Made by a program: the position numbers and the translations under genes
NCBI GenBank assembly: GCA_028291345.1
Contig: JAQGIF010000109.1
Location: 1-37,638 of the forward strand
Length of the DNA: 37,638 nt
DNA from: Rhodospirillales bacterium
GTDB taxonomy: Bacteria > Pseudomonadota > Alphaproteobacteria > BOG-932 > Roseiterribacteraceae
Reading direction: 5' to 3'
The notes under the pieces: model-generated
Told to the model about the DNA's origin: nothing
The model's database searches: none
What the model saw: only the letters and a program-made list of their open reading frames with translations
Shown: positions 1-37,638 of the stretch, piece by piece
Layout: each line of letters opens with the position of its first letter
Position numbering within the stretch: position 1 is the stretch's first letter

Positions 1-101
1 ACGATCGGCCGCCCGCTGCGCAACTCAGCGGCGGCGCGGTCGAAGGCGATATGCACCGCGCTGTCGAGCAGGCCGGCGAAATCAGCGGATGATGTACTCA
101 C
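1..101 (-). CDS. N-terminus of a GTP cyclohydrolase II-like protein (partial)
   Basis: The minus strand is open from a GTG at 101 to the left edge, about 33 codons. The encoded stretch contains FDRAAAELRSGRPI, which resembles the N-terminal helix of alphaproteobacterial GTP cyclohydrolase II (RibA), the enzyme opening the GTP imidazole ring to make the pyrimidine used for riboflavin and deazaflavins. No catalytic residue is visible because the gene is cut. The call leans on this short match and on the divergent neighbour, a RibD reductase domain that acts two steps later on the same intermediate. The GTG is the most upstream start I could place. Any other protein with a similar amphipathic N-terminus remains possible. 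Confidence 0.45.
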   Translation of the reverse strand, partial: MSTSSADFAGLLDSAVHIAFDRAAAELRSGRPI

Positions 102-331
102 GTGGTTAGCCTCTGGCCGTAGGAACGGCGCTGTATGGTCCGTACTTGCAATGGGCGATGCTGTGGGTCATAGCGAAAGACGTCTGACAACCGTGTTTTT
201 GGCGGAACTAGTTTCCTGTAACTAAATTATGCGGGTTCGCCAAATTACTAAGGCCCTGCGAGCAAATTTTAGCGATCGAAACCTCGGAGTGATCCAGAAT
301 TTCCAGCGACCGCGATACTACCGAACAGACG

Positions 332-1123
332 ATGTGGCCTGAACTTCTAAAGCTTGCTGCCGGGCATGACATCGTCCGTCCGGTGGATACGGAAGCCGGA
401 CGGTCGTTCTGGGACCTGTATGCTCCAATTGCCTGCGGTAATGGCCGTTCGCCGTTCGTGGTGGGGCAGTTGGGCCAATCCCTGGACGGGCGAATCGCCA
501 CCCCCACCGGGCGTTCGCATTATATCAACGGGCCGGAATCGATCCGGCATCTGCATTGCCTCCGTGCGCTCGTCGATGCGGTGATCGTCGGAATCGGAAC
601 GGTGGTGGCCGACGATCCGCAGCTGACGGTACGAAAGGTCGAGGGGCGAGATCCTGCGCGGGTCGTGATCGATCCGAACGGCCGCCTGCCGCCTGACGCC
701 AGAATCCTGGCGGATGACGGTTGCCCGGTCTTCGTCGTGCAGGGATGCGACCGACCGCGCCCGAGCTGGGTGACGCCGATCACCGTGCAGCCGCGCGAGG
801 GTAATCTCGTTCCCGCCGCCATCGTTGCTGCGCTGGCTGATCGGGGGTTCAGGCGGCTGCTGGTCGAGGGTGGGGCGGGAACGGTATCCGGGTTTCTCGC
901 CGCCAGGGCGATCGATCGGCTCCATCTCTGCATCGCACCGATCGTCATCGGGTCAGGACCAATAGGCATCACCCTGCCGCCGATAGATGAATTACACCAT
1001 GCCATTAGGCCACAAACCTCAGTCCATAGATTGGGCATGGACATGCTGTTCGATTGCCTGTTGGAACCGCGGGCGGCCGCTTTCGCGGCAGATTCATTGC
1101 AGTTGGATGGCGTCGAGCGCTGA
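332..1123 (+). CDS. RibD C-terminal-domain reductase (5-amino-6-ribosylaminouracil reductase type)
   Basis: 263 residues forming a stand-alone RibD_C (dihydrofolate-reductase-like) domain. Visible blocks are GQLGQSLDGRIATPTG near residue 45, the ALVDAVIVGIGTVVADDPQL segment typical of RibD and related pyrimidine reductases, VVIDPNGRLP, and LLVEGGAGTVSGFL near residue 180 (the conserved EGG of the NADPH-binding region). The N-terminal deaminase domain of bifunctional RibD is absent. The family reduces the ribose of 5-amino-6-ribosylaminouracil phosphate to ribityl with NADPH. The gene diverges from a GTP cyclohydrolase II-like gene and its 3' end overlaps the convergent glycosyltransferase gene by about 30 bp. 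It could serve riboflavin, deazaflavin or a dedicated secondary pathway; the neighbours favour the last. Confidence 0.8.
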   Translation: MWPELLKLAAGHDIVRPVDTEAGRSFWDLYAPIACGNGRSPFVVGQLGQSLDGRIATPTGRSHYINGPESIRHLHCLRALVDAVIVGIGTVVADDPQLTVRKVEGRDPARVVIDPNGRLPPDARILADDGCPVFVVQGCDRPRPSWVTPITVQPREGNLVPAAIVAALADRGFRRLLVEGGAGTVSGFLAARAIDRLHLCIAPIVIGSGPIGITLPPIDELHHAIRPQTSVHRLGMDMLFDCLLEPRAAAFAADSLQLDGVER

Positions 1124-2158
1124 AGCGACTTGCGCCGCGGTGTCGTTCCAACCCGCCAGCTCGAGAGCGGCTTTCGCGGCGCCGGTAGCGAGCGTTTCGC
1201 GATATGCTGGATCGCCCAGTAGATGCCGCAATGCCGCCGCCAAGGCCACTGGATCACCCGGCGGAACCAGTATGCCGGCGTACTCGGGCACTAAATCGGG
1301 AATCGCGCCTGCATTTGCCGCGACTACGGGAAGCCGGTAAGCGAGCGCTTCGGCAATCGCCATGCCATAGCCCTCGTAGCGGCTGGATGAAATGAGGACG
1401 TCCGCCGCCCGGTAAAGCGGATCCAGGTCGCTTACCTCACCTGTGAGGGTAATAAGGTAATCCATTGAATATTTTGAAATAAGTTCCCTAAGATTAGCAG
1501 TGGTCTCAGGCGATCGAGCAAGGCTTCCCGCGATGGTGCAACGCCATTCCAAGTCGGTGATGAGCGCCAGACTTTCGACCAGAATGTCATAAGCCTTACG
1601 TGGAATCACCGTTCCGACCGACAGGAGATGGGGCACCGGATTGCGGGGGCGAGGGTAGGGACCTGGCTTATGAATTCCGGGCTTGGCCACGGTGACCGGC
1701 GTTTCGCCGATGTCGTAATCCGCGCGCAACGTTGCGGCGGTCAGTTCGCTGGTCACAATGATCGCACGAACATGGGCCAGAGCCTGCCGTTCCGAGGCCG
1801 CCAGGCTTCGTGCCGTATTCGGCGAAAGGCCGGACTCCAGCGCCAGCGGATGGTGGACGAGCGCCGCGAGGTTCAATCTTTGCGCCGCCGCCGCCGCCAC
1901 ATCCGGCAACACGCCGAATGCCAGCCCGTCGATGAGGACCAGCGCGCCATCCGGGCACACGGCCAGGCTCTCGGCGGCGATTTGGATATCGGCGGGGGAC
2001 GGGAAGGGAAAGGAGGTGGGCCACGCTATATGCTCGACTTCCCATCCCATGCGCCGCAGCTCGGCCATCATCTGCTTGTCATAGATTGTGCCGCCGGTGC
2101 GGGTGTCGATGTCGCCGGGTATCGCGAACCAGAGCTTACGCGCCAATCGCGGCTTCAT
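1094..2158 (-). CDS. GT4-family glycosyltransferase
   Basis: 354 residues with a GT-B fold signature. The N-terminal Rossmann strand is followed by TRTGGTIYDKQM (acceptor side). The C-terminal half has SVGTVIPRKAYDILVESL, then the EX7E nucleotide-sugar motif in RYEGYGMAIAEALAYRLPVV, then GILVPPGDPVALAAAL. I chose the ATG at 2158 because homology begins there; the longer frame to 2263 would run inside the upstream PTPS-like gene. The start overlaps the end of that gene by about 20 bp, so translation is probably coupled. GT4 enzymes are retaining and use UDP- or GDP-sugars. A cyanobacterial GT4 enzyme glucosylates tetrahydrobiopterin, so with a PTPS-like neighbour a pterin or pyrimidine acceptor is a reasonable but unproven inference. 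No signal peptide is seen. Confidence 0.85.
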   Translation of the reverse strand: MKPRLARKLWFAIPGDIDTRTGGTIYDKQMMAELRRMGWEVEHIAWPTSFPFPSPADIQIAAESLAVCPDGALVLIDGLAFGVLPDVAAAAAQRLNLAALVHHPLALESGLSPNTARSLAASERQALAHVRAIIVTSELTAATLRADYDIGETPVTVAKPGIHKPGPYPRPRNPVPHLLSVGTVIPRKAYDILVESLALITDLEWRCTIAGSLARSPETTANLRELISKYSMDYLITLTGEVSDLDPLYRAADVLISSSRYEGYGMAIAEALAYRLPVVAANAGAIPDLVPEYAGILVPPGDPVALAAALRHLLGDPAYRETLATGAAKAALELAGWNDTAAQVASALDAIQLQ

Positions 2159-2540
2159 ACCAAGCCTTGGCGATATGCGATTCGTTGAGGGTGACGCGGA
2201 TGCGGTTGATGCCGCCGGCATGGGGGCCGAGTTCGCAGCTGCGGACCGCCTCTGCCATCGCATCGAAAATATGGCGGGCCAGGAATTCGGTCGTGGTCAC
2301 CTTGCCAGCGAAGGTAGGATACTCGTCGAGATTGGCGTAGTTGAGTGCGTGCAGCGTCTGTTTGAGCGCATCGGTCGCGCGGCCGATATCGACGACGATA
2401 TTGTCTGGGTCGAGTTCCTCACGGAAAAAAGCAACGTCGACGACATAGGTCGCGCCGTGCAGGCGCTGGGCCGGGCCGAATACCGCGCCGTTCAGGCTAT
2501 GGGCGATCATGATGTGATCGCGGACTTCTACGGCGTACAT
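2136..2540 (-). CDS. 6-pyruvoyl-tetrahydropterin synthase / QueD-like protein with altered active site
   Basis: 134 residues, the usual length of the PTPS/QueD (6-carboxytetrahydropterin synthase) family, which converts dihydroneopterin triphosphate. The fold is recognisable from the start MYAVEVRDHIMIAHSL, the RLHGATYVVDV strand, VVDIGRATDALK, LNYANLDEYP, TTTEFLARHIF and the C-terminal LNESHIAKAWY. The active site is unusual. His14 and His28 occupy zinc-ligand positions, but the third ligand of the canonical HGH motif is Ala30. The catalytic Cys that normally precedes the motif (CxxLHGH) is not there; the local sequence is FGPAQRLHGA. Glu in LNESH is retained. The gene lies between the MDR gene (12 bp upstream) and the GT4 gene (overlapping). 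Membership of the fold is secure; the normal reaction is doubtful. Confidence 0.85.
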   Translation of the reverse strand: MYAVEVRDHIMIAHSLNGAVFGPAQRLHGATYVVDVAFFREELDPDNIVVDIGRATDALKQTLHALNYANLDEYPTFAGKVTTTEFLARHIFDAMAEAVRSCELGPHAGGINRIRVTLNESHIAKAWYEAAIGA

Positions 2541-2552
2541 GCTTACTCCTGC

Positions 2553-3536
2553 TTAAGAATATCGGATGAGATGACAGAGCGCACCAGGCGCACCGAGGAT
2601 TTCCGGTAGGCGCGCCGGCACCTCGGCGAAAGGTGTTTCATCCGCGACCAGCACATCCAGGCGCGGGTCGGCGCACAATGATAGTGCTTTCGACAGGCGC
2701 CGCCGATGGTCCCAGCGCGCACGGCGTGCGGGCGACACGGTGCCGACTTGCGACGACAGAATGGTCAGGCGCTGACTGTGGAACGCGCCGCCAAGCTCCA
2801 CCATGACCGGCTGCGAGCCATACCAGCTCATCTCGATAATTGTGGCCTCCAAGCCCGCCAGCGACAAAGCAAGCTGCAGGCCCTCGCCGGTGCCCGAGGC
2901 GTGGAAGACGAGGTCGCAGCCGGACGGCAAAGCTTCTGCCGGAGTCGCGAAGCTTATGTCGAGTGCGTCGGCCGTATGCCGCCGATCGGGGTTGATGTCG
3001 ATCAGCGTCACCTCAGCGCCCGGCAGGCGGGCGCACAAATAGGCAAGCAGGCAGCCGGCAACGCCGCCGCCGACGATGGCGATGCGGTCGCCGATGCGGG
3101 GGGCGGCATCCCAGATCGCGTTCATCGCGGTTTCCATCTGCGCCGCCAGAACAGCGCGCTCATCGGATACCGCGTCGGGGATCAGGATCGCGGAGGCAGC
3201 CGGAATCGCAAAGCGGCTCTGATGCGGATACAGGCAGAAGACCCGCTCGCCGTTGCGATCCGCCGGGCCGTGTTCGATCCGGCCTACCATCGCGTAACCG
3301 TACTTCACGGGATAAGGAAATTCGCCGTCCTGGAACGGGCAGCGCATGCGCGTCCATTCGCTCTTGGGTACCTTTCCATGGAAAACGAGGGACTCCGTGC
3401 CGCGGCTGATACCGCTGGTCAGCGCCTTGACGTGAAGCGTGTTGTCGTCAGCCGGCGGCAAGCTTGCCGGGCGCAGCTCTGCCAAGGCCGGACCTGTAAT
3501 CCAAAGCGCCTGCGGTTTGGGGGATGAGTCTTGCAT
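2553..3536 (-). CDS. MDR-family (zinc-type alcohol dehydrogenase-like) oxidoreductase
   Basis: 327 residues of medium-chain dehydrogenase fold. The N-terminal GroES-like half carries SGISRGTESLVFHGKVP and FPYPVKYGYAMVGRIEHG; the Rossmann half carries IAIVGGGVAGCLLAYL (GxGxxG) followed by VTLIDINPDRR, an acid that suggests NAD(H). The usual catalytic Cys of zinc MDRs is replaced in the SRGTE segment and the four-Cys structural zinc lobe is absent, so it may not be a classical alcohol dehydrogenase. The ATG at 3536 is chosen because the upstream in-frame extension would overlap the divergent glycosyltransferase gene. It is first in a minus-strand unit with the PTPS-like and GT4 genes. I recall this subfamily as a recurrent neighbour of such PTPS-like genes; that is memory, not a search. 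Confidence 0.8.
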   Translation of the reverse strand: MQDSSPKPQALWITGPALAELRPASLPPADDNTLHVKALTSGISRGTESLVFHGKVPKSEWTRMRCPFQDGEFPYPVKYGYAMVGRIEHGPADRNGERVFCLYPHQSRFAIPAASAILIPDAVSDERAVLAAQMETAMNAIWDAAPRIGDRIAIVGGGVAGCLLAYLCARLPGAEVTLIDINPDRRHTADALDISFATPAEALPSGCDLVFHASGTGEGLQLALSLAGLEATIIEMSWYGSQPVMVELGGAFHSQRLTILSSQVGTVSPARRARWDHRRRLSKALSLCADPRLDVLVADETPFAEVPARLPEILGAPGALCHLIRYS

Positions 3537-3582
3537 GGAGTATCTATAGCTCGCTCTTCCCACGGCCTGTAACACATTGCCC

Positions 3583-5343
3583 ATGTCCGACGCGATCCTA
3601 CCTGTTGCCAAGTCAACGACGAACGCCACTGATTCCGGATTAGCCGGCCGTCGTTGGGTCTTCTTTGCCTTGAACGCCGCCAGCATGACCGCGCTCGCCG
3701 GGGTCATGATCGATGTGCTCGCGGCGCGAGGATGGTCCTACGCTTCAGCATTGTTTTTGCTGCTGTTTCTAGTCGGCTTGCCCTGGACGCTGATCGGTTT
3801 CTGGAATTCCGCCGTCGGTTTCGTGATCCTGCGCCTCACAGCAGATCCGGTCGGATATACCAACGCGGCGATACGCCTCACGGTAAAGGGCAGTCTGATC
3901 ACGACGCGCACCGCGATCTGTCTCGCCGTGCGGCATGAGGATGTGGGGCTGGTTTTCGCCCGGCTGGATTCGATGATCCGCAGCGTGGCGGCGACGCCAT
4001 GGGCCGATGCTTTCGATTTTCATGTTCTGAGCGACAGCGCCCGGCCGGACATCGTCGCGGCCGAGGAACAGGCCTTCGCAGAACTGGTGACCGGCCACCC
4101 GCGCGGGGCGTTCCTGCAATATCGCCGGCGAGCCCTGAATACCGGTTTCAAAGCCGGCAATCTGCATGAGTTCGCGGCGCGGGAGCAGGGCAGGTACGAC
4201 CATATGATCGTGCTCGATGCCGACAGCGTCATGTCGGCGGCTGCCATGCTGCGGCTGGTGCGTGCCATGCAGGCCAATCCGTCTTTGGGCATTCTTCAGA
4301 CACTCGTCGTCGGCCAGCCGTCGGGCAGCGCCTTTACTCGAATATTCCAGTTCGGCATGCGCCAGTCGATGCGGACCCAGACAGTGGGCAGCGCGTGGTG
4401 GCAGGGGCCGGCAGGGCCCTATTGGGGGCATAACGCCATCATCCGGATAAGGCCGTTCGTCGATCACTGCATCCTGCCGGTCCTGCCCGGGCGCGGGCCG
4501 CTCAGCGGGCAAATTCTCAGTCACGACCAGCTCGAAGCGGCGATGATCCGCGGTGCCGGTTACGATGTGCGGGTTATCGCCGACGAGTTCGAAAGTTGGG
4601 AAGAAAATCCGCCCAACCTGCCGGATTTCATCAAGCGCGATCTGCGCTGGTGTCAGGGCAATATGCAATATCTGAAGCTACTGCGGATGCCGGGGCTTAA
4701 GCCCATGGGCCGATTCCAACTGGTCAACGCGATCATGATGTATGCCGGGGCACCGGCCGGGCTTCTGATGCTGCTGGACGGCCTGGCGATGATCGGCGAC
4801 GGCAGCAGGTCTTCGGCCCCGGCGGCTCTCGCTTTCGCGCTGTATTTCGTGATGCTGAGTTTGGGTTTCGCGCCGCGCCTACTCGGAACGCTGGACATTC
4901 TTTTGCAGCCCGGCCGACGGCGGCTTTACGGCGGAACCGTTCGGCTGCTGGCCGGCGGGTTCCTGGATATGCTGTTCTCGCTGTTGCTCGGGCCCGTCAT
5001 GATGATCGCGCAGGCGATATTCGTCGGTGGCCTGATCTTCGGCCGTCGGGTGATCTGGGAGGCGCAGAATCGTGACGGACGCATTGTACGGGTCAGCGAA
5101 GCCCTGCACGGGTTGTGGCCCCAGGCACTGTTCGGCCTAGCTGTGGCCGGAGTGCTGACCATCTATGCACCGAGTGTCCTGCCATGGGCCGCGCCCACGA
5201 TTTTGCCTTGCCTGTTCGGCATTCCATTCACATGTTTGACGGCGGGCACGGGGCTCGGCCGTTTCTTCGTTCGCCACCGGATCTGTGCGATACCGGACGA
5301 ATATGCGCCGCCCCCTGCCGTCACGATTTCTCAAAACGGGTGA
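3583..5343 (+). CDS. OpgH/MdoH-like membrane glycosyltransferase (GT2)
   Basis: 586 residues. Two N-terminal membrane segments (about residues 25-50 and 55-85) precede a cytoplasmic GT2 domain. The domain has the NTGFKAGNLHEF segment, the DxD-type MIVLDADSVM, PYWGHNAIIR, LSHDQLEAAM (catalytic acid region) and the RDLRWCQGN form of the QxxRW motif. Several further membrane helices fill the C-terminal third. This layout matches glucan glucosyltransferase H (OpgH/MdoH), which polymerises glucose from UDP-glucose while moving it across the inner membrane, although E. coli OpgH is considerably longer. The ATG at 3583 was preferred to the in-frame TTG at 3577. It diverges from the MDR gene with 46 bp between starts. 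No opgG lies beside it, so the product may not be an osmoregulated periplasmic glucan. Confidence 0.85.
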   Translation: MSDAILPVAKSTTNATDSGLAGRRWVFFALNAASMTALAGVMIDVLAARGWSYASALFLLLFLVGLPWTLIGFWNSAVGFVILRLTADPVGYTNAAIRLTVKGSLITTRTAICLAVRHEDVGLVFARLDSMIRSVAATPWADAFDFHVLSDSARPDIVAAEEQAFAELVTGHPRGAFLQYRRRALNTGFKAGNLHEFAAREQGRYDHMIVLDADSVMSAAAMLRLVRAMQANPSLGILQTLVVGQPSGSAFTRIFQFGMRQSMRTQTVGSAWWQGPAGPYWGHNAIIRIRPFVDHCILPVLPGRGPLSGQILSHDQLEAAMIRGAGYDVRVIADEFESWEENPPNLPDFIKRDLRWCQGNMQYLKLLRMPGLKPMGRFQLVNAIMMYAGAPAGLLMLLDGLAMIGDGSRSSAPAALAFALYFVMLSLGFAPRLLGTLDILLQPGRRRLYGGTVRLLAGGFLDMLFSLLLGPVMMIAQAIFVGGLIFGRRVIWEAQNRDGRIVRVSEALHGLWPQALFGLAVAGVLTIYAPSVLPWAAPTILPCLFGIPFTCLTAGTGLGRFFVRHRICAIPDEYAPPPAVTISQNG

Positions 5344-5348
5344 CTCTC

Positions 5349-5768
5349 ATGAAATATCTCCACACCATGGTCCGGGTCGCGGACCTCGACACCTCCCTCG
5401 ACTTCTACTGCAACAAGCTGGGTTTGACGGAATTGAGCCGGAAGGAGGTTCCGCAGGGCCGCTATACGCTGGTGTTCCTGGCGGCACCCGGCGGCGAGGA
5501 CGCTCAGGTGGAGCTGACATTCAACTGGGATCGGGAGACTCTGGGCGAGGGGCGCAATTTCGGCCATCTCGCCTATGCGGTGGACGATATCTATGCGGCC
5601 TGCCAACGACTGATGGACAAGGGCGTCACGATCAACCGGCCGCCGCGCGACGGGCGGATGGCCTTCGTCCGCTCGCCAGACAATATCTCTATCGAACTGC
5701 TGCAGGCTGGCGACGCGCTGCCGCCGGCCGAACCCTGGGCGTCGATGCCCAATACGGGGAAATGGTAG
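5349..5768 (+). CDS. gloA: Lactoylglutathione lyase (glyoxalase I)-type VOC protein
   Basis: 139 residues, the normal length of bacterial GloA. Four metal-ligand positions are visible in order: His5 (MKYLH), Glu in AQVELTFNWD, His in NFGHLAYAV and Glu in SIELLQ. The VOC strands TMVRVADLDTSLDFYCNKLG and GRMAFVRSPDNISIELLQ are intact. Glyoxalase I isomerises the hemithioacetal of methylglyoxal and glutathione to S-lactoylglutathione in the cytoplasm. The start is the ATG at 5349, just after the stop of the glycosyltransferase gene, so the two are probably cotranscribed; the longer upstream frame is inside that gene. It ends 4 bp from the convergent SDR gene. Whether its substrate is methylglyoxal or another hemithioacetal is not shown. 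Confidence 0.85.
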   Translation: MKYLHTMVRVADLDTSLDFYCNKLGLTELSRKEVPQGRYTLVFLAAPGGEDAQVELTFNWDRETLGEGRNFGHLAYAVDDIYAACQRLMDKGVTINRPPRDGRMAFVRSPDNISIELLQAGDALPPAEPWASMPNTGKW

Positions 5769-5772
5769 CGGG

Positions 5773-6618
5773 TTATTCGCCTGCGAAGATCGCGTCCAGC
5801 CCTTCGCGATAGGTCGGATAGGTCAGGCGCATGCCGAGTTCGTTCCTGATCCGGCTGTTGTCGATCCGCTTATTGTCGGCCCAGAATTCGCGCGCCATCG
5901 GCGACAGAACCGCCTGGTCGAACGGAATTTCCGGCGGCGGCTCGATCTTCATCAGACTGCAGGCATAGGTCACGAGATCGGCGGACGGCGCCGGCAGATT
6001 GTCCGCCACGTTATAGATGCGTCCTGGCGCGGGCGACCTGATCGAGGCGCGGACGATACCGGCTATGTCGTCGACATGGATGCGATTGAACGCTTGGCCG
6101 GGCTTGACGATCCGCTGCGCTTTGCCGTTGCGGATCGTGTCCAAGACGCTGCGTCCCGGCCCATAGATCCCAGACAAGCGGAAGACATGGCCGGGCAGCG
6201 GCAAGGCTTGCCAGGCCAACTCCGCCGCCAGCCGCCTTTGGCCGCGTGCGCTGGCCGGGTCGCAGAGCGTAGTTTCATCGACCATGCTGCCGTCGGTGAC
6301 GCCGTAGACGGACGTGGTGGATAGATAGCCGATCCACTCGATATCCTTGATCTCGGCAATATCTGCCGCGTGATGGCGCAAAGCGGGATCGTCGGGATCG
6401 GCGGGGATCGAGGCCAGCAGATGGGTCGTTCCGTCGAGGACGGTGTGATCAAGCGGTGTGATCCCGTCGAACACCACCGCGTCGATGCTATGGGCCTTCA
6501 GCCGTCCGGCGCCATCCGCCGTCCTGCAGGTCCCGGCAATCGACCAACCCTCTTGTTGCAGGCGATAGGAGATCGCCAGAGCGGAGTAGCCGAGACCGAA
6601 GACAAAGAGGCGGGGCAC
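5773..6618 (-). CDS. YeeZ-like NAD(P)-dependent atypical SDR
   Basis: 281 residues of atypical short-chain dehydrogenase (epimerase-like) fold. The nucleotide-binding motif is FGLGYSALAISYRL near the N-terminus. The active-site region reads YLSTTSVYGVTDGSMVDE, and RLSGIYGPGRSVLDTI and FNRIHVDDIAGIV are typical of the UDP-sugar epimerase superfamily. The start is GTG at 6618, overlapping the stop of the upstream secreted-protein gene (TAGTG), so translation is coupled. This is the last gene of the long minus-strand run containing the F420 genes and it converges with the glyoxalase gene. No substrate can be assigned; YeeZ-group proteins are poorly characterised. Confidence 0.8.
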   Translation of the reverse strand: MPRLFVFGLGYSALAISYRLQQEGWSIAGTCRTADGAGRLKAHSIDAVVFDGITPLDHTVLDGTTHLLASIPADPDDPALRHHAADIAEIKDIEWIGYLSTTSVYGVTDGSMVDETTLCDPASARGQRRLAAELAWQALPLPGHVFRLSGIYGPGRSVLDTIRNGKAQRIVKPGQAFNRIHVDDIAGIVRASIRSPAPGRIYNVADNLPAPSADLVTYACSLMKIEPPPEIPFDQAVLSPMAREFWADNKRIDNSRIRNELGMRLTYPTYREGLDAIFAGE

Positions 6619-7319
6619 TATTCGCGCGGCGCCAGCGTGGCGAATGTTACATTCGCCCGCAACTGTGCCTTTTCAAACAAGGCGATATTCTCCGACATAT
6701 CCGATTCCGGCGCGGGCGCGGCCATTGTCTTCATCATTCTCGGAACAGGCTGCGTTGCGATGGGGCCGTTGAAATCAATGCGCATGATCCGGTACTTGCG
6801 GTCGGGTTCCGACTGGTTGAGCTGAGCCAGCGCTTCGTTCACCTTCTTATACATATCGGTGCGCAGTTTCGCCTTGGTCGCCTCGACCTCCGCCAAGGTT
6901 GGCGAGAAATCGACATTTTGAACCTGGATCTGCAGGCCCGGTTTCGAGGCTTGCTTGGCGCGGTCCGACAGGCCGCCAAGCTGTGTCTCCGGCAGCCGGG
7001 CTTCGATCACAGCGTGCCAATGCTCCAGTGCGCTGGCATCCTGGTTGCGATCGAAGGCGGTGAAGCGCCAATCCGCGCCCTGGGCCAGCGATTTAAACGC
7101 GCCCATTATATCACTGCGGACCTTGCCGGCATCGCTGCCGGGCAGCGACGCATCAACCGCCATCTCGGTGCGGGCCGTCTGAGTCTGCACCCAATCTTCG
7201 GTTGCCAACGACAATGACACCGTATCGTTCTGCGGCGGATAGGCGAGGATCGGCGCGGTTTGCGCGCTGGCGAGCGGTGCGGCCAGCGTGAAGGCGGCGG
7301 CCAAAATCAGTGAACGCAT
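6618..7319 (-). CDS. Secreted protein, possibly SIMPL/DUF541-like
   Basis: 233 residues beginning with a clear Sec signal peptide (MRSLILAAAFTLAAPLASAQ, cleavage after ASA). The mature part has VSLSLATEDWVQTQTARTEM near residue 35, a long helical middle (about 110-165) and a strand YRIMRIDF near residue 182. The pattern of an N-terminal strand with T and A residues followed by helices resembles SIMPL-domain periplasmic proteins, but the match is weak and I did not see the full domain. It lies between the GST gene (68 bp upstream) and the SDR gene (overlapping stop and start). Function unknown. Confidence 0.7.
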   Translation of the reverse strand: MRSLILAAAFTLAAPLASAQTAPILAYPPQNDTVSLSLATEDWVQTQTARTEMAVDASLPGSDAGKVRSDIMGAFKSLAQGADWRFTAFDRNQDASALEHWHAVIEARLPETQLGGLSDRAKQASKPGLQIQVQNVDFSPTLAEVEATKAKLRTDMYKKVNEALAQLNQSEPDRKYRIMRIDFNGPIATQPVPRMMKTMAAPAPESDMSENIALFEKAQLRANVTFATLAPRE

Positions 7320-7387
7320 GATATCGTTTCCTCCCGGTTGAACTGCGACCCTATCGTCGGATTGGGGTCAAATCGGGGCAGCGCAGG

Positions 7388-8056
7388 TCAGAAATCGAGA
7401 TCCGCATAATGGGCAGGCGGCTGAACGCCGGGCACGCGGTCGGCCAGCAAGGGGCGGAAGCTGGGCCGGGACTTGATGCGGACGAACCAGTCCTTGGCGC
7501 CGGGGTGGTCCTCCCACGGTACATCGCCGATATAATCGACGACCGACAGATGGGCGGCGGCCACGATATCGGCTGCCGAGAAATGGTCGCCGGCCAGCCA
7601 GCGTCGCCGTTCGGCCAGGAACGAGATATAAGCCAGATGATTGTGGATCTCAGTCAGCCCCGTCCGGATGGCCGTCGCCTGCGGATAACCCTGGCCCGAC
7701 AGGCGCTTCATCAGCTTCTCGCCGACCAGGTTGTCGGTGACCTCGGCGTTGAACTTGACATCGAACCACTGGGTCAGCCGCCGCGCCTCCGCGCGGCTGT
7801 TCGAATCGCCGCCGATCAGCGAACGTTCGGGATAGGCCTCATCGAGATATTCGGAGATGACCCTGCTGTCGGCGAAAATCGCCCCGTCCAGCTCGATCAG
7901 AACCGGCACTTCGCAGGCCGGGTTCATCGACAGGAATTCGCTGCGCCTGTCCCACACTTTTTCGACTTCCAGCTCGAATGGAAGGGCTTTTTCCACCAGC
8001 ATCACGCGGATCGCGCGTGAAAATGGGGACAATTGGAAGTGATACAGTGTGCGCAT
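7388..8056 (-). CDS. Glutathione S-transferase family protein
   Basis: 222 residues. The N-terminal thioredoxin-like domain begins MRTLYHFQLSPFSRAIRVML, with Ser/Tyr candidates for thiolate activation, then the cis-Pro segment CEVPVLIELDG and the glutathione-binding FADSRVISEYLDEA. A helical C-terminal domain contains WLAGDHFSAADIVAAAHLSV, the usual N-capping box of GSTs. It is cytoplasmic and probably conjugates glutathione or isomerises a substrate, but the class cannot be set from the sequence. It starts 28 bp after the end of cofC and so probably belongs to the same transcript as the F420 genes. No known F420 step needs a GST; it may belong with the catabolic genes at the head of the run. 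Confidence 0.85.
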   Translation of the reverse strand: MRTLYHFQLSPFSRAIRVMLVEKALPFELEVEKVWDRRSEFLSMNPACEVPVLIELDGAIFADSRVISEYLDEAYPERSLIGGDSNSRAEARRLTQWFDVKFNAEVTDNLVGEKLMKRLSGQGYPQATAIRTGLTEIHNHLAYISFLAERRRWLAGDHFSAADIVAAAHLSVVDYIGDVPWEDHPGAKDWFVRIKSRPSFRPLLADRVPGVQPPAHYADLDF

Positions 8057-8084
8057 GCCTACTCAGGACCTGAATGTCTCAAAT

Positions 8085-8729
8085 TCAAGGAAAAGCGCAA
8101 CCCGAAGATGCCGCAAGCCTCGGAATTGTTTCACGTTTGATGTCTTCCATCTGCTCGAAATCGTCCGGCGTGTCGATGTCGAACGACAACCCCGCCTTCC
8201 GGACGACGCTCAAAGCCAGCCCGGCGGCGCGGGCGGCCGCCTGATGGGCGGCGAAGCTGCCCAGGCCGTAAAGATAGGGGATGGCGCCGACCGGCGACAT
8301 GACCAGGGCGTTGGTGCCGGTGCCCTCCCTGTCGCTGGCAATCGCCAAGCCCTGGCTTTCGCGCGCGGCATTCAGCAACGCGCGGAGGTCATCGGGAATC
8401 AAAAACGGCAAGTCGCAGCTGACCGAGAGCACCGTGGTCGCTCCGTGTAGGCGAACGACCTCCGCCGCCTGCGTCAACGCCGCGTTGAGGCCGTACGGCG
8501 CGGTTTCGGCGAGGGTTTCGAATTCCATCGCCCGGGCGGTTGCGAGCAGCGTCTCGGATCGGCTGACCACCAGCGTGTGGTCCCGGCCGACGACCGCGGC
8601 GGCGACCCGCAACGTTTGTTGAAAGAAGTTCTGATTCAGCCTTTGCCGTTCCGCGGCGGTCAGCGCGTCCGCAAGGCGCGATTTGCCCTCTTCCAGCGGT
8701 CGGGCCGGGATGATCGCCCAGATGCTCAT
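8085..8729 (-). CDS. cofC: CofC, phospholactate/phosphoenolpyruvate guanylyltransferase of F420 biosynthesis
   Basis: 214 residues of nucleotidyltransferase fold. The N-terminal MSIWAIIPARPLEEGKSRLA matches the CofC/FbiD P-loop-like start with the KSRL motif. TVLSVSCDLPFLIPDDLRAL gives the metal-binding Asp region, and GTGTNALVMSP and LSFDIDTPDDFEQM are characteristic. CofC activates 2-phospholactate, phosphoenolpyruvate or 3-phosphoglycerate with GTP to give the unstable guanylated donor used by CofD. The ATG at 8729, 10 bp after the cofD stop, is chosen over the in-frame extension to 8816, which lies inside cofD. A nitroreductase domain gene in the same operon favours phosphoenolpyruvate as substrate, since the dehydro-F420 then formed needs reduction; this is inference. 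Confidence 0.92.
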   Translation of the reverse strand: MSIWAIIPARPLEEGKSRLADALTAAERQRLNQNFFQQTLRVAAAVVGRDHTLVVSRSETLLATARAMEFETLAETAPYGLNAALTQAAEVVRLHGATTVLSVSCDLPFLIPDDLRALLNAARESQGLAIASDREGTGTNALVMSPVGAIPYLYGLGSFAAHQAAARAAGLALSVVRKAGLSFDIDTPDDFEQMEDIKRETIPRLAASSGCAFP

Positions 8730-8739
8730 GCCACAATGC

Positions 8740-9690
8740 TCACGATATGGACTTGCCTTGGGACAGCCGTTCGGCGAAGGCCAAAACTTCAGCGGCAACG
8801 CGGCGGCGGTCGTCACTGTTTCGCATCATCGTGTCCCTGACCAGTATAGCTGGCCCCTTGATATCGGATGACAAGCCGGCGTCAACCGCGTCGATCATCA
8901 ACCCGTCGAGCAGCGTATCATAGAAAGCCGCCACACCCAGCGACGATACGGCGATGCCGAGCTCATTCATGATCTTGGCGGCCGGACCTTTCACCGCCTG
9001 CCCACCGACGATCGGCGACACGGCGATGAGCGGCACTCTGCGATGTTCCAACGCATCGCGCACCCGCGGCAGCGACAGGATCGGCAGGATACTGAGAAAC
9101 GGGTTGGACGGGCAGATGACGATCGCGGTGAGTTCCGATGAAGAGAGTGCCGCCATGAAACCCGCACTCGGCTTCATATTTTCGATACCGGGAAACTCCA
9201 GCCGTTCGACCCGCGGGGCGCAGCGCAGCCTGACGAAATAATCCTGGAATGCGAGCAGGCCCCGGTCGGTCGCCACCATCGTGCGCAACGGATCGTCGGA
9301 GACCGGGACGATATGCTGCCTGATGCCCAACCGTGTGGCGAAATCGGCGGTGACGGTGGATAGCGTTTCGGTCTTGAGACGGCGAGTGCGCTCGATATGG
9401 GTGGCGATATCAAGGTCGCCCAACCGGAACCAAGTATCGCCGCCCAGCCGTTCCAGCGCGCCGATAAAGTTCCAGGTTTCGCCGGCCAAACCCCAGCCTT
9501 GCTCCTGATTATTGAGGCCGGCCAGGGTGTAGGTGACCGTGTCGATGTCGGGCGAGATCCGGAGGCCCAGATGCTCGAAATCGTCGCCGGTATTGACCGC
9601 GACGGTCAGCTCGCCGGGCGGCAGGATCGCTGCCAAGCCTTCCGCAAGCTTCGCGCCGCCCACGCCGCCGGCCAGGGCCAGGATGCTCAT
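8740..9690 (-). CDS. cofD: CofD, 2-phospho-L-lactate (or enolpyruvyl) transferase
   Basis: 316 residues, the family length. Motifs in order: LAGGVGGAKLAEGL at the N-terminus, AVNTGDDFEHLGLRISPDID (FO and metal binding), GETWNFIGALERLGGDTWF with DLDIATHIERTRRL, VICPSNPFLSILPIL, and VSPIVGGQAVKGPAAKIM. CofD (FbiA) transfers the phospho-acyl group from the guanylated donor to FO, giving F420-0 or dehydro-F420-0. The ATG start overlaps the stop of the nitroreductase-domain gene by 4 bases (ATGA) and the stop lies 10 bp before cofC, so the three are translationally linked. Nothing is missing. Confidence 0.96.
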   Translation of the reverse strand: MSILALAGGVGGAKLAEGLAAILPPGELTVAVNTGDDFEHLGLRISPDIDTVTYTLAGLNNQEQGWGLAGETWNFIGALERLGGDTWFRLGDLDIATHIERTRRLKTETLSTVTADFATRLGIRQHIVPVSDDPLRTMVATDRGLLAFQDYFVRLRCAPRVERLEFPGIENMKPSAGFMAALSSSELTAIVICPSNPFLSILPILSLPRVRDALEHRRVPLIAVSPIVGGQAVKGPAAKIMNELGIAVSSLGVAAFYDTLLDGLMIDAVDAGLSSDIKGPAILVRDTMMRNSDDRRRVAAEVLAFAERLSQGKSIS

Positions 9691-10340
9691 GGCAGTTTGA
9701 TTCCGGTCACAATTTCAGCCAGCGGTTTCCGTTCGCGAACCCGGCCAGGTTCGGCCGGCCAGCCGAGCAGCATCAAGCCCTGCGGTTGCCAGGACGCCGG
9801 CAATTCCAGCGCGGCCTTAACCGTATCGGCGCAGAAGAGCGGGGCGCACATCCAGCAGGCGCCGAGACCTTCGACCTGGGCCTTGAGCAGCAATAATTGC
9901 GCCGCCATCGCCGTGCTTTGCACCGCCATCAGATATTCGGCGTCGTTCCGGCGTGAATCTTGATAGGTGTCCATGTCCTCGAGCGTCAGGCAGACGGCGA
10001 TCAGGGCCGGCGCGCCGTTGATACGCGCGGATGAGCGGGCGACGTCTTGGCGGATGGCTTCGCTGTCGTCGCCATCCTTGGAGCGGTCGGCCCGCAGCCT
10101 GTCGCCCATTGCCGTAGCCAGACGCGCCTTGTTCGGCGCGTCGCGCACGACGTGGAAGCGCCAGGGTTGCCGGTTATGGGCCGAGGGGGCACGGCTTGCC
10201 GCCTGGACCATTCCGGCGATCATCGCATCCGGAACGGGATCGGGCAGAAAGCGGCGGACCGTACGACGCCCGGCGATTACGGAATCCAGGTCGTAGAATC
10301 CGTCCTGGGTCCGGGGCGATTTGCCGTGGACTAGCGAAAT
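9687..10340 (-). CDS. FbiB C-terminal-type nitroreductase domain, start codon unclear
   Basis: The frame encodes a nitroreductase/FMN-binding domain. The N-terminal FMN motif AGRRTVRRFLPDPVP (about 10230-10277) is followed by QAASRAPSAHNRQPWRFHVV and, later, AAQLLLLKAQVEGLGACWM and LMLLGWPAEP. The first ATG, at 10223, falls after the FMN motif. The frame is open to 10367 but holds no ATG, GTG or TTG upstream of that ATG; an ATT at 10340 overlaps the cofE stop. In actinobacterial FbiB this domain is fused behind CofE and reduces dehydro-F420-0. Here it lies in the -1 frame immediately after cofE. A non-standard start, a frameshift-made fusion, or a sequence error would each explain it. The coordinate 10340 is a working choice. 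Confidence 0.8.
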   Translation of the reverse strand: MSLVHGKSPRTQDGFYDLDSVIAGRRTVRRFLPDPVPDAMIAGMVQAASRAPSAHNRQPWRFHVVRDAPNKARLATAMGDRLRADRSKDGDDSEAIRQDVARSSARINGAPALIAVCLTLEDMDTYQDSRRNDAEYLMAVQSTAMAAQLLLLKAQVEGLGACWMCAPLFCADTVKAALELPASWQPQGLMLLGWPAEPGRVRERKPLAEIVTGIKLP

Positions 10341-11104
10341 AGATCGATCTCCTTCGGGCGGATCAGCTCATGGGCGTTGCCCTCGCGCCGCGCATAGGGG
10401 ACGCCACGTGCCAGCACGATCGGCCAGCCTTCGCTCGACTGTCCCATCACCAATGATGCGGCCGAGGCGAGCTCGTCGGCAAGACCCAACTCGCTGGTTT
10501 TGAGCGGGCGGCCGAACAGGTCCGGCTTGGTACGCAAATCGAGCAATCCCGCCATGCCGCTGAGGCCGATGGCGGTGCCGACAGTGCCATTGCGCCATGC
10601 ACGGCCTATGCTGTCGATTATCAGAACGGCGATGTCGATCCCGGTCCGCGCCTTCAGATCGTCGCGGATGCGATCGCAGGTACCGTCGGGGTCGCGCGGC
10701 AGCAGCAGGACGCGTTCGTCCTCTTCGCCATTGCCGATGTTGGACTGGTCGATACCGGCATTGGCGGCGACGAAGCCCAGCCGATGAGCGACGATGATCG
10801 CGCCCGGCCTGATGCGCAGAACCTCGTCGGATTCGGACAGGATCAGTTCGACGACGCGTGGGTCCTTATCGGACTGAGCGCCGATTTCGATCGCTCTGGC
10901 CGAGGGCTCGATTGTGCTGAGTTCGACCAAACAACCTTCGGCCTTTGACACGATCTTCTGCGCCAGAACGACGACGTCGCCGGCCTGCAGCGCCAGGCCG
11001 GATTCGGCCAGCGCAGTCAAGATGATGCCGGTTAGATCGTCACCCGCTTTGACTAGGGGCACGCCATCGAGAGCGCGAAGCGTCAACTCCGCGGGAGCGG
11101 ACAT
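10331..11104 (-). CDS. cofE: CofE, coenzyme F420-0:L-glutamate ligase
   Basis: 257 residues. Conserved parts include the N-terminal LRALDGVPLVKAGDDL, VVLAQKIVSKAEG (GTP/metal region), DPRVVELILSESDEVLR, GFVAANAGIDQSN and VLIIDSIGRAWRNGTVGTAIG, all typical of CofE and of the FbiB N-terminal domain. The enzyme adds one or more gamma-linked glutamates to F420-0 using GTP. The ATG at 11104 is 2 bp from the npdG stop. The protein ends ...KEIDLFR then TAG, which is where FbiB fusions pass into the linker before the nitroreductase domain; that domain follows here in the -1 frame. Confidence 0.95.
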   Translation of the reverse strand: MSAPAELTLRALDGVPLVKAGDDLTGIILTALAESGLALQAGDVVVLAQKIVSKAEGCLVELSTIEPSARAIEIGAQSDKDPRVVELILSESDEVLRIRPGAIIVAHRLGFVAANAGIDQSNIGNGEEDERVLLLPRDPDGTCDRIRDDLKARTGIDIAVLIIDSIGRAWRNGTVGTAIGLSGMAGLLDLRTKPDLFGRPLKTSELGLADELASAASLVMGQSSEGWPIVLARGVPYARREGNAHELIRPKEIDLFR

Positions 11105-11106
11105 GG

Positions 11107-11781
11107 TCAGTCCTGCTCGGGCAGGCCGGTGATGCGAATACCCGACCCTGGAATGTTATAGCGCTGGTTGATCGAGATCAGCACCGAGGTCAGGGCCTCA
11201 GCGACGACGGAATTGCAGAGAGGGCCGGCATGAAGGCCGCGCAGCCCGACAGCCTTGGCCAGTGTGATGACGGCTTCGCGGGCGGTAATATCGTCCCCCG
11301 TGACCAGCACGTCGCATTCGACCGTATGGGACAGGTCCTTCAGGTGATGGGCCGAGACGTTCTGGAAGGCCGAGACGACTTTGACGCCGGTTCCCAGCAT
11401 CTTCTGTACGGCCTCGACCGCCGAGCCTTCGGGCGGCAACTGAACCCGGTTTACCTTGGGCGGAACCAGAGGGACCGTGACATCGACCAGGATCTTGCCT
11501 TCCAGGGCACTCGCCACGTCCGAGACGGTCGGCTTCTGCGCCGAATAAGGCACCGTCAGTACGACGATCTGCGCTTCTTTCGCAGCGCTCAGATTATCCA
11601 TCCCGCGCACCAGTTCTTTGCCCAGGAGCGTGTTCAGTTCGGCGGCGCCGGCCTGCGCCTTCTCCGCAGAGCGGCTGCCTAGGATAACCGGATAGCCGGC
11701 ATAGGCCCAGCGGAAGGCCAACCCGCTGCCCTCGGCGCCGGTGCCGCCTAAAACGGCTAAAGTCGGTAACGAATCTGTCAT
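11107..11781 (-). CDS. npdG: NADPH-dependent F420 reductase (F420H2:NADP+ oxidoreductase)
   Basis: 224 residues, the family size. The Rossmann motif LAVLGGTGAEGSGLAFRWA is followed by ILGSRSAEKAQ, whose Ser-Arg pair binds the 2'-phosphate of NADP. VVLTVPYSAQKPTV and KVVSAFQNVSAHHL (F420 side) and the C-terminal GLHAGPLCNSVVAEALTSVL agree with Fno/NpdG. It moves hydride between NADPH and F420. It lies 25 bp after fbiC and 2 bp before cofE, inside the biosynthetic operon, so the cell can both make and reduce the cofactor. No F420-dependent enzyme of the luciferase-like or split-barrel class occurs in the window. Confidence 0.93.
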   Translation of the reverse strand: MTDSLPTLAVLGGTGAEGSGLAFRWAYAGYPVILGSRSAEKAQAGAAELNTLLGKELVRGMDNLSAAKEAQIVVLTVPYSAQKPTVSDVASALEGKILVDVTVPLVPPKVNRVQLPPEGSAVEAVQKMLGTGVKVVSAFQNVSAHHLKDLSHTVECDVLVTGDDITAREAVITLAKAVGLRGLHAGPLCNSVVAEALTSVLISINQRYNIPGSGIRITGLPEQD

Positions 11782-11806
11782 CGGATGCTCTTCTGGTCGA
11801 TTTGAG

Positions 11807-14206
11807 TCAGGCGTTCGCGGACTGCTTGCGCCGGATCGGCTTGGGTGGTGTCAAGATGATTGGCGTCAGTTCTTCGGCGACGCGGCCTGCCGCATGGCGT
11901 TCATCGGAAACGGGGCCGTAGACGGTATTACGCTGCCTCGGCGTCCGGCCGAGCGAGCGGATAAGCGCCTCCATTTCCAGCGGCGGCAGCTCCTGGCCAT
12001 GCTCGGTGCCGGCGGCGCGCGAAATGCTCTCATTCATCAAGGTGCCGCCCATGTCGTTGGCGCCGGCCTCGAGGCAGACCCGCACGCCCTCGCGGCCGAG
12101 CTTCACCCAGGACACTTGGATGTTCGTCAGCACGGGATTCAACGCCAGGCGGGCGACGGCATGCATCAGCACGGTCTCGCGGAAGGTCGGTCCCTTGCGC
12201 GCCGTGCCCTTGAGGTACATTGGCGCTTCCATATGGACGAAGGGCAGGGGCACGAACTCGGTGAAGCCGCCCGTGCGCGCCTGCAGCGCGCGGATGCGCA
12301 GCAGATGCCGTGCCCAGTGTTTCGGTTCCTCGATATGGCCGAACATGATCGTCGCCGTCGTATGGAAGCCGACTTTATGGGCGGCTTCCATGATGTCGAG
12401 CCATTCCTGGGTATTCAGCTTGTCGTGGCACAGGGTGTCGCGGATCTCATCATCGAGGATTTCCGCCGCCGTACCGGGGAGGGTGCCCAGCCCCGCTTCC
12501 TTCAGCCTGACCAGATAGTCGGCCACGGGCATGGCCAAGGTGGCCGCGCCCTGCTGAACCTCGAGCGACGAGAACGCGTGGATATGCATATCCGGAACGG
12601 CGCGCTTCACCGTGCGGCAGAGTTCGATATAGGTCTCGCCGGTATAGTCCGGGTGGATGCCGCCCTGCATGCAGACTTCGGTCGCGCCGAGATCCCAGGC
12701 CTCCACCGCGCGGCGCGCGACTTCCGAAAGGTCGAGATCGTAGGGAACCCCGCGCAAGGCTTCGTGGGTCTTCCCCTTGGAGAAGGCGCAGAAGCGGCAT
12801 TTATAGCCGCAGATATTGGTGTAGTTGATGTTGCGATTGACGGCATAGGTGACGACGTCGCCATTGATCTTGGTGCGCAGCCGGTTGGCCGCGTCCGTCA
12901 CATATTCGAAATCGACGCCGCGCGCGCCGAACAGGGTGGTGATCTCACCTTCGTCGAGCCCCGCACCGCTGACGGCTTTGGCAACCAGATCGACGACGAT
13001 GGGGTCCGGCCGCTCGCCGGGGCCCGCCTTGGCGGGCGCGATCGGTGTCACGGCGATGCCCGGCGCCCAGGAATCGTTGCGGCCCCAGCCGTGCGAGTCC
13101 GCCGATTGCAGGATGCGCGGGATCAGAGCCGGGTCCTGCCAGCGGGGATTGTCGTGGTAATAGGCCGGATAGATCGGCAGGCGGGCTGTCAGGATCTTGC
13201 CGGCGCTCGCGGTTTCGCGGCGCAATGCCTCGAGATGCGGCCATGGCGCCTCGGGATTCACATGGTCGAGCGTGACCGGCGATATGCCGCCCCAGTCGTT
13301 GATCCCGGCCTCGATCAGCACGCCATATTCGCCGGGGCTCAGATTGGGCGGCGCCTGGATGTTCATCTCCGCACCCAGCAGGATACGCGCGACGGCAATT
13401 GTCCAGAGCAGTTCGTTGAGATCCGGTTCCGGCGCGTCCGCCATCCGCGTTCCCGGCTTGGCCCGGAAATTCTGGATGATGACTTCCTGGATATGGCCGT
13501 ATTGCCGGTGCAGGTCGCGCAGCGCGAGGATCGACTCGATCCGCTCCTCCCGCGTTTCGCCGATGCCAATCAATATGCCGGAAGTGAAGGGGACGCTCTG
13601 CTCGCCGGCCAGCCGAATCGTTTCCAGCCGCCGCGACGGCAGCTTGTCGGGCGAGCCGTAATGCGGCCCGCCTTTCTGCGACAGCCGCTCGGACGCGCTT
13701 TCGAGCATCAACCCCTGACTAACCGAGACGCGCTTGAGCAGGGCGATGTCATCGGCGCCCATGACCCCGGCATTGATGTGCGGCAGCAGGCCCGTCTCCT
13801 TCAGGACGAGCCCGGCGGCCTCGGCGAGGTAGGAGAAGGTGGTTTCGTGACCGAGCCGGGCCAGCTCGTCTCGTGCCGCGCCATAGCGCAGTTCAGGCTT
13901 GTCGCCCAAGGTGAACAGGGCTTCGGTGCAGCCGGCGGCGGCGCCGGCACGGGCGACGGTCAGCACTTCATCGATGGTCATGTACCCCGTCTCGCCACGC
14001 TTGGGCGGGCGGGCGAAGGTACAATAATGGCAGACATCCCGGCACAGATGGGTCAGCGGGATGAACACCTTGGGCGAATAGCTTTGTATGCGCCCGTGGA
14101 AGCCGTCGCGCAGCGAGGCAGCGCGCGTCATCAGCGCGTCGAGTTCTGCTCCTACGAGATTCCCAAACTCAAGCGAGATGGGCTCATCCGATATTGCGAC
14201 ATTCAT
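11807..14206 (-). CDS. fbiC: FbiC, 7,8-didemethyl-8-hydroxy-5-deazariboflavin (FO) synthase
   Basis: 799 residues carrying two radical SAM modules. The N-terminal CofG-type half has CRDVCHYC (Cys55, Cys59, Cys62) and the C-terminal CofH-type half has CGYKCRFC (Cys466, Cys470, Cys473). HDNPRWQDPALIPRI marks the end of the CofG half, and GGIHPDYTGETYIEL and FVPLPFVHMEAPMY the CofH half. FbiC joins tyrosine with 5-amino-6-ribitylaminouracil to make the deazaflavin FO. The fused form is typical of actinobacteria, whereas archaea and cyanobacteria have separate CofG and CofH. The ATG at 14206 follows an AGGTGA-like site. It lies 54 bp downstream of the SDR gene and leads the F420 genes proper. Confidence 0.96.
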   Translation of the reverse strand: MNVAISDEPISLEFGNLVGAELDALMTRAASLRDGFHGRIQSYSPKVFIPLTHLCRDVCHYCTFARPPKRGETGYMTIDEVLTVARAGAAAGCTEALFTLGDKPELRYGAARDELARLGHETTFSYLAEAAGLVLKETGLLPHINAGVMGADDIALLKRVSVSQGLMLESASERLSQKGGPHYGSPDKLPSRRLETIRLAGEQSVPFTSGILIGIGETREERIESILALRDLHRQYGHIQEVIIQNFRAKPGTRMADAPEPDLNELLWTIAVARILLGAEMNIQAPPNLSPGEYGVLIEAGINDWGGISPVTLDHVNPEAPWPHLEALRRETASAGKILTARLPIYPAYYHDNPRWQDPALIPRILQSADSHGWGRNDSWAPGIAVTPIAPAKAGPGERPDPIVVDLVAKAVSGAGLDEGEITTLFGARGVDFEYVTDAANRLRTKINGDVVTYAVNRNINYTNICGYKCRFCAFSKGKTHEALRGVPYDLDLSEVARRAVEAWDLGATEVCMQGGIHPDYTGETYIELCRTVKRAVPDMHIHAFSSLEVQQGAATLAMPVADYLVRLKEAGLGTLPGTAAEILDDEIRDTLCHDKLNTQEWLDIMEAAHKVGFHTTATIMFGHIEEPKHWARHLLRIRALQARTGGFTEFVPLPFVHMEAPMYLKGTARKGPTFRETVLMHAVARLALNPVLTNIQVSWVKLGREGVRVCLEAGANDMGGTLMNESISRAAGTEHGQELPPLEMEALIRSLGRTPRQRNTVYGPVSDERHAAGRVAEELTPIILTPPKPIRRKQSANA

Positions 14207-14259
14207 TGGTCGTCACCTACGAAAACGAACCCGGCCTTCCGAGCCGGACGATCGGCCGA

Positions 14260-15096
14260 TCAGAAGATCAGGCCTTTATCGGCGATAACCGGCATGTTCG
14301 TCCACTGTCCCTCTGGCGTGCGATACCAGCCGGCGGCTGCGAGCGCACCGCCATCCATATGGATGGTCGTGCCGGTGACCCAGGCGGACAGATCGCTGGC
14401 CAGAAATATGGCGCAACCGGCGGCATCCTGAGGCACGCCGAAGCGGCCCAGCGGGATCCAGCGTTCGGTGTGGCTCATATATTTCGGGTTGGTCCATTTG
14501 GTGACCTGAACCTGTTCGGTGTCGGTCGTTTCAGGCGCGATCGTGTTGACCCGGATATGCTCGGGTCCCAATTCGACCGCCAGGCTTTGCGTGAAGCCGG
14601 TGATGCCAGCCTTGAACGCGCCGTAAACGACGCCGCCCGGTATGCCGCGGAACCCCTCGATCGACGAGACATTGATGATGCTGCCGCCGTGACCTGACTT
14701 GCGCATCAGCGGCAGCATCGCATGGGTGACGACGAACATCTGCTTCAGGTTGACCTGGTACAGCGTGTCCCACTGTTCCTCGGTCGATGTCGCGAAGGGA
14801 CCGACGATTCCCATGAAATCGCCGACATTATTGACCAATATGTCGAGCCCGCCATATCGCGTCTCGATTTTATCGGCCAGGGCCGCGACCCGCTTCTTGT
14901 CGCGGACATCGACGACCTCGACCAGAGCTTCGATGCCTTCCGCCTCGAATGTATTCCGGACCGTCTCGGCCCGATCGGCATTGATTTCCGCGACGACCAC
15001 GCGAACGCCGTACATCCCGAACGCCTCGGCGATCGCCCGCCCCATGCCCGCCCCGCCGCCGGTGACCAACGCAGTCTTGCCCTTAAGATTGATCAT
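14260..15096 (-). CDS. SDR-family oxidoreductase
   Basis: 278 residues of classical short-chain dehydrogenase. Cofactor motif VTGGGAGMGRAIAEAF, NNVGDF (the NNAG position), catalytic INVSSIEGFRGIPGG with YGAFKAG (Tyr-x3-Lys), and IHMDGGALAA near the C-terminus. Glu in VVVAEINADR after the second strand suggests NAD rather than NADP. A C-terminal extension (WYRTPEGQWTNMPVIADKG) is longer than in minimal SDRs. It lies 88 bp downstream of the extradiol dioxygenase-like gene and 54 bp upstream of fbiC on the same strand, so it may be part of a catabolic pair at the head of the F420 operon. Substrate unknown. Confidence 0.88.
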   Translation of the reverse strand: MINLKGKTALVTGGGAGMGRAIAEAFGMYGVRVVVAEINADRAETVRNTFEAEGIEALVEVVDVRDKKRVAALADKIETRYGGLDILVNNVGDFMGIVGPFATSTEEQWDTLYQVNLKQMFVVTHAMLPLMRKSGHGGSIINVSSIEGFRGIPGGVVYGAFKAGITGFTQSLAVELGPEHIRVNTIAPETTDTEQVQVTKWTNPKYMSHTERWIPLGRFGVPQDAAGCAIFLASDLSAWVTGTTIHMDGGALAAAGWYRTPEGQWTNMPVIADKGLIF

Positions 15097-15184
15097 CGAA
15101 CCTTTTCCCCACCGTGACCGATTTCCGGGCCATTGCGTAATGACCGGATCATACTCCGGCTATCCGCCAAAAGGCAGCAGCTTG

Positions 15185-16072
15185 TTAACCGCCATTCATC
15201 TCCGGATGGCCCCAAAGGCTGAAGATTTCGCTCTTGGTCGGGATGTAGTTCGACCAATCGACCTGCCAGGCGTCCCAGCCATATTCCACGTCGAAACCCG
15301 ACGGCGTCTTGATATAGGTCGACACCATCAGGTCGTTGCTGTGACGCCCCATATTGATCGAGATCGGCGTGCCGTTCCTTTTGCAGCGGTCGATGCAGCG
15401 GCCCAGATCGTCGAACTTATTCACCTCGATCATCAAATGGACCAGACCGCCCGGTATTTCCGCCTCGAACAGGGCCAGACTGTGATGGCGTGGATTATCG
15501 CAATGCAGGAAATAAAGGGCGAGGCCGGGATGGTCAGGAACGCCGATCGGCACCCGCATCTCGTCCGTGTCACCGAACCCCAGATAGGTCTTATAGAAGG
15601 CGCGGGTTTCCTCGACCTTGGGCGCCGGAAGGACCACGTGGCCGAGTCCCATATTGCCGGTAACGAAGCCGCTGACGCCGGCCGAAGAGACGAAAGGCGC
15701 GTAGTCGTAAACCCGGCCGTGATAGATTTCGAGATTGTTGCCCGACGGATCCTTGCAACGCGCCATGGCGCGGACCTTGCGGTCGGCGGCATCCGCGACT
15801 GAACCGTGCTCGATGGCGACACCCGCGCCGGCCAGCGAGTTCAGGCAGACGTCATAGGCATCCACACTCGGCAGTTCCCACCCGGAGGCGACGAAGCGGT
15901 TTTCCTTGCCGGGCACGATGGCGAGGCGGAATGGGCGGTCGTCCATACGGAAGCGCACGCCGCCATCCGCCGAGTCCAGGGGCATCAGCCCCAATACGTC
16001 CGCCCCGAATTTGCGCCAGGCAGCGATATCGGTGGCTTCGACAATGGCATATCCGAGCGATGAGATGGTCAT
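15185..16072 (-). CDS. Type I extradiol dioxygenase-like VOC protein (BphC/HsaC type)
   Basis: 295 residues with two VOC repeats, the layout of BphC-type ring-cleavage dioxygenases. The catalytic domain holds the metal triad at the expected spacing: His145 in MGLGHVVLPA, His212 in GGLVHLMIEV and Glu263 in SGFDVEYGWD. Such enzymes split catechols next to the hydroxyls using Fe(II) and oxygen, in biphenyl, dioxin or steroid degradation. The ATG at 16072 has a GAGGGA site 6-7 bases upstream; the in-frame extension to 16240 has a poor composition. It is the first gene of the minus-strand run that continues into an SDR and the F420 genes. The aromatic substrate cannot be named. Confidence 0.85.
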   Translation of the reverse strand: MTISSLGYAIVEATDIAAWRKFGADVLGLMPLDSADGGVRFRMDDRPFRLAIVPGKENRFVASGWELPSVDAYDVCLNSLAGAGVAIEHGSVADAADRKVRAMARCKDPSGNNLEIYHGRVYDYAPFVSSAGVSGFVTGNMGLGHVVLPAPKVEETRAFYKTYLGFGDTDEMRVPIGVPDHPGLALYFLHCDNPRHHSLALFEAEIPGGLVHLMIEVNKFDDLGRCIDRCKRNGTPISINMGRHSNDLMVSTYIKTPSGFDVEYGWDAWQVDWSNYIPTKSEIFSLWGHPEMNGG

Positions 16073-16231
16073 GCTGCTTCCCTCGACCCCGTGAACGATG
16101 ATTTGTGACTCTGGATAGATGTTAGTTGCCGCCGATTTTATCAGTGGGCAGGTCGAAAACAAGGGAGATTCGTTGAAATCGAACTGCCAAATTACGCAAA
16201 CATGAAATTGCAGTCCGTCATTGACCGCCCG

Positions 16232-16259
16232 ATCATACACATTCTAGTTTCTTGGTCAG
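16232..16259 (-). promoter_or_regulatory. Candidate promoter for the dioxygenase-F420 run
   Basis: On the minus strand CTGACC (16259-16254) and TATGAT (16237-16232) are separated by 16 bases, resembling a sigma70 promoter. It would give a leader of about 150 bases before the ATG at 16072. Proposed by eye; no transcription data. Confidence 0.3.
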
Positions 16260-16334
16260 CTTTGCCGCGTATCAAAACGTCAAGTTCGGCTAATCATCAA
16301 ATCCGTAAATCATGAAGTTCGGGGGAAATCGCTC

Positions 16335-16787
16335 ATGCTCAGCCTTCAGGAAATATCCGATCGTCTCGAAATCCAGCAGCTAATGGTCGATTACGCCACG
16401 GCCCTGGACGAATATGAAATCGACCGGATGGATAATATCTTCACGCCCGATGCTTATATCGATTATCGCGCCATGGGCGGCGTCGACGGCCGGTATCCCG
16501 AGATCAGGGAGTGGCTGAAGAATTCCCTCAAGAATTTCTCCAATTATTATCACATGATCTCGAATGTCTCGATCAAGATCGACGGCGACACGGCGACCAG
16601 CAAGATCGTCTGTTTCAACCCGATGGGCGTTCCGATGGAGGATGGCACCAAACAAGTGATGTTCCTGGGCCTGTGGTATCGCGACCGGCATGTGCGCACC
16701 CCCCAAGGCTGGCGGATTTGCGAGCGAATCGAAGAAGCGACCTATCAGCACAACGTGCCGGCCCATATCCGGGTGATGGACGAGTAG
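16335..16787 (+). CDS. SnoaL/NTF2-like family protein
   Basis: 150 residues with the cone-fold pattern of the NTF2-like (SnoaL_4) group: helix LQEISDRLEIQQLMVDYATALDEY, then IFTPDAYIDYRAMGG, a tryptophan-containing helix, and paired strands ending FLGLWYRDRHVRTPQGWRI. GGGGGA-type Shine-Dalgarno bases precede the ATG. Members include the small subunits of ring-hydroxylating dioxygenases, dehydratases and ketosteroid isomerases, so the fold alone does not give a reaction. It diverges from the extradiol dioxygenase-like gene with about 260 bp between starts, which would suit a shared catabolic function. Confidence 0.8.
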   Translation: MLSLQEISDRLEIQQLMVDYATALDEYEIDRMDNIFTPDAYIDYRAMGGVDGRYPEIREWLKNSLKNFSNYYHMISNVSIKIDGDTATSKIVCFNPMGVPMEDGTKQVMFLGLWYRDRHVRTPQGWRICERIEEATYQHNVPAHIRVMDE

Positions 16788-16836
16788 GGGCAGCGTACGA
16801 GGGTCGTGTTGCGGCCCTTCCCGGGTAGGGCAGAAG

Positions 16837-16897
16837 AGCGAAGCGCGTTCCGCCATCCTACGGCGTGTTCGCAAAAGGTGGCGGAAGGCGCTTCGCT
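16837..16897. repeat. Long inverted repeat between convergent genes
   Basis: Arms at 16837-16855 and 16879-16897 are 19 bases each and pair with one mismatch, around a 23-base loop. It sits between the 3' ends of the SnoaL-like and DCC genes. It could act as a terminator in both directions, though no T-run follows, or be one copy of a dispersed palindromic element. Confidence 0.6.
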
Positions 16898-16926
16898 TTG
16901 CCGCCTGCACGCTCCCTCGTCGTCGT

Positions 16927-17352
16927 CTACCAATGCCGCTTCCAACGATTCCAAGCGAAGAGCGCGTCGGCGAACAGATCATATCCGATGCGCGCAATCT
17001 GGCGGATGACCGGCAGCCCTAGCGTCCGCCCAAGCAAGGCGTCGCCAGGGGTTCGAAGCCAGATCGCGATTGCGCAGTCGGCGCCGACATAGAGTCGGCC
17101 GTCCGCATCGACAGCGTGCAGCCGGCGACGCACGTCGTCGATCTTTGCGCCGAATCGCATGAGTGCGTCAGGTTCATTATTGATATCGCGAAACTCGATC
17201 GTGCCGTCGCGAACGGCACGGACGAGCCTGTTGCGTTGCCATTCGATCCCAGTGTTACAAACCGGGCATTTCGTATTGTACCACACGGTGAGGTTCGGCG
17301 GCATTTTCGGCTTTTCGGGTAACCAAGACGCGGGGTGGAATTCCAAGTACAT
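16927..17352 (-). CDS. DCC-family thiol-disulfide oxidoreductase-like protein (DUF393)
   Basis: 141 residues. The N-terminal motif VWYNTKCPVCNTGIEWQR carries the CxxC redox pair of the DCC (DUF393) family. RDINNEPDALMRFG, the LHAVDADGRLYVGADC strand and the C-terminal GYDLFADALFAWNRWKRHW follow the family outline. The start may instead be the internal ATG at 17304, which puts the CxxC about 12 residues from the N-terminus as is usual. DCC proteins are presumed thioredoxin-like but few have been tested. It is convergent with the SnoaL-like gene and 164 bp from the 3' end of the TetR gene upstream. Confidence 0.8.
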   Translation of the reverse strand: MYLEFHPASWLPEKPKMPPNLTVWYNTKCPVCNTGIEWQRNRLVRAVRDGTIEFRDINNEPDALMRFGAKIDDVRRRLHAVDADGRLYVGADCAIAIWLRTPGDALLGRTLGLPVIRQIARIGYDLFADALFAWNRWKRHW

Positions 17353-17516
17353 AATACATGATCAATTTGAAGATATCACTGGAATGCAGCCGGATTGAAC
17401 ATAGCGCCTTTGAAGTCAGTAAAGGCGTCTCTGCAGAGTTCCGGAGTTTCCATTGTGGCGCGAGTATCTCAGGCCGATCCAGCCAAAGGCACTGAATAAG
17501 CTGTACGCAATCCGCT

Positions 17517-18173
17517 CTAGCCTGCGTTCGGCCTGTATCGCTCGATAAAGTCCCGGAAATAGCCGGCCATGATGCGTGAGCCCTCGGTGACATCGATTTT
17601 CCAGTCGAAGATTGCGACCTCGTAGCAAAAGTCGTTGAGCTGCCGCAGAAGCAGGCGGGATTCGATGCGGGCGCGCATCGCATCGGGGGCGTTCGAACCG
17701 GACACGCGGAAGGCGGGGATGCGCAGGGCCCAGCGCTGCTCGATATCGCGGATGATGTCGATCATGATCGGGTGGAAGGCGGGCTCGATCGCCAGCATAT
17801 GGGCCGACGTGACGATCTGGTCCTTTTCCTCGCGATAGAGTTCGACCAGGCGGCCGATCCAGTCCACCAGGTCCTGCTCGGTTGGATTATCGAAAGACAG
17901 CAACTGGTCGAAGACCGCCGCAAGGCGCGGCGAGAACCCGGCATGGAGCTCCCGCCCCAGCGCGAACTTGCTGTCGAAATATTTATAGAAGGTGGCGCGA
18001 CTGACATTGGCGCGGGCGATCACATCCTCGATCGCGGCGGTCGCATAGGACTTTTCCGCGAATATTTCCTTGGCGGCTTGCAGGATGCTTTCGCGGCTTT
18101 TCTGCTTTTGCCGCTCCTGAAGCGTCGGGCCATGCGCGGCACGATGACTGCGTTCACCGGCGAAGTTAGTCAT
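17517..18173 (-). CDS. TetR-family transcriptional regulator
   Basis: 218 residues. The N-terminal DNA-binding domain reads SILQAAKEIFAEKSYATAAI then VIARANVSRATFYKYFDSKFAL, a textbook TetR helix-turn-helix. The remaining 150 residues form the helical ligand and dimer domain, which shows no signature. I chose the ATG at 18173; an in-frame GTG at 18182 is also possible. It diverges from the cysD operon with about 270 bp between starts, and an imperfect palindrome lies over the cysD -10 element. Control of itself, of cysD or of the nearby DCC gene are all possible; the ligand is unknown. Confidence 0.9.
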   Translation of the reverse strand: MTNFAGERSHRAAHGPTLQERQKQKSRESILQAAKEIFAEKSYATAAIEDVIARANVSRATFYKYFDSKFALGRELHAGFSPRLAAVFDQLLSFDNPTEQDLVDWIGRLVELYREEKDQIVTSAHMLAIEPAFHPIMIDIIRDIEQRWALRIPAFRVSGSNAPDAMRARIESRLLLRQLNDFCYEVAIFDWKIDVTEGSRIMAGYFRDFIERYRPNAG

Positions 18174-18306
18174 CTTGCGCACTGCAAGCCTGAGTAAGAA
18201 GCAAAGTTCGCTCGCTCAAGCCGGCGATATTGCCATAATTCGTAAAATTCGGTCTCTGATTAACATTGACGCTCAAGAGCAAACCCTCGTAAACCGACGC
18301 ATCGCG

Positions 18307-18335
18307 TTGACACGATCATACTCCATGTATATACA
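18307..18335 (+). promoter_or_regulatory. Sigma70-type promoter of the cysD operon
   Basis: TTGACA at 18307-18312 and TATACA at 18330-18335 are separated by 17 bases, an almost perfect housekeeping-type promoter. It lies about 110 bases before the cysD ATG. The -10 falls inside a palindrome, so a repressor could block it. Confidence 0.6.
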
Positions 18336-18341
18336 GGACGT
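18320..18341. promoter_or_regulatory. Candidate operator, imperfect palindrome over the cysD -10 box
   Basis: A 22-base imperfect palindrome whose centre TGTATATACA (18326-18335) is perfectly symmetric. Size and position suit a TetR dimer, and a TetR gene diverges from here. This is a proposal from symmetry only. Confidence 0.35.
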
Positions 18342-18444
18342 ATAGTCAGAAAATGCGCAACGCAATTCCCTGGGGCGGCCGGTATTTCGGAAGCCGACGG
18401 GGCGAGGCCGGCGACGGTCTCGCGGAATAAAAGAGGAAGGTAGA

Positions 18445-19344
18445 ATGTCGGGTCTCACCCACCTTCAGCGTCTGGAGGCAGAAAGCATTCACATCATGCG
18501 GGAGGTCGCGGCGGAAGCCGAGAATCCTGTGATGATGTATTCGATCGGCAAGGACAGTTCGGTCATGCTGCGGCTGGCGATGAAGGCATTCGCGCCGGGC
18601 AAGCCGCCATTCCCGATGATGCATGTCAATACGACGTGGAAGTTCCACGACATGATCGCGTTCCGCGATCAGCAGATGGCCGAGCTCGGTCTGAAGCTGA
18701 TCTCCTATACCAATCCGGAAGGGCTGGCGAACAACATCAACCCGTTCGACCACGGTTCGGCCTATACCGACATCATGAAGACCCAGGCGCTGAAGCAGGC
18801 GCTGGACAAGTACGGCTTCGACGCGGCCTTCGGCGGCGCGCGACGCGACGAGGAGAAGAGCCGCGCCAAGGAGCGCATTTTCTCGTTCCGCTCGGCCAAT
18901 CATGTGTGGGACCCGAAGAGCCAACGGCCCGAACTGTGGCGGCTTTACAACGCGCGCAAGAACAAGGGCGAATCGATCCGTGTCTTCCCGATCTCCAACT
19001 GGACCGAGCTGGATATCTGGCAATACATCTATCTCGAGAATATCCCGATCGTGCCGCTCTATTTCTCGGCGCCGCGGCCGGTGGTCGAGCGCGACGGCAA
19101 CCTGATCATGGTCGATGACGAGCGCATGCGGCTCCATCCCGGCGAAAAGCCCGAGATCCGGAATGTCCGCTTCCGCACCTTGGGCTGCTATCCGCTGTCG
19201 GGCGCGGTCGAAAGCGACGCGGCGACCCTGCCGGACATCATTCAGGAAATGCTGCTGACCACGACGTCCGAGCGCCAGGGGCGGGCGATCGACCATGACA
19301 GCGCTGCGTCGATGGAGAAGAAGAAGCGCGAGGGGTATTTTTAA
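18445..19344 (+). CDS. cysD: CysD, sulfate adenylyltransferase small subunit
   Basis: 299 residues, full length. The PP-loop [20 protein letters not shown] lies near residue 35, followed by [39 protein letters not shown] and [16 protein letters not shown], all typical of CysD. With CysN it makes adenosine 5'-phosphosulfate from sulfate and ATP, driven by GTP hydrolysis. A GAGGAAGG site precedes the ATG. The stop overlaps the cysNC start (TAATG), giving tight coupling. First gene of the sulfate-activation operon. Confidence 0.97.
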
Positions 19345-21254
19345 TGGCGCACGTATCGGACCTTATCGAAACCGACATCGAGCAATATCTCCAGTCCCAT
19401 CAATATAAGAGCCTGCTGCGCTTCATCACCTGCGGCTCGGTCGACGACGGCAAGTCGACCCTGATCGGGCGCCTGCTCTACGAATCGAAGATGATCTTCG
19501 AGGATCAGCTGGCGGCGCTCGAAGCCGACAGCAAGAAGATGGGCACCCAGGGCCAGGAGATCGACTTCGCTCTGCTGGTCGACGGCTTGGCCGCCGAGCG
19601 CGAGCAGGGCATCACGATCGACGTCGCCTACCGCTTCTTCTCGACAGACCGGCGCAAGTTCATCGTCGCCGACACGCCCGGGCACGAGCAATATACCCGC
19701 AATATGATCACCGGCGCCTCGACCGCCGATCTGGCCGTGATCCTGATCGACGCCCGCAAGGGCGTGCTGGTGCAGAGCCGCCGGCACTCCTATCTGGTGT
19801 CGCTGATCGGCATCAAGCAGGTCGTGCTGGCCGTCAACAAGATGGATCTGGTCGGCTATTCCCAGGAAAAATACGACGCGATCGTGGCCGAGTATCTGGA
19901 GTTCGCCAAGCAGATCGGGCTTGAGAACATCACCCCGATCCCGATGTCCGCCTTCAAAGGCGACAACATCACCGATAACAGCGCCAACATGCCCTGGTAC
20001 ACGGGCCAGCCGCTGATGCCGCATCTGGAGAGCGTGCCGATCGCGACGGAAAATCCGGACGCGCCGTTCCGCATGCCGGTGCAGTGGGTCAACCGCCCGA
20101 ACCTCGATTTTCGCGGCTTTTCCGGGGTCATCACCGCCGGCACGGTCAAGGTCGGCGACCGGCTGAAAGCCTTGCCGTCGGGCAAGGAGAGCAGCGTCGC
20201 CAGCATCGTGCTGGACGGCCCGATTCCACAAGCGACCTCGGGCCAGTCGGTCACCATCACCCTGACTGACGAGATCGATGTCAGCCGTGGCGATATTCTT
20301 TCGGCGGCCGGTTCGCCCCCGGGCGTGTCGGACCAGTTCGAAGCGACGATCGTGTGGATGAACGATACGGCGCTGCTGCCCCATCGCCCCTATCTGCTGA
20401 AGATCGGGGCGCGGACGGTCAGCGCCAACGTCTCGGCGATCAAGCACAAGGTCAACGTCAACACGCTGGAGCATCTGGCGGCGAAGTCGCTGGAGCTGAA
20501 CGAGATCGGCATCTGCAATATCAGCCTCGAGCAGATGATCGCGTTCGACCCCTATGCGGAGAACAAGGACACCGGCGGCTTCATCCTGATCGACCGGATG
20601 ACCAACGAGACGGTCGGCGCCGGGCTGATCCACTTCGCGCTGCGCCGCGCCCAGAACATCCACTGGCAGGCGGTCGATGTCGACAGGAACGCCCGGGCGA
20701 CTCAGAAGTCGCAGAAGCCGGCCGTATTGTGGTTCACCGGCTTGTCGGGTGCCGGCAAATCGACCATAGCCAATCTGGTCGAGAAGAAGCTCTATGCCAT
20801 CAACCGGCATACCTATCTGCTCGACGGCGACAATGTCCGCCACGGGCTGAACCGCGATCTCGGCTTTACCGATGTCGACCGGGTGGAGAATATCCGCCGC
20901 GTCGGCGAGGTGTCGAAGCTGATGGCCGATGCCGGCCTGCTGGTGCTGACAGCGTTCATCTCGCCCTTCCGGGCCGAGCGCCAGATGGTGCGCGATCTGA
21001 TGGGGCCGGGCGAGTTCCTCGAGGTCTATGTCGAGACGCCGCTGAATGTCGCCGAGAGCCGCGACGTGAAGGGCCTCTACAAGAAGGCACGCAAAGGCGA
21101 GATCAAGAACTTCACCGGCATCGACTCGCCCTATGAAGCACCTGAGAAGCCCGATATCCGCGTCGATACCACCACGATGTCCGCCGAACAGGCTGCCGAC
21201 CATATCGTCAAGGTCCTGGAAGAGCGCGGCATGCTGACGGGAGACCACGCGTGA
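19344..21254 (+). CDS. cysNC: CysN-CysC fusion: sulfate adenylyltransferase large subunit and APS kinase
   Basis: 636 residues. The N-terminal GTPase has [18 protein letters not shown] (P-loop), [12 protein letters not shown] and NKMDLV, followed by EF-Tu-like barrels. From about residue 455 a complete APS kinase follows, with [20 protein letters not shown] (P-loop) and [17 protein letters not shown]. The fused protein makes PAPS from sulfate, the NodQ/CysNC layout common in alphaproteobacteria. Start overlaps cysD and stop overlaps cysQ (GTGA), so the three are made together. Nothing is missing from either domain. Confidence 0.97.
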
Positions 21255-22021
21255 ACCTCGCCGATCTGCTGACAAAGCTGCGTCCTGTGGCCGAGGAAGC
21301 CGGGCGCGAGACGATGCGCTTTTACGGCGCGCCGGAAGCGACCTGGAAGGAAGATGGCAGCCCAGTCACGGCGGCGGACACGGCGGCCGAAGCCGTCATC
21401 CTGCCGGCCTTGCGTGCGCTGACGCCCGATATTCCGGTGATCTCGGAGGAAGAAGCGGCGGCGGGAACCAGCCCTGAGGTGAAGGGCAAGAAGTTCTGGC
21501 TGGTCGATCCGCTGGACGGCACCAAGGAATTCATCAAGCAGAATGGTGAGTTCACCGTGAATATCGCGCTGATCGACGATGGCGTGCCGGTTCTGGGCAT
21601 CGTCCATTCGCCGGTCACCGGCGACACCTACTGCGCCGCCGGGCCCGGCACCGCCACCCTGGCGTTAGCCGGTGGCGAGGCCAAGGCGATCGGCGTACGC
21701 CGGCCGCCGGCGGAAGGGCTTACGGTGGTCGCCTCCCGCTCGCACGGCGCCGGGCCTGAGCTCGACGCATTCCTGGCGGGTTTGAAAATCGCCGAGCAGC
21801 GTTCGGCCGGTAGTTCGGTCAAATTATGCCTGGTCGCGCGCGGCGATGCGGACGTCTATCCGCGGCTCGGCACGACGATGGAATGGGATATCGCGGCGGG
21901 CCATGCCGTGTTACTGGGGGCAGGCGGACGGATCGAAACCGTGGACGGCGCACCTTTCCTTTACGGCAAGCCGGAATTCCGCAATCCTCACTTCGTCGCC
22001 TATGGCGATTGGCGTCGCTGA
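21251..22021 (+). CDS. cysQ: CysQ, 3'(2'),5'-bisphosphate nucleotidase
   Basis: 256 residues of inositol monophosphatase fold. Metal-site motifs are [25 protein letters not shown] (DPxDGT) and [13 protein letters not shown] (WDxAAGxA). CysQ dephosphorylates the PAP formed when PAPS is used, and limits PAPS accumulation. Start is GTG at 21251, overlapping the cysNC stop. It completes the sulfate-activation operon; no PAPS reductase or sulfite reductase is in the window, so PAPS may feed sulfotransferases as well as assimilation. Confidence 0.95.
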
Positions 22022-22034
22022 TTGGGATGGTGGC

Positions 22035-22517
22035 ATGGTCGGGAACGGCGGTAAGGCAGGCCGATATGAGTTCGATGAAACGGACCGGAGAATTCTCGAG
22101 CTACTGAAGGTGAACGGCCGCGCGACCAACCAGAAGATCGCGCGTCTTCTCAAGATTTCGGCAGCGACCGTCAGCGCGCGCATCCGCCAGATGGAGGATG
22201 CCAAGGCGATGAAGGTAATCGCCGCCACCGATTTCTCGGCTTTCGGCTATAATATCCTGATCGCCATCGGGGTCGAAGTTCAGGGCCGGCCAGCTGAGGA
22301 TGTGGCGCAGGAACTGGCCAAGCTGTCACAGATATTGTCGATCAACCTCGTGACTGGCGCCAAGGACATCGAAATCCTGCTGGCGGTTCATGAATTCTCC
22401 GAACTTTCCGATTTCCTGCTGAACGATATCGCGGCGATCCGGGGGATCAGGAGCCTGTCGCCGGCGATCGCGGTGGATACCGTGAAGTTCGATTTCGATA
22501 TCGCGCCGCTGTCGTGA
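22035..22517 (+). CDS. Lrp/AsnC-family regulator (first of two)
   Basis: 160 residues. The N-terminal winged helix-turn-helix runs FDETDRRILELLKVNGRATN then RLLKISAATVSARIRQMED. The C-terminal RAM-type domain (FSAFGYNILIAIGVEVQG, LSINLVTGAKDIEILLAVHE) would bind an effector and form octamers. The ATG at 22035 lies 13 bp after the cysQ stop with GGGATGG upstream. The stop overlaps the start of the next Lrp gene. It may regulate the operon; the effector is unknown. Confidence 0.9.
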   Translation: MVGNGGKAGRYEFDETDRRILELLKVNGRATNQKIARLLKISAATVSARIRQMEDAKAMKVIAATDFSAFGYNILIAIGVEVQGRPAEDVAQELAKLSQILSINLVTGAKDIEILLAVHEFSELSDFLLNDIAAIRGIRSLSPAIAVDTVKFDFDIAPLS

Positions 22518-23020
22518 GCGGCGCCGGAATGACCAAATATCAGCTCGACACATTCGATCATCAGATATTGAAGGTTCTGGCCAGCGATGCCCGTCTTAGC
22601 AACCGCAAGATCGCGCAGGCGCTAGGCGTCACGGAAGGCACCATTCGGGGACGGCTGAAGCGGCTGCAGGAAGAGAATTATCTGCGTTTTACAGCGGTCA
22701 CCGCGCTCTCTTATCTTGGCAACCCGCTGCTCGTGTTCATCGGGGTCACTGCCGAGCAGGGGCGGGTCAAGGAGGTGGCGCAGGCGATCGCCGAAATGGG
22801 CGGCATCCGCAGCGTCATCATCACGTTGGGCCGGTTCAACATTCTTGTGGTCGGGATGTACGGCACATTGCAGGAGGTGCTCGACGTCGCCAACAACAGC
22901 ATCCTCGCCTTGCCGGGGGTCCGCCATGTCGAGACCTCGATCTCGGTCAAACAGCTGAAATACGACACCCGCCTCGCTAAGATCACGCGGCCGTTCGTAC
23001 CAGTGGATGACGACGAATAG
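22514..23020 (+). CDS. Lrp/AsnC-family regulator (second of two)
   Basis: 168 residues from GTG at 22514, or 163 from ATG at 22529. The HTH reads LDTFDHQILKVLASDARLSN then IAQALGVTEGTIRGRLKRLQ; the RAM domain reads VFIGVTAEQGRVKEVAQAIA and IITLGRFNILVVGMYGTLQE. It overlaps the preceding Lrp gene by 4 bases (GTGA). The two proteins share fold but clearly differ in sequence, so this is not a fresh duplication. Close coupling hints at a mixed oligomer or paired regulation. An SDR gene begins 58 bp downstream. Confidence 0.9.
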   Translation: MSGAGMTKYQLDTFDHQILKVLASDARLSNRKIAQALGVTEGTIRGRLKRLQEENYLRFTAVTALSYLGNPLLVFIGVTAEQGRVKEVAQAIAEMGGIRSVIITLGRFNILVVGMYGTLQEVLDVANNSILALPGVRHVETSISVKQLKYDTRLAKITRPFVPVDDDE

Positions 23021-23078
23021 AGAAACCGCCCGGTTCCGTTCGCAAGACAATATCAATAACTGTCAGGGGACAGACAGC

Positions 23079-23858
23079 ATGAATCTCTTCGACCTCACCG
23101 GCAGCGTGGCGATCGTCACCGGCGGAAATGGCGGCATCGGGCTGGGCATGGCCAAAGGGCTGGCCGGGGCCGGGGCCAAGGTCATGATCACCGGGCGCAA
23201 CGCCGCCAAGGCAGAGGGCGCGCTGCAGGAGTTGGCGGCGTTGGGCGCCGAGGCGGGCTTTATCGAGGGCGATGTCCGCGATGAAGCGACCTGCGGCCGC
23301 ATGATTTCCGAGACGGTGGAGCGGTTTGGACGGCTCGATATTCTGGTCAATAATGCCGGCGCCCACGCACATGGCAGGGCCGGGAGTTTGTCGCTGGAGG
23401 ATTGGTATGTCGATATCGATACCAACCTGACCGGTATGTTCCTGCTGTGCCGCGCGGCCTATCCGCATCTCAAGAGCGCCGGCGCCGAACGTCCCCATGG
23501 CGGGCGTATCATCAATGTTGGGTCGCTCGCCTCGACCGGCGCACTGTCCTATTCGGTGAATTATTGCGCCAGCAAGGGCGGGGTGCTGCAGCTGACCAAG
23601 GCACTCGCGGTCGAGTGGGGGCCGGATGGCATCAACACCAATTCGATTTTGCCGGGCTGGGTCGAGACCGACATTACCGCCGGCACCAAAAACGTCGAGG
23701 GCTTGCCCGAAATGATCGCCGGCCGGACGCCGACCGGCCGCTGGGGTCAGCCCGCCGATTTTGCCGGTATCGCGATCTATCTCGCCTGCCGCGCCTCGGA
23801 CTTCATGAACGGCGCCGGCATCACTGTCGATGGCGGCTATTCGATCAAGTTGCTTTAG
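23079..23858 (+). CDS. SDR-family oxidoreductase (FabG-like)
   Basis: 259 residues. TGGNGGIGLGMAKGLA cofactor motif near residue 12, ITGRNAAKAE (Arg suggests NADP), NNAGAHAHG, catalytic YSVNYCASKGG (Tyr-x3-Lys) and GAGITVDGGYSIKLL at the C-terminus. The ATG at 23079 follows CAGGGGAC, and homology begins there although the frame opens at 23007. It is cytosolic and reduces or oxidises an unknown carbonyl/alcohol. It follows the Lrp pair on the same strand and is convergent with the next TetR gene, 4 bp away. Confidence 0.88.
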   Translation: MNLFDLTGSVAIVTGGNGGIGLGMAKGLAGAGAKVMITGRNAAKAEGALQELAALGAEAGFIEGDVRDEATCGRMISETVERFGRLDILVNNAGAHAHGRAGSLSLEDWYVDIDTNLTGMFLLCRAAYPHLKSAGAERPHGGRIINVGSLASTGALSYSVNYCASKGGVLQLTKALAVEWGPDGINTNSILPGWVETDITAGTKNVEGLPEMIAGRTPTGRWGQPADFAGIAIYLACRASDFMNGAGITVDGGYSIKLL

Positions 23859-23862
23859 CCGG

Positions 23863-24462
23863 CTAGGCGCGATCGGCCAAGGTCGCGGCCCAAATATCGG
23901 TCAGGGTGGCCAGCAACGCGTCGCGGTCGTTCTTCCAGCCACCATAATGCCAGGCGTCCATGCAGCGCTCCAGCTGCAGGATCAGGAGATAGGCGCGCCG
24001 CCGCCCTTCTTCCGGGCTGAAGCGGTTCCACAACGGATTGTCGCTCATCAGCGCGTCGGCGCGATGTTCCATCTGCGCCAAGAAGTCAGCGCGTAATTCG
24101 GAGGGCATCTCCTGAATGACGATATAAGTCGTCTCGGCATTCTGGTCCCATGCCTCGAACATTTCCCGCATCCAGCCGCCGATGCTCTTATGGTTCCACT
24201 CGGTCAGGGCGCCGAAATGCTTATAGAGCGTGAAGGCGGTCTCCCACATGCTGCGGGCGAATTCGCGGATGACGTCCTGCTTGTCGGTAAAGTGCGCATA
24301 GAAGGTGGCGCGCGAGGTTCCTGCCGCCTTTGCGATGTCGTCGACGGAGGTGGCGCGCGTGCCGTTGCGGACGAACAGCTCCCGCGCCGCATCGACCAGG
24401 CGCTGGCGGGTAAAATCGCGTTGTTGCCGCCGCAGCGGTATCGGCTTGGCTTGATTCATCAA
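23863..24462 (-). CDS. TetR-family transcriptional regulator
   Basis: 199 residues. The basic N-terminus RRQQRDFTRQRLVDAARELF leads into VDDIAKAAGTSRATFYAHFTDKQDV, a standard TetR HTH. The C-terminal domain is helical with several Trp residues and no recognised signature. It diverges from the HiPIP operon with 236 bp between starts, and a symmetric site (24509-24536) lies between. It is the best candidate regulator of that operon, by position only. Confidence 0.9.
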   Translation of the reverse strand: MMNQAKPIPLRRQQRDFTRQRLVDAARELFVRNGTRATSVDDIAKAAGTSRATFYAHFTDKQDVIREFARSMWETAFTLYKHFGALTEWNHKSIGGWMREMFEAWDQNAETTYIVIQEMPSELRADFLAQMEHRADALMSDNPLWNRFSPEEGRRRAYLLILQLERCMDAWHYGGWKNDRDALLATLTDIWAATLADRA

Positions 24463-24508
24463 CTCGGCAGTTCGTCCGTTAAGACCGCCATCGTAAGGCC
24501 TCTCTCAT

Positions 24509-24536
24509 CACTTAGCTCAATGCGTTAGCGTAAGTG
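24509..24536. promoter_or_regulatory. Candidate TetR operator upstream of the HiPIP operon
   Basis: CACTTA and TAAGTG, perfect 6-base inverted arms, enclose 16 bases with further partial symmetry. The site lies 47 bp upstream of the divergent TetR start and about 160 bp before the HiPIP gene. Proposed by symmetry and place. Confidence 0.3.
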
Positions 24537-24698
24537 AAGCCCTGCTCCTTGCTAACCTATAGCACCCTATTGAACAGCCGTAAAATGACTCGACATTTGT
24601 AAAGTGAAAGACCATATTGTTTTTCAATAAGCGGCTTGTGACTTTTGTCGTATATAGGTCCGGTTAAGCAAACTGTGTACGGCAAGGGAGTTGATGTG

Positions 24699-24989
24699 AT
24701 GGGCAAGGTTGGGTTTTCACGGCGCACCGTTATCGAGCGCGGGCTTTTGATGGTTCCGGCATTGGCGTTCCTGCCGTCCATTGCCAAGGCTGCCGGAGCA
24801 TGTGCCGATCCGACCGACAGCCTGCGGGCGTCTTTGCATTATACCGAGATGGGGCCGGACGCTAAAATGGTCTGCGCCGGTTGCGGATTTTTCGAAGCCG
24901 ATGACGATAAAAGCTGCGGCAATTGCAAGATTTTCAACGGTCCGGCCAATGCCAAGGGCCATTGCGATTCCTGGGCCGCGAAGGGTTGA
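24699..24989 (+). CDS. Tat-exported high-potential iron-sulfur protein (HiPIP)
   Basis: 96 residues. The N-terminus GFSRRTVIERGLLMVPALAF has a twin-arginine pattern followed by a hydrophobic stretch, so export already folded is expected. The mature part holds CAGCGFF (Cys59, Cys62), CGNCKIF (Cys73, Cys76) and HCDSW (Cys89). The last matches the HiPIP C-x2-[FYW] end; ligands are probably 59, 62, 76 and 89. HiPIPs carry single electrons in the periplasm between redox complexes. The ATG at 24699 has GGGAG 8 bases upstream; an earlier ATG at 24645 is less likely. It is first in an operon of exported proteins. Confidence 0.85.
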   Translation: MGKVGFSRRTVIERGLLMVPALAFLPSIAKAAGACADPTDSLRASLHYTEMGPDAKMVCAGCGFFEADDDKSCGNCKIFNGPANAKGHCDSWAAKG

Positions 24990-25009
24990 CGCGGCGGGTC
25001 TAAATAATG

Positions 25010-25026
25010 TGTCCCGCATAGGGACA
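25010..25026 (+). other. Small hairpin between HiPIP gene and next gene
   Basis: TGTCCC (25010-25015) and GGGACA (25021-25026) pair around a 5-base loop, directly before the GGGGGAG ribosome site of the next gene. It might stabilise the upstream message or tune translation downstream. No T-run follows, so a terminator is unlikely. Confidence 0.35.
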
Positions 25027-25041
25027 GGGGGAGCAAGACTG

Positions 25042-26235
25042 ATGACTCGGTTCCAGTTATATACGCGGCCACTCGGCATTGTGGCCGGCTTGGCTTTGGC
25101 CATTGCCGCCGGTCATGCTTCGGCGAGCGAAACGCGTGGTTACGTCGTGAGCTGGTTTGGGGTCTCGACTTATTACGGCGGGGAAGGCGACTGCCCGGAC
25201 GGTCTCAATCCGATGTCGACGGAGTTCTATAAGCGGGAGTTGCTGCGCCTCGGCTATTCCGAGCCCGATGCGACCAAGCTGCTGAAGGATTTCCCCGGTA
25301 ATCCGGGCCGTCCGGATGGCGAATACATCAAGATCATGGGTACGCGCGGCGACAAGAAGACCAATGTCTATGCTCACCCCGAATCGGCCGCCGACCCCGG
25401 CCTGAAAGAGGTCAAAGGCAAGTTCGCCTACGGCTTCAACCTGGATGGCAAAACCGATTCGCCGATCTCGTTCACCGATCCGAATACCGGCGAGAAGGGT
25501 ATCAAGAACCAGTACTACCGCTCGCTGGGCTGCATCCGCAGTTTCCGCGCCCCGCCGCCTGCCCACCCGACCCTGGCGCAGGCACAATGGGACGTGCTGC
25601 GCGATGAGATGCCGGCCTGGCTGATTGAGATCGCGGGTATCACCGACTCCAAGAATTCGGACAATGTCACGGTGACGATCTCCCGTGGCGTGGATCATGT
25701 TTCCCGCGATGCGTCCGGCGCCGTCCGTTCAGACATGTCGTTCAAAGTCGATCCCGACCAGCGCTCGCACAATGTTCTGCATGGCAGCATCAAGAACGGC
25801 ATCCTGACGACCGAGCCATCGAATATCCGCATCGTCGCCGATCCGTTCCTGATCCCCGAATTCAGCTGGAAGAAGGCCCAGCTGAAGCTGGAACTGAAGC
25901 CGGACGGTTCGCTGAATGGCATCCTGGGCGGGTATCACGATTGGTACGCGCTGTATTGGAGCTATGCCGAGTCGGGCTGGGTCGAAGAGCACAGCGCTTC
26001 AGTCGACATGCCGGCTTTGTATTACTCGCTGAAGCGCAATGCCGACGCCGACCCGGATCCGACAACGGGAGAGAACAAGTCGATCTCGACCGCCTATGAG
26101 GTCGAGGCCGTTCCGGCCTTCGTGATCCACACGGAAGACAAGAACGACAAGAAGGTCTCGGATGCCGGCAGCACCCTTCCTGCGCACCGCGTCGAGGCGA
26201 ATTTGGGTGGATGGTTGAGGTCTCTGGGATGGTAA
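25042..26235 (+). CDS. Secreted protein of unknown function in HiPIP/DUF1592 operon
   Basis: 397 residues with a Sec signal peptide (hydrophobic GIVAGLALAIAAGHASA, cleavage near residue 29). I do not recognise the mature protein. Visible features are VVSWFGVSTYYGGEGDCPDG near the start of the mature part, a tyrosine- and glycine-rich first half, a lone Cys in SLGCIRSFRAPPP, and FNLDGKTDSPISFTDPNTGE. The second half has GILGGYHDWYALYWSYAESG, rich in aromatics. Two Cys (about 50 and 170) may pair. No CxxCH or membrane helix is seen. The ATG at 25042 has a GGGGGAG site. The stop overlaps the next gene (TAATG), so it works with the DUF1592 protein. Its function is open. Confidence 0.8.
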   Translation: MTRFQLYTRPLGIVAGLALAIAAGHASASETRGYVVSWFGVSTYYGGEGDCPDGLNPMSTEFYKRELLRLGYSEPDATKLLKDFPGNPGRPDGEYIKIMGTRGDKKTNVYAHPESAADPGLKEVKGKFAYGFNLDGKTDSPISFTDPNTGEKGIKNQYYRSLGCIRSFRAPPPAHPTLAQAQWDVLRDEMPAWLIEIAGITDSKNSDNVTVTISRGVDHVSRDASGAVRSDMSFKVDPDQRSHNVLHGSIKNGILTTEPSNIRIVADPFLIPEFSWKKAQLKLELKPDGSLNGILGGYHDWYALYWSYAESGWVEEHSASVDMPALYYSLKRNADADPDPTTGENKSISTAYEVEAVPAFVIHTEDKNDKKVSDAGSTLPAHRVEANLGGWLRSLGW

Positions 26236-27920
26236 TGTCCAATAGTCCGATGCGCCTGTTCGGCGCGCTCGGTTTCGCCGCGGCGATTGCACTGACGGGC
26301 TGCGGTCAGAAAGACGACGCCCCGGTCACAAAAGGCGGGCCAGTGTCGCTGCGCCGGCTGACCGAGCCGGAATATCGGCAGGTCATCGCCGATGTTTTCG
26401 GTACGACGATCAAGGTGCCGGGCCGGTTCGAGCCTGATATTCGCGACAACGGCCTGATCGCCGTTGGCACGTCGCGCGAAAGCGTTGCTGGAACTGGGCT
26501 CGAGCAGTACGACTTGACGGCGCGCGGCATTGCCGCCCAGGTCGTGGATGAGGTTCATCGCACAACGCTGGTTCCATGCACGCCGGCAAAGGCCACCGAT
26601 CGCGACGACGCGTGCGCAGCTAAGTTCATCGAGCGCACTGGAAGACTGCTTTTCCGCCGCCCGCTGAGCCAGGGGGAGATGGCGACCCAGGTCAAGGGTG
26701 CCGGTGAATCGGCAGCGAAGCTGGGGAATTTCTATAGCGGGTTGGAACTCAGCGTTTCCGCCATGCTGGTCTCGCCGCAGTTCCTGTTCCGTCAGGAGGC
26801 TGCCCAGCCCGATCCCGACAATGCAGGGCAACGGCGGCTCGACGGCTATTCCAAAGCCTCGCGTCTCAGCTTCTTCCTATGGGATACCACGCCGGATTCC
26901 GAGTTGCTCGACGCCGCGGCGAAGGGCGACCTGGATACTGATTCCGGTATTGCCAAACAGGTCGACCGGATGACCCACTCGCCGCGTTTGGCGGCGGGGG
27001 TGCGCGCCTTCTTCTCCGATATGCTGGGGTTTGACGGCTTCACAGCGTTGGCGAAGGACCCGCAGATCTATCCGAAATACAGCTCGCAAGTGGCTGCGGA
27101 TGCGCAGGAACAGACGCTGCGGACGCTCACCGATCTTCTGGTTACCAATAACGGCGATTATCGGGATGCTTTTACGACGCGCAAGACATATCTGACGCGC
27201 CTGCTGGGCTCGGTTTACGGCGTTCCGGTGATGACCTCCACGGGCTGGGAACCGCACGAATATGCGGTGGACGATCCGCGGGCCGGCATTTTGATGCAAG
27301 TCAGCTTCCTGTCATTGCATTCGCATCCGGGCCGCAGTTCGCCGACCATTCGCGGTAAGGCGCTGCGGGAAGTGTTTCTCTGCCAGAAGGTTCCCGATCC
27401 GCCAGGCAATGTGAATTTCGCGCTGGTCCAGGATACGAAAAATCCTGCGTTCCACACTGCGCGGGCGCGTCTTGGCGCCCATATTAACCAGCCGACCTGC
27501 GCCGGTTGCCACAAGATCATGGACCCGGTCGGCCTCGCGATGGAGAATTTCGACTCCGCCGGCGGCTTCCGTTCGACCGAAAACGACTCACTGATTGTGA
27601 CGGCTGGCGAAATCGACGGTATGAAGTTCGATGATGCCAGCGGCTTCACCAAGGTCATCCATGACCATCCGCAGGCTCCGGTCTGCCTCGTCAACCGCAT
27701 CTACTCCTTCGGAACCGGTCGGGCCGCGTCCAAAGATGAAGCGGAATGGTTGAATTACCAAGTCAAGCAATTCGTGGCGTCGGGATACAAGGTGCCCGAA
27801 CTGATGCGCCGCATCGCGAGCAGCAAGGCATTCTATCGGATCTCGACGCCCGGGACCGACGCAAACAACGCAACTTTGTCTATGGCGGGGACGAACACCC
27901 AAACGGAGGCACTAAAATGA
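26235..27920 (+). CDS. DUF1587/1595/1592/1588/1585 lipoprotein with c-type heme motif
   Basis: 561 residues. The N-terminus MRLFGALGFAAAIALTGCGQ has a lipobox, so it is probably a lipoprotein. Blocks follow the planctomycete-type set: SLRRLTEPEYRQVIADVFG (DUF1587), FIERTGRLLFRRPLSQGE (DUF1595), RLSFFLWDTTPDSELLDAA (DUF1592), HPGRSSPTIRGKALREVFLC (DUF1588) with CAGCH at about 422-426, and a C-terminal DUF1585-like part. The CxxCH implies covalent heme c. These proteins accompany DUF1552 proteins widely, but their reaction is not established to my knowledge. The start at 26235 overlaps the previous stop; in-frame ATGs at 26211 and 26229 are alternatives. The stop overlaps the next start (ATGA). 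Confidence 0.9.
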   Translation: MSNSPMRLFGALGFAAAIALTGCGQKDDAPVTKGGPVSLRRLTEPEYRQVIADVFGTTIKVPGRFEPDIRDNGLIAVGTSRESVAGTGLEQYDLTARGIAAQVVDEVHRTTLVPCTPAKATDRDDACAAKFIERTGRLLFRRPLSQGEMATQVKGAGESAAKLGNFYSGLELSVSAMLVSPQFLFRQEAAQPDPDNAGQRRLDGYSKASRLSFFLWDTTPDSELLDAAAKGDLDTDSGIAKQVDRMTHSPRLAAGVRAFFSDMLGFDGFTALAKDPQIYPKYSSQVAADAQEQTLRTLTDLLVTNNGDYRDAFTTRKTYLTRLLGSVYGVPVMTSTGWEPHEYAVDDPRAGILMQVSFLSLHSHPGRSSPTIRGKALREVFLCQKVPDPPGNVNFALVQDTKNPAFHTARARLGAHINQPTCAGCHKIMDPVGLAMENFDSAGGFRSTENDSLIVTAGEIDGMKFDDASGFTKVIHDHPQAPVCLVNRIYSFGTGRAASKDEAEWLNYQVKQFVASGYKVPELMRRIASSKAFYRISTPGTDANNATLSMAGTNTQTEALK

Positions 27921-29254
27921 GCGGAACAATGAACTCAAGCCGCAGGAATGTTCTGCGGGGCATGATGGGTGGCGCGGCGGTCAGCGTCGGACTGCCCTTC
28001 CTGGACTGTTTCCTGAACACGAACGGCACCGCTTTGGCTAATGGCACGGCGCTGCCCGTCGCCTTCGGCACGTTCTTCTGGGGCTGCGGCCTCAACCCCG
28101 GCCGCTGGGAGCCGAAGACTATCGGCACCAATTACGACATGAATATCGAGACGGCCGCGCTGCAGCCCTTCAAGAACCGCATGAATGTCATCAGCGGCAT
28201 GAAGGTGTTCCTCGACGGCAAGGGCGCACGCCCCCACTTCACGGGCGAGATGGCGATCCTGACGGGCGACGTGCCGCGTGAGCAGCCCAATTATGCCAGC
28301 CTCGACAGCATCGTCGCCGACACGATCGGGACGCGGACCCGCTTCCGCTCGCTCGAAGTGACCGGCACCGGCAAGCCGACCGACAGTCTGAGCCGGCGCA
28401 GTGCCAGCGTTTCCAACCCGGCGGAAATTTCCCCGGCGGCGCTCTATACCCGCGTTTTCGGAGCGGACTTCCGCGATCCCAACGCCGCGGATTTCAAGCC
28501 CGATCCGCGCGTTATGGTTCGCCGCAGCGTGCTGTCGGGCGTCACCGATCAGCGCGAAGCCCTGCTCAAGCAGGTCGGCGCGAACGATCGTCAGCGTCTG
28601 GACGAGTACTTCACTGCCGTCCGCCAGCTCGAGCAACAGCTCGATATCCAGCTGCAAAAGCCGGCCCCGCTCGAGGCCTGCTCGCCTTCAGCCCAGCCCA
28701 CCGATGCCGAACTCGGCACGGAAATCGAAAATGTCGTCGCCAACCATAAGCTGTTCGCGCAGATTCTGGCCCACGCCGTGGCGTGCGACCAGACCCATGT
28801 GACGAACGTCGTGTTCGGCGAGGCGACGTCGCCGCTGCGCAAGGCCGGCACGGCCATGACGCACCACATTCTGACACACGAAGAGCCGATGGATGCGAAG
28901 CTGGGTTACCAGCCGCAGGCCACGTACTTCATGGGTCGGATCGTGGAAACGCTGGCCTTCTATCTCCAGACGCTCGACAGCATCAAAGAGGGTGACGGCA
29001 CGCTGCTCGATCGCTCGCTGATCCTGGCTCATAGCGAGACGGGCTTCGCCAAGATCCACGCGCTGGAGAACATCCCGATGTTCCTGGCCGGTGGCGCAGG
29101 CGGCCGGATCAAGACCGGCATGCATGTCAAGATGGATGGCGAGCCGGTGACCCGCGTCGGTCTCACGGTTCAGCAGTCGCTGGGTATTCCGGTCGATAGC
29201 TGGGGCACGATGTCCCTGGCGACGTCGAAGCCGATTACCGAGCTCATGGTCTGA
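27917..29254 (+). CDS. DUF1552 family protein with Tat signal
   Basis: 445 residues. The N-terminus SSRRNVLRGMMGGAAVSVGL is a twin-arginine signal, then LPFLDCFLNTNG. The body matches DUF1552: FGTFFWGCGLNPGRWEPK, MNVISGMKVF, HFTGEMAILTGDVP, SLDSIVADTIG, and LILAHSETGFAKIHALENIP followed by FLAGGAGGRIKTGMH. This last resembles the sulfatase/DUF1501 alkaline-phosphatase-like fold, which suggests a metal site, though no activity is known. GGAGG precedes the ATG at 27917 and the start overlaps the DUF1592 gene stop, so the two are made together. Tat export implies folding or cofactor insertion in the cytoplasm. Confidence 0.9.
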   Translation: MSGTMNSSRRNVLRGMMGGAAVSVGLPFLDCFLNTNGTALANGTALPVAFGTFFWGCGLNPGRWEPKTIGTNYDMNIETAALQPFKNRMNVISGMKVFLDGKGARPHFTGEMAILTGDVPREQPNYASLDSIVADTIGTRTRFRSLEVTGTGKPTDSLSRRSASVSNPAEISPAALYTRVFGADFRDPNAADFKPDPRVMVRRSVLSGVTDQREALLKQVGANDRQRLDEYFTAVRQLEQQLDIQLQKPAPLEACSPSAQPTDAELGTEIENVVANHKLFAQILAHAVACDQTHVTNVVFGEATSPLRKAGTAMTHHILTHEEPMDAKLGYQPQATYFMGRIVETLAFYLQTLDSIKEGDGTLLDRSLILAHSETGFAKIHALENIPMFLAGGAGGRIKTGMHVKMDGEPVTRVGLTVQQSLGIPVDSWGTMSLATSKPITELMV

Positions 29255-29315
29255 TGCAATAAGGTGGAGTCCTAGTGGGGCTCCGCCGACTTGCGGATAT
29301 TTTAGGGGGCACTAA

Positions 29316-30593
29316 ATGCGGCTCATAACAGCGGCGCTCAGCATCGCAATTCTGGCGATGGTCGGCTTTCTTGCCAGCCAGTCGCTTCATCCGGCAGTCA
29401 AGCAGCAGGCCGCGGTTGCAGAAATCTCGACCATGCCGGCCGGGATCACGTTCCAGGTCGTGGCTTCGTCAAGCGCGATGAGTGCAATGGGGGCCTTCAA
29501 GGGCTATGCGGTCATCACCAACGAAAAGCACCGGACGATCTATGCGACCGACCAGGACACGACGCCGGGCAAATCCTCCTGCACCGGCGATTGCGCGAAG
29601 GATTGGCTGCCGCTGGCCGCCCCCGCCGACGCCAAGCCTTCGGGCTTTTGGGGTGTCCTGACGCGCGATGACGGGACCAAGCAATGGACCCGTCATGGCA
29701 AGCCGCTTTACACCTATGCCCAGGATAAGAACGCCGGCGACATCAAGGGCGCCTCCGTCGAATCCTGGCACTGGGTCCTCAACAACGCGATGTACGGCGT
29801 GCCCCTGCCGGAAGGCATCGTGACCGAGGAGATGGTCGCGGCCGGCGGACAGGCGTTCGTCGATGCCAAGGGCCGCACGCTTTATGCCTTCACGGGCGAC
29901 ATCAAGAACGACAAGGTCGCCTGTCCGCAGCGCGCAACCTGCGACAACGGCTTTACGCCGGTCGTCGCGCCGCAATTGGCGAGCGCGCTCGGGGATTTCA
30001 CGCCGATTTCGCGGACAGACGGGACCCGGCAGTGGGCCTATCAATCCCAGCCGCTTTATACTTATGACGGGGACGCGGAGCACGGCGATTCCAAGGGGCG
30101 GGCAGTCGATCCGCGCTTCCATGTGGCTTTGGGGGAAAAATACTTCCAGCCTGAGAATGTGAAGTTCGGCATTAACATCCGCGGCATGGACTACCTGACC
30201 GATGCCAAGGGCATGACGATCTATGCCCGCGACCGTTTCCACTTCCAAGTCGGCGGTTTCAGCCTTCGTGGCGGACAGGCCGGCGTGCCGCAGTTGGGCC
30301 AGTTCCTGGGCACCAGCACCTGCACCGGCGATTGCACCAAGACCTGGATTCCCGTCTCGGCGCCTGAAGATGCGAAGCCCGCCGGCTATTGGAGCGTGAT
30401 GAAGCGCAAAGAGGGTGGCAGTCAATGGGCCTATATGGGCTATGCCCTGTACACCTACACCGGCGACCAGAAGCCGGGCGATGAGACGTCGCATGACAAT
30501 TTCGACATCTCGTTGGGCAAGACGCTGCCGGCTATCCCGCAAAACCCGATCGACGCCGTGTCGGCCTTGTATTGGCGGGAAGTGCTGCCGTAA
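29316..30593 (+). CDS. Exported protein with three Lipoprotein_15-type repeats
   Basis: 425 residues with an N-terminal hydrophobic signal or anchor (LITAALSIAILAMVGFLA, no lipobox). Three repeats of the PF03640 (secreted repeat) kind follow. Each has a strand like RTIYATDQD, RTLYAFTGD or MTIYARDRF. A Cys pair comes next: CTGDC then WLPL; CPQRATC then FTPV; CTGDC then WIPV. Each repeat closes with a Trp-[TA] strand and LYTY followed by an acidic loop. Function of the repeat is unknown; many are found beside c-type cytochromes. It closes the operon 62 bp after the DUF1552 gene and a strong terminator follows. Confidence 0.88.
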   Translation: MRLITAALSIAILAMVGFLASQSLHPAVKQQAAVAEISTMPAGITFQVVASSSAMSAMGAFKGYAVITNEKHRTIYATDQDTTPGKSSCTGDCAKDWLPLAAPADAKPSGFWGVLTRDDGTKQWTRHGKPLYTYAQDKNAGDIKGASVESWHWVLNNAMYGVPLPEGIVTEEMVAAGGQAFVDAKGRTLYAFTGDIKNDKVACPQRATCDNGFTPVVAPQLASALGDFTPISRTDGTRQWAYQSQPLYTYDGDAEHGDSKGRAVDPRFHVALGEKYFQPENVKFGINIRGMDYLTDAKGMTIYARDRFHFQVGGFSLRGGQAGVPQLGQFLGTSTCTGDCTKTWIPVSAPEDAKPAGYWSVMKRKEGGSQWAYMGYALYTYTGDQKPGDETSHDNFDISLGKTLPAIPQNPIDAVSALYWREVLP

Positions 30594-30618
30594 CAGGCCC
30601 TCTCATATGACTATCGTG

Positions 30619-30647
30619 CGCCGCCTCACGAATATCATGAGGCGGCG
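30619..30647 (+). terminator. Rho-independent terminator of the HiPIP-DUF1592 operon
   Basis: Perfect 10-base arms CGCCGCCTCA (30619-30628) and TGAGGCGGCG (30638-30647) with a 9-base loop, then TTTGATTGTTTG. It lies 26 bp after the last gene. Confidence 0.8.
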
Positions 30648-30690
30648 TTTGATTGTTTGTCCTCTGACATCCATCCGGCACTGAAGGTAG

Positions 30691-31098
30691 GTGGGTGTTC
30701 GATCCCATCGAAGCCGGCTGGCATACTGTCGAACGTGACGACTTTCCAATTTCGTCGGCCCGATCCTGGAACGGCGGGACCAGGGAAAGCGCGCATTCGG
30801 GGTTGTCGCTGGCAGGCGGGACGCCAATGACCGCGGCGTGGTACATGGTGGCATGCTGATGACCTCGCGGATCATTCATTCGGGGAGCTCGTGCTGGATT
30901 CGGTGGAGCGCCGCCTCTGCGCGACAATCCAGCTCAATACCATTTCATTTCGGCGGCCCAGGTTGACGAGTTCGTCGAGGCGCACGGCGAGATTGTGCGC
31001 TCAACCCGAGGCTGGTTTTCATGCGCGGGTTCCTCTCCGTGGGTGACCGGCATGTCGCTGCCATCGGCGGCATCTGGAAGGTGCTGCATTCCGGTTGA
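30691..31098 (+). pseudogene. Decayed PaaI-type (hotdog) thioesterase gene
   Basis: Joining frames recovers a PaaI-like thioesterase. One frame gives FVGPILERRDQGKRAFGVV then RDANDRGVVHGGMLMT (the HGG motif of the family). The next gives ADHSFGELVLDSVERRLCA then TIQLNT, and later frames give AAQVDEFVEAHGEIVRSTRG and FMRGFLSVGDRHVAA then IGGIWKVLHSG and TGA at 31096. At least three single-base losses (near 30863, 30942 and 31012) and one upstream break before 30751 prevent a single product. The family hydrolyses acyl-CoA thioesters. The gene is almost certainly non-functional unless the sequence carries clustered errors. Confidence 0.7.
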
Positions 31099-31155
31099 CG
31101 TATGGCGCCGGTGGTCCGATTGTTCCTGATACTATTGCAGGGAGGATCTGATCGC

Positions 31156-31596
31156 GTGTCCGCTCACTTGATGCATATGAAGAAGCAGATCGGGCCAGTC
31201 CTGATTATACTAGCCCTGCTGGGTGGATGCGCCGCGCCGGGTTCAACGCAGAGCGGGGGGCAATCGGCTGCGGTCGAAGCTCCAGCTCCTCCTCCGCCGA
31301 AGCTGACACCAGCCCAAGAGGCAGAGAAGGCCGAGGCGCGGCAGGCCTATGTGACATGCCTGAGGCAGGCCGCCCATTACGCCAGTCAGAAGGCGACGCT
31401 CGCAGGCGATGCCCCGGCACTGATCGCTCCGATGTGTTATCCGCAATTCTCGCGCTTCGAATCGGCCGACGCCGCTGGAATGGAAGGGCGTGCGCGGCGG
31501 GCCTTCGACCAGAAGGGCGATCAACGCCAGATGGATTTCGCCGCCGATGCCATTCGCCAGGAACGGGGCCTGGCGGCGCTATCCGCCACTCAATAG
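31156..31596 (+). CDS. Small lipoprotein of unknown function
   Basis: 146 residues. IGPVLIILALLGGCAAPG is a lipoprotein signal with lipobox LGGC. A Pro/Ala-rich linker (VEAPAPPPPKLTP) leads into a helical part with AEKAEARQAYVTCLRQAAHYAS and a second Cys in MCYPQFSRFE, so one disulfide is possible. I chose the GTG at 31156 because GGAGG lies about 10 bases upstream; ATGs at 31171 and 31177 would also keep the signal. No relatives are recognised. It is flanked by two pseudogenes. Confidence 0.65.
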   Translation: MSAHLMHMKKQIGPVLIILALLGGCAAPGSTQSGGQSAAVEAPAPPPPKLTPAQEAEKAEARQAYVTCLRQAAHYASQKATLAGDAPALIAPMCYPQFSRFESADAAGMEGRARRAFDQKGDQRQMDFAADAIRQERGLAALSATQ

Positions 31597-31671
31597 GTCG
31601 CCACGCAATAACGCCGTCACGCTATAAGGTGTCCGGAGAGGCGCCAAGCAAGGGAAGACGTGACCGACACT

Positions 31672-31986
31672 ATGAAGGCATTCCGGCTAATGGATTGGGC
31701 GCAGCCGCCGCGCCTGGCCGAGACGGCCAATTCCCAAGCCCGGCCATGGGCAGATCCTGGTCAAGGTCGCGAATTTGTGCGGCTTCCTGCCCAAGGATGG
31801 CGAACTGTTCACTTTCCAGGGTGGGGCGATCCGTGATCTACGCGAGGTCATCGCCCTGTCGAGGCCGGGCTCGTTCACAACGAAACCGAGCATTTCCCGT
31901 TCAGCCGGGTGGAGGAAGCCTATGACCGGCTGCATCACGGCACATTGCGCGGCCGGGCAGTCGTGACTCCGGACATTTGGGCGTAA
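31672..31986 (+). pseudogene. Remnant of an MDR alcohol dehydrogenase gene
   Basis: The start reads MKAFRLMDWAQPPRLAETA, a normal MDR N-terminus. A frame change then gives PKPGHGQILVKVA and ends near the NLCG position. The 3' part reads GLVHNETEHFPFSRVEEAYD then RLHHGTLRGRAVVTP, the normal C-terminus of zinc-dependent alcohol dehydrogenases. Only about 105 codons remain of a usual 340, so the catalytic and nucleotide-binding core has been lost by internal deletion, with further frameshifts. Confidence 0.7.
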
Positions 31987-32111
31987 ACCAGCGCTTGAAC
32001 ATGCTGTTTGCGCTTCGCATTGCGGCGCAAACGCTTTAGATCAATCCTGGGCAAGTTGATTCGGCGAAAACCCGCGCGGCCCCACCTTGTCAGCCGTCCG
32101 GAAAGCGTTCC

Positions 32112-33503
32112 ATGTCCAGTGTCATCGCTTCGACCAACTCCGCCTCGGCGAGAGTGGATACATCCAAGCCGATGTGGAAGCCGTTCCTCGTCTTCCTGAT
32201 GCCGATGATGGCGACGAATGTGCTGCAGCTGCTGTCTGGTACGATCAACAGCATCGTGCTGGGCGGAATGCTTGGCGTCCACGCTTTATCGGTGGTGTCG
32301 GGGTTTTTCCCGATCCTGTTCCTTCTGATCTCGTTCGTCATTGGGCTGGGTTCGGGCGCCAGCGTGCTGATCGGCCAGGCCTATGGCGCCAACGAGCTGG
32401 TCCGGGTCAAGGCAGCGGCCGGCACGACCTTGACGGTCTCTATTGTCATCGGCCTGATCATCGCGATCTTCGGTGGGCCTTTCGTTCAGGACATGCTGCA
32501 GCTGCTGGGAACACCGCCGGACGTCATGGCTGATGAAACCGAATATGCGCGGGTCTTCCTCTATTCAGTGCCGCTGCTATTCGTCTTCATCATCTACACC
32601 ACCATCACCCGCGGCGTCGGCGATTCCCGCACGCCCTTCCTGGCCTTGCTGGTGCAGAACGTCGTCGGCACGCTTCTGATGGTCGGGCTGATCCGCGGCT
32701 GGGGCGGCCTGCCCAAGCTGGGTGTGATCAGCGGCGCGTACGCGACTATAATATCGTTCTTCATCACGGTTGTTTGGCTTGCCGGCTATCTGTTGTGGAA
32801 GCGCCATCCGCTGGCGCCGGACCGGGTGCTGTTGAGGCAGCTCAAAATCGACTGGAAGCTGTTTTTCCTGTTGATCAAGATCGGCGTTCCCACCGGCATC
32901 CAGGTCACCCTCATCGCGCTGTCCGAGATGGCGGTGATGAAGTTCGTCAACGCCTATGGCTCAGGCGCCATCGCCGCCTATGGCGCCGTGCTCCAGGTCT
33001 GGAGCTATGTCCAGCTGCCGGCAGTGTCGATCGGCATCGCCGCCTCGGTGTTCGGCGCGCAAGCGATCGGCCGGGGCGACAGTGCCGGGCTGGGCCGCAT
33101 CACTCGCACGGGGATCGAACTGCAATTCGTGATCACCGGTCTTCTAGTGATCCTGGTCTATCTCTTCTCCCGCACCATCCTGGGCTGGTCGATCAAGGAC
33201 TCGGCCGTTGCCGATGTCGCGGAAAGCCTCGTCCAGATCACGCTGTGGAGCTTCCTGATCTATGGCCTGGTGGCGGTGCTGACCGGGGTGATGCGCTCCA
33301 GCGGCTCTGTCTTCTGGCCGACATTGCTGTCGATCATCGCGATCTGGGCGATACAGGTTCCTGTGTCGTGGGCGCTCAGCCGCAAGATGGGGTTGGATGG
33401 CATATGGATCGCCTATCCGATTGCCTATATCGCGATGTTCGCGATGCAGGGTGCCTACTACCGGCTGGTGTGGCAGAAGAAGACGCATGCGCGGCTGATT
33501 TAA
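32112..33503 (+). CDS. MATE-family efflux transporter
   Basis: 463 residues with about twelve hydrophobic segments in two halves, the MATE layout. Recognisable stretches are VFLMPMMATNVLQLLSGTIN (TM1 with the conserved helix), GLGSGASVLIGQAYGANE (the GQAxGA-type loop), YTTITRGVGDSRTPFLALL, KIGVPTGIQVTLIALSEMAV at the start of the second half and FGAQAIGRGD, the matching loop. Such inner-membrane pumps expel drugs or metabolites using sodium or proton gradients. GGAAAG precedes the ATG. Two downstream genes run the same way, the first 34 bp later. Substrate unknown. Confidence 0.92.
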   Translation: MSSVIASTNSASARVDTSKPMWKPFLVFLMPMMATNVLQLLSGTINSIVLGGMLGVHALSVVSGFFPILFLLISFVIGLGSGASVLIGQAYGANELVRVKAAAGTTLTVSIVIGLIIAIFGGPFVQDMLQLLGTPPDVMADETEYARVFLYSVPLLFVFIIYTTITRGVGDSRTPFLALLVQNVVGTLLMVGLIRGWGGLPKLGVISGAYATIISFFITVVWLAGYLLWKRHPLAPDRVLLRQLKIDWKLFFLLIKIGVPTGIQVTLIALSEMAVMKFVNAYGSGAIAAYGAVLQVWSYVQLPAVSIGIAASVFGAQAIGRGDSAGLGRITRTGIELQFVITGLLVILVYLFSRTILGWSIKDSAVADVAESLVQITLWSFLIYGLVAVLTGVMRSSGSVFWPTLLSIIAIWAIQVPVSWALSRKMGLDGIWIAYPIAYIAMFAMQGAYYRLVWQKKTHARLI

Positions 33504-33537
33504 CCGCCCAAGCGTGCATCACAAACGAGGAAACCCG

Positions 33538-34002
33538 ATGAGCAGCTATGTTGAGGAATTCGAGGTCGGCAAGCCGTTCCCGCTCTCCCCAGGGCGAACG
33601 ATCAGCGAGAGCGACATCAATATCTTCGCCGGGCTGGTCGGGGATTTCACGCCGATACACACCAACGCCGATTATGCCAGCAAGACCGCGTTCGGCGGCC
33701 GCATCGCCCATGGCACGCTTACCATGTCGACCGCCATCGGCCTTCTGACGCAGCTGAACCTGCTCGGCGAGGGGGTGATCGCCCTGCTAAATCTCAATTT
33801 CGACTTCAAGGGCGTCGTTATGATCGGCGATACTATCTATGCCCGCGTCACCCCGGCCGAGGCGCGTAAGACCTCCAAGCGGGGCGCCGGCGTGGTCAAG
33901 TTCGCCTTCGATGTTATCAACCAGCGCGAAGAGACGATCCAGGTTGGCACCATGACCGTGCTGATGAAGACCAAGGACCATCCTGTTCCGATCAAGCGGT
34001 AG
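33538..34002 (+). CDS. MaoC-family dehydratase
   Basis: 154 residues of hotdog fold. The active-site motif AGLVGDFTPIHTNADYAS gives Asp36 and His41 of the (R)-specific enoyl-CoA hydratase type, followed by FGGRIAHGTLTMS. The N-terminal FEVGKPFPLSPGRTISESD is the usual MaoC lead. GAGGA lies upstream of the ATG at 33538; the earlier in-frame ATG at 33514 is less likely. It hydrates or dehydrates an acyl-CoA or related compound. Spacing suggests an operon with the MATE gene upstream. Confidence 0.9.
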   Translation: MSSYVEEFEVGKPFPLSPGRTISESDINIFAGLVGDFTPIHTNADYASKTAFGGRIAHGTLTMSTAIGLLTQLNLLGEGVIALLNLNFDFKGVVMIGDTIYARVTPAEARKTSKRGAGVVKFAFDVINQREETIQVGTMTVLMKTKDHPVPIKR

Positions 34003-34097
34003 ACGAACGCCCCGTCCGGCGAAGATCAAAGCAATCACTTAATGCTCGCCCGCCCGTAGAGATAGCTCAAGGTGAGGCTGACAGGCAGGAGCTCATC

Positions 34098-34859
34098 ATG
34101 GTTTTCAATCCCCAGAACACCGCGAATTTCCTGCTCGGCCAGCGGTCGCGCGACGCCGTGCTGACCGATACATTGCCCGAGGCGTTGCGGCCGCCGACTT
34201 TGGCCGATGCCATCGCCGTGCAGATTGCGTCAATGCGCGAGCTGGGGCCGGTCGGCGGATGGAAGGTTGGCGCCTCCGATCCGAGCGCGGAGCCGGTCGC
34301 CAGCCCGCTGCCGGCGTCGGGCGTCAAGCCGTCGCCGGTGGTGGTCGCGGCACGGATGCGGGCGTCCGAATGCGAGATTTCCTTCCGGTTTGGCCGCACC
34401 CTGCCTCCACGCTCACCGCCCTATGATCGGGCCGAGGTGGAGGCCGCGATCGAAAGCTGCCAGGCGGCGATCGAGGTGGTGGATCCGCGATACCGCTCCA
34501 CCGAGGGCCATGACGCGTTGAGCATCCTGGCGGATATGGGAATGCATGGCAGCCTGGCCGTAGGCAAGTCGGTTGCAAAATGGGACCCTGAGATGTTCAT
34601 GACCCTGGGCGTGATCGTGGCCGTGGACGGGGTGAAGCGGCGGGAGTTGGTGGGCAGCATGCCCGGCGGCTCCGATCTTGTCCGCCTGCTGCACTGGCTG
34701 GCGAATTCGGAAGTCGCCCGTGCATTCGGCGGCATCCAGGCAGGTCAAGTGGTAACCACCGGCTCCTGGACCGGCCTAATGCTGAGCCCACCGGGAGCCT
34801 ATGTGACGGCGCGCTTCGCCGGGTTTCCGGCTGTCGAGGTGCGGTTCGGGGCCTGCTAG
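34098..34859 (+). CDS. 2-keto-4-pentenoate hydratase / fumarylacetoacetase family protein
   Basis: 253 residues of the MhpD-like group of the FAH superfamily. Metal-site candidates are Glu91 and Glu93 in SECEISFRFG and Glu126 in AIEVVDPRY. GGWKVGAS near residue 53 and SILADMGMHGSLAVGK, GGIQAGQVVTTGSWTGL near the C-terminus match 2-hydroxypentadienoate hydratases. That enzyme follows extradiol cleavage in aromatic degradation, so a link to the dioxygenase-like gene at 15185 is possible but they are 18 kb apart. AGGAG precedes the ATG. It ends just before a strong palindromic terminator. Confidence 0.85.
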   Translation: MVFNPQNTANFLLGQRSRDAVLTDTLPEALRPPTLADAIAVQIASMRELGPVGGWKVGASDPSAEPVASPLPASGVKPSPVVVAARMRASECEISFRFGRTLPPRSPPYDRAEVEAAIESCQAAIEVVDPRYRSTEGHDALSILADMGMHGSLAVGKSVAKWDPEMFMTLGVIVAVDGVKRRELVGSMPGGSDLVRLLHWLANSEVARAFGGIQAGQVVTTGSWTGLMLSPPGAYVTARFAGFPAVEVRFGAC

Positions 34860-34873
34860 CTACTTTCACCGGG

Positions 34874-34903
34874 TGGAAAGGGCGGCCCAGGCCGCCCTTT
34901 CCA
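34874..34903. terminator. Bidirectional terminator-like palindrome
   Basis: Perfect 14-base arms at 34874-34887 and 34890-34903, with AAA and TTT at the stem foot, lie between two convergent genes. It can end transcripts from both sides. Confidence 0.75.
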
Positions 34904-34908
34904 CGCCC

Positions 34909-35328
34909 TTACTGGCCGGTATTTTGTGTCCCATGCTCCGAAGTGCCGGTGCCGGACGTGCCGCTGCTTGTGCTGCCCGTTCCCGAACTCCCGGACATGC
35001 CCGACTTCTTCGAGTGGGTTCGCCCCATAGTGGAGTTTGAGCCGGAGCCGGAGCGAGACATATCGCTGGCGGCGCTGTCGTCGGAAGTTGTGCCGGAGCC
35101 GGCCGCGCTGCCTGTGCCGCTCCCAGCTCCAGCGCCGTAAGTAGAGCCGCTGCCGCGGTTCACCGACGACCCTGAGGTGCCGCTGCTCCCGGAGCCAGTG
35201 CTGCCCGAGCCTGTGCTTCCGGCCGAGCTCCCGCCGCCCGTACTGCCGCCACCTGCACCCGCCTGGGCGAAGGCAGGACCGCCGCTCATCAGGGCGACAA
35301 TCGCGGTCGTGGCTAAGATAAACTTCAT
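34909..35328 (-). CDS. Secreted Gly/Ser/Thr-rich low-complexity protein
   Basis: 139 residues. A Sec signal peptide (FILATTAIVALMSGGPAFAQ) is followed by about 115 residues almost wholly Gly, Ser, Thr and Ala with short imperfect repeats of the GSTGSGS and SGTSGTG kind, plus a few charged residues around THSKKSGMSG. No domain is seen and none is expected. The composition suggests a disordered exported protein, perhaps envelope- or matrix-associated. The opposite strand is also open, but the signal peptide and start position favour this strand. Confidence 0.7.
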   Translation of the reverse strand: MKFILATTAIVALMSGGPAFAQAGAGGGSTGGGSSAGSTGSGSTGSGSSGTSGSSVNRGSGSTYGAGAGSGTGSAAGSGTTSDDSAASDMSRSGSGSNSTMGRTHSKKSGMSGSSGTGSTSSGTSGTGTSEHGTQNTGQ

Positions 35329-36115
35329 GACATTCTCCGTATCGTAAAGGTTCTCGAATTCACTTTCCCGATGGCCTTCGAACGGAGCAGATGATTTTGG
35401 GTTCCCACGAGGATTTAATTATTCTCGATGCGGCTTACCCGGATAGTGGTGCTTTCAATAGATATTTAAATTACTGTTTTATTCCGACAGAAGGACGTCG
35501 TAATGGTGAAGCCACACCGGATGCTTGCCAATTTATTACGGCAGTTTATTGGGAAGAGTCCGGTGGCTAGGATCATCCATGTCGATCCGCAAAAGGTCAG
35601 TAGGAAAGATGCCTAGCTCCTTGAGCAACCGCTTGCGCCCCCGCGTCAATTTCAACTTCATATCCGGGGCCCGGAGGAGCGCCCGGAAGTCCCATTTGCG
35701 CTTCAGGGCCGGAGGGGCGCGTGTGGCCGGGCCCTTCGTCACGTCGCGGGATTGGCGGGTGTAGCCGCGGTATTGATCGAAGGCGATTTTGCGCAGTTCC
35801 TCGAAATAGACCAGATGCCGGTCGAGCCGCGTCAGCCCCTGATCTGTGCCGGCCATTCGCGCATGTCGATCTTCGTGCCGGCCAGCAGGCGCTTTGCCGG
35901 GCGTCTGGTGGGGTCGGAGACGACGCGGCCATCGTCTCGACATGCACATACAGAAAATTTAAGGGTATGATTTGTCAACGCGGAACTCTTGCCGACGCCG
36001 GCCACAACCGCTTCGCGCCTCGCGATGACGAGAGGAGACTGAACAACTTACCCTCACGATCGGTTGATCCGCCAAGGCCTGCAGTCCAGCGCCCCGACAA
36101 ACCGACGGAGCCCGC
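35329..36115. other. Region with weak coding content
   Basis: 35329-35535 is comparatively AT-rich, contains no gene I can support and may hold the promoter of the Gly/Ser protein. 35857-36115 likewise has no convincing gene. The middle holds one uncertain minus-strand frame, listed separately. Confidence 0.4.
35536..35856 (-). CDS. Uncertain small basic protein, possibly a gene remnant
   Basis: 106 residues from an ATG at 35856, strongly basic, containing LTRLDRHLVYFEELRKIAFD then QYRGYTRQSRDVTKGPAT and LKLTRGRKRLLKELGIFPTD. The composition is protein-like but I recognise no family and no clear ribosome site is present. A different minus-strand frame just upstream reads TRRPAKRLLAGTKIDMREWP, which also looks protein-like, so the whole may be a frameshifted remnant of one longer gene. 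Confidence 0.3.
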   Translation of the reverse strand: MAGTDQGLTRLDRHLVYFEELRKIAFDQYRGYTRQSRDVTKGPATRAPPALKRKWDFRALLRAPDMKLKLTRGRKRLLKELGIFPTDLLRIDMDDPSHRTLPNKLP

Positions 36116-36808
36116 ATGCCCTATCAATCGTGGCCCTATTTATGGATGGTCGGGCCGGTGCTCGTCGGCCTGACCGGCCTGATCGTCCTGACGGCCGGCA
36201 TCGACGCATTGGCGCGCCGGCGCGTGTTTTCCGCGATGGGGGGGATCTTCGGCGGCGGCGCGGTGCTGGCTCTGGCCGTTGCCATCCTGCTGTTGGGGCT
36301 GGACGTCCAGACCTATCACCGCCTGAGTTTCGAGCGGTCGATCGCGACGATCGACTTGCGCCAGACCGGCGACAAGGCCTTCGACGCCACGGTTGCCGAG
36401 GCAACCGCTGAACAGGCGCCGCGCACGTTCGCGCTGACCGGCGACGAATGGCGCATCGAGGCGCGGGTGCTGAAATGGAAACCGTGGGCGAACGTGCTCG
36501 GCCTCGATGCCCGCTATCGCTTGGAGCGGCTGGCGGGGGAATTCACCGACCAGGGCGAGGAGCAGACCGGCCCTCGCAGCATCCATGATCTGCGCTCGCC
36601 GAACCCGACCGGCACTGCCGCGGCGGACCAGCTATGGCGCCTCTCAAGCCGCCTGAACGAGACCCACCTGATCGACACGCTCTATGGCAGCGCCACCGTG
36701 ATGCCCATGGCCGACGGCGCGCGGTACGAACTGTCGATGACGCAGACGGGGTTGCTGGCGCGCCCGGTCAACGAGGCGGCGACGAAGGCCGTCGGGCGAT
36801 GGCATTAG
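36116..36808 (+). CDS. Membrane-anchored protein of unknown function
   Basis: 230 residues. Two hydrophobic helices, LWMVGPVLVGLTGLIVLTAG (about 9-28) and FGGGAVLALAVAILLLGLDV (about 45-64), anchor a soluble C-terminal domain of 165 residues. That domain has LSFERSIATIDLRQTGDKAF, then WRIEARVLKWKPWANVLG and YRLERLAGEF, a mixed alpha/beta pattern with regular strands. I know no function; similar proteins are sometimes loosely labelled as multidrug pumps, which this is not. Confidence 0.7.
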   Translation: MPYQSWPYLWMVGPVLVGLTGLIVLTAGIDALARRRVFSAMGGIFGGGAVLALAVAILLLGLDVQTYHRLSFERSIATIDLRQTGDKAFDATVAEATAEQAPRTFALTGDEWRIEARVLKWKPWANVLGLDARYRLERLAGEFTDQGEEQTGPRSIHDLRSPNPTGTAAADQLWRLSSRLNETHLIDTLYGSATVMPMADGARYELSMTQTGLLARPVNEAATKAVGRWH

Positions 36809-36916
36809 ATTAGCGTAGAGTTTTTCGCGAGTAAGCCTTGTCTGGACGTGCTGCGAGAGTCCAGGCAGGCACATTCACGGAGGTAACGCGGAGCGGCGCC
36901 TTCCAGCACGAGTAGA

Positions 36917-37177
36917 TTAGCAGCGTTTCAGATTATCTTGACCTGGCGGCGAGGAGTCCACCACGCCAAACGATCGTGAACTGGCTCCGGGCTTCCCGAC
37001 GGTGAACCCTTCAGCAGCGAGCCCCCGCTTCAACAGCTCCCTCACGGCCGCGGCGCGGCTCGGCATCCGATGCGTGAAGCGAAAGTCTTCCACCGCGCGT
37101 AACTCATCGTTGTCCAGCATGATCTGAAGTCGCTCGCCTCGGGCGAGTGCGCTTCCTTTCATAGTCTGCTCCGTCAT
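36917..37177 (-). CDS. Ribbon-helix-helix type DNA-binding protein
   Basis: 86 residues. ERLQIMLDNDELRAVEDFRF then MPSRAAAVRELLKRGLAAEG has the strand-helix-helix pattern of small RHH regulators, with a disordered tail GKPGASSRSFGVVDSS. The ATG at 37177 has GGAGG seven bases upstream, which decides it over the longer frame to 37219. No toxin gene neighbours it, so an antitoxin role is not supported. Autoregulation through nearby TACTCATT repeats is possible. Confidence 0.7.
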   Translation of the reverse strand: MTEQTMKGSALARGERLQIMLDNDELRAVEDFRFTHRMPSRAAAVRELLKRGLAAEGFTVGKPGASSRSFGVVDSSPPGQDNLKRC

Positions 37178-37208
37178 GGCAAGCCTCCGATGATCCGATA
37201 GCCGAGGT

Positions 37209-37247
37209 AACCTACTCATTCCGCTTACTGAAGGTCAATTACTCATT
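37209..37247 (-). promoter_or_regulatory. Candidate promoter and repeats upstream of the RHH gene
   Basis: On the minus strand TTGACC (37238-37233) and TAGGTT (37214-37209) are 18 bases apart. Two direct copies of TACTCATT (37213-37220, 37240-37247, plus-strand reading) flank it, a layout used by RHH repressors. Confidence 0.3.
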
Positions 37248-37380
37248 AAGCGTCACTCTGCGAATTCGTCTACAATGACGCCGAATGAGACTTCGACTAA
37301 CTGTTAGCAAGGCGCCTGATATGGGCCAGTAAATCACTTCGAAAGTTCTGTACACTCTATGACTAACAAATATCGTAAGA

Positions 37381-37416
37381 TCTCTCGAATTATCTGGCGG
37401 CAGAATTATCGAGAGA
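37381..37416. repeat. Inverted repeat upstream of the PAS-domain gene (distal)
   Basis: TCTCTCGA (37381-37388) and TCGAGAGA (37409-37416) are perfect 8-base inverted arms around 20 bases. It lies in the roughly 320-base non-coding stretch 37178-37498, in which I see no gene. A dimeric regulator site is possible. Confidence 0.4.
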
Positions 37417-37445
37417 ATCGTGGCGATTATTTTACCGTCAACAAA

Positions 37446-37469
37446 TCACCGAAGATTAATATTCGGTGA
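37446..37469. repeat. Inverted repeat upstream of the PAS-domain gene (proximal)
   Basis: TCACCGAA (37446-37453) and TTCGGTGA (37462-37469) are perfect 8-base arms around an AT-only-but-one 8-base loop. It overlaps a possible GTG start at 37466 and lies 30 bp before the GTG at 37499. Confidence 0.45.
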
Positions 37470-37498
37470 ATCGTGCAGTTCGGCTCGGGCAAGGTATC

Positions 37499-37638
37499 GT
37501 GAGAGACTCATCCATCGACACCCCGGCAAATGACGATGCGATCGAACAGCCTGTGCTTACCGGGTTGGCGCCCGGGGCGCTAACCCGAGGCGATCGCTAT
37601 TTCCGCGAAATCCTCGATGCCCTGCCGGCGGCCGTCTA
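37499..37638 (+). CDS. N-terminus of a PAS-domain protein, probably a sensor kinase (partial)
   Basis: The frame is open from GTG at 37499 to the right edge, 46 codons. An acidic leader ends in GDRYFREILDALPAAV, the usual entry helix of a PAS domain in sensor histidine kinases and diguanylate cyclases. An in-frame GTG at 37466 is another possible start. The output domain is outside the window. Confidence 0.55.
   Translation, partial: MRDSSIDTPANDDAIEQPVLTGLAPGALTRGDRYFREILDALPAAV

Follow-up and report, generated by a model that had tools for sequence, protein, structure and literature searches.

A conserved bacterial gene cluster pairing a PTPS-IV protein with a zinc-less dehydrogenase, and its possible role in forming a glycosylated pterin or pyrimidine

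Introduction

The nearest described system is the Streptomyces coelicolor gene cluster of SCO6650 and SCO6655, reportedly the subject of work by Spoonamore, Bandarian and colleagues in 2006 and 2008. Another point of comparison is the cyanobacterial tetrahydrobiopterin glucosyltransferase pathway, where a GT4-type enzyme acts on a pterin; this is the analogy that was proposed for the genes considered here. The cyanobacterial route starts from GTP cyclohydrolase I, whereas in the present one GTP cyclohydrolase II and a RibD reductase would come first.

In AGeNNT, PTPS-IV is a subfamily of COG0720 recognized by the motif FGPAQ and by a gene neighbourhood of PF00925 and PF01872 (PMC5445326). The available part of that paper names just PF00925 (glossed as FolE2) and PF01872 as PTPS-IV neighbours, and the core neighbourhood is to that extent partly in print already. 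To the neighbourhood given there, the present analysis adds an MDR-superfamily dehydrogenase (MDR), a GT4 glycosyltransferase, a methyltransferase and two alternative membrane modules. No published function was found for PTPS-IV (structure 3d7j). Likewise, no product for this gene set is named in the open-licence PMC literature searched, which agrees with the preliminary description of the locus, where none was known.

The locus lies at the start of a 37,638-nucleotide stretch of DNA (the window) from a Rhodospirillales bacterium. Its genes could encode a dedicated pathway that branches off the first riboflavin step, leads to a glycosylated 2-amino-4-oxo-pyrimidine or pteridine and passes this to a membrane enzyme, a reading of the sequences that we hold to be evenly balanced between right and wrong. 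The glycosylated pterin or pyrimidine suggested earlier is still the best guess; as a statement about the product it stays a guess.

Layout of the cluster

The gene set first claimed (RibA-like, RibD reductase, PTPS-like, MDR, GT4 and GT2) is present, with RibA as a stub in the window and the rest on contig C366:

1–101, minus strand: RibA-like protein (GTP cyclohydrolase II), first 33 codons; remainder on contig C366 (127-base exact overlap)
332–1123, plus strand: RibD C-terminal reductase domain protein, 263 aa, without deaminase domain (PF01872, 137 bits, sole Pfam domain)
1094–2158, minus strand: GT4-family glycosyltransferase, 354 aa from Met at 2158 (PF13692, 103 bits; PF00534, 97 bits)
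2136–2540, minus strand: PTPS-IV-type tunnelling-fold protein, 134 aa, with FGPAQ, homologue of SCO6650 (PF01242, 79 bits; 3d7j, E 2e-43)
2553–3539, minus strand: BchC-like dehydrogenase of the MDR superfamily that lacks the usual catalytic zinc ligands (TIGR01202, 51 bits, under the cut-off of 291)
3577–5343, plus strand: OpgH/MdoH-like membrane GT2 glycosyltransferase, 588 aa (passes NF003958 and NF003962)

MDR, PTPS and GT4 share one strand, with a 12-base gap followed by a 23-base overlap; GT2 and MDR are divergent, and RibD and GT4 convergent. The MDR start was set at 3539, since comparison with homologues placed the listed open reading frame start (3707) 56 codons too early. The truncation of RibA to 33 codons reflects the contig edge at which the window starts. 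The complete gene has 376 codons (L009:4420-5550 on C366), and the end of C366 overlaps the start of the window by 127 identical bases. In the sister genome G001 the order GT2, MDR, PTPS, GT4, RibD, RibA is found on a single contig (L120). What sets the window apart from the SCO6650/SCO6655 cluster is its RibD reductase and OpgH-like GT2, together with the lack of creatininase and methyltransferase among the cluster genes.

The PTPS-IV protein and the dehydrogenase

The window PTPS matches SCO6650 (PDB 3d7j) over 131 residues with an E value of 2e-43. Its FGPAQ motif (residues 21–25) is nearly invariant among 104 sequences (F 103, G 103, P 104, A 103, Q 100). The PF00925 and PF01872 neighbours given for the subfamily are in the cluster as well. 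PTPS-IV shares the T-fold family PF01242, the first two zinc histidines and the pterin-site Glu with QueD and 6-pyruvoyl tetrahydropterin synthase. The Glu is kept in 102 of the 104 sequences, the other two being gaps. In contrast to QueD, the third zinc His is Ala in 103/104, and the catalytic Asp–His are mostly Asn–Tyr, with Asn at the Asp position in 79/104 and Tyr (70/104) or Phe (21/104) at the His position. These positions were assigned via alignment to the genome's own QueD-type open reading frame, itself without the usual Cys, and the ligand and triad residues (three His; Cys-Asp-His) are those we take to be the standard ones. The window PTPS does not carry this PTPS-I to III signature, and reaches 41 bits against the QueD model, where the cut-off is 89. 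The names 6-carboxytetrahydropterin synthase and MdoH, given to such loci in databases, are unsupported by these residues and by the missing partner of the membrane enzyme (see below).

The dehydrogenase is similarly altered. Ser45 occupies the position of the usual zinc Cys and Tyr82 that of the zinc His in 123 of 123 sequences each, the two positions presumably being the ligands of the common motif, so that the window MDR lacks the catalytic Cys and His ligands of zinc-dependent MDR alcohol dehydrogenases. Its structural model (pLDDT 92.8) is closest to polyol and alcohol dehydrogenases (Z ~30), and the fold searches gave no indication of the substrate.

Conservation and co-occurrence

Hits place MDR and PTPS-IV in the identical 44 of the 385 genomes of the window's class when the two lists are compared (Fisher p ~6e-59, relatedness left uncorrected). 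The two matches lie less than ~100 bases apart in 42 of these 44, the exceptions being G038 (different contigs) and G235 (~1.6 kb). The cluster is thus no chance grouping. A dedicated methyltransferase occurs in 39 class genomes, every one within the 44, and was not found in the window's genus; a CDP-alcohol phosphotransferase occurs in 24, of which 22 are within the 44. MDR and PTPS-IV form an invariant pair, while the membrane genes swap.

Around MDR, GT4 was found at 40/43 class loci and 67/80 named loci, PTPS at 35/43 and 67/80, and RibA at 18/43 (one weakly, 93 bits) and 39/80. A tblastn search of the 80 named loci, which are the best-scoring portion of a longer scan and no random sample, detected GT4 at 68, RibD at 58, PTPS at 52 and RibA at 38. 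Few partners accompany MDR at L075, L083 and L105, and none at L088. RibD was not found near MDR at the actinobacterial genome loci examined, unlike on a Microbacterium plasmid, where one is present. Cluster loci span six phyla, and the expectation that the neighbours would be kept together elsewhere was borne out far beyond the window's class. Methylosinus trichosporium OB3b carries a plasmid copy of the cluster of the MdoH type, and the CDP-alcohol phosphotransferase is found in Vreelandella. A PTPS-IV match is present on 20 PLSDB plasmid records; a Streptomyces fungicidicus plasmid carries CDP-alcohol phosphotransferase, MDR, PTPS, GT4, methyltransferase, creatininase and RibA together. Carriage by phages was rejected, as PTPS-IV had no match in the phage records searched and MDR no relative in the viral contigs searched.

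Such a patchy distribution (44/385), together with the plasmid records, is often seen in antibiotic clusters. Toxoflavin synthesis starts with RibA and RibD homologues, and by analogy the genes might yield a toxoflavin- or azapteridine-like antibiotic or signal that is soluble and secreted, RibA and RibD giving the pyrimidine, MDR, methyltransferase and GT4 tailoring it, and the membrane genes being exporters or bystanders. Occurrence in six phyla, and of a compact version in low-GC genomes of 1.4–1.6 Mb and 26–28% GC (L160–L162), is easier to reconcile with a general function than with a niche antibiotic, and no peptide or polyketide synthetase is found among the 17 recurrent neighbour families. 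A product of this kind is possible but unlikely.

RibA, RibD and riboflavin supply

The full cluster RibA protein matches PF00925 with 172 bits, passes NF001591 (211 bits, cut-off 148) and falls below TIGR00505 (190 bits, cut-off 206). It retains the three zinc cysteines, Arg94 and the switch Tyr105 (E. coli numbering). A relative from L040 has the GTP cyclohydrolase II fold (Z 24.1, rmsd 1.5 over 173 residues), and its N-terminal half a RibB-like fold (Z 13.6, rmsd 3.0 over 135 residues). In the window genome's cluster RibA, PF00926 and the acidic motif of a working DHBP synthase half are absent.

A Met in place of the switch Tyr is, we presume, the mark of the SCO6655-type, FAPy-forming cyclohydrolase. 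The window RibA, with Tyr, differs in this from the four actinobacterial cluster RibAs examined, three with Met and one with His; these are the only loci with either residue, and all have creatininase. The idea of an obligatory deformylase role for creatininase, linked to the switch residue of RibA, found only partial support, as 25 creatininase entries keep Tyr.

Two PF00925 proteins were found in the genome, the cluster RibA and a RibBA linked to ribE. The GTP cyclohydrolase half of the latter has N, S and R at the zinc positions instead of C, C and C, which leaves the cluster RibA as the sole GTP cyclohydrolase II in the assembly found to be intact. For this reason it is not provably dedicated, and it may also serve riboflavin. 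Degenerate RibBA only is likewise found in G003 and G004, of the same family, where the cluster is absent. Among 14 cluster genomes searched for PF00925, no intact RibA was found in G186, G207 and G231 (90–98% complete). An intact RibA sits apart from the MDR/PTPS group in G138, G238, G319, G110, G177, G272, G150, G188 and G031; in two of these, G177 and G272, it adjoins the gene for CDP-alcohol phosphotransferase rather than MDR.

A second RibD, complete and bifunctional, is encoded on contig C153, and riboflavin synthase and RibB are also encoded elsewhere in the genome. With this RibD and another PTPS/QueD-type protein (contig C159) available, the RibD and PTPS of the cluster are additional copies. 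The cluster shares with the riboflavin pathway an intact GTP cyclohydrolase II and an intact RibD reductase domain, but the cluster RibD lacks the N-terminal zinc deaminase of the bifunctional enzyme, and the 2-amino group should therefore stay. It had been argued earlier that a dedicated pathway would lose support if these were the only riboflavin genes of the genome. That argument does not apply to RibD, of which a full copy exists on C153, and counts against the pathway for RibA, the cluster copy being the only intact one found; a housekeeping duplication is correspondingly rejected for RibD and not for RibA.

The position of RibA also bears on a second riboflavin or flavin-export branch, in which RibA would be housekeeping, the extra RibD reductase would raise flux, and PTPS and MDR would act elsewhere. 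Its standing as the sole intact cyclohydrolase found in the assembly speaks for such a role of RibA. We know of no role of PTPS-type proteins in riboflavin synthesis, and in the nine genomes where intact RibA sits apart, MDR and PTPS-IV still stand together, usually with GT4 and methyltransferase (locus annotation). This makes the branch quite improbable, even though two riboflavin branches have been proposed in Sinorhizobium (PMC9478397).

Membrane modules

The window GT2 passes two of the nine NCBIfam MdoH models that it matches (NF003958 and NF003962) and thus resembles the OpgH/MdoH glucan synthase; unlike that system, it stands in a pterin-like cluster, with no OpgG/MdoG found. MdoG (PF04349) had no match in the window genome (G000) or in 9 of 10 GT2-type genomes. 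For the window, a true OpgGH operon was rejected because no OpgG partner was found. When membrane genes are counted within 5 kb of MDR at 79 loci, GT2 is found at 19, CDP-alcohol phosphotransferase at 38 and both at none. A phylogenetically independent test of this exclusion gave three supported pairs and a sign test that was not significant; few independent switches underlie the exclusion. In the Halomonas group, outside the 5 kb count, OpgH-like genes lie ~8 kb from MDR and are 31–34% identical to the window GT2; these are often beside family f12, of which the single member tested is MdoG.

GT4, GT2, CDP-alcohol phosphotransferase and flippase could together make up an envelope glycolipid locus, with RibA, RibD and PTPS regulatory or co-transferred and chemically unrelated. 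GT4 does turn up near MDR with about the same frequency as PTPS, in the counts given above. It is nevertheless the MDR and PTPS-IV pair that is invariant while the membrane genes are exchanged, and a locus of this kind is very improbable.

The F420 question

The RibA and RibD copies had also been suggested to feed aminoribityluracil (5-amino-6-ribitylaminouracil) to the neighbouring FbiC, in which case they would serve F420. The genes cofC, cofD, cofE, npdG and fbiC do lie ~3–9 kb to the right of the cluster in the window, and near it in G001, and a 2016 review cites unpublished work that assigns PTPS-IV to archaeal F420 synthesis (PMC5041015). CofH is above cut-off in 59/385 class genomes, however, and is independent of MDR and PTPS-IV (8/44 cluster genomes, ~6.7 expected, against 51/341 others; Fisher p 0.66). 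F420 genes are near the cluster at just 1 of 123 other loci, of the same genus, and a RibD without deaminase cannot alone give the aminoribityluracil needed by FbiC. Co-occurrence in the class and neighbourhood thus disfavour F420 feeding by these genes, which is scarcely credible.

Proposed pathway

Gene identity, conservation, co-occurrence, the residue changes and the separation of the membrane modules within 5 kb are directly supported. Strict pairing of MDR with PTPS-IV, a cluster-specific methyltransferase and the membrane-module swap give the outline of a concrete pathway. For the dedicated pathway to a glycosylated pyrimidine or pteridine, we infer the chemical steps, their order, the product and its cellular place as follows. 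RibA would convert GTP to 2,5-diamino-6-ribosylamino-pyrimidinone 5'-phosphate, and the stand-alone RibD reductase would turn the ribosyl into a ribityl chain with the 2-amino group retained. The zinc-altered PTPS-IV may bind the ring via its conserved Glu and help ring closure or side-chain rearrangement. The zinc-less MDR would then oxidize or reduce the side chain with NAD(P), and GT4 would add a sugar. In most relatives the dedicated methyltransferase would also act. Finally, the membrane module would complete or export the product, by the OpgH-like GT2 here; elsewhere the CDP-alcohol phosphotransferase would do this, in many cases accompanied by a flippase-like protein.

A bolder version of this pathway, which we rate as doubtful, would have a new class of glycosylated pteridine or ribityl-diaminopyrimidine, attached to the envelope, in at least six phyla. 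GTP cyclohydrolase II, PTPS-IV and a RibD without deaminase would make it from GTP. Two interchangeable membrane enzymes would attach it, the CDP-alcohol phosphotransferase to a phospholipid or the orphan OpgH-like synthase to a glucan-type glycan. Since the cluster recurs in many unrelated bacteria and seems to lead from GTP to a sugar-bearing pterin or pyrimidine, a widespread bacterial compound probably awaits discovery. The presence of the compact version in the genomes of 1.4–1.6 Mb suggests that the product is worth its cost there.

Gene organization of the cluster

The window is the entire contig C10 of a 5.63-Mb genome in 401 contigs (97% complete), and the cluster is arranged at its start as follows.

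Left edge, minus strand: start of the RibA gene (33 codons)
332-1123, plus strand: RibD reductase (263 aa)
1094-2158, minus strand: GT4 glycosyltransferase, in an apparent operon with MDR and PTPS
2136-2540, minus strand: PTPS-like protein, in the same apparent operon
2553-3539, minus strand: MDR dehydrogenase, in the same apparent operon
3577-5343, plus strand: OpgH-like membrane glycosyltransferase (GT2), divergent from MDR

The full RibA gene is located on contig C366, which has an identical 127-base overlap with the start of the window. Beyond RibA, this contig (L009:172-4401) encodes a CMAS-type methyltransferase, a DUF1295 protein, a flavin amine oxidase and a DUF1365 protein, a set associated with light and singlet-oxygen responses. 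In the sister genome, G001, a single contig carries GT2, MDR, PTPS, GT4, RibD and RibA in that order, and the CMAS, DUF1295 and oxidase genes are also present farther along it. A GST-like protein near the FzlA FtsZ-binding family is encoded at 7388-8056 of the window (293 bits, just below the cut-off of 300).

The Streptomyces cluster was reportedly discussed in 2006. The neighbourhood of PTPS-IV, a PTPS subfamily, with PF00925 and PF01872 is already in print (excerpts of PMC5445326), and neither a product nor an account of the MDR, methyltransferase and membrane modules was found in the open-access literature searched. Thus, the window holds a variant of a known but unexplained cluster, distinguished by its OpgH-type GT2, with no methyltransferase found.

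Conservation and distribution

The preliminary description proposed a possible dedicated pathway, perhaps to a glycosylated pterin or pyrimidine, and the conservation of the neighbours elsewhere bears this grouping out. MDR (E up to 1e-20) and the PTPS-like protein (E up to 1e-15) each matched in 44 of 385 genomes of the class, and the two lists are identical. By match coordinates, the two genes are separated by less than roughly 100 bases in all of the 44 but two, G038 and G235. A small methyltransferase adjoining GT4 was detected by profile in 39 of the 385 genomes, every one inside the 44; no match to this profile was obtained in the remaining cluster genomes (G000, that of the window, G001, G056, G278 and G355).

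Around MDR in the other 43 cluster genomes were found GT4 (40), PTPS (35), methyltransferase (34), RibD (32), RibA (18), CDP-alcohol phosphotransferase (10), GT2 (9) and creatininase (8), several of these counts being lower bounds because overlapping reading frames compete and some contigs stop early. A scan of genome contigs confirmed at least 590 relatives. Among the best 80 of these, hereafter the named loci, tblastn with the window genes recovered GT4 in 68, RibD in 58, PTPS in 52 (67 by family profiles), RibA in 38 and GT2 in 30. Partners are few at some loci, and L088 has MDR only. The named loci belong to Pseudomonadota, Actinomycetota, Acidobacteriota, Gemmatimonadota, Spirochaetota and Myxococcota. 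PTPS-IV also matched on 20 PLSDB plasmid records; of seven inspected, five carry MDR, PTPS, GT4 and a SAM methyltransferase or hypothetical protein consecutively, one from Palleronia has GT4 a few genes off, and one is unannotated. Three loci (L160, L161 and L162) from genomes of 1.4-1.6 Mb and 26-28% GC hold RibA, RibD, methyltransferase, GT4, PTPS, MDR and creatininase together.

RibA and riboflavin supply

The cluster RibA has the three zinc cysteines and the switch Tyr, and passes NF001591 but falls short on TIGR00505 (190 bits; cut-off, 206). According to a model of the L040 relative, the N-terminal half of the protein adopts a RibB fold (Z 13.6 across 135 residues), and the RibB sequence motifs are absent from it. 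The genome encodes two PF00925 proteins. The second, a ribE-linked RibBA (L004:835-1980, contig C233), combines an intact RibB half with a GTP cyclohydrolase half in which the zinc cysteines are replaced by N, S and R (TIGR00505, 69 bits against 206); no intact GTP cyclohydrolase II other than the cluster RibA was therefore found in the genome. By the preliminary description, a dedicated pathway would lack support if these were the genome's only riboflavin genes; this counts against it for ribA, whose second copy is degenerate, and not for ribD, a full deaminase-reductase being encoded on C153.

The degenerate type of RibBA is shared by many of the examined class genomes. When the PF00925 search was extended to 22 further genomes, G003 and G004, of the same family and without the cluster, and G013 had this type only, and G002 (65% complete) gave no match. 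An intact GTP cyclohydrolase II was not found in G003 (L189) or G004 (L188), which are 99-100% complete, so these bacteria may depend on a different enzyme or on riboflavin from their surroundings. In nine cluster genomes whose MDR has no neighbouring RibA, an intact RibA is encoded elsewhere, and by coordinates it adjoins a CDP-alcohol phosphotransferase gene in G177 and G272; no intact RibA was found in the cluster genomes G186, G207 and G231. RibA is thus most plausibly a shared entry enzyme.

Relation to F420 synthesis

Genes for CofC, CofD, an FbiB-C-terminal-like protein, CofE, NpdG and bifunctional FbiC occupy 8085-14206 of the window on one strand. The preliminary description offered as an alternative that RibA and RibD feed this FbiC, and a role of PTPS-IV in F420 is attributed to unpublished work in a passage of PMC5041015. 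CofH is above cut-off in 59 of the 385 genomes, eight of them cluster genomes against about 6.7 expected (p 0.66), and F420 genes were found near the cluster in only one of 123 other loci, within the window genus. This speaks against such a role of PTPS-IV in the window's class, and the supply of FbiC by the cluster is not supported.

Two membrane modules

Nine MdoH models match the window GT2, which exceeds the cut-offs of two of them. MdoG, the usual partner of OpgH/MdoH, was not found in the window genome; it occurs in one of 10 GT2-type genomes versus 14 of the 34 other cluster genomes. Of 79 named loci (the best 80 of at least 590 relatives, minus one without an assigned MDR frame), 19 have GT2 no more than 5 kb from MDR, 38 have a CDP-alcohol phosphotransferase in that range, none has both and 22 have neither. 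A flippase-like LPG_synthase_TM protein lies within 8 kb at 29 of the 38 phosphotransferase loci versus none of the 19 GT2 loci; no such protein was found in the class neighbourhoods. In the class, a CDP-alcohol phosphotransferase anywhere in the genome was found in none of the 10 GT2-type genomes (window included) versus 22 of the 34 others (Fisher p 5e-4, kinship ignored), and by neighbourhood alone 10 genomes have GT2, nine the phosphotransferase and none both (p 0.09, kinship ignored). Since GT2 requires seven changes on the tree, with only three well-supported independent pairs, the pattern is suggestive of mutual exclusion of the two modules.

The CDP-alcohol phosphotransferase motif DxxDGxxAR...GxxxDxxxD is invariant across 15 aligned proteins. 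Outside the MDR genomes the phosphotransferase profile gave two matches, in G130 (74% complete) and, weakly, in G299. Cytochrome b561-like genes (L058:16336-16893; L168:12011-12544) are found repeatedly close to the cluster, as are members of family 14 (11 of the 43 class loci; the single member tested is YceI-like), which hints at a redox connection in the membrane.

Cluster proteins and proposed route

SCO6650 of Streptomyces coelicolor reportedly lacked zinc and PTPS activity in a 2008 report. The window PTPS matches it (3d7j) with an E value of 2e-43 and contains FGPAQ, given as the PTPS-IV signature in excerpts of PMC5445326. In an alignment of 104 sequences, Ala replaces the third zinc His in 103, the canonical PTPS Asp and His positions are mostly Asn and Tyr, and 102 sequences have Glu at 120, with gaps there in the remaining two. 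The cluster RibD is a reductase domain alone, with EGG among the conserved residues retained. The predicted MDR structure (pLDDT 92.8) most resembles those of polyol and alcohol dehydrogenases (Z 28-31, many tied), and Ser45 and Tyr82 stand at the usual zinc Cys and His positions in 123 of 123 proteins, as assigned by motif.

With no deaminase in RibD and the Glu kept in PTPS, the ring should retain the 2-amino-4-oxo face recognised by pterin-site proteins, from which an order of steps is proposed on family membership throughout. GTP would be converted to the diamino-ribosylamino-pyrimidinone and then to its ribityl form; PTPS-IV and MDR would act on the ring or side chain; and glycosylation by GT4 would precede a membrane step. 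Where present, the creatininase may deformylate, as a creatininase-family formamidase does in Sinorhizobium (excerpts of PMC9478397). The RibA switch residue is Met or His in four of 57 proteins, all four actinobacterial and accompanied by creatininase, and 25 RibA proteins from creatininase-bearing loci retain the switch Tyr.

Follow-up and report, generated by a model that had tools for sequence, protein, structure and literature searches.

A putative TetR-controlled periplasmic oxidoreductase module with a HiPIP carrier and a conserved partner protein in a bog alphaproteobacterium

We analyzed a 37,638-nucleotide stretch of DNA ("the window") from a bog alphaproteobacterium (Rhodospirillales bacterium; GCA_028291345.1 JAQGIF010000109.1:1-37638), which contains an operon at positions 24699-30593. 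Three of its genes, which encode the exported protein P0001, a DUF1592 protein, and a DUF1552 protein, form a conserved unit, and P0001 is linked to the other two across several lineages of alphaproteobacteria. We propose that the products of the operon make up a periplasmic oxidoreductase module under TetR control, with HiPIP as the electron carrier and an organic compound as the molecule to be oxidized. We give this explanation, taken as a whole, an even chance of being right.

The operon comprises five open reading frames, all on the + strand. The first encodes HiPIP (24699..24989), which matches PF01355 (E=1.2e-6; 29.1 bits versus a cut-off of 22) and has four cluster cysteines with the spacing CxxC-x13-C-x12-C. 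P0001 (25042..26235) belongs to an undescribed family. P0002 (26229..27920, with an alternative start at 26211) is a mono-haem lipoprotein of the X132/PSCyt3 type, and P0003 (27917..29254) is a DUF1552 (HXXSHH) protein (PF07586, E=3.1e-46; 158.8 bits versus a cut-off of 30). P0004 (29316..30593) is a six-repeat Lipoprotein_15 protein (PF03640, six stretches, E=5e-47). The preliminary description had these five genes joined by stop-start overlaps. The reading frames and families agree with that description, but only two of the junctions overlap (7 bp at P0001/P0002 and 4 bp at P0002/P0003), while HiPIP/P0001 and P0003/P0004 are separated by gaps of 52 and 61 bp. The strong terminator that it described corresponds to a hairpin at 30618..30648 on the + strand (-28.2 kcal/mol, z=-4.2). 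None of the shuffled sequences gave an equally good hairpin; a simple terminator scanner did not list it.

Judging from signals that we read from the sequences, all five products are predicted to be located outside the cytoplasm. HiPIP (SRRTVIERG) and the DUF1552 protein (SSRRNVLRG) both have twin-arginine motifs. P0002 has the lipobox LTGC, P0001 has a Sec-type signal ending in ASA, and the N terminus of P0004 is hydrophobic.

The preliminary description also treated the five genes as the set that might be conserved across genomes. What recurs is instead the trio of P0001, DUF1592, and DUF1552, often with Lipoprotein_15. This genome has 7 copies of the trio and a congener has 9; the corresponding sets of P0001 proteins have 9 and 11 members. 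Across three genomes from the genus, we found 7, 9, and 4 copies of DUF1552 and 7, 9, and 3 copies of DUF1588, and we found neither domain in two genomes from the same family. In six-frame HMM searches, 18 of the 19 loci of the genus with a readable DUF1592 gene had P0001 and DUF1552 alongside it. (The exception is L037; L038 begins inside DUF1552, so it was left out of the count.) Lipoprotein_15 lies beside most of the trio loci, but not all of them, and three genomes have HiPIP, always at the orthologous locus and not at the others.

Beyond this genus, we found the trio in sphingomonads (Novosphingobium RL4, the Sphingobium plasmid pMSHV, and Sphingobium TomMM15) and in three further lineages of alphaproteobacteria (genomes G102, G185, and G143). 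Scattered occurrence of these genes would have spoken against a functional unit, and we did not observe it for the trio, with one exception: in Sphingobium TomTYG65, P0001 is about 200 kb away from the DUF1592/DUF1552 pair, on the same plasmid. Among 385 sampled alphaproteobacterial genomes, P0001 and above-cut-off DUF1552 are present in exactly the same six; because three of these six share a genus, the co-occurrence amounts to 4 of 276 when counted by genus. A phylum-wide search for P0001 gave matches in only two alphaproteobacteria. In four genomes from outside the class, the loci that we fetched contain DUF1552 but no P0001. In a tree of DUF1552 proteins, the P0001-linked proteins form one group (support 92/92, and in 95% of bootstrap trees), which is suggestive, as several of the P0001-free sequences are long branches. 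Some loci have tandem copies of P0001 before a single DUF1592/DUF1552 pair: three copies in L034 (8114-11989) and two in L022 (10098-12522).

In profile scans, P0001 did not reach the cut-off of any Pfam or NCBIfam family. Its invariant features are C51, C164, and a GxNLDG-type motif. The AF2 models of P0001 (pLDDT 79.8) and P0002 (pLDDT 79.9) were built from the window and the genome loci only and are of fair quality. Neither model has a match in the PDB at E<=0.001, so these two proteins may have a new fold, and an enzymatic role has no structural support. We dropped the idea of assigning functions from the folds and made no use of weak beta-barrel matches to P0001. A sequence search of the PDB with profiles for four of the families gave no meaningful match either. 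Separately, we considered whether P0001 is a detached form of the insert that lies between DUF1587 and DUF1595 in fused proteins, and we rejected this because neither HMM searches nor hhalign found any similarity.

In P0002, the domains DUF1587, 1595, 1592, 1588, and 1585 are all above the gathering score and are in the order seen in PSCyt3/PSD proteins. The haem motif that was noted previously is CAGCH at residue 424, which is the CxxCH of DUF1588, and it is kept in all of the homologs that we read. It is the only CxxCH in P0002, which lacks a fused N-terminal cytochrome domain. The DUF1552 protein, whose gene adjoins this PSCyt3 gene, has conserved His, Asp, and Glu columns.

The lone haem motif is a general property of the DUF1592 proteins that are linked to P0001: they are about 540-560 amino acids long and all have a single CxxCH, within DUF1588. 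In contrast, all six of the P0001-free relatives (L079-L084) have at least one additional CxxCH, either N-terminal or ahead of DUF1587. The genes next to the P0001-type modules encode a variety of small carriers. HiPIP adjoins the module at three orthologous loci, a class I cytochrome c in G102, cytochrome c' in G185, cytochrome c' together with b561 in Novosphingobium RL4, Sphingobium pMSHV, and TomMM15, and plastocyanin in G143. G143 serves as an internal control: it has both types of DUF1592 protein, and plastocyanin is beside the unfused type only. From this comparison of loci, we infer that the built-in cytochrome of DUF1592 proteins was replaced by exchangeable soluble carriers. Most of the paralogous modules in the genus have no adjoining carrier gene, so sharing of carriers must be assumed for these paralogs.

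Upstream of the operon and divergent from it is a gene for a TetR-family regulator (23863..24459, - strand; PF00440, E=4.8e-17), as the preliminary description had it. Its orthologs in G001 and G002 (85% and 81% identical) are in the same divergent position. It adjoins a gene for an SDR oxidoreductase (23079..23858, + strand), whose orthologs in place are 83% and 81% identical. The SDR and TetR genes flank the operon in all three species, and the SDR may have a role in the system. The intergenic region has otherwise diverged, but the GTAAAWTGACTCGACAKTTGTAAAG block and the promoter hexamers show little or no variation among the three species. A conserved 25-bp element, GTAAAATGACTCGACATTTGTAAAG, at 24580..24604 (no strand assigned) is an invariant block and a candidate TetR operator, and it overlaps the -35 box of a sigma-70-like promoter (TCGACA-17-CATATT, 24590..24618, + strand). 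The promoter scan gave no more matches than it did with shuffled sequences; both boxes of this promoter are invariant in the three species. Each of the three genomes has the core of the element a single time, at this operon, also when two mismatches are allowed; G003 and G004 do not have it. A single element per genome fits with a local regulator acting at this candidate operator. A pair of Lrp/AsnC-type regulators is also found near the module, both in the window (22002-23020) and on pTomMM15a (L058 18860-19821; 46% and 43% identical).

As for the substrate, TonB receptors adjoin many of the modules. Next to the module on pMSHV of S. herbicidovorans lie genes for an SDR, a Baeyer-Villiger-like flavoprotein, a KshA-type Rieske protein, and two Hsa-like enzymes, namely an HsaC-like extradiol dioxygenase and an HsaA-like oxygenase. 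The HsaA-like oxygenase scores 397.8 bits against a cut-off of 450, and its best solved match is 2rfq, a 3-HSA hydroxylase. The window contains an HsaC/BphC-type extradiol dioxygenase (15185..16072, - strand), about 8.6 kb upstream of the operon. Its best solved match is from M. tuberculosis (2zi8, E=4e-75), it shares 41.5% identity with its HsaC-like counterpart next to the module of S. herbicidovorans, and it scores 286 bits for NF045631, which is below the cut-off of 450. The HsaA and HsaC relatives are below the cut-offs of these NCBIfam equivalogs; KshA_C is above its Pfam cut-off. A KshA-type gene lies directly after one module in G000 and in G001. The three genomes from the genus encode 7, 10, and 2 KshA-type proteins, and two genomes from the same family encode none. 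Downstream of the operon, the window encodes MATE, MaoC, and a distant 4-oxalocrotonate-decarboxylase-type protein, in an order that is kept in G001.

A steroid-like substrate is plausible, though less likely than not. One further clue is that the Tom strains of Sphingobium can break down alpha-tomatine (PMC10653915). The Sphingobium plasmids often carry KshA-like genes, so finding them close to the module there is weak evidence. Neither KshA nor a convincing HsaA is present on the RL4 plasmid or in G102 or G143, and G185 has no KshA, which makes steroids unlikely as the general substrate. We rejected a steroid link as a general property of the module because it is missing in the first three of these.

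We also noticed several other genes near the modules and in the window. In two paralogous modules, genes for the two subunits (2Fe-2S and MoCo) of a molybdenum hydroxylase follow Lipoprotein_15 (L019 6023-8743 and L032 3335-6057), and the MoCo subunit has a twin-arginine-like motif. In the two genomes that contain L022 and L034, a luciferase-like monooxygenase gene is found after Lipoprotein_15 (L022 4683-5576 and L034 16472-17365). By our reading of the sequence, positions 8085-14206 of the window encode F420 biosynthesis-like proteins (CofC, CofD, CofE, and a fused CofG/CofH) and an F420-dependent NADP reductase; given these genes, the luciferase-like monooxygenase may use F420. Finally, three lineages have a gene near DUF1552 for a protein with a VOC/glyoxalase fold and what looks like an export signal (L016 13079-13570, L056 5819-6298, and L023 1895-2467).

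We envision that the mono-haem P0002 and the Tat-exported DUF1552 protein would together form the catalytic redox core. P0001 would be the dedicated partner of this core in alphaproteobacteria, and the Lipoprotein_15 protein would be a frequent accessory. The haem of P0002 would be the point where electrons enter or leave, and its partner would be HiPIP, a soluble carrier dedicated to the module that stands in for the cytochrome domain fused to DUF1592 proteins elsewhere. More tentatively, an organic compound would enter via a TonB-dependent receptor and be oxidized by the core, and electrons would pass from the haem of P0002 to HiPIP and then to the respiratory chain. If we had to name the compound, we would guess at a steroid- or terpenoid-like molecule. 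Because the exported set recurs with different carriers in other species, this is very probably a real oxidation system of the envelope. The preliminary description had proposed an inducible extracytoplasmic oxidation system. The recurrence of the trio, its frequent small carrier neighbors, and the conservation of TetR and the 25-bp element in three species support a conserved redox gene set that acts outside the cytoplasm, be it by oxidation or by electron delivery.

In the reverse direction, electrons would flow from the quinol pool to HiPIP, cytochrome c'/b561, or a cupredoxin, and from there into an oxygenase or peroxidase-like step outside the cytoplasm; the same has been proposed for Cbp2D and LPMOs. 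We consider this fairly unlikely. Cytochrome b561, which is encoded beside several of the modules, can link quinol to the periplasm. However, HiPIP and plastocyanin are usually high-potential carriers, and we did not recognize an LPMO or another extracytoplasmic oxygenase beside any P0001-type module. In vitro, LPMOs are reduced by the CjX183 domain of Cbp2D, which is a related multidomain protein, and growth on cellulose is poor when cbp2D is mutated (PMC8981238, PMC12542752). On the other hand, results with Teredinibacter homologs are inconsistent with a role as the donor to LPMOs (PMC10916295).

It is also conceivable, but quite improbable, that HiPIP is an independent respiratory carrier that shares a promoter with DUF1592, DUF1552, and P0001, which do something else. 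None of the paralogous modules contains HiPIP, and the genes may only be co-regulated. But HiPIP is the sole HiPIP in each of G000, G001, and G002, and it is kept at this exact locus in the three species even though the HiPIP sequences are just 61-72% identical. Also, the equivalent position in other lineages is taken by different carriers. (Besides the four cluster ligands, HiPIP has two more conserved cysteines in all three species.)

We think it very improbable that DUF1552 is a hydrolase with the alkaline phosphatase fold, in a module that chiefly breaks esters or sulfates and in which the haem is minor or structural: the C-terminal motif of DUF1552 appears to resemble DUF1501 proteins, which we take to be alkaline-phosphatase-like, but the persistent carrier neighbors and the haem motif in every DUF1592 partner would be left unexplained. 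PSCyt genes are found near sulfatases in Verrucomicrobia (PMC5615132), which fits with hydrolysis.

Returning to an oxidoreductase with HiPIP as its carrier, a broader idea is that P0001, the unfused DUF1592 protein, and DUF1552 represent an undescribed class of periplasmic oxidoreductases that work with any one-electron carrier of the host (HiPIP, cytochrome c, cytochrome c'/b561, or plastocyanin) and that make the first attack on steroid- or terpenoid-like molecules outside the cytoplasm of soil alphaproteobacteria. This is speculative, and we would not expect it to hold in full. DUF1592/DUF1552-type pairs span Planctomycetes, Verrucomicrobia, and Proteobacteria; in the literature that we found, nothing is known of their function, and neither DUF1592 nor DUF1552 proteins are assigned a reaction. 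In alphaproteobacteria the form is compact, its carriers are separate proteins, and its partner is defined; its small size would allow it to be expressed and assayed, and it is found on plasmids of named Sphingobium strains.

Among known systems, DUF1800 and DUF1501 genes also come in pairs whose function is unknown and in which one partner is exported by Tat (PMC5122149), but the families are different. Genes of testosterone and cholesterol catabolism (HsaA, HsaC, and KshA types) adjoin the module on pMSHV and, in part, in the window and in G000 and G001; the literature on these pathways that we found does not describe a DUF1592 module. The X132 domain, which is found in Cbp2D of Cellvibrio japonicus and in TERTU_2913 and TERTU_3803 of Teredinibacter, is a C-terminal CxxCH domain that starts with a Pfam DUF (DUF1587 in Cbp2D), in secreted proteins with an inferred redox role, and no characterized homolog of X132 has been reported (PMC10916295). 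By their descriptions, P0002 shares the X132 arrangement from DUF1587 onward, and the DUF1587-1585 set from Pfam appears to be X132. The Cbp2D and Teredinibacter proteins are large, with CBMs, fused X183 cytochrome domains, and a polysaccharide context. In contrast, P0002 is a lone lipoprotein of about 550 amino acids that has a single CxxCH and is accompanied by separate carriers and by P0001; the five PSD/PSCyt3 domains are the only ones in it above the cut-off, without CBM, X158 (YceI-like), or X183 domains. The planctomycete-specific PSCyt3/PSD proteins, which are paired with DUF1552 in the PVC superphylum and other Proteobacteria, have the same five Pfam domains in the same order as P0002, with DUF1552 adjoining. 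In the relatives of this type that we examined, a haem motif is present at the N-terminal end along with extra segments, and P0001 is absent. Relative to the known PSCyt and X132 proteins, then, what is new here, as far as the sequences can tell us, is that the fused cytochrome is missing and that P0001 has been gained.
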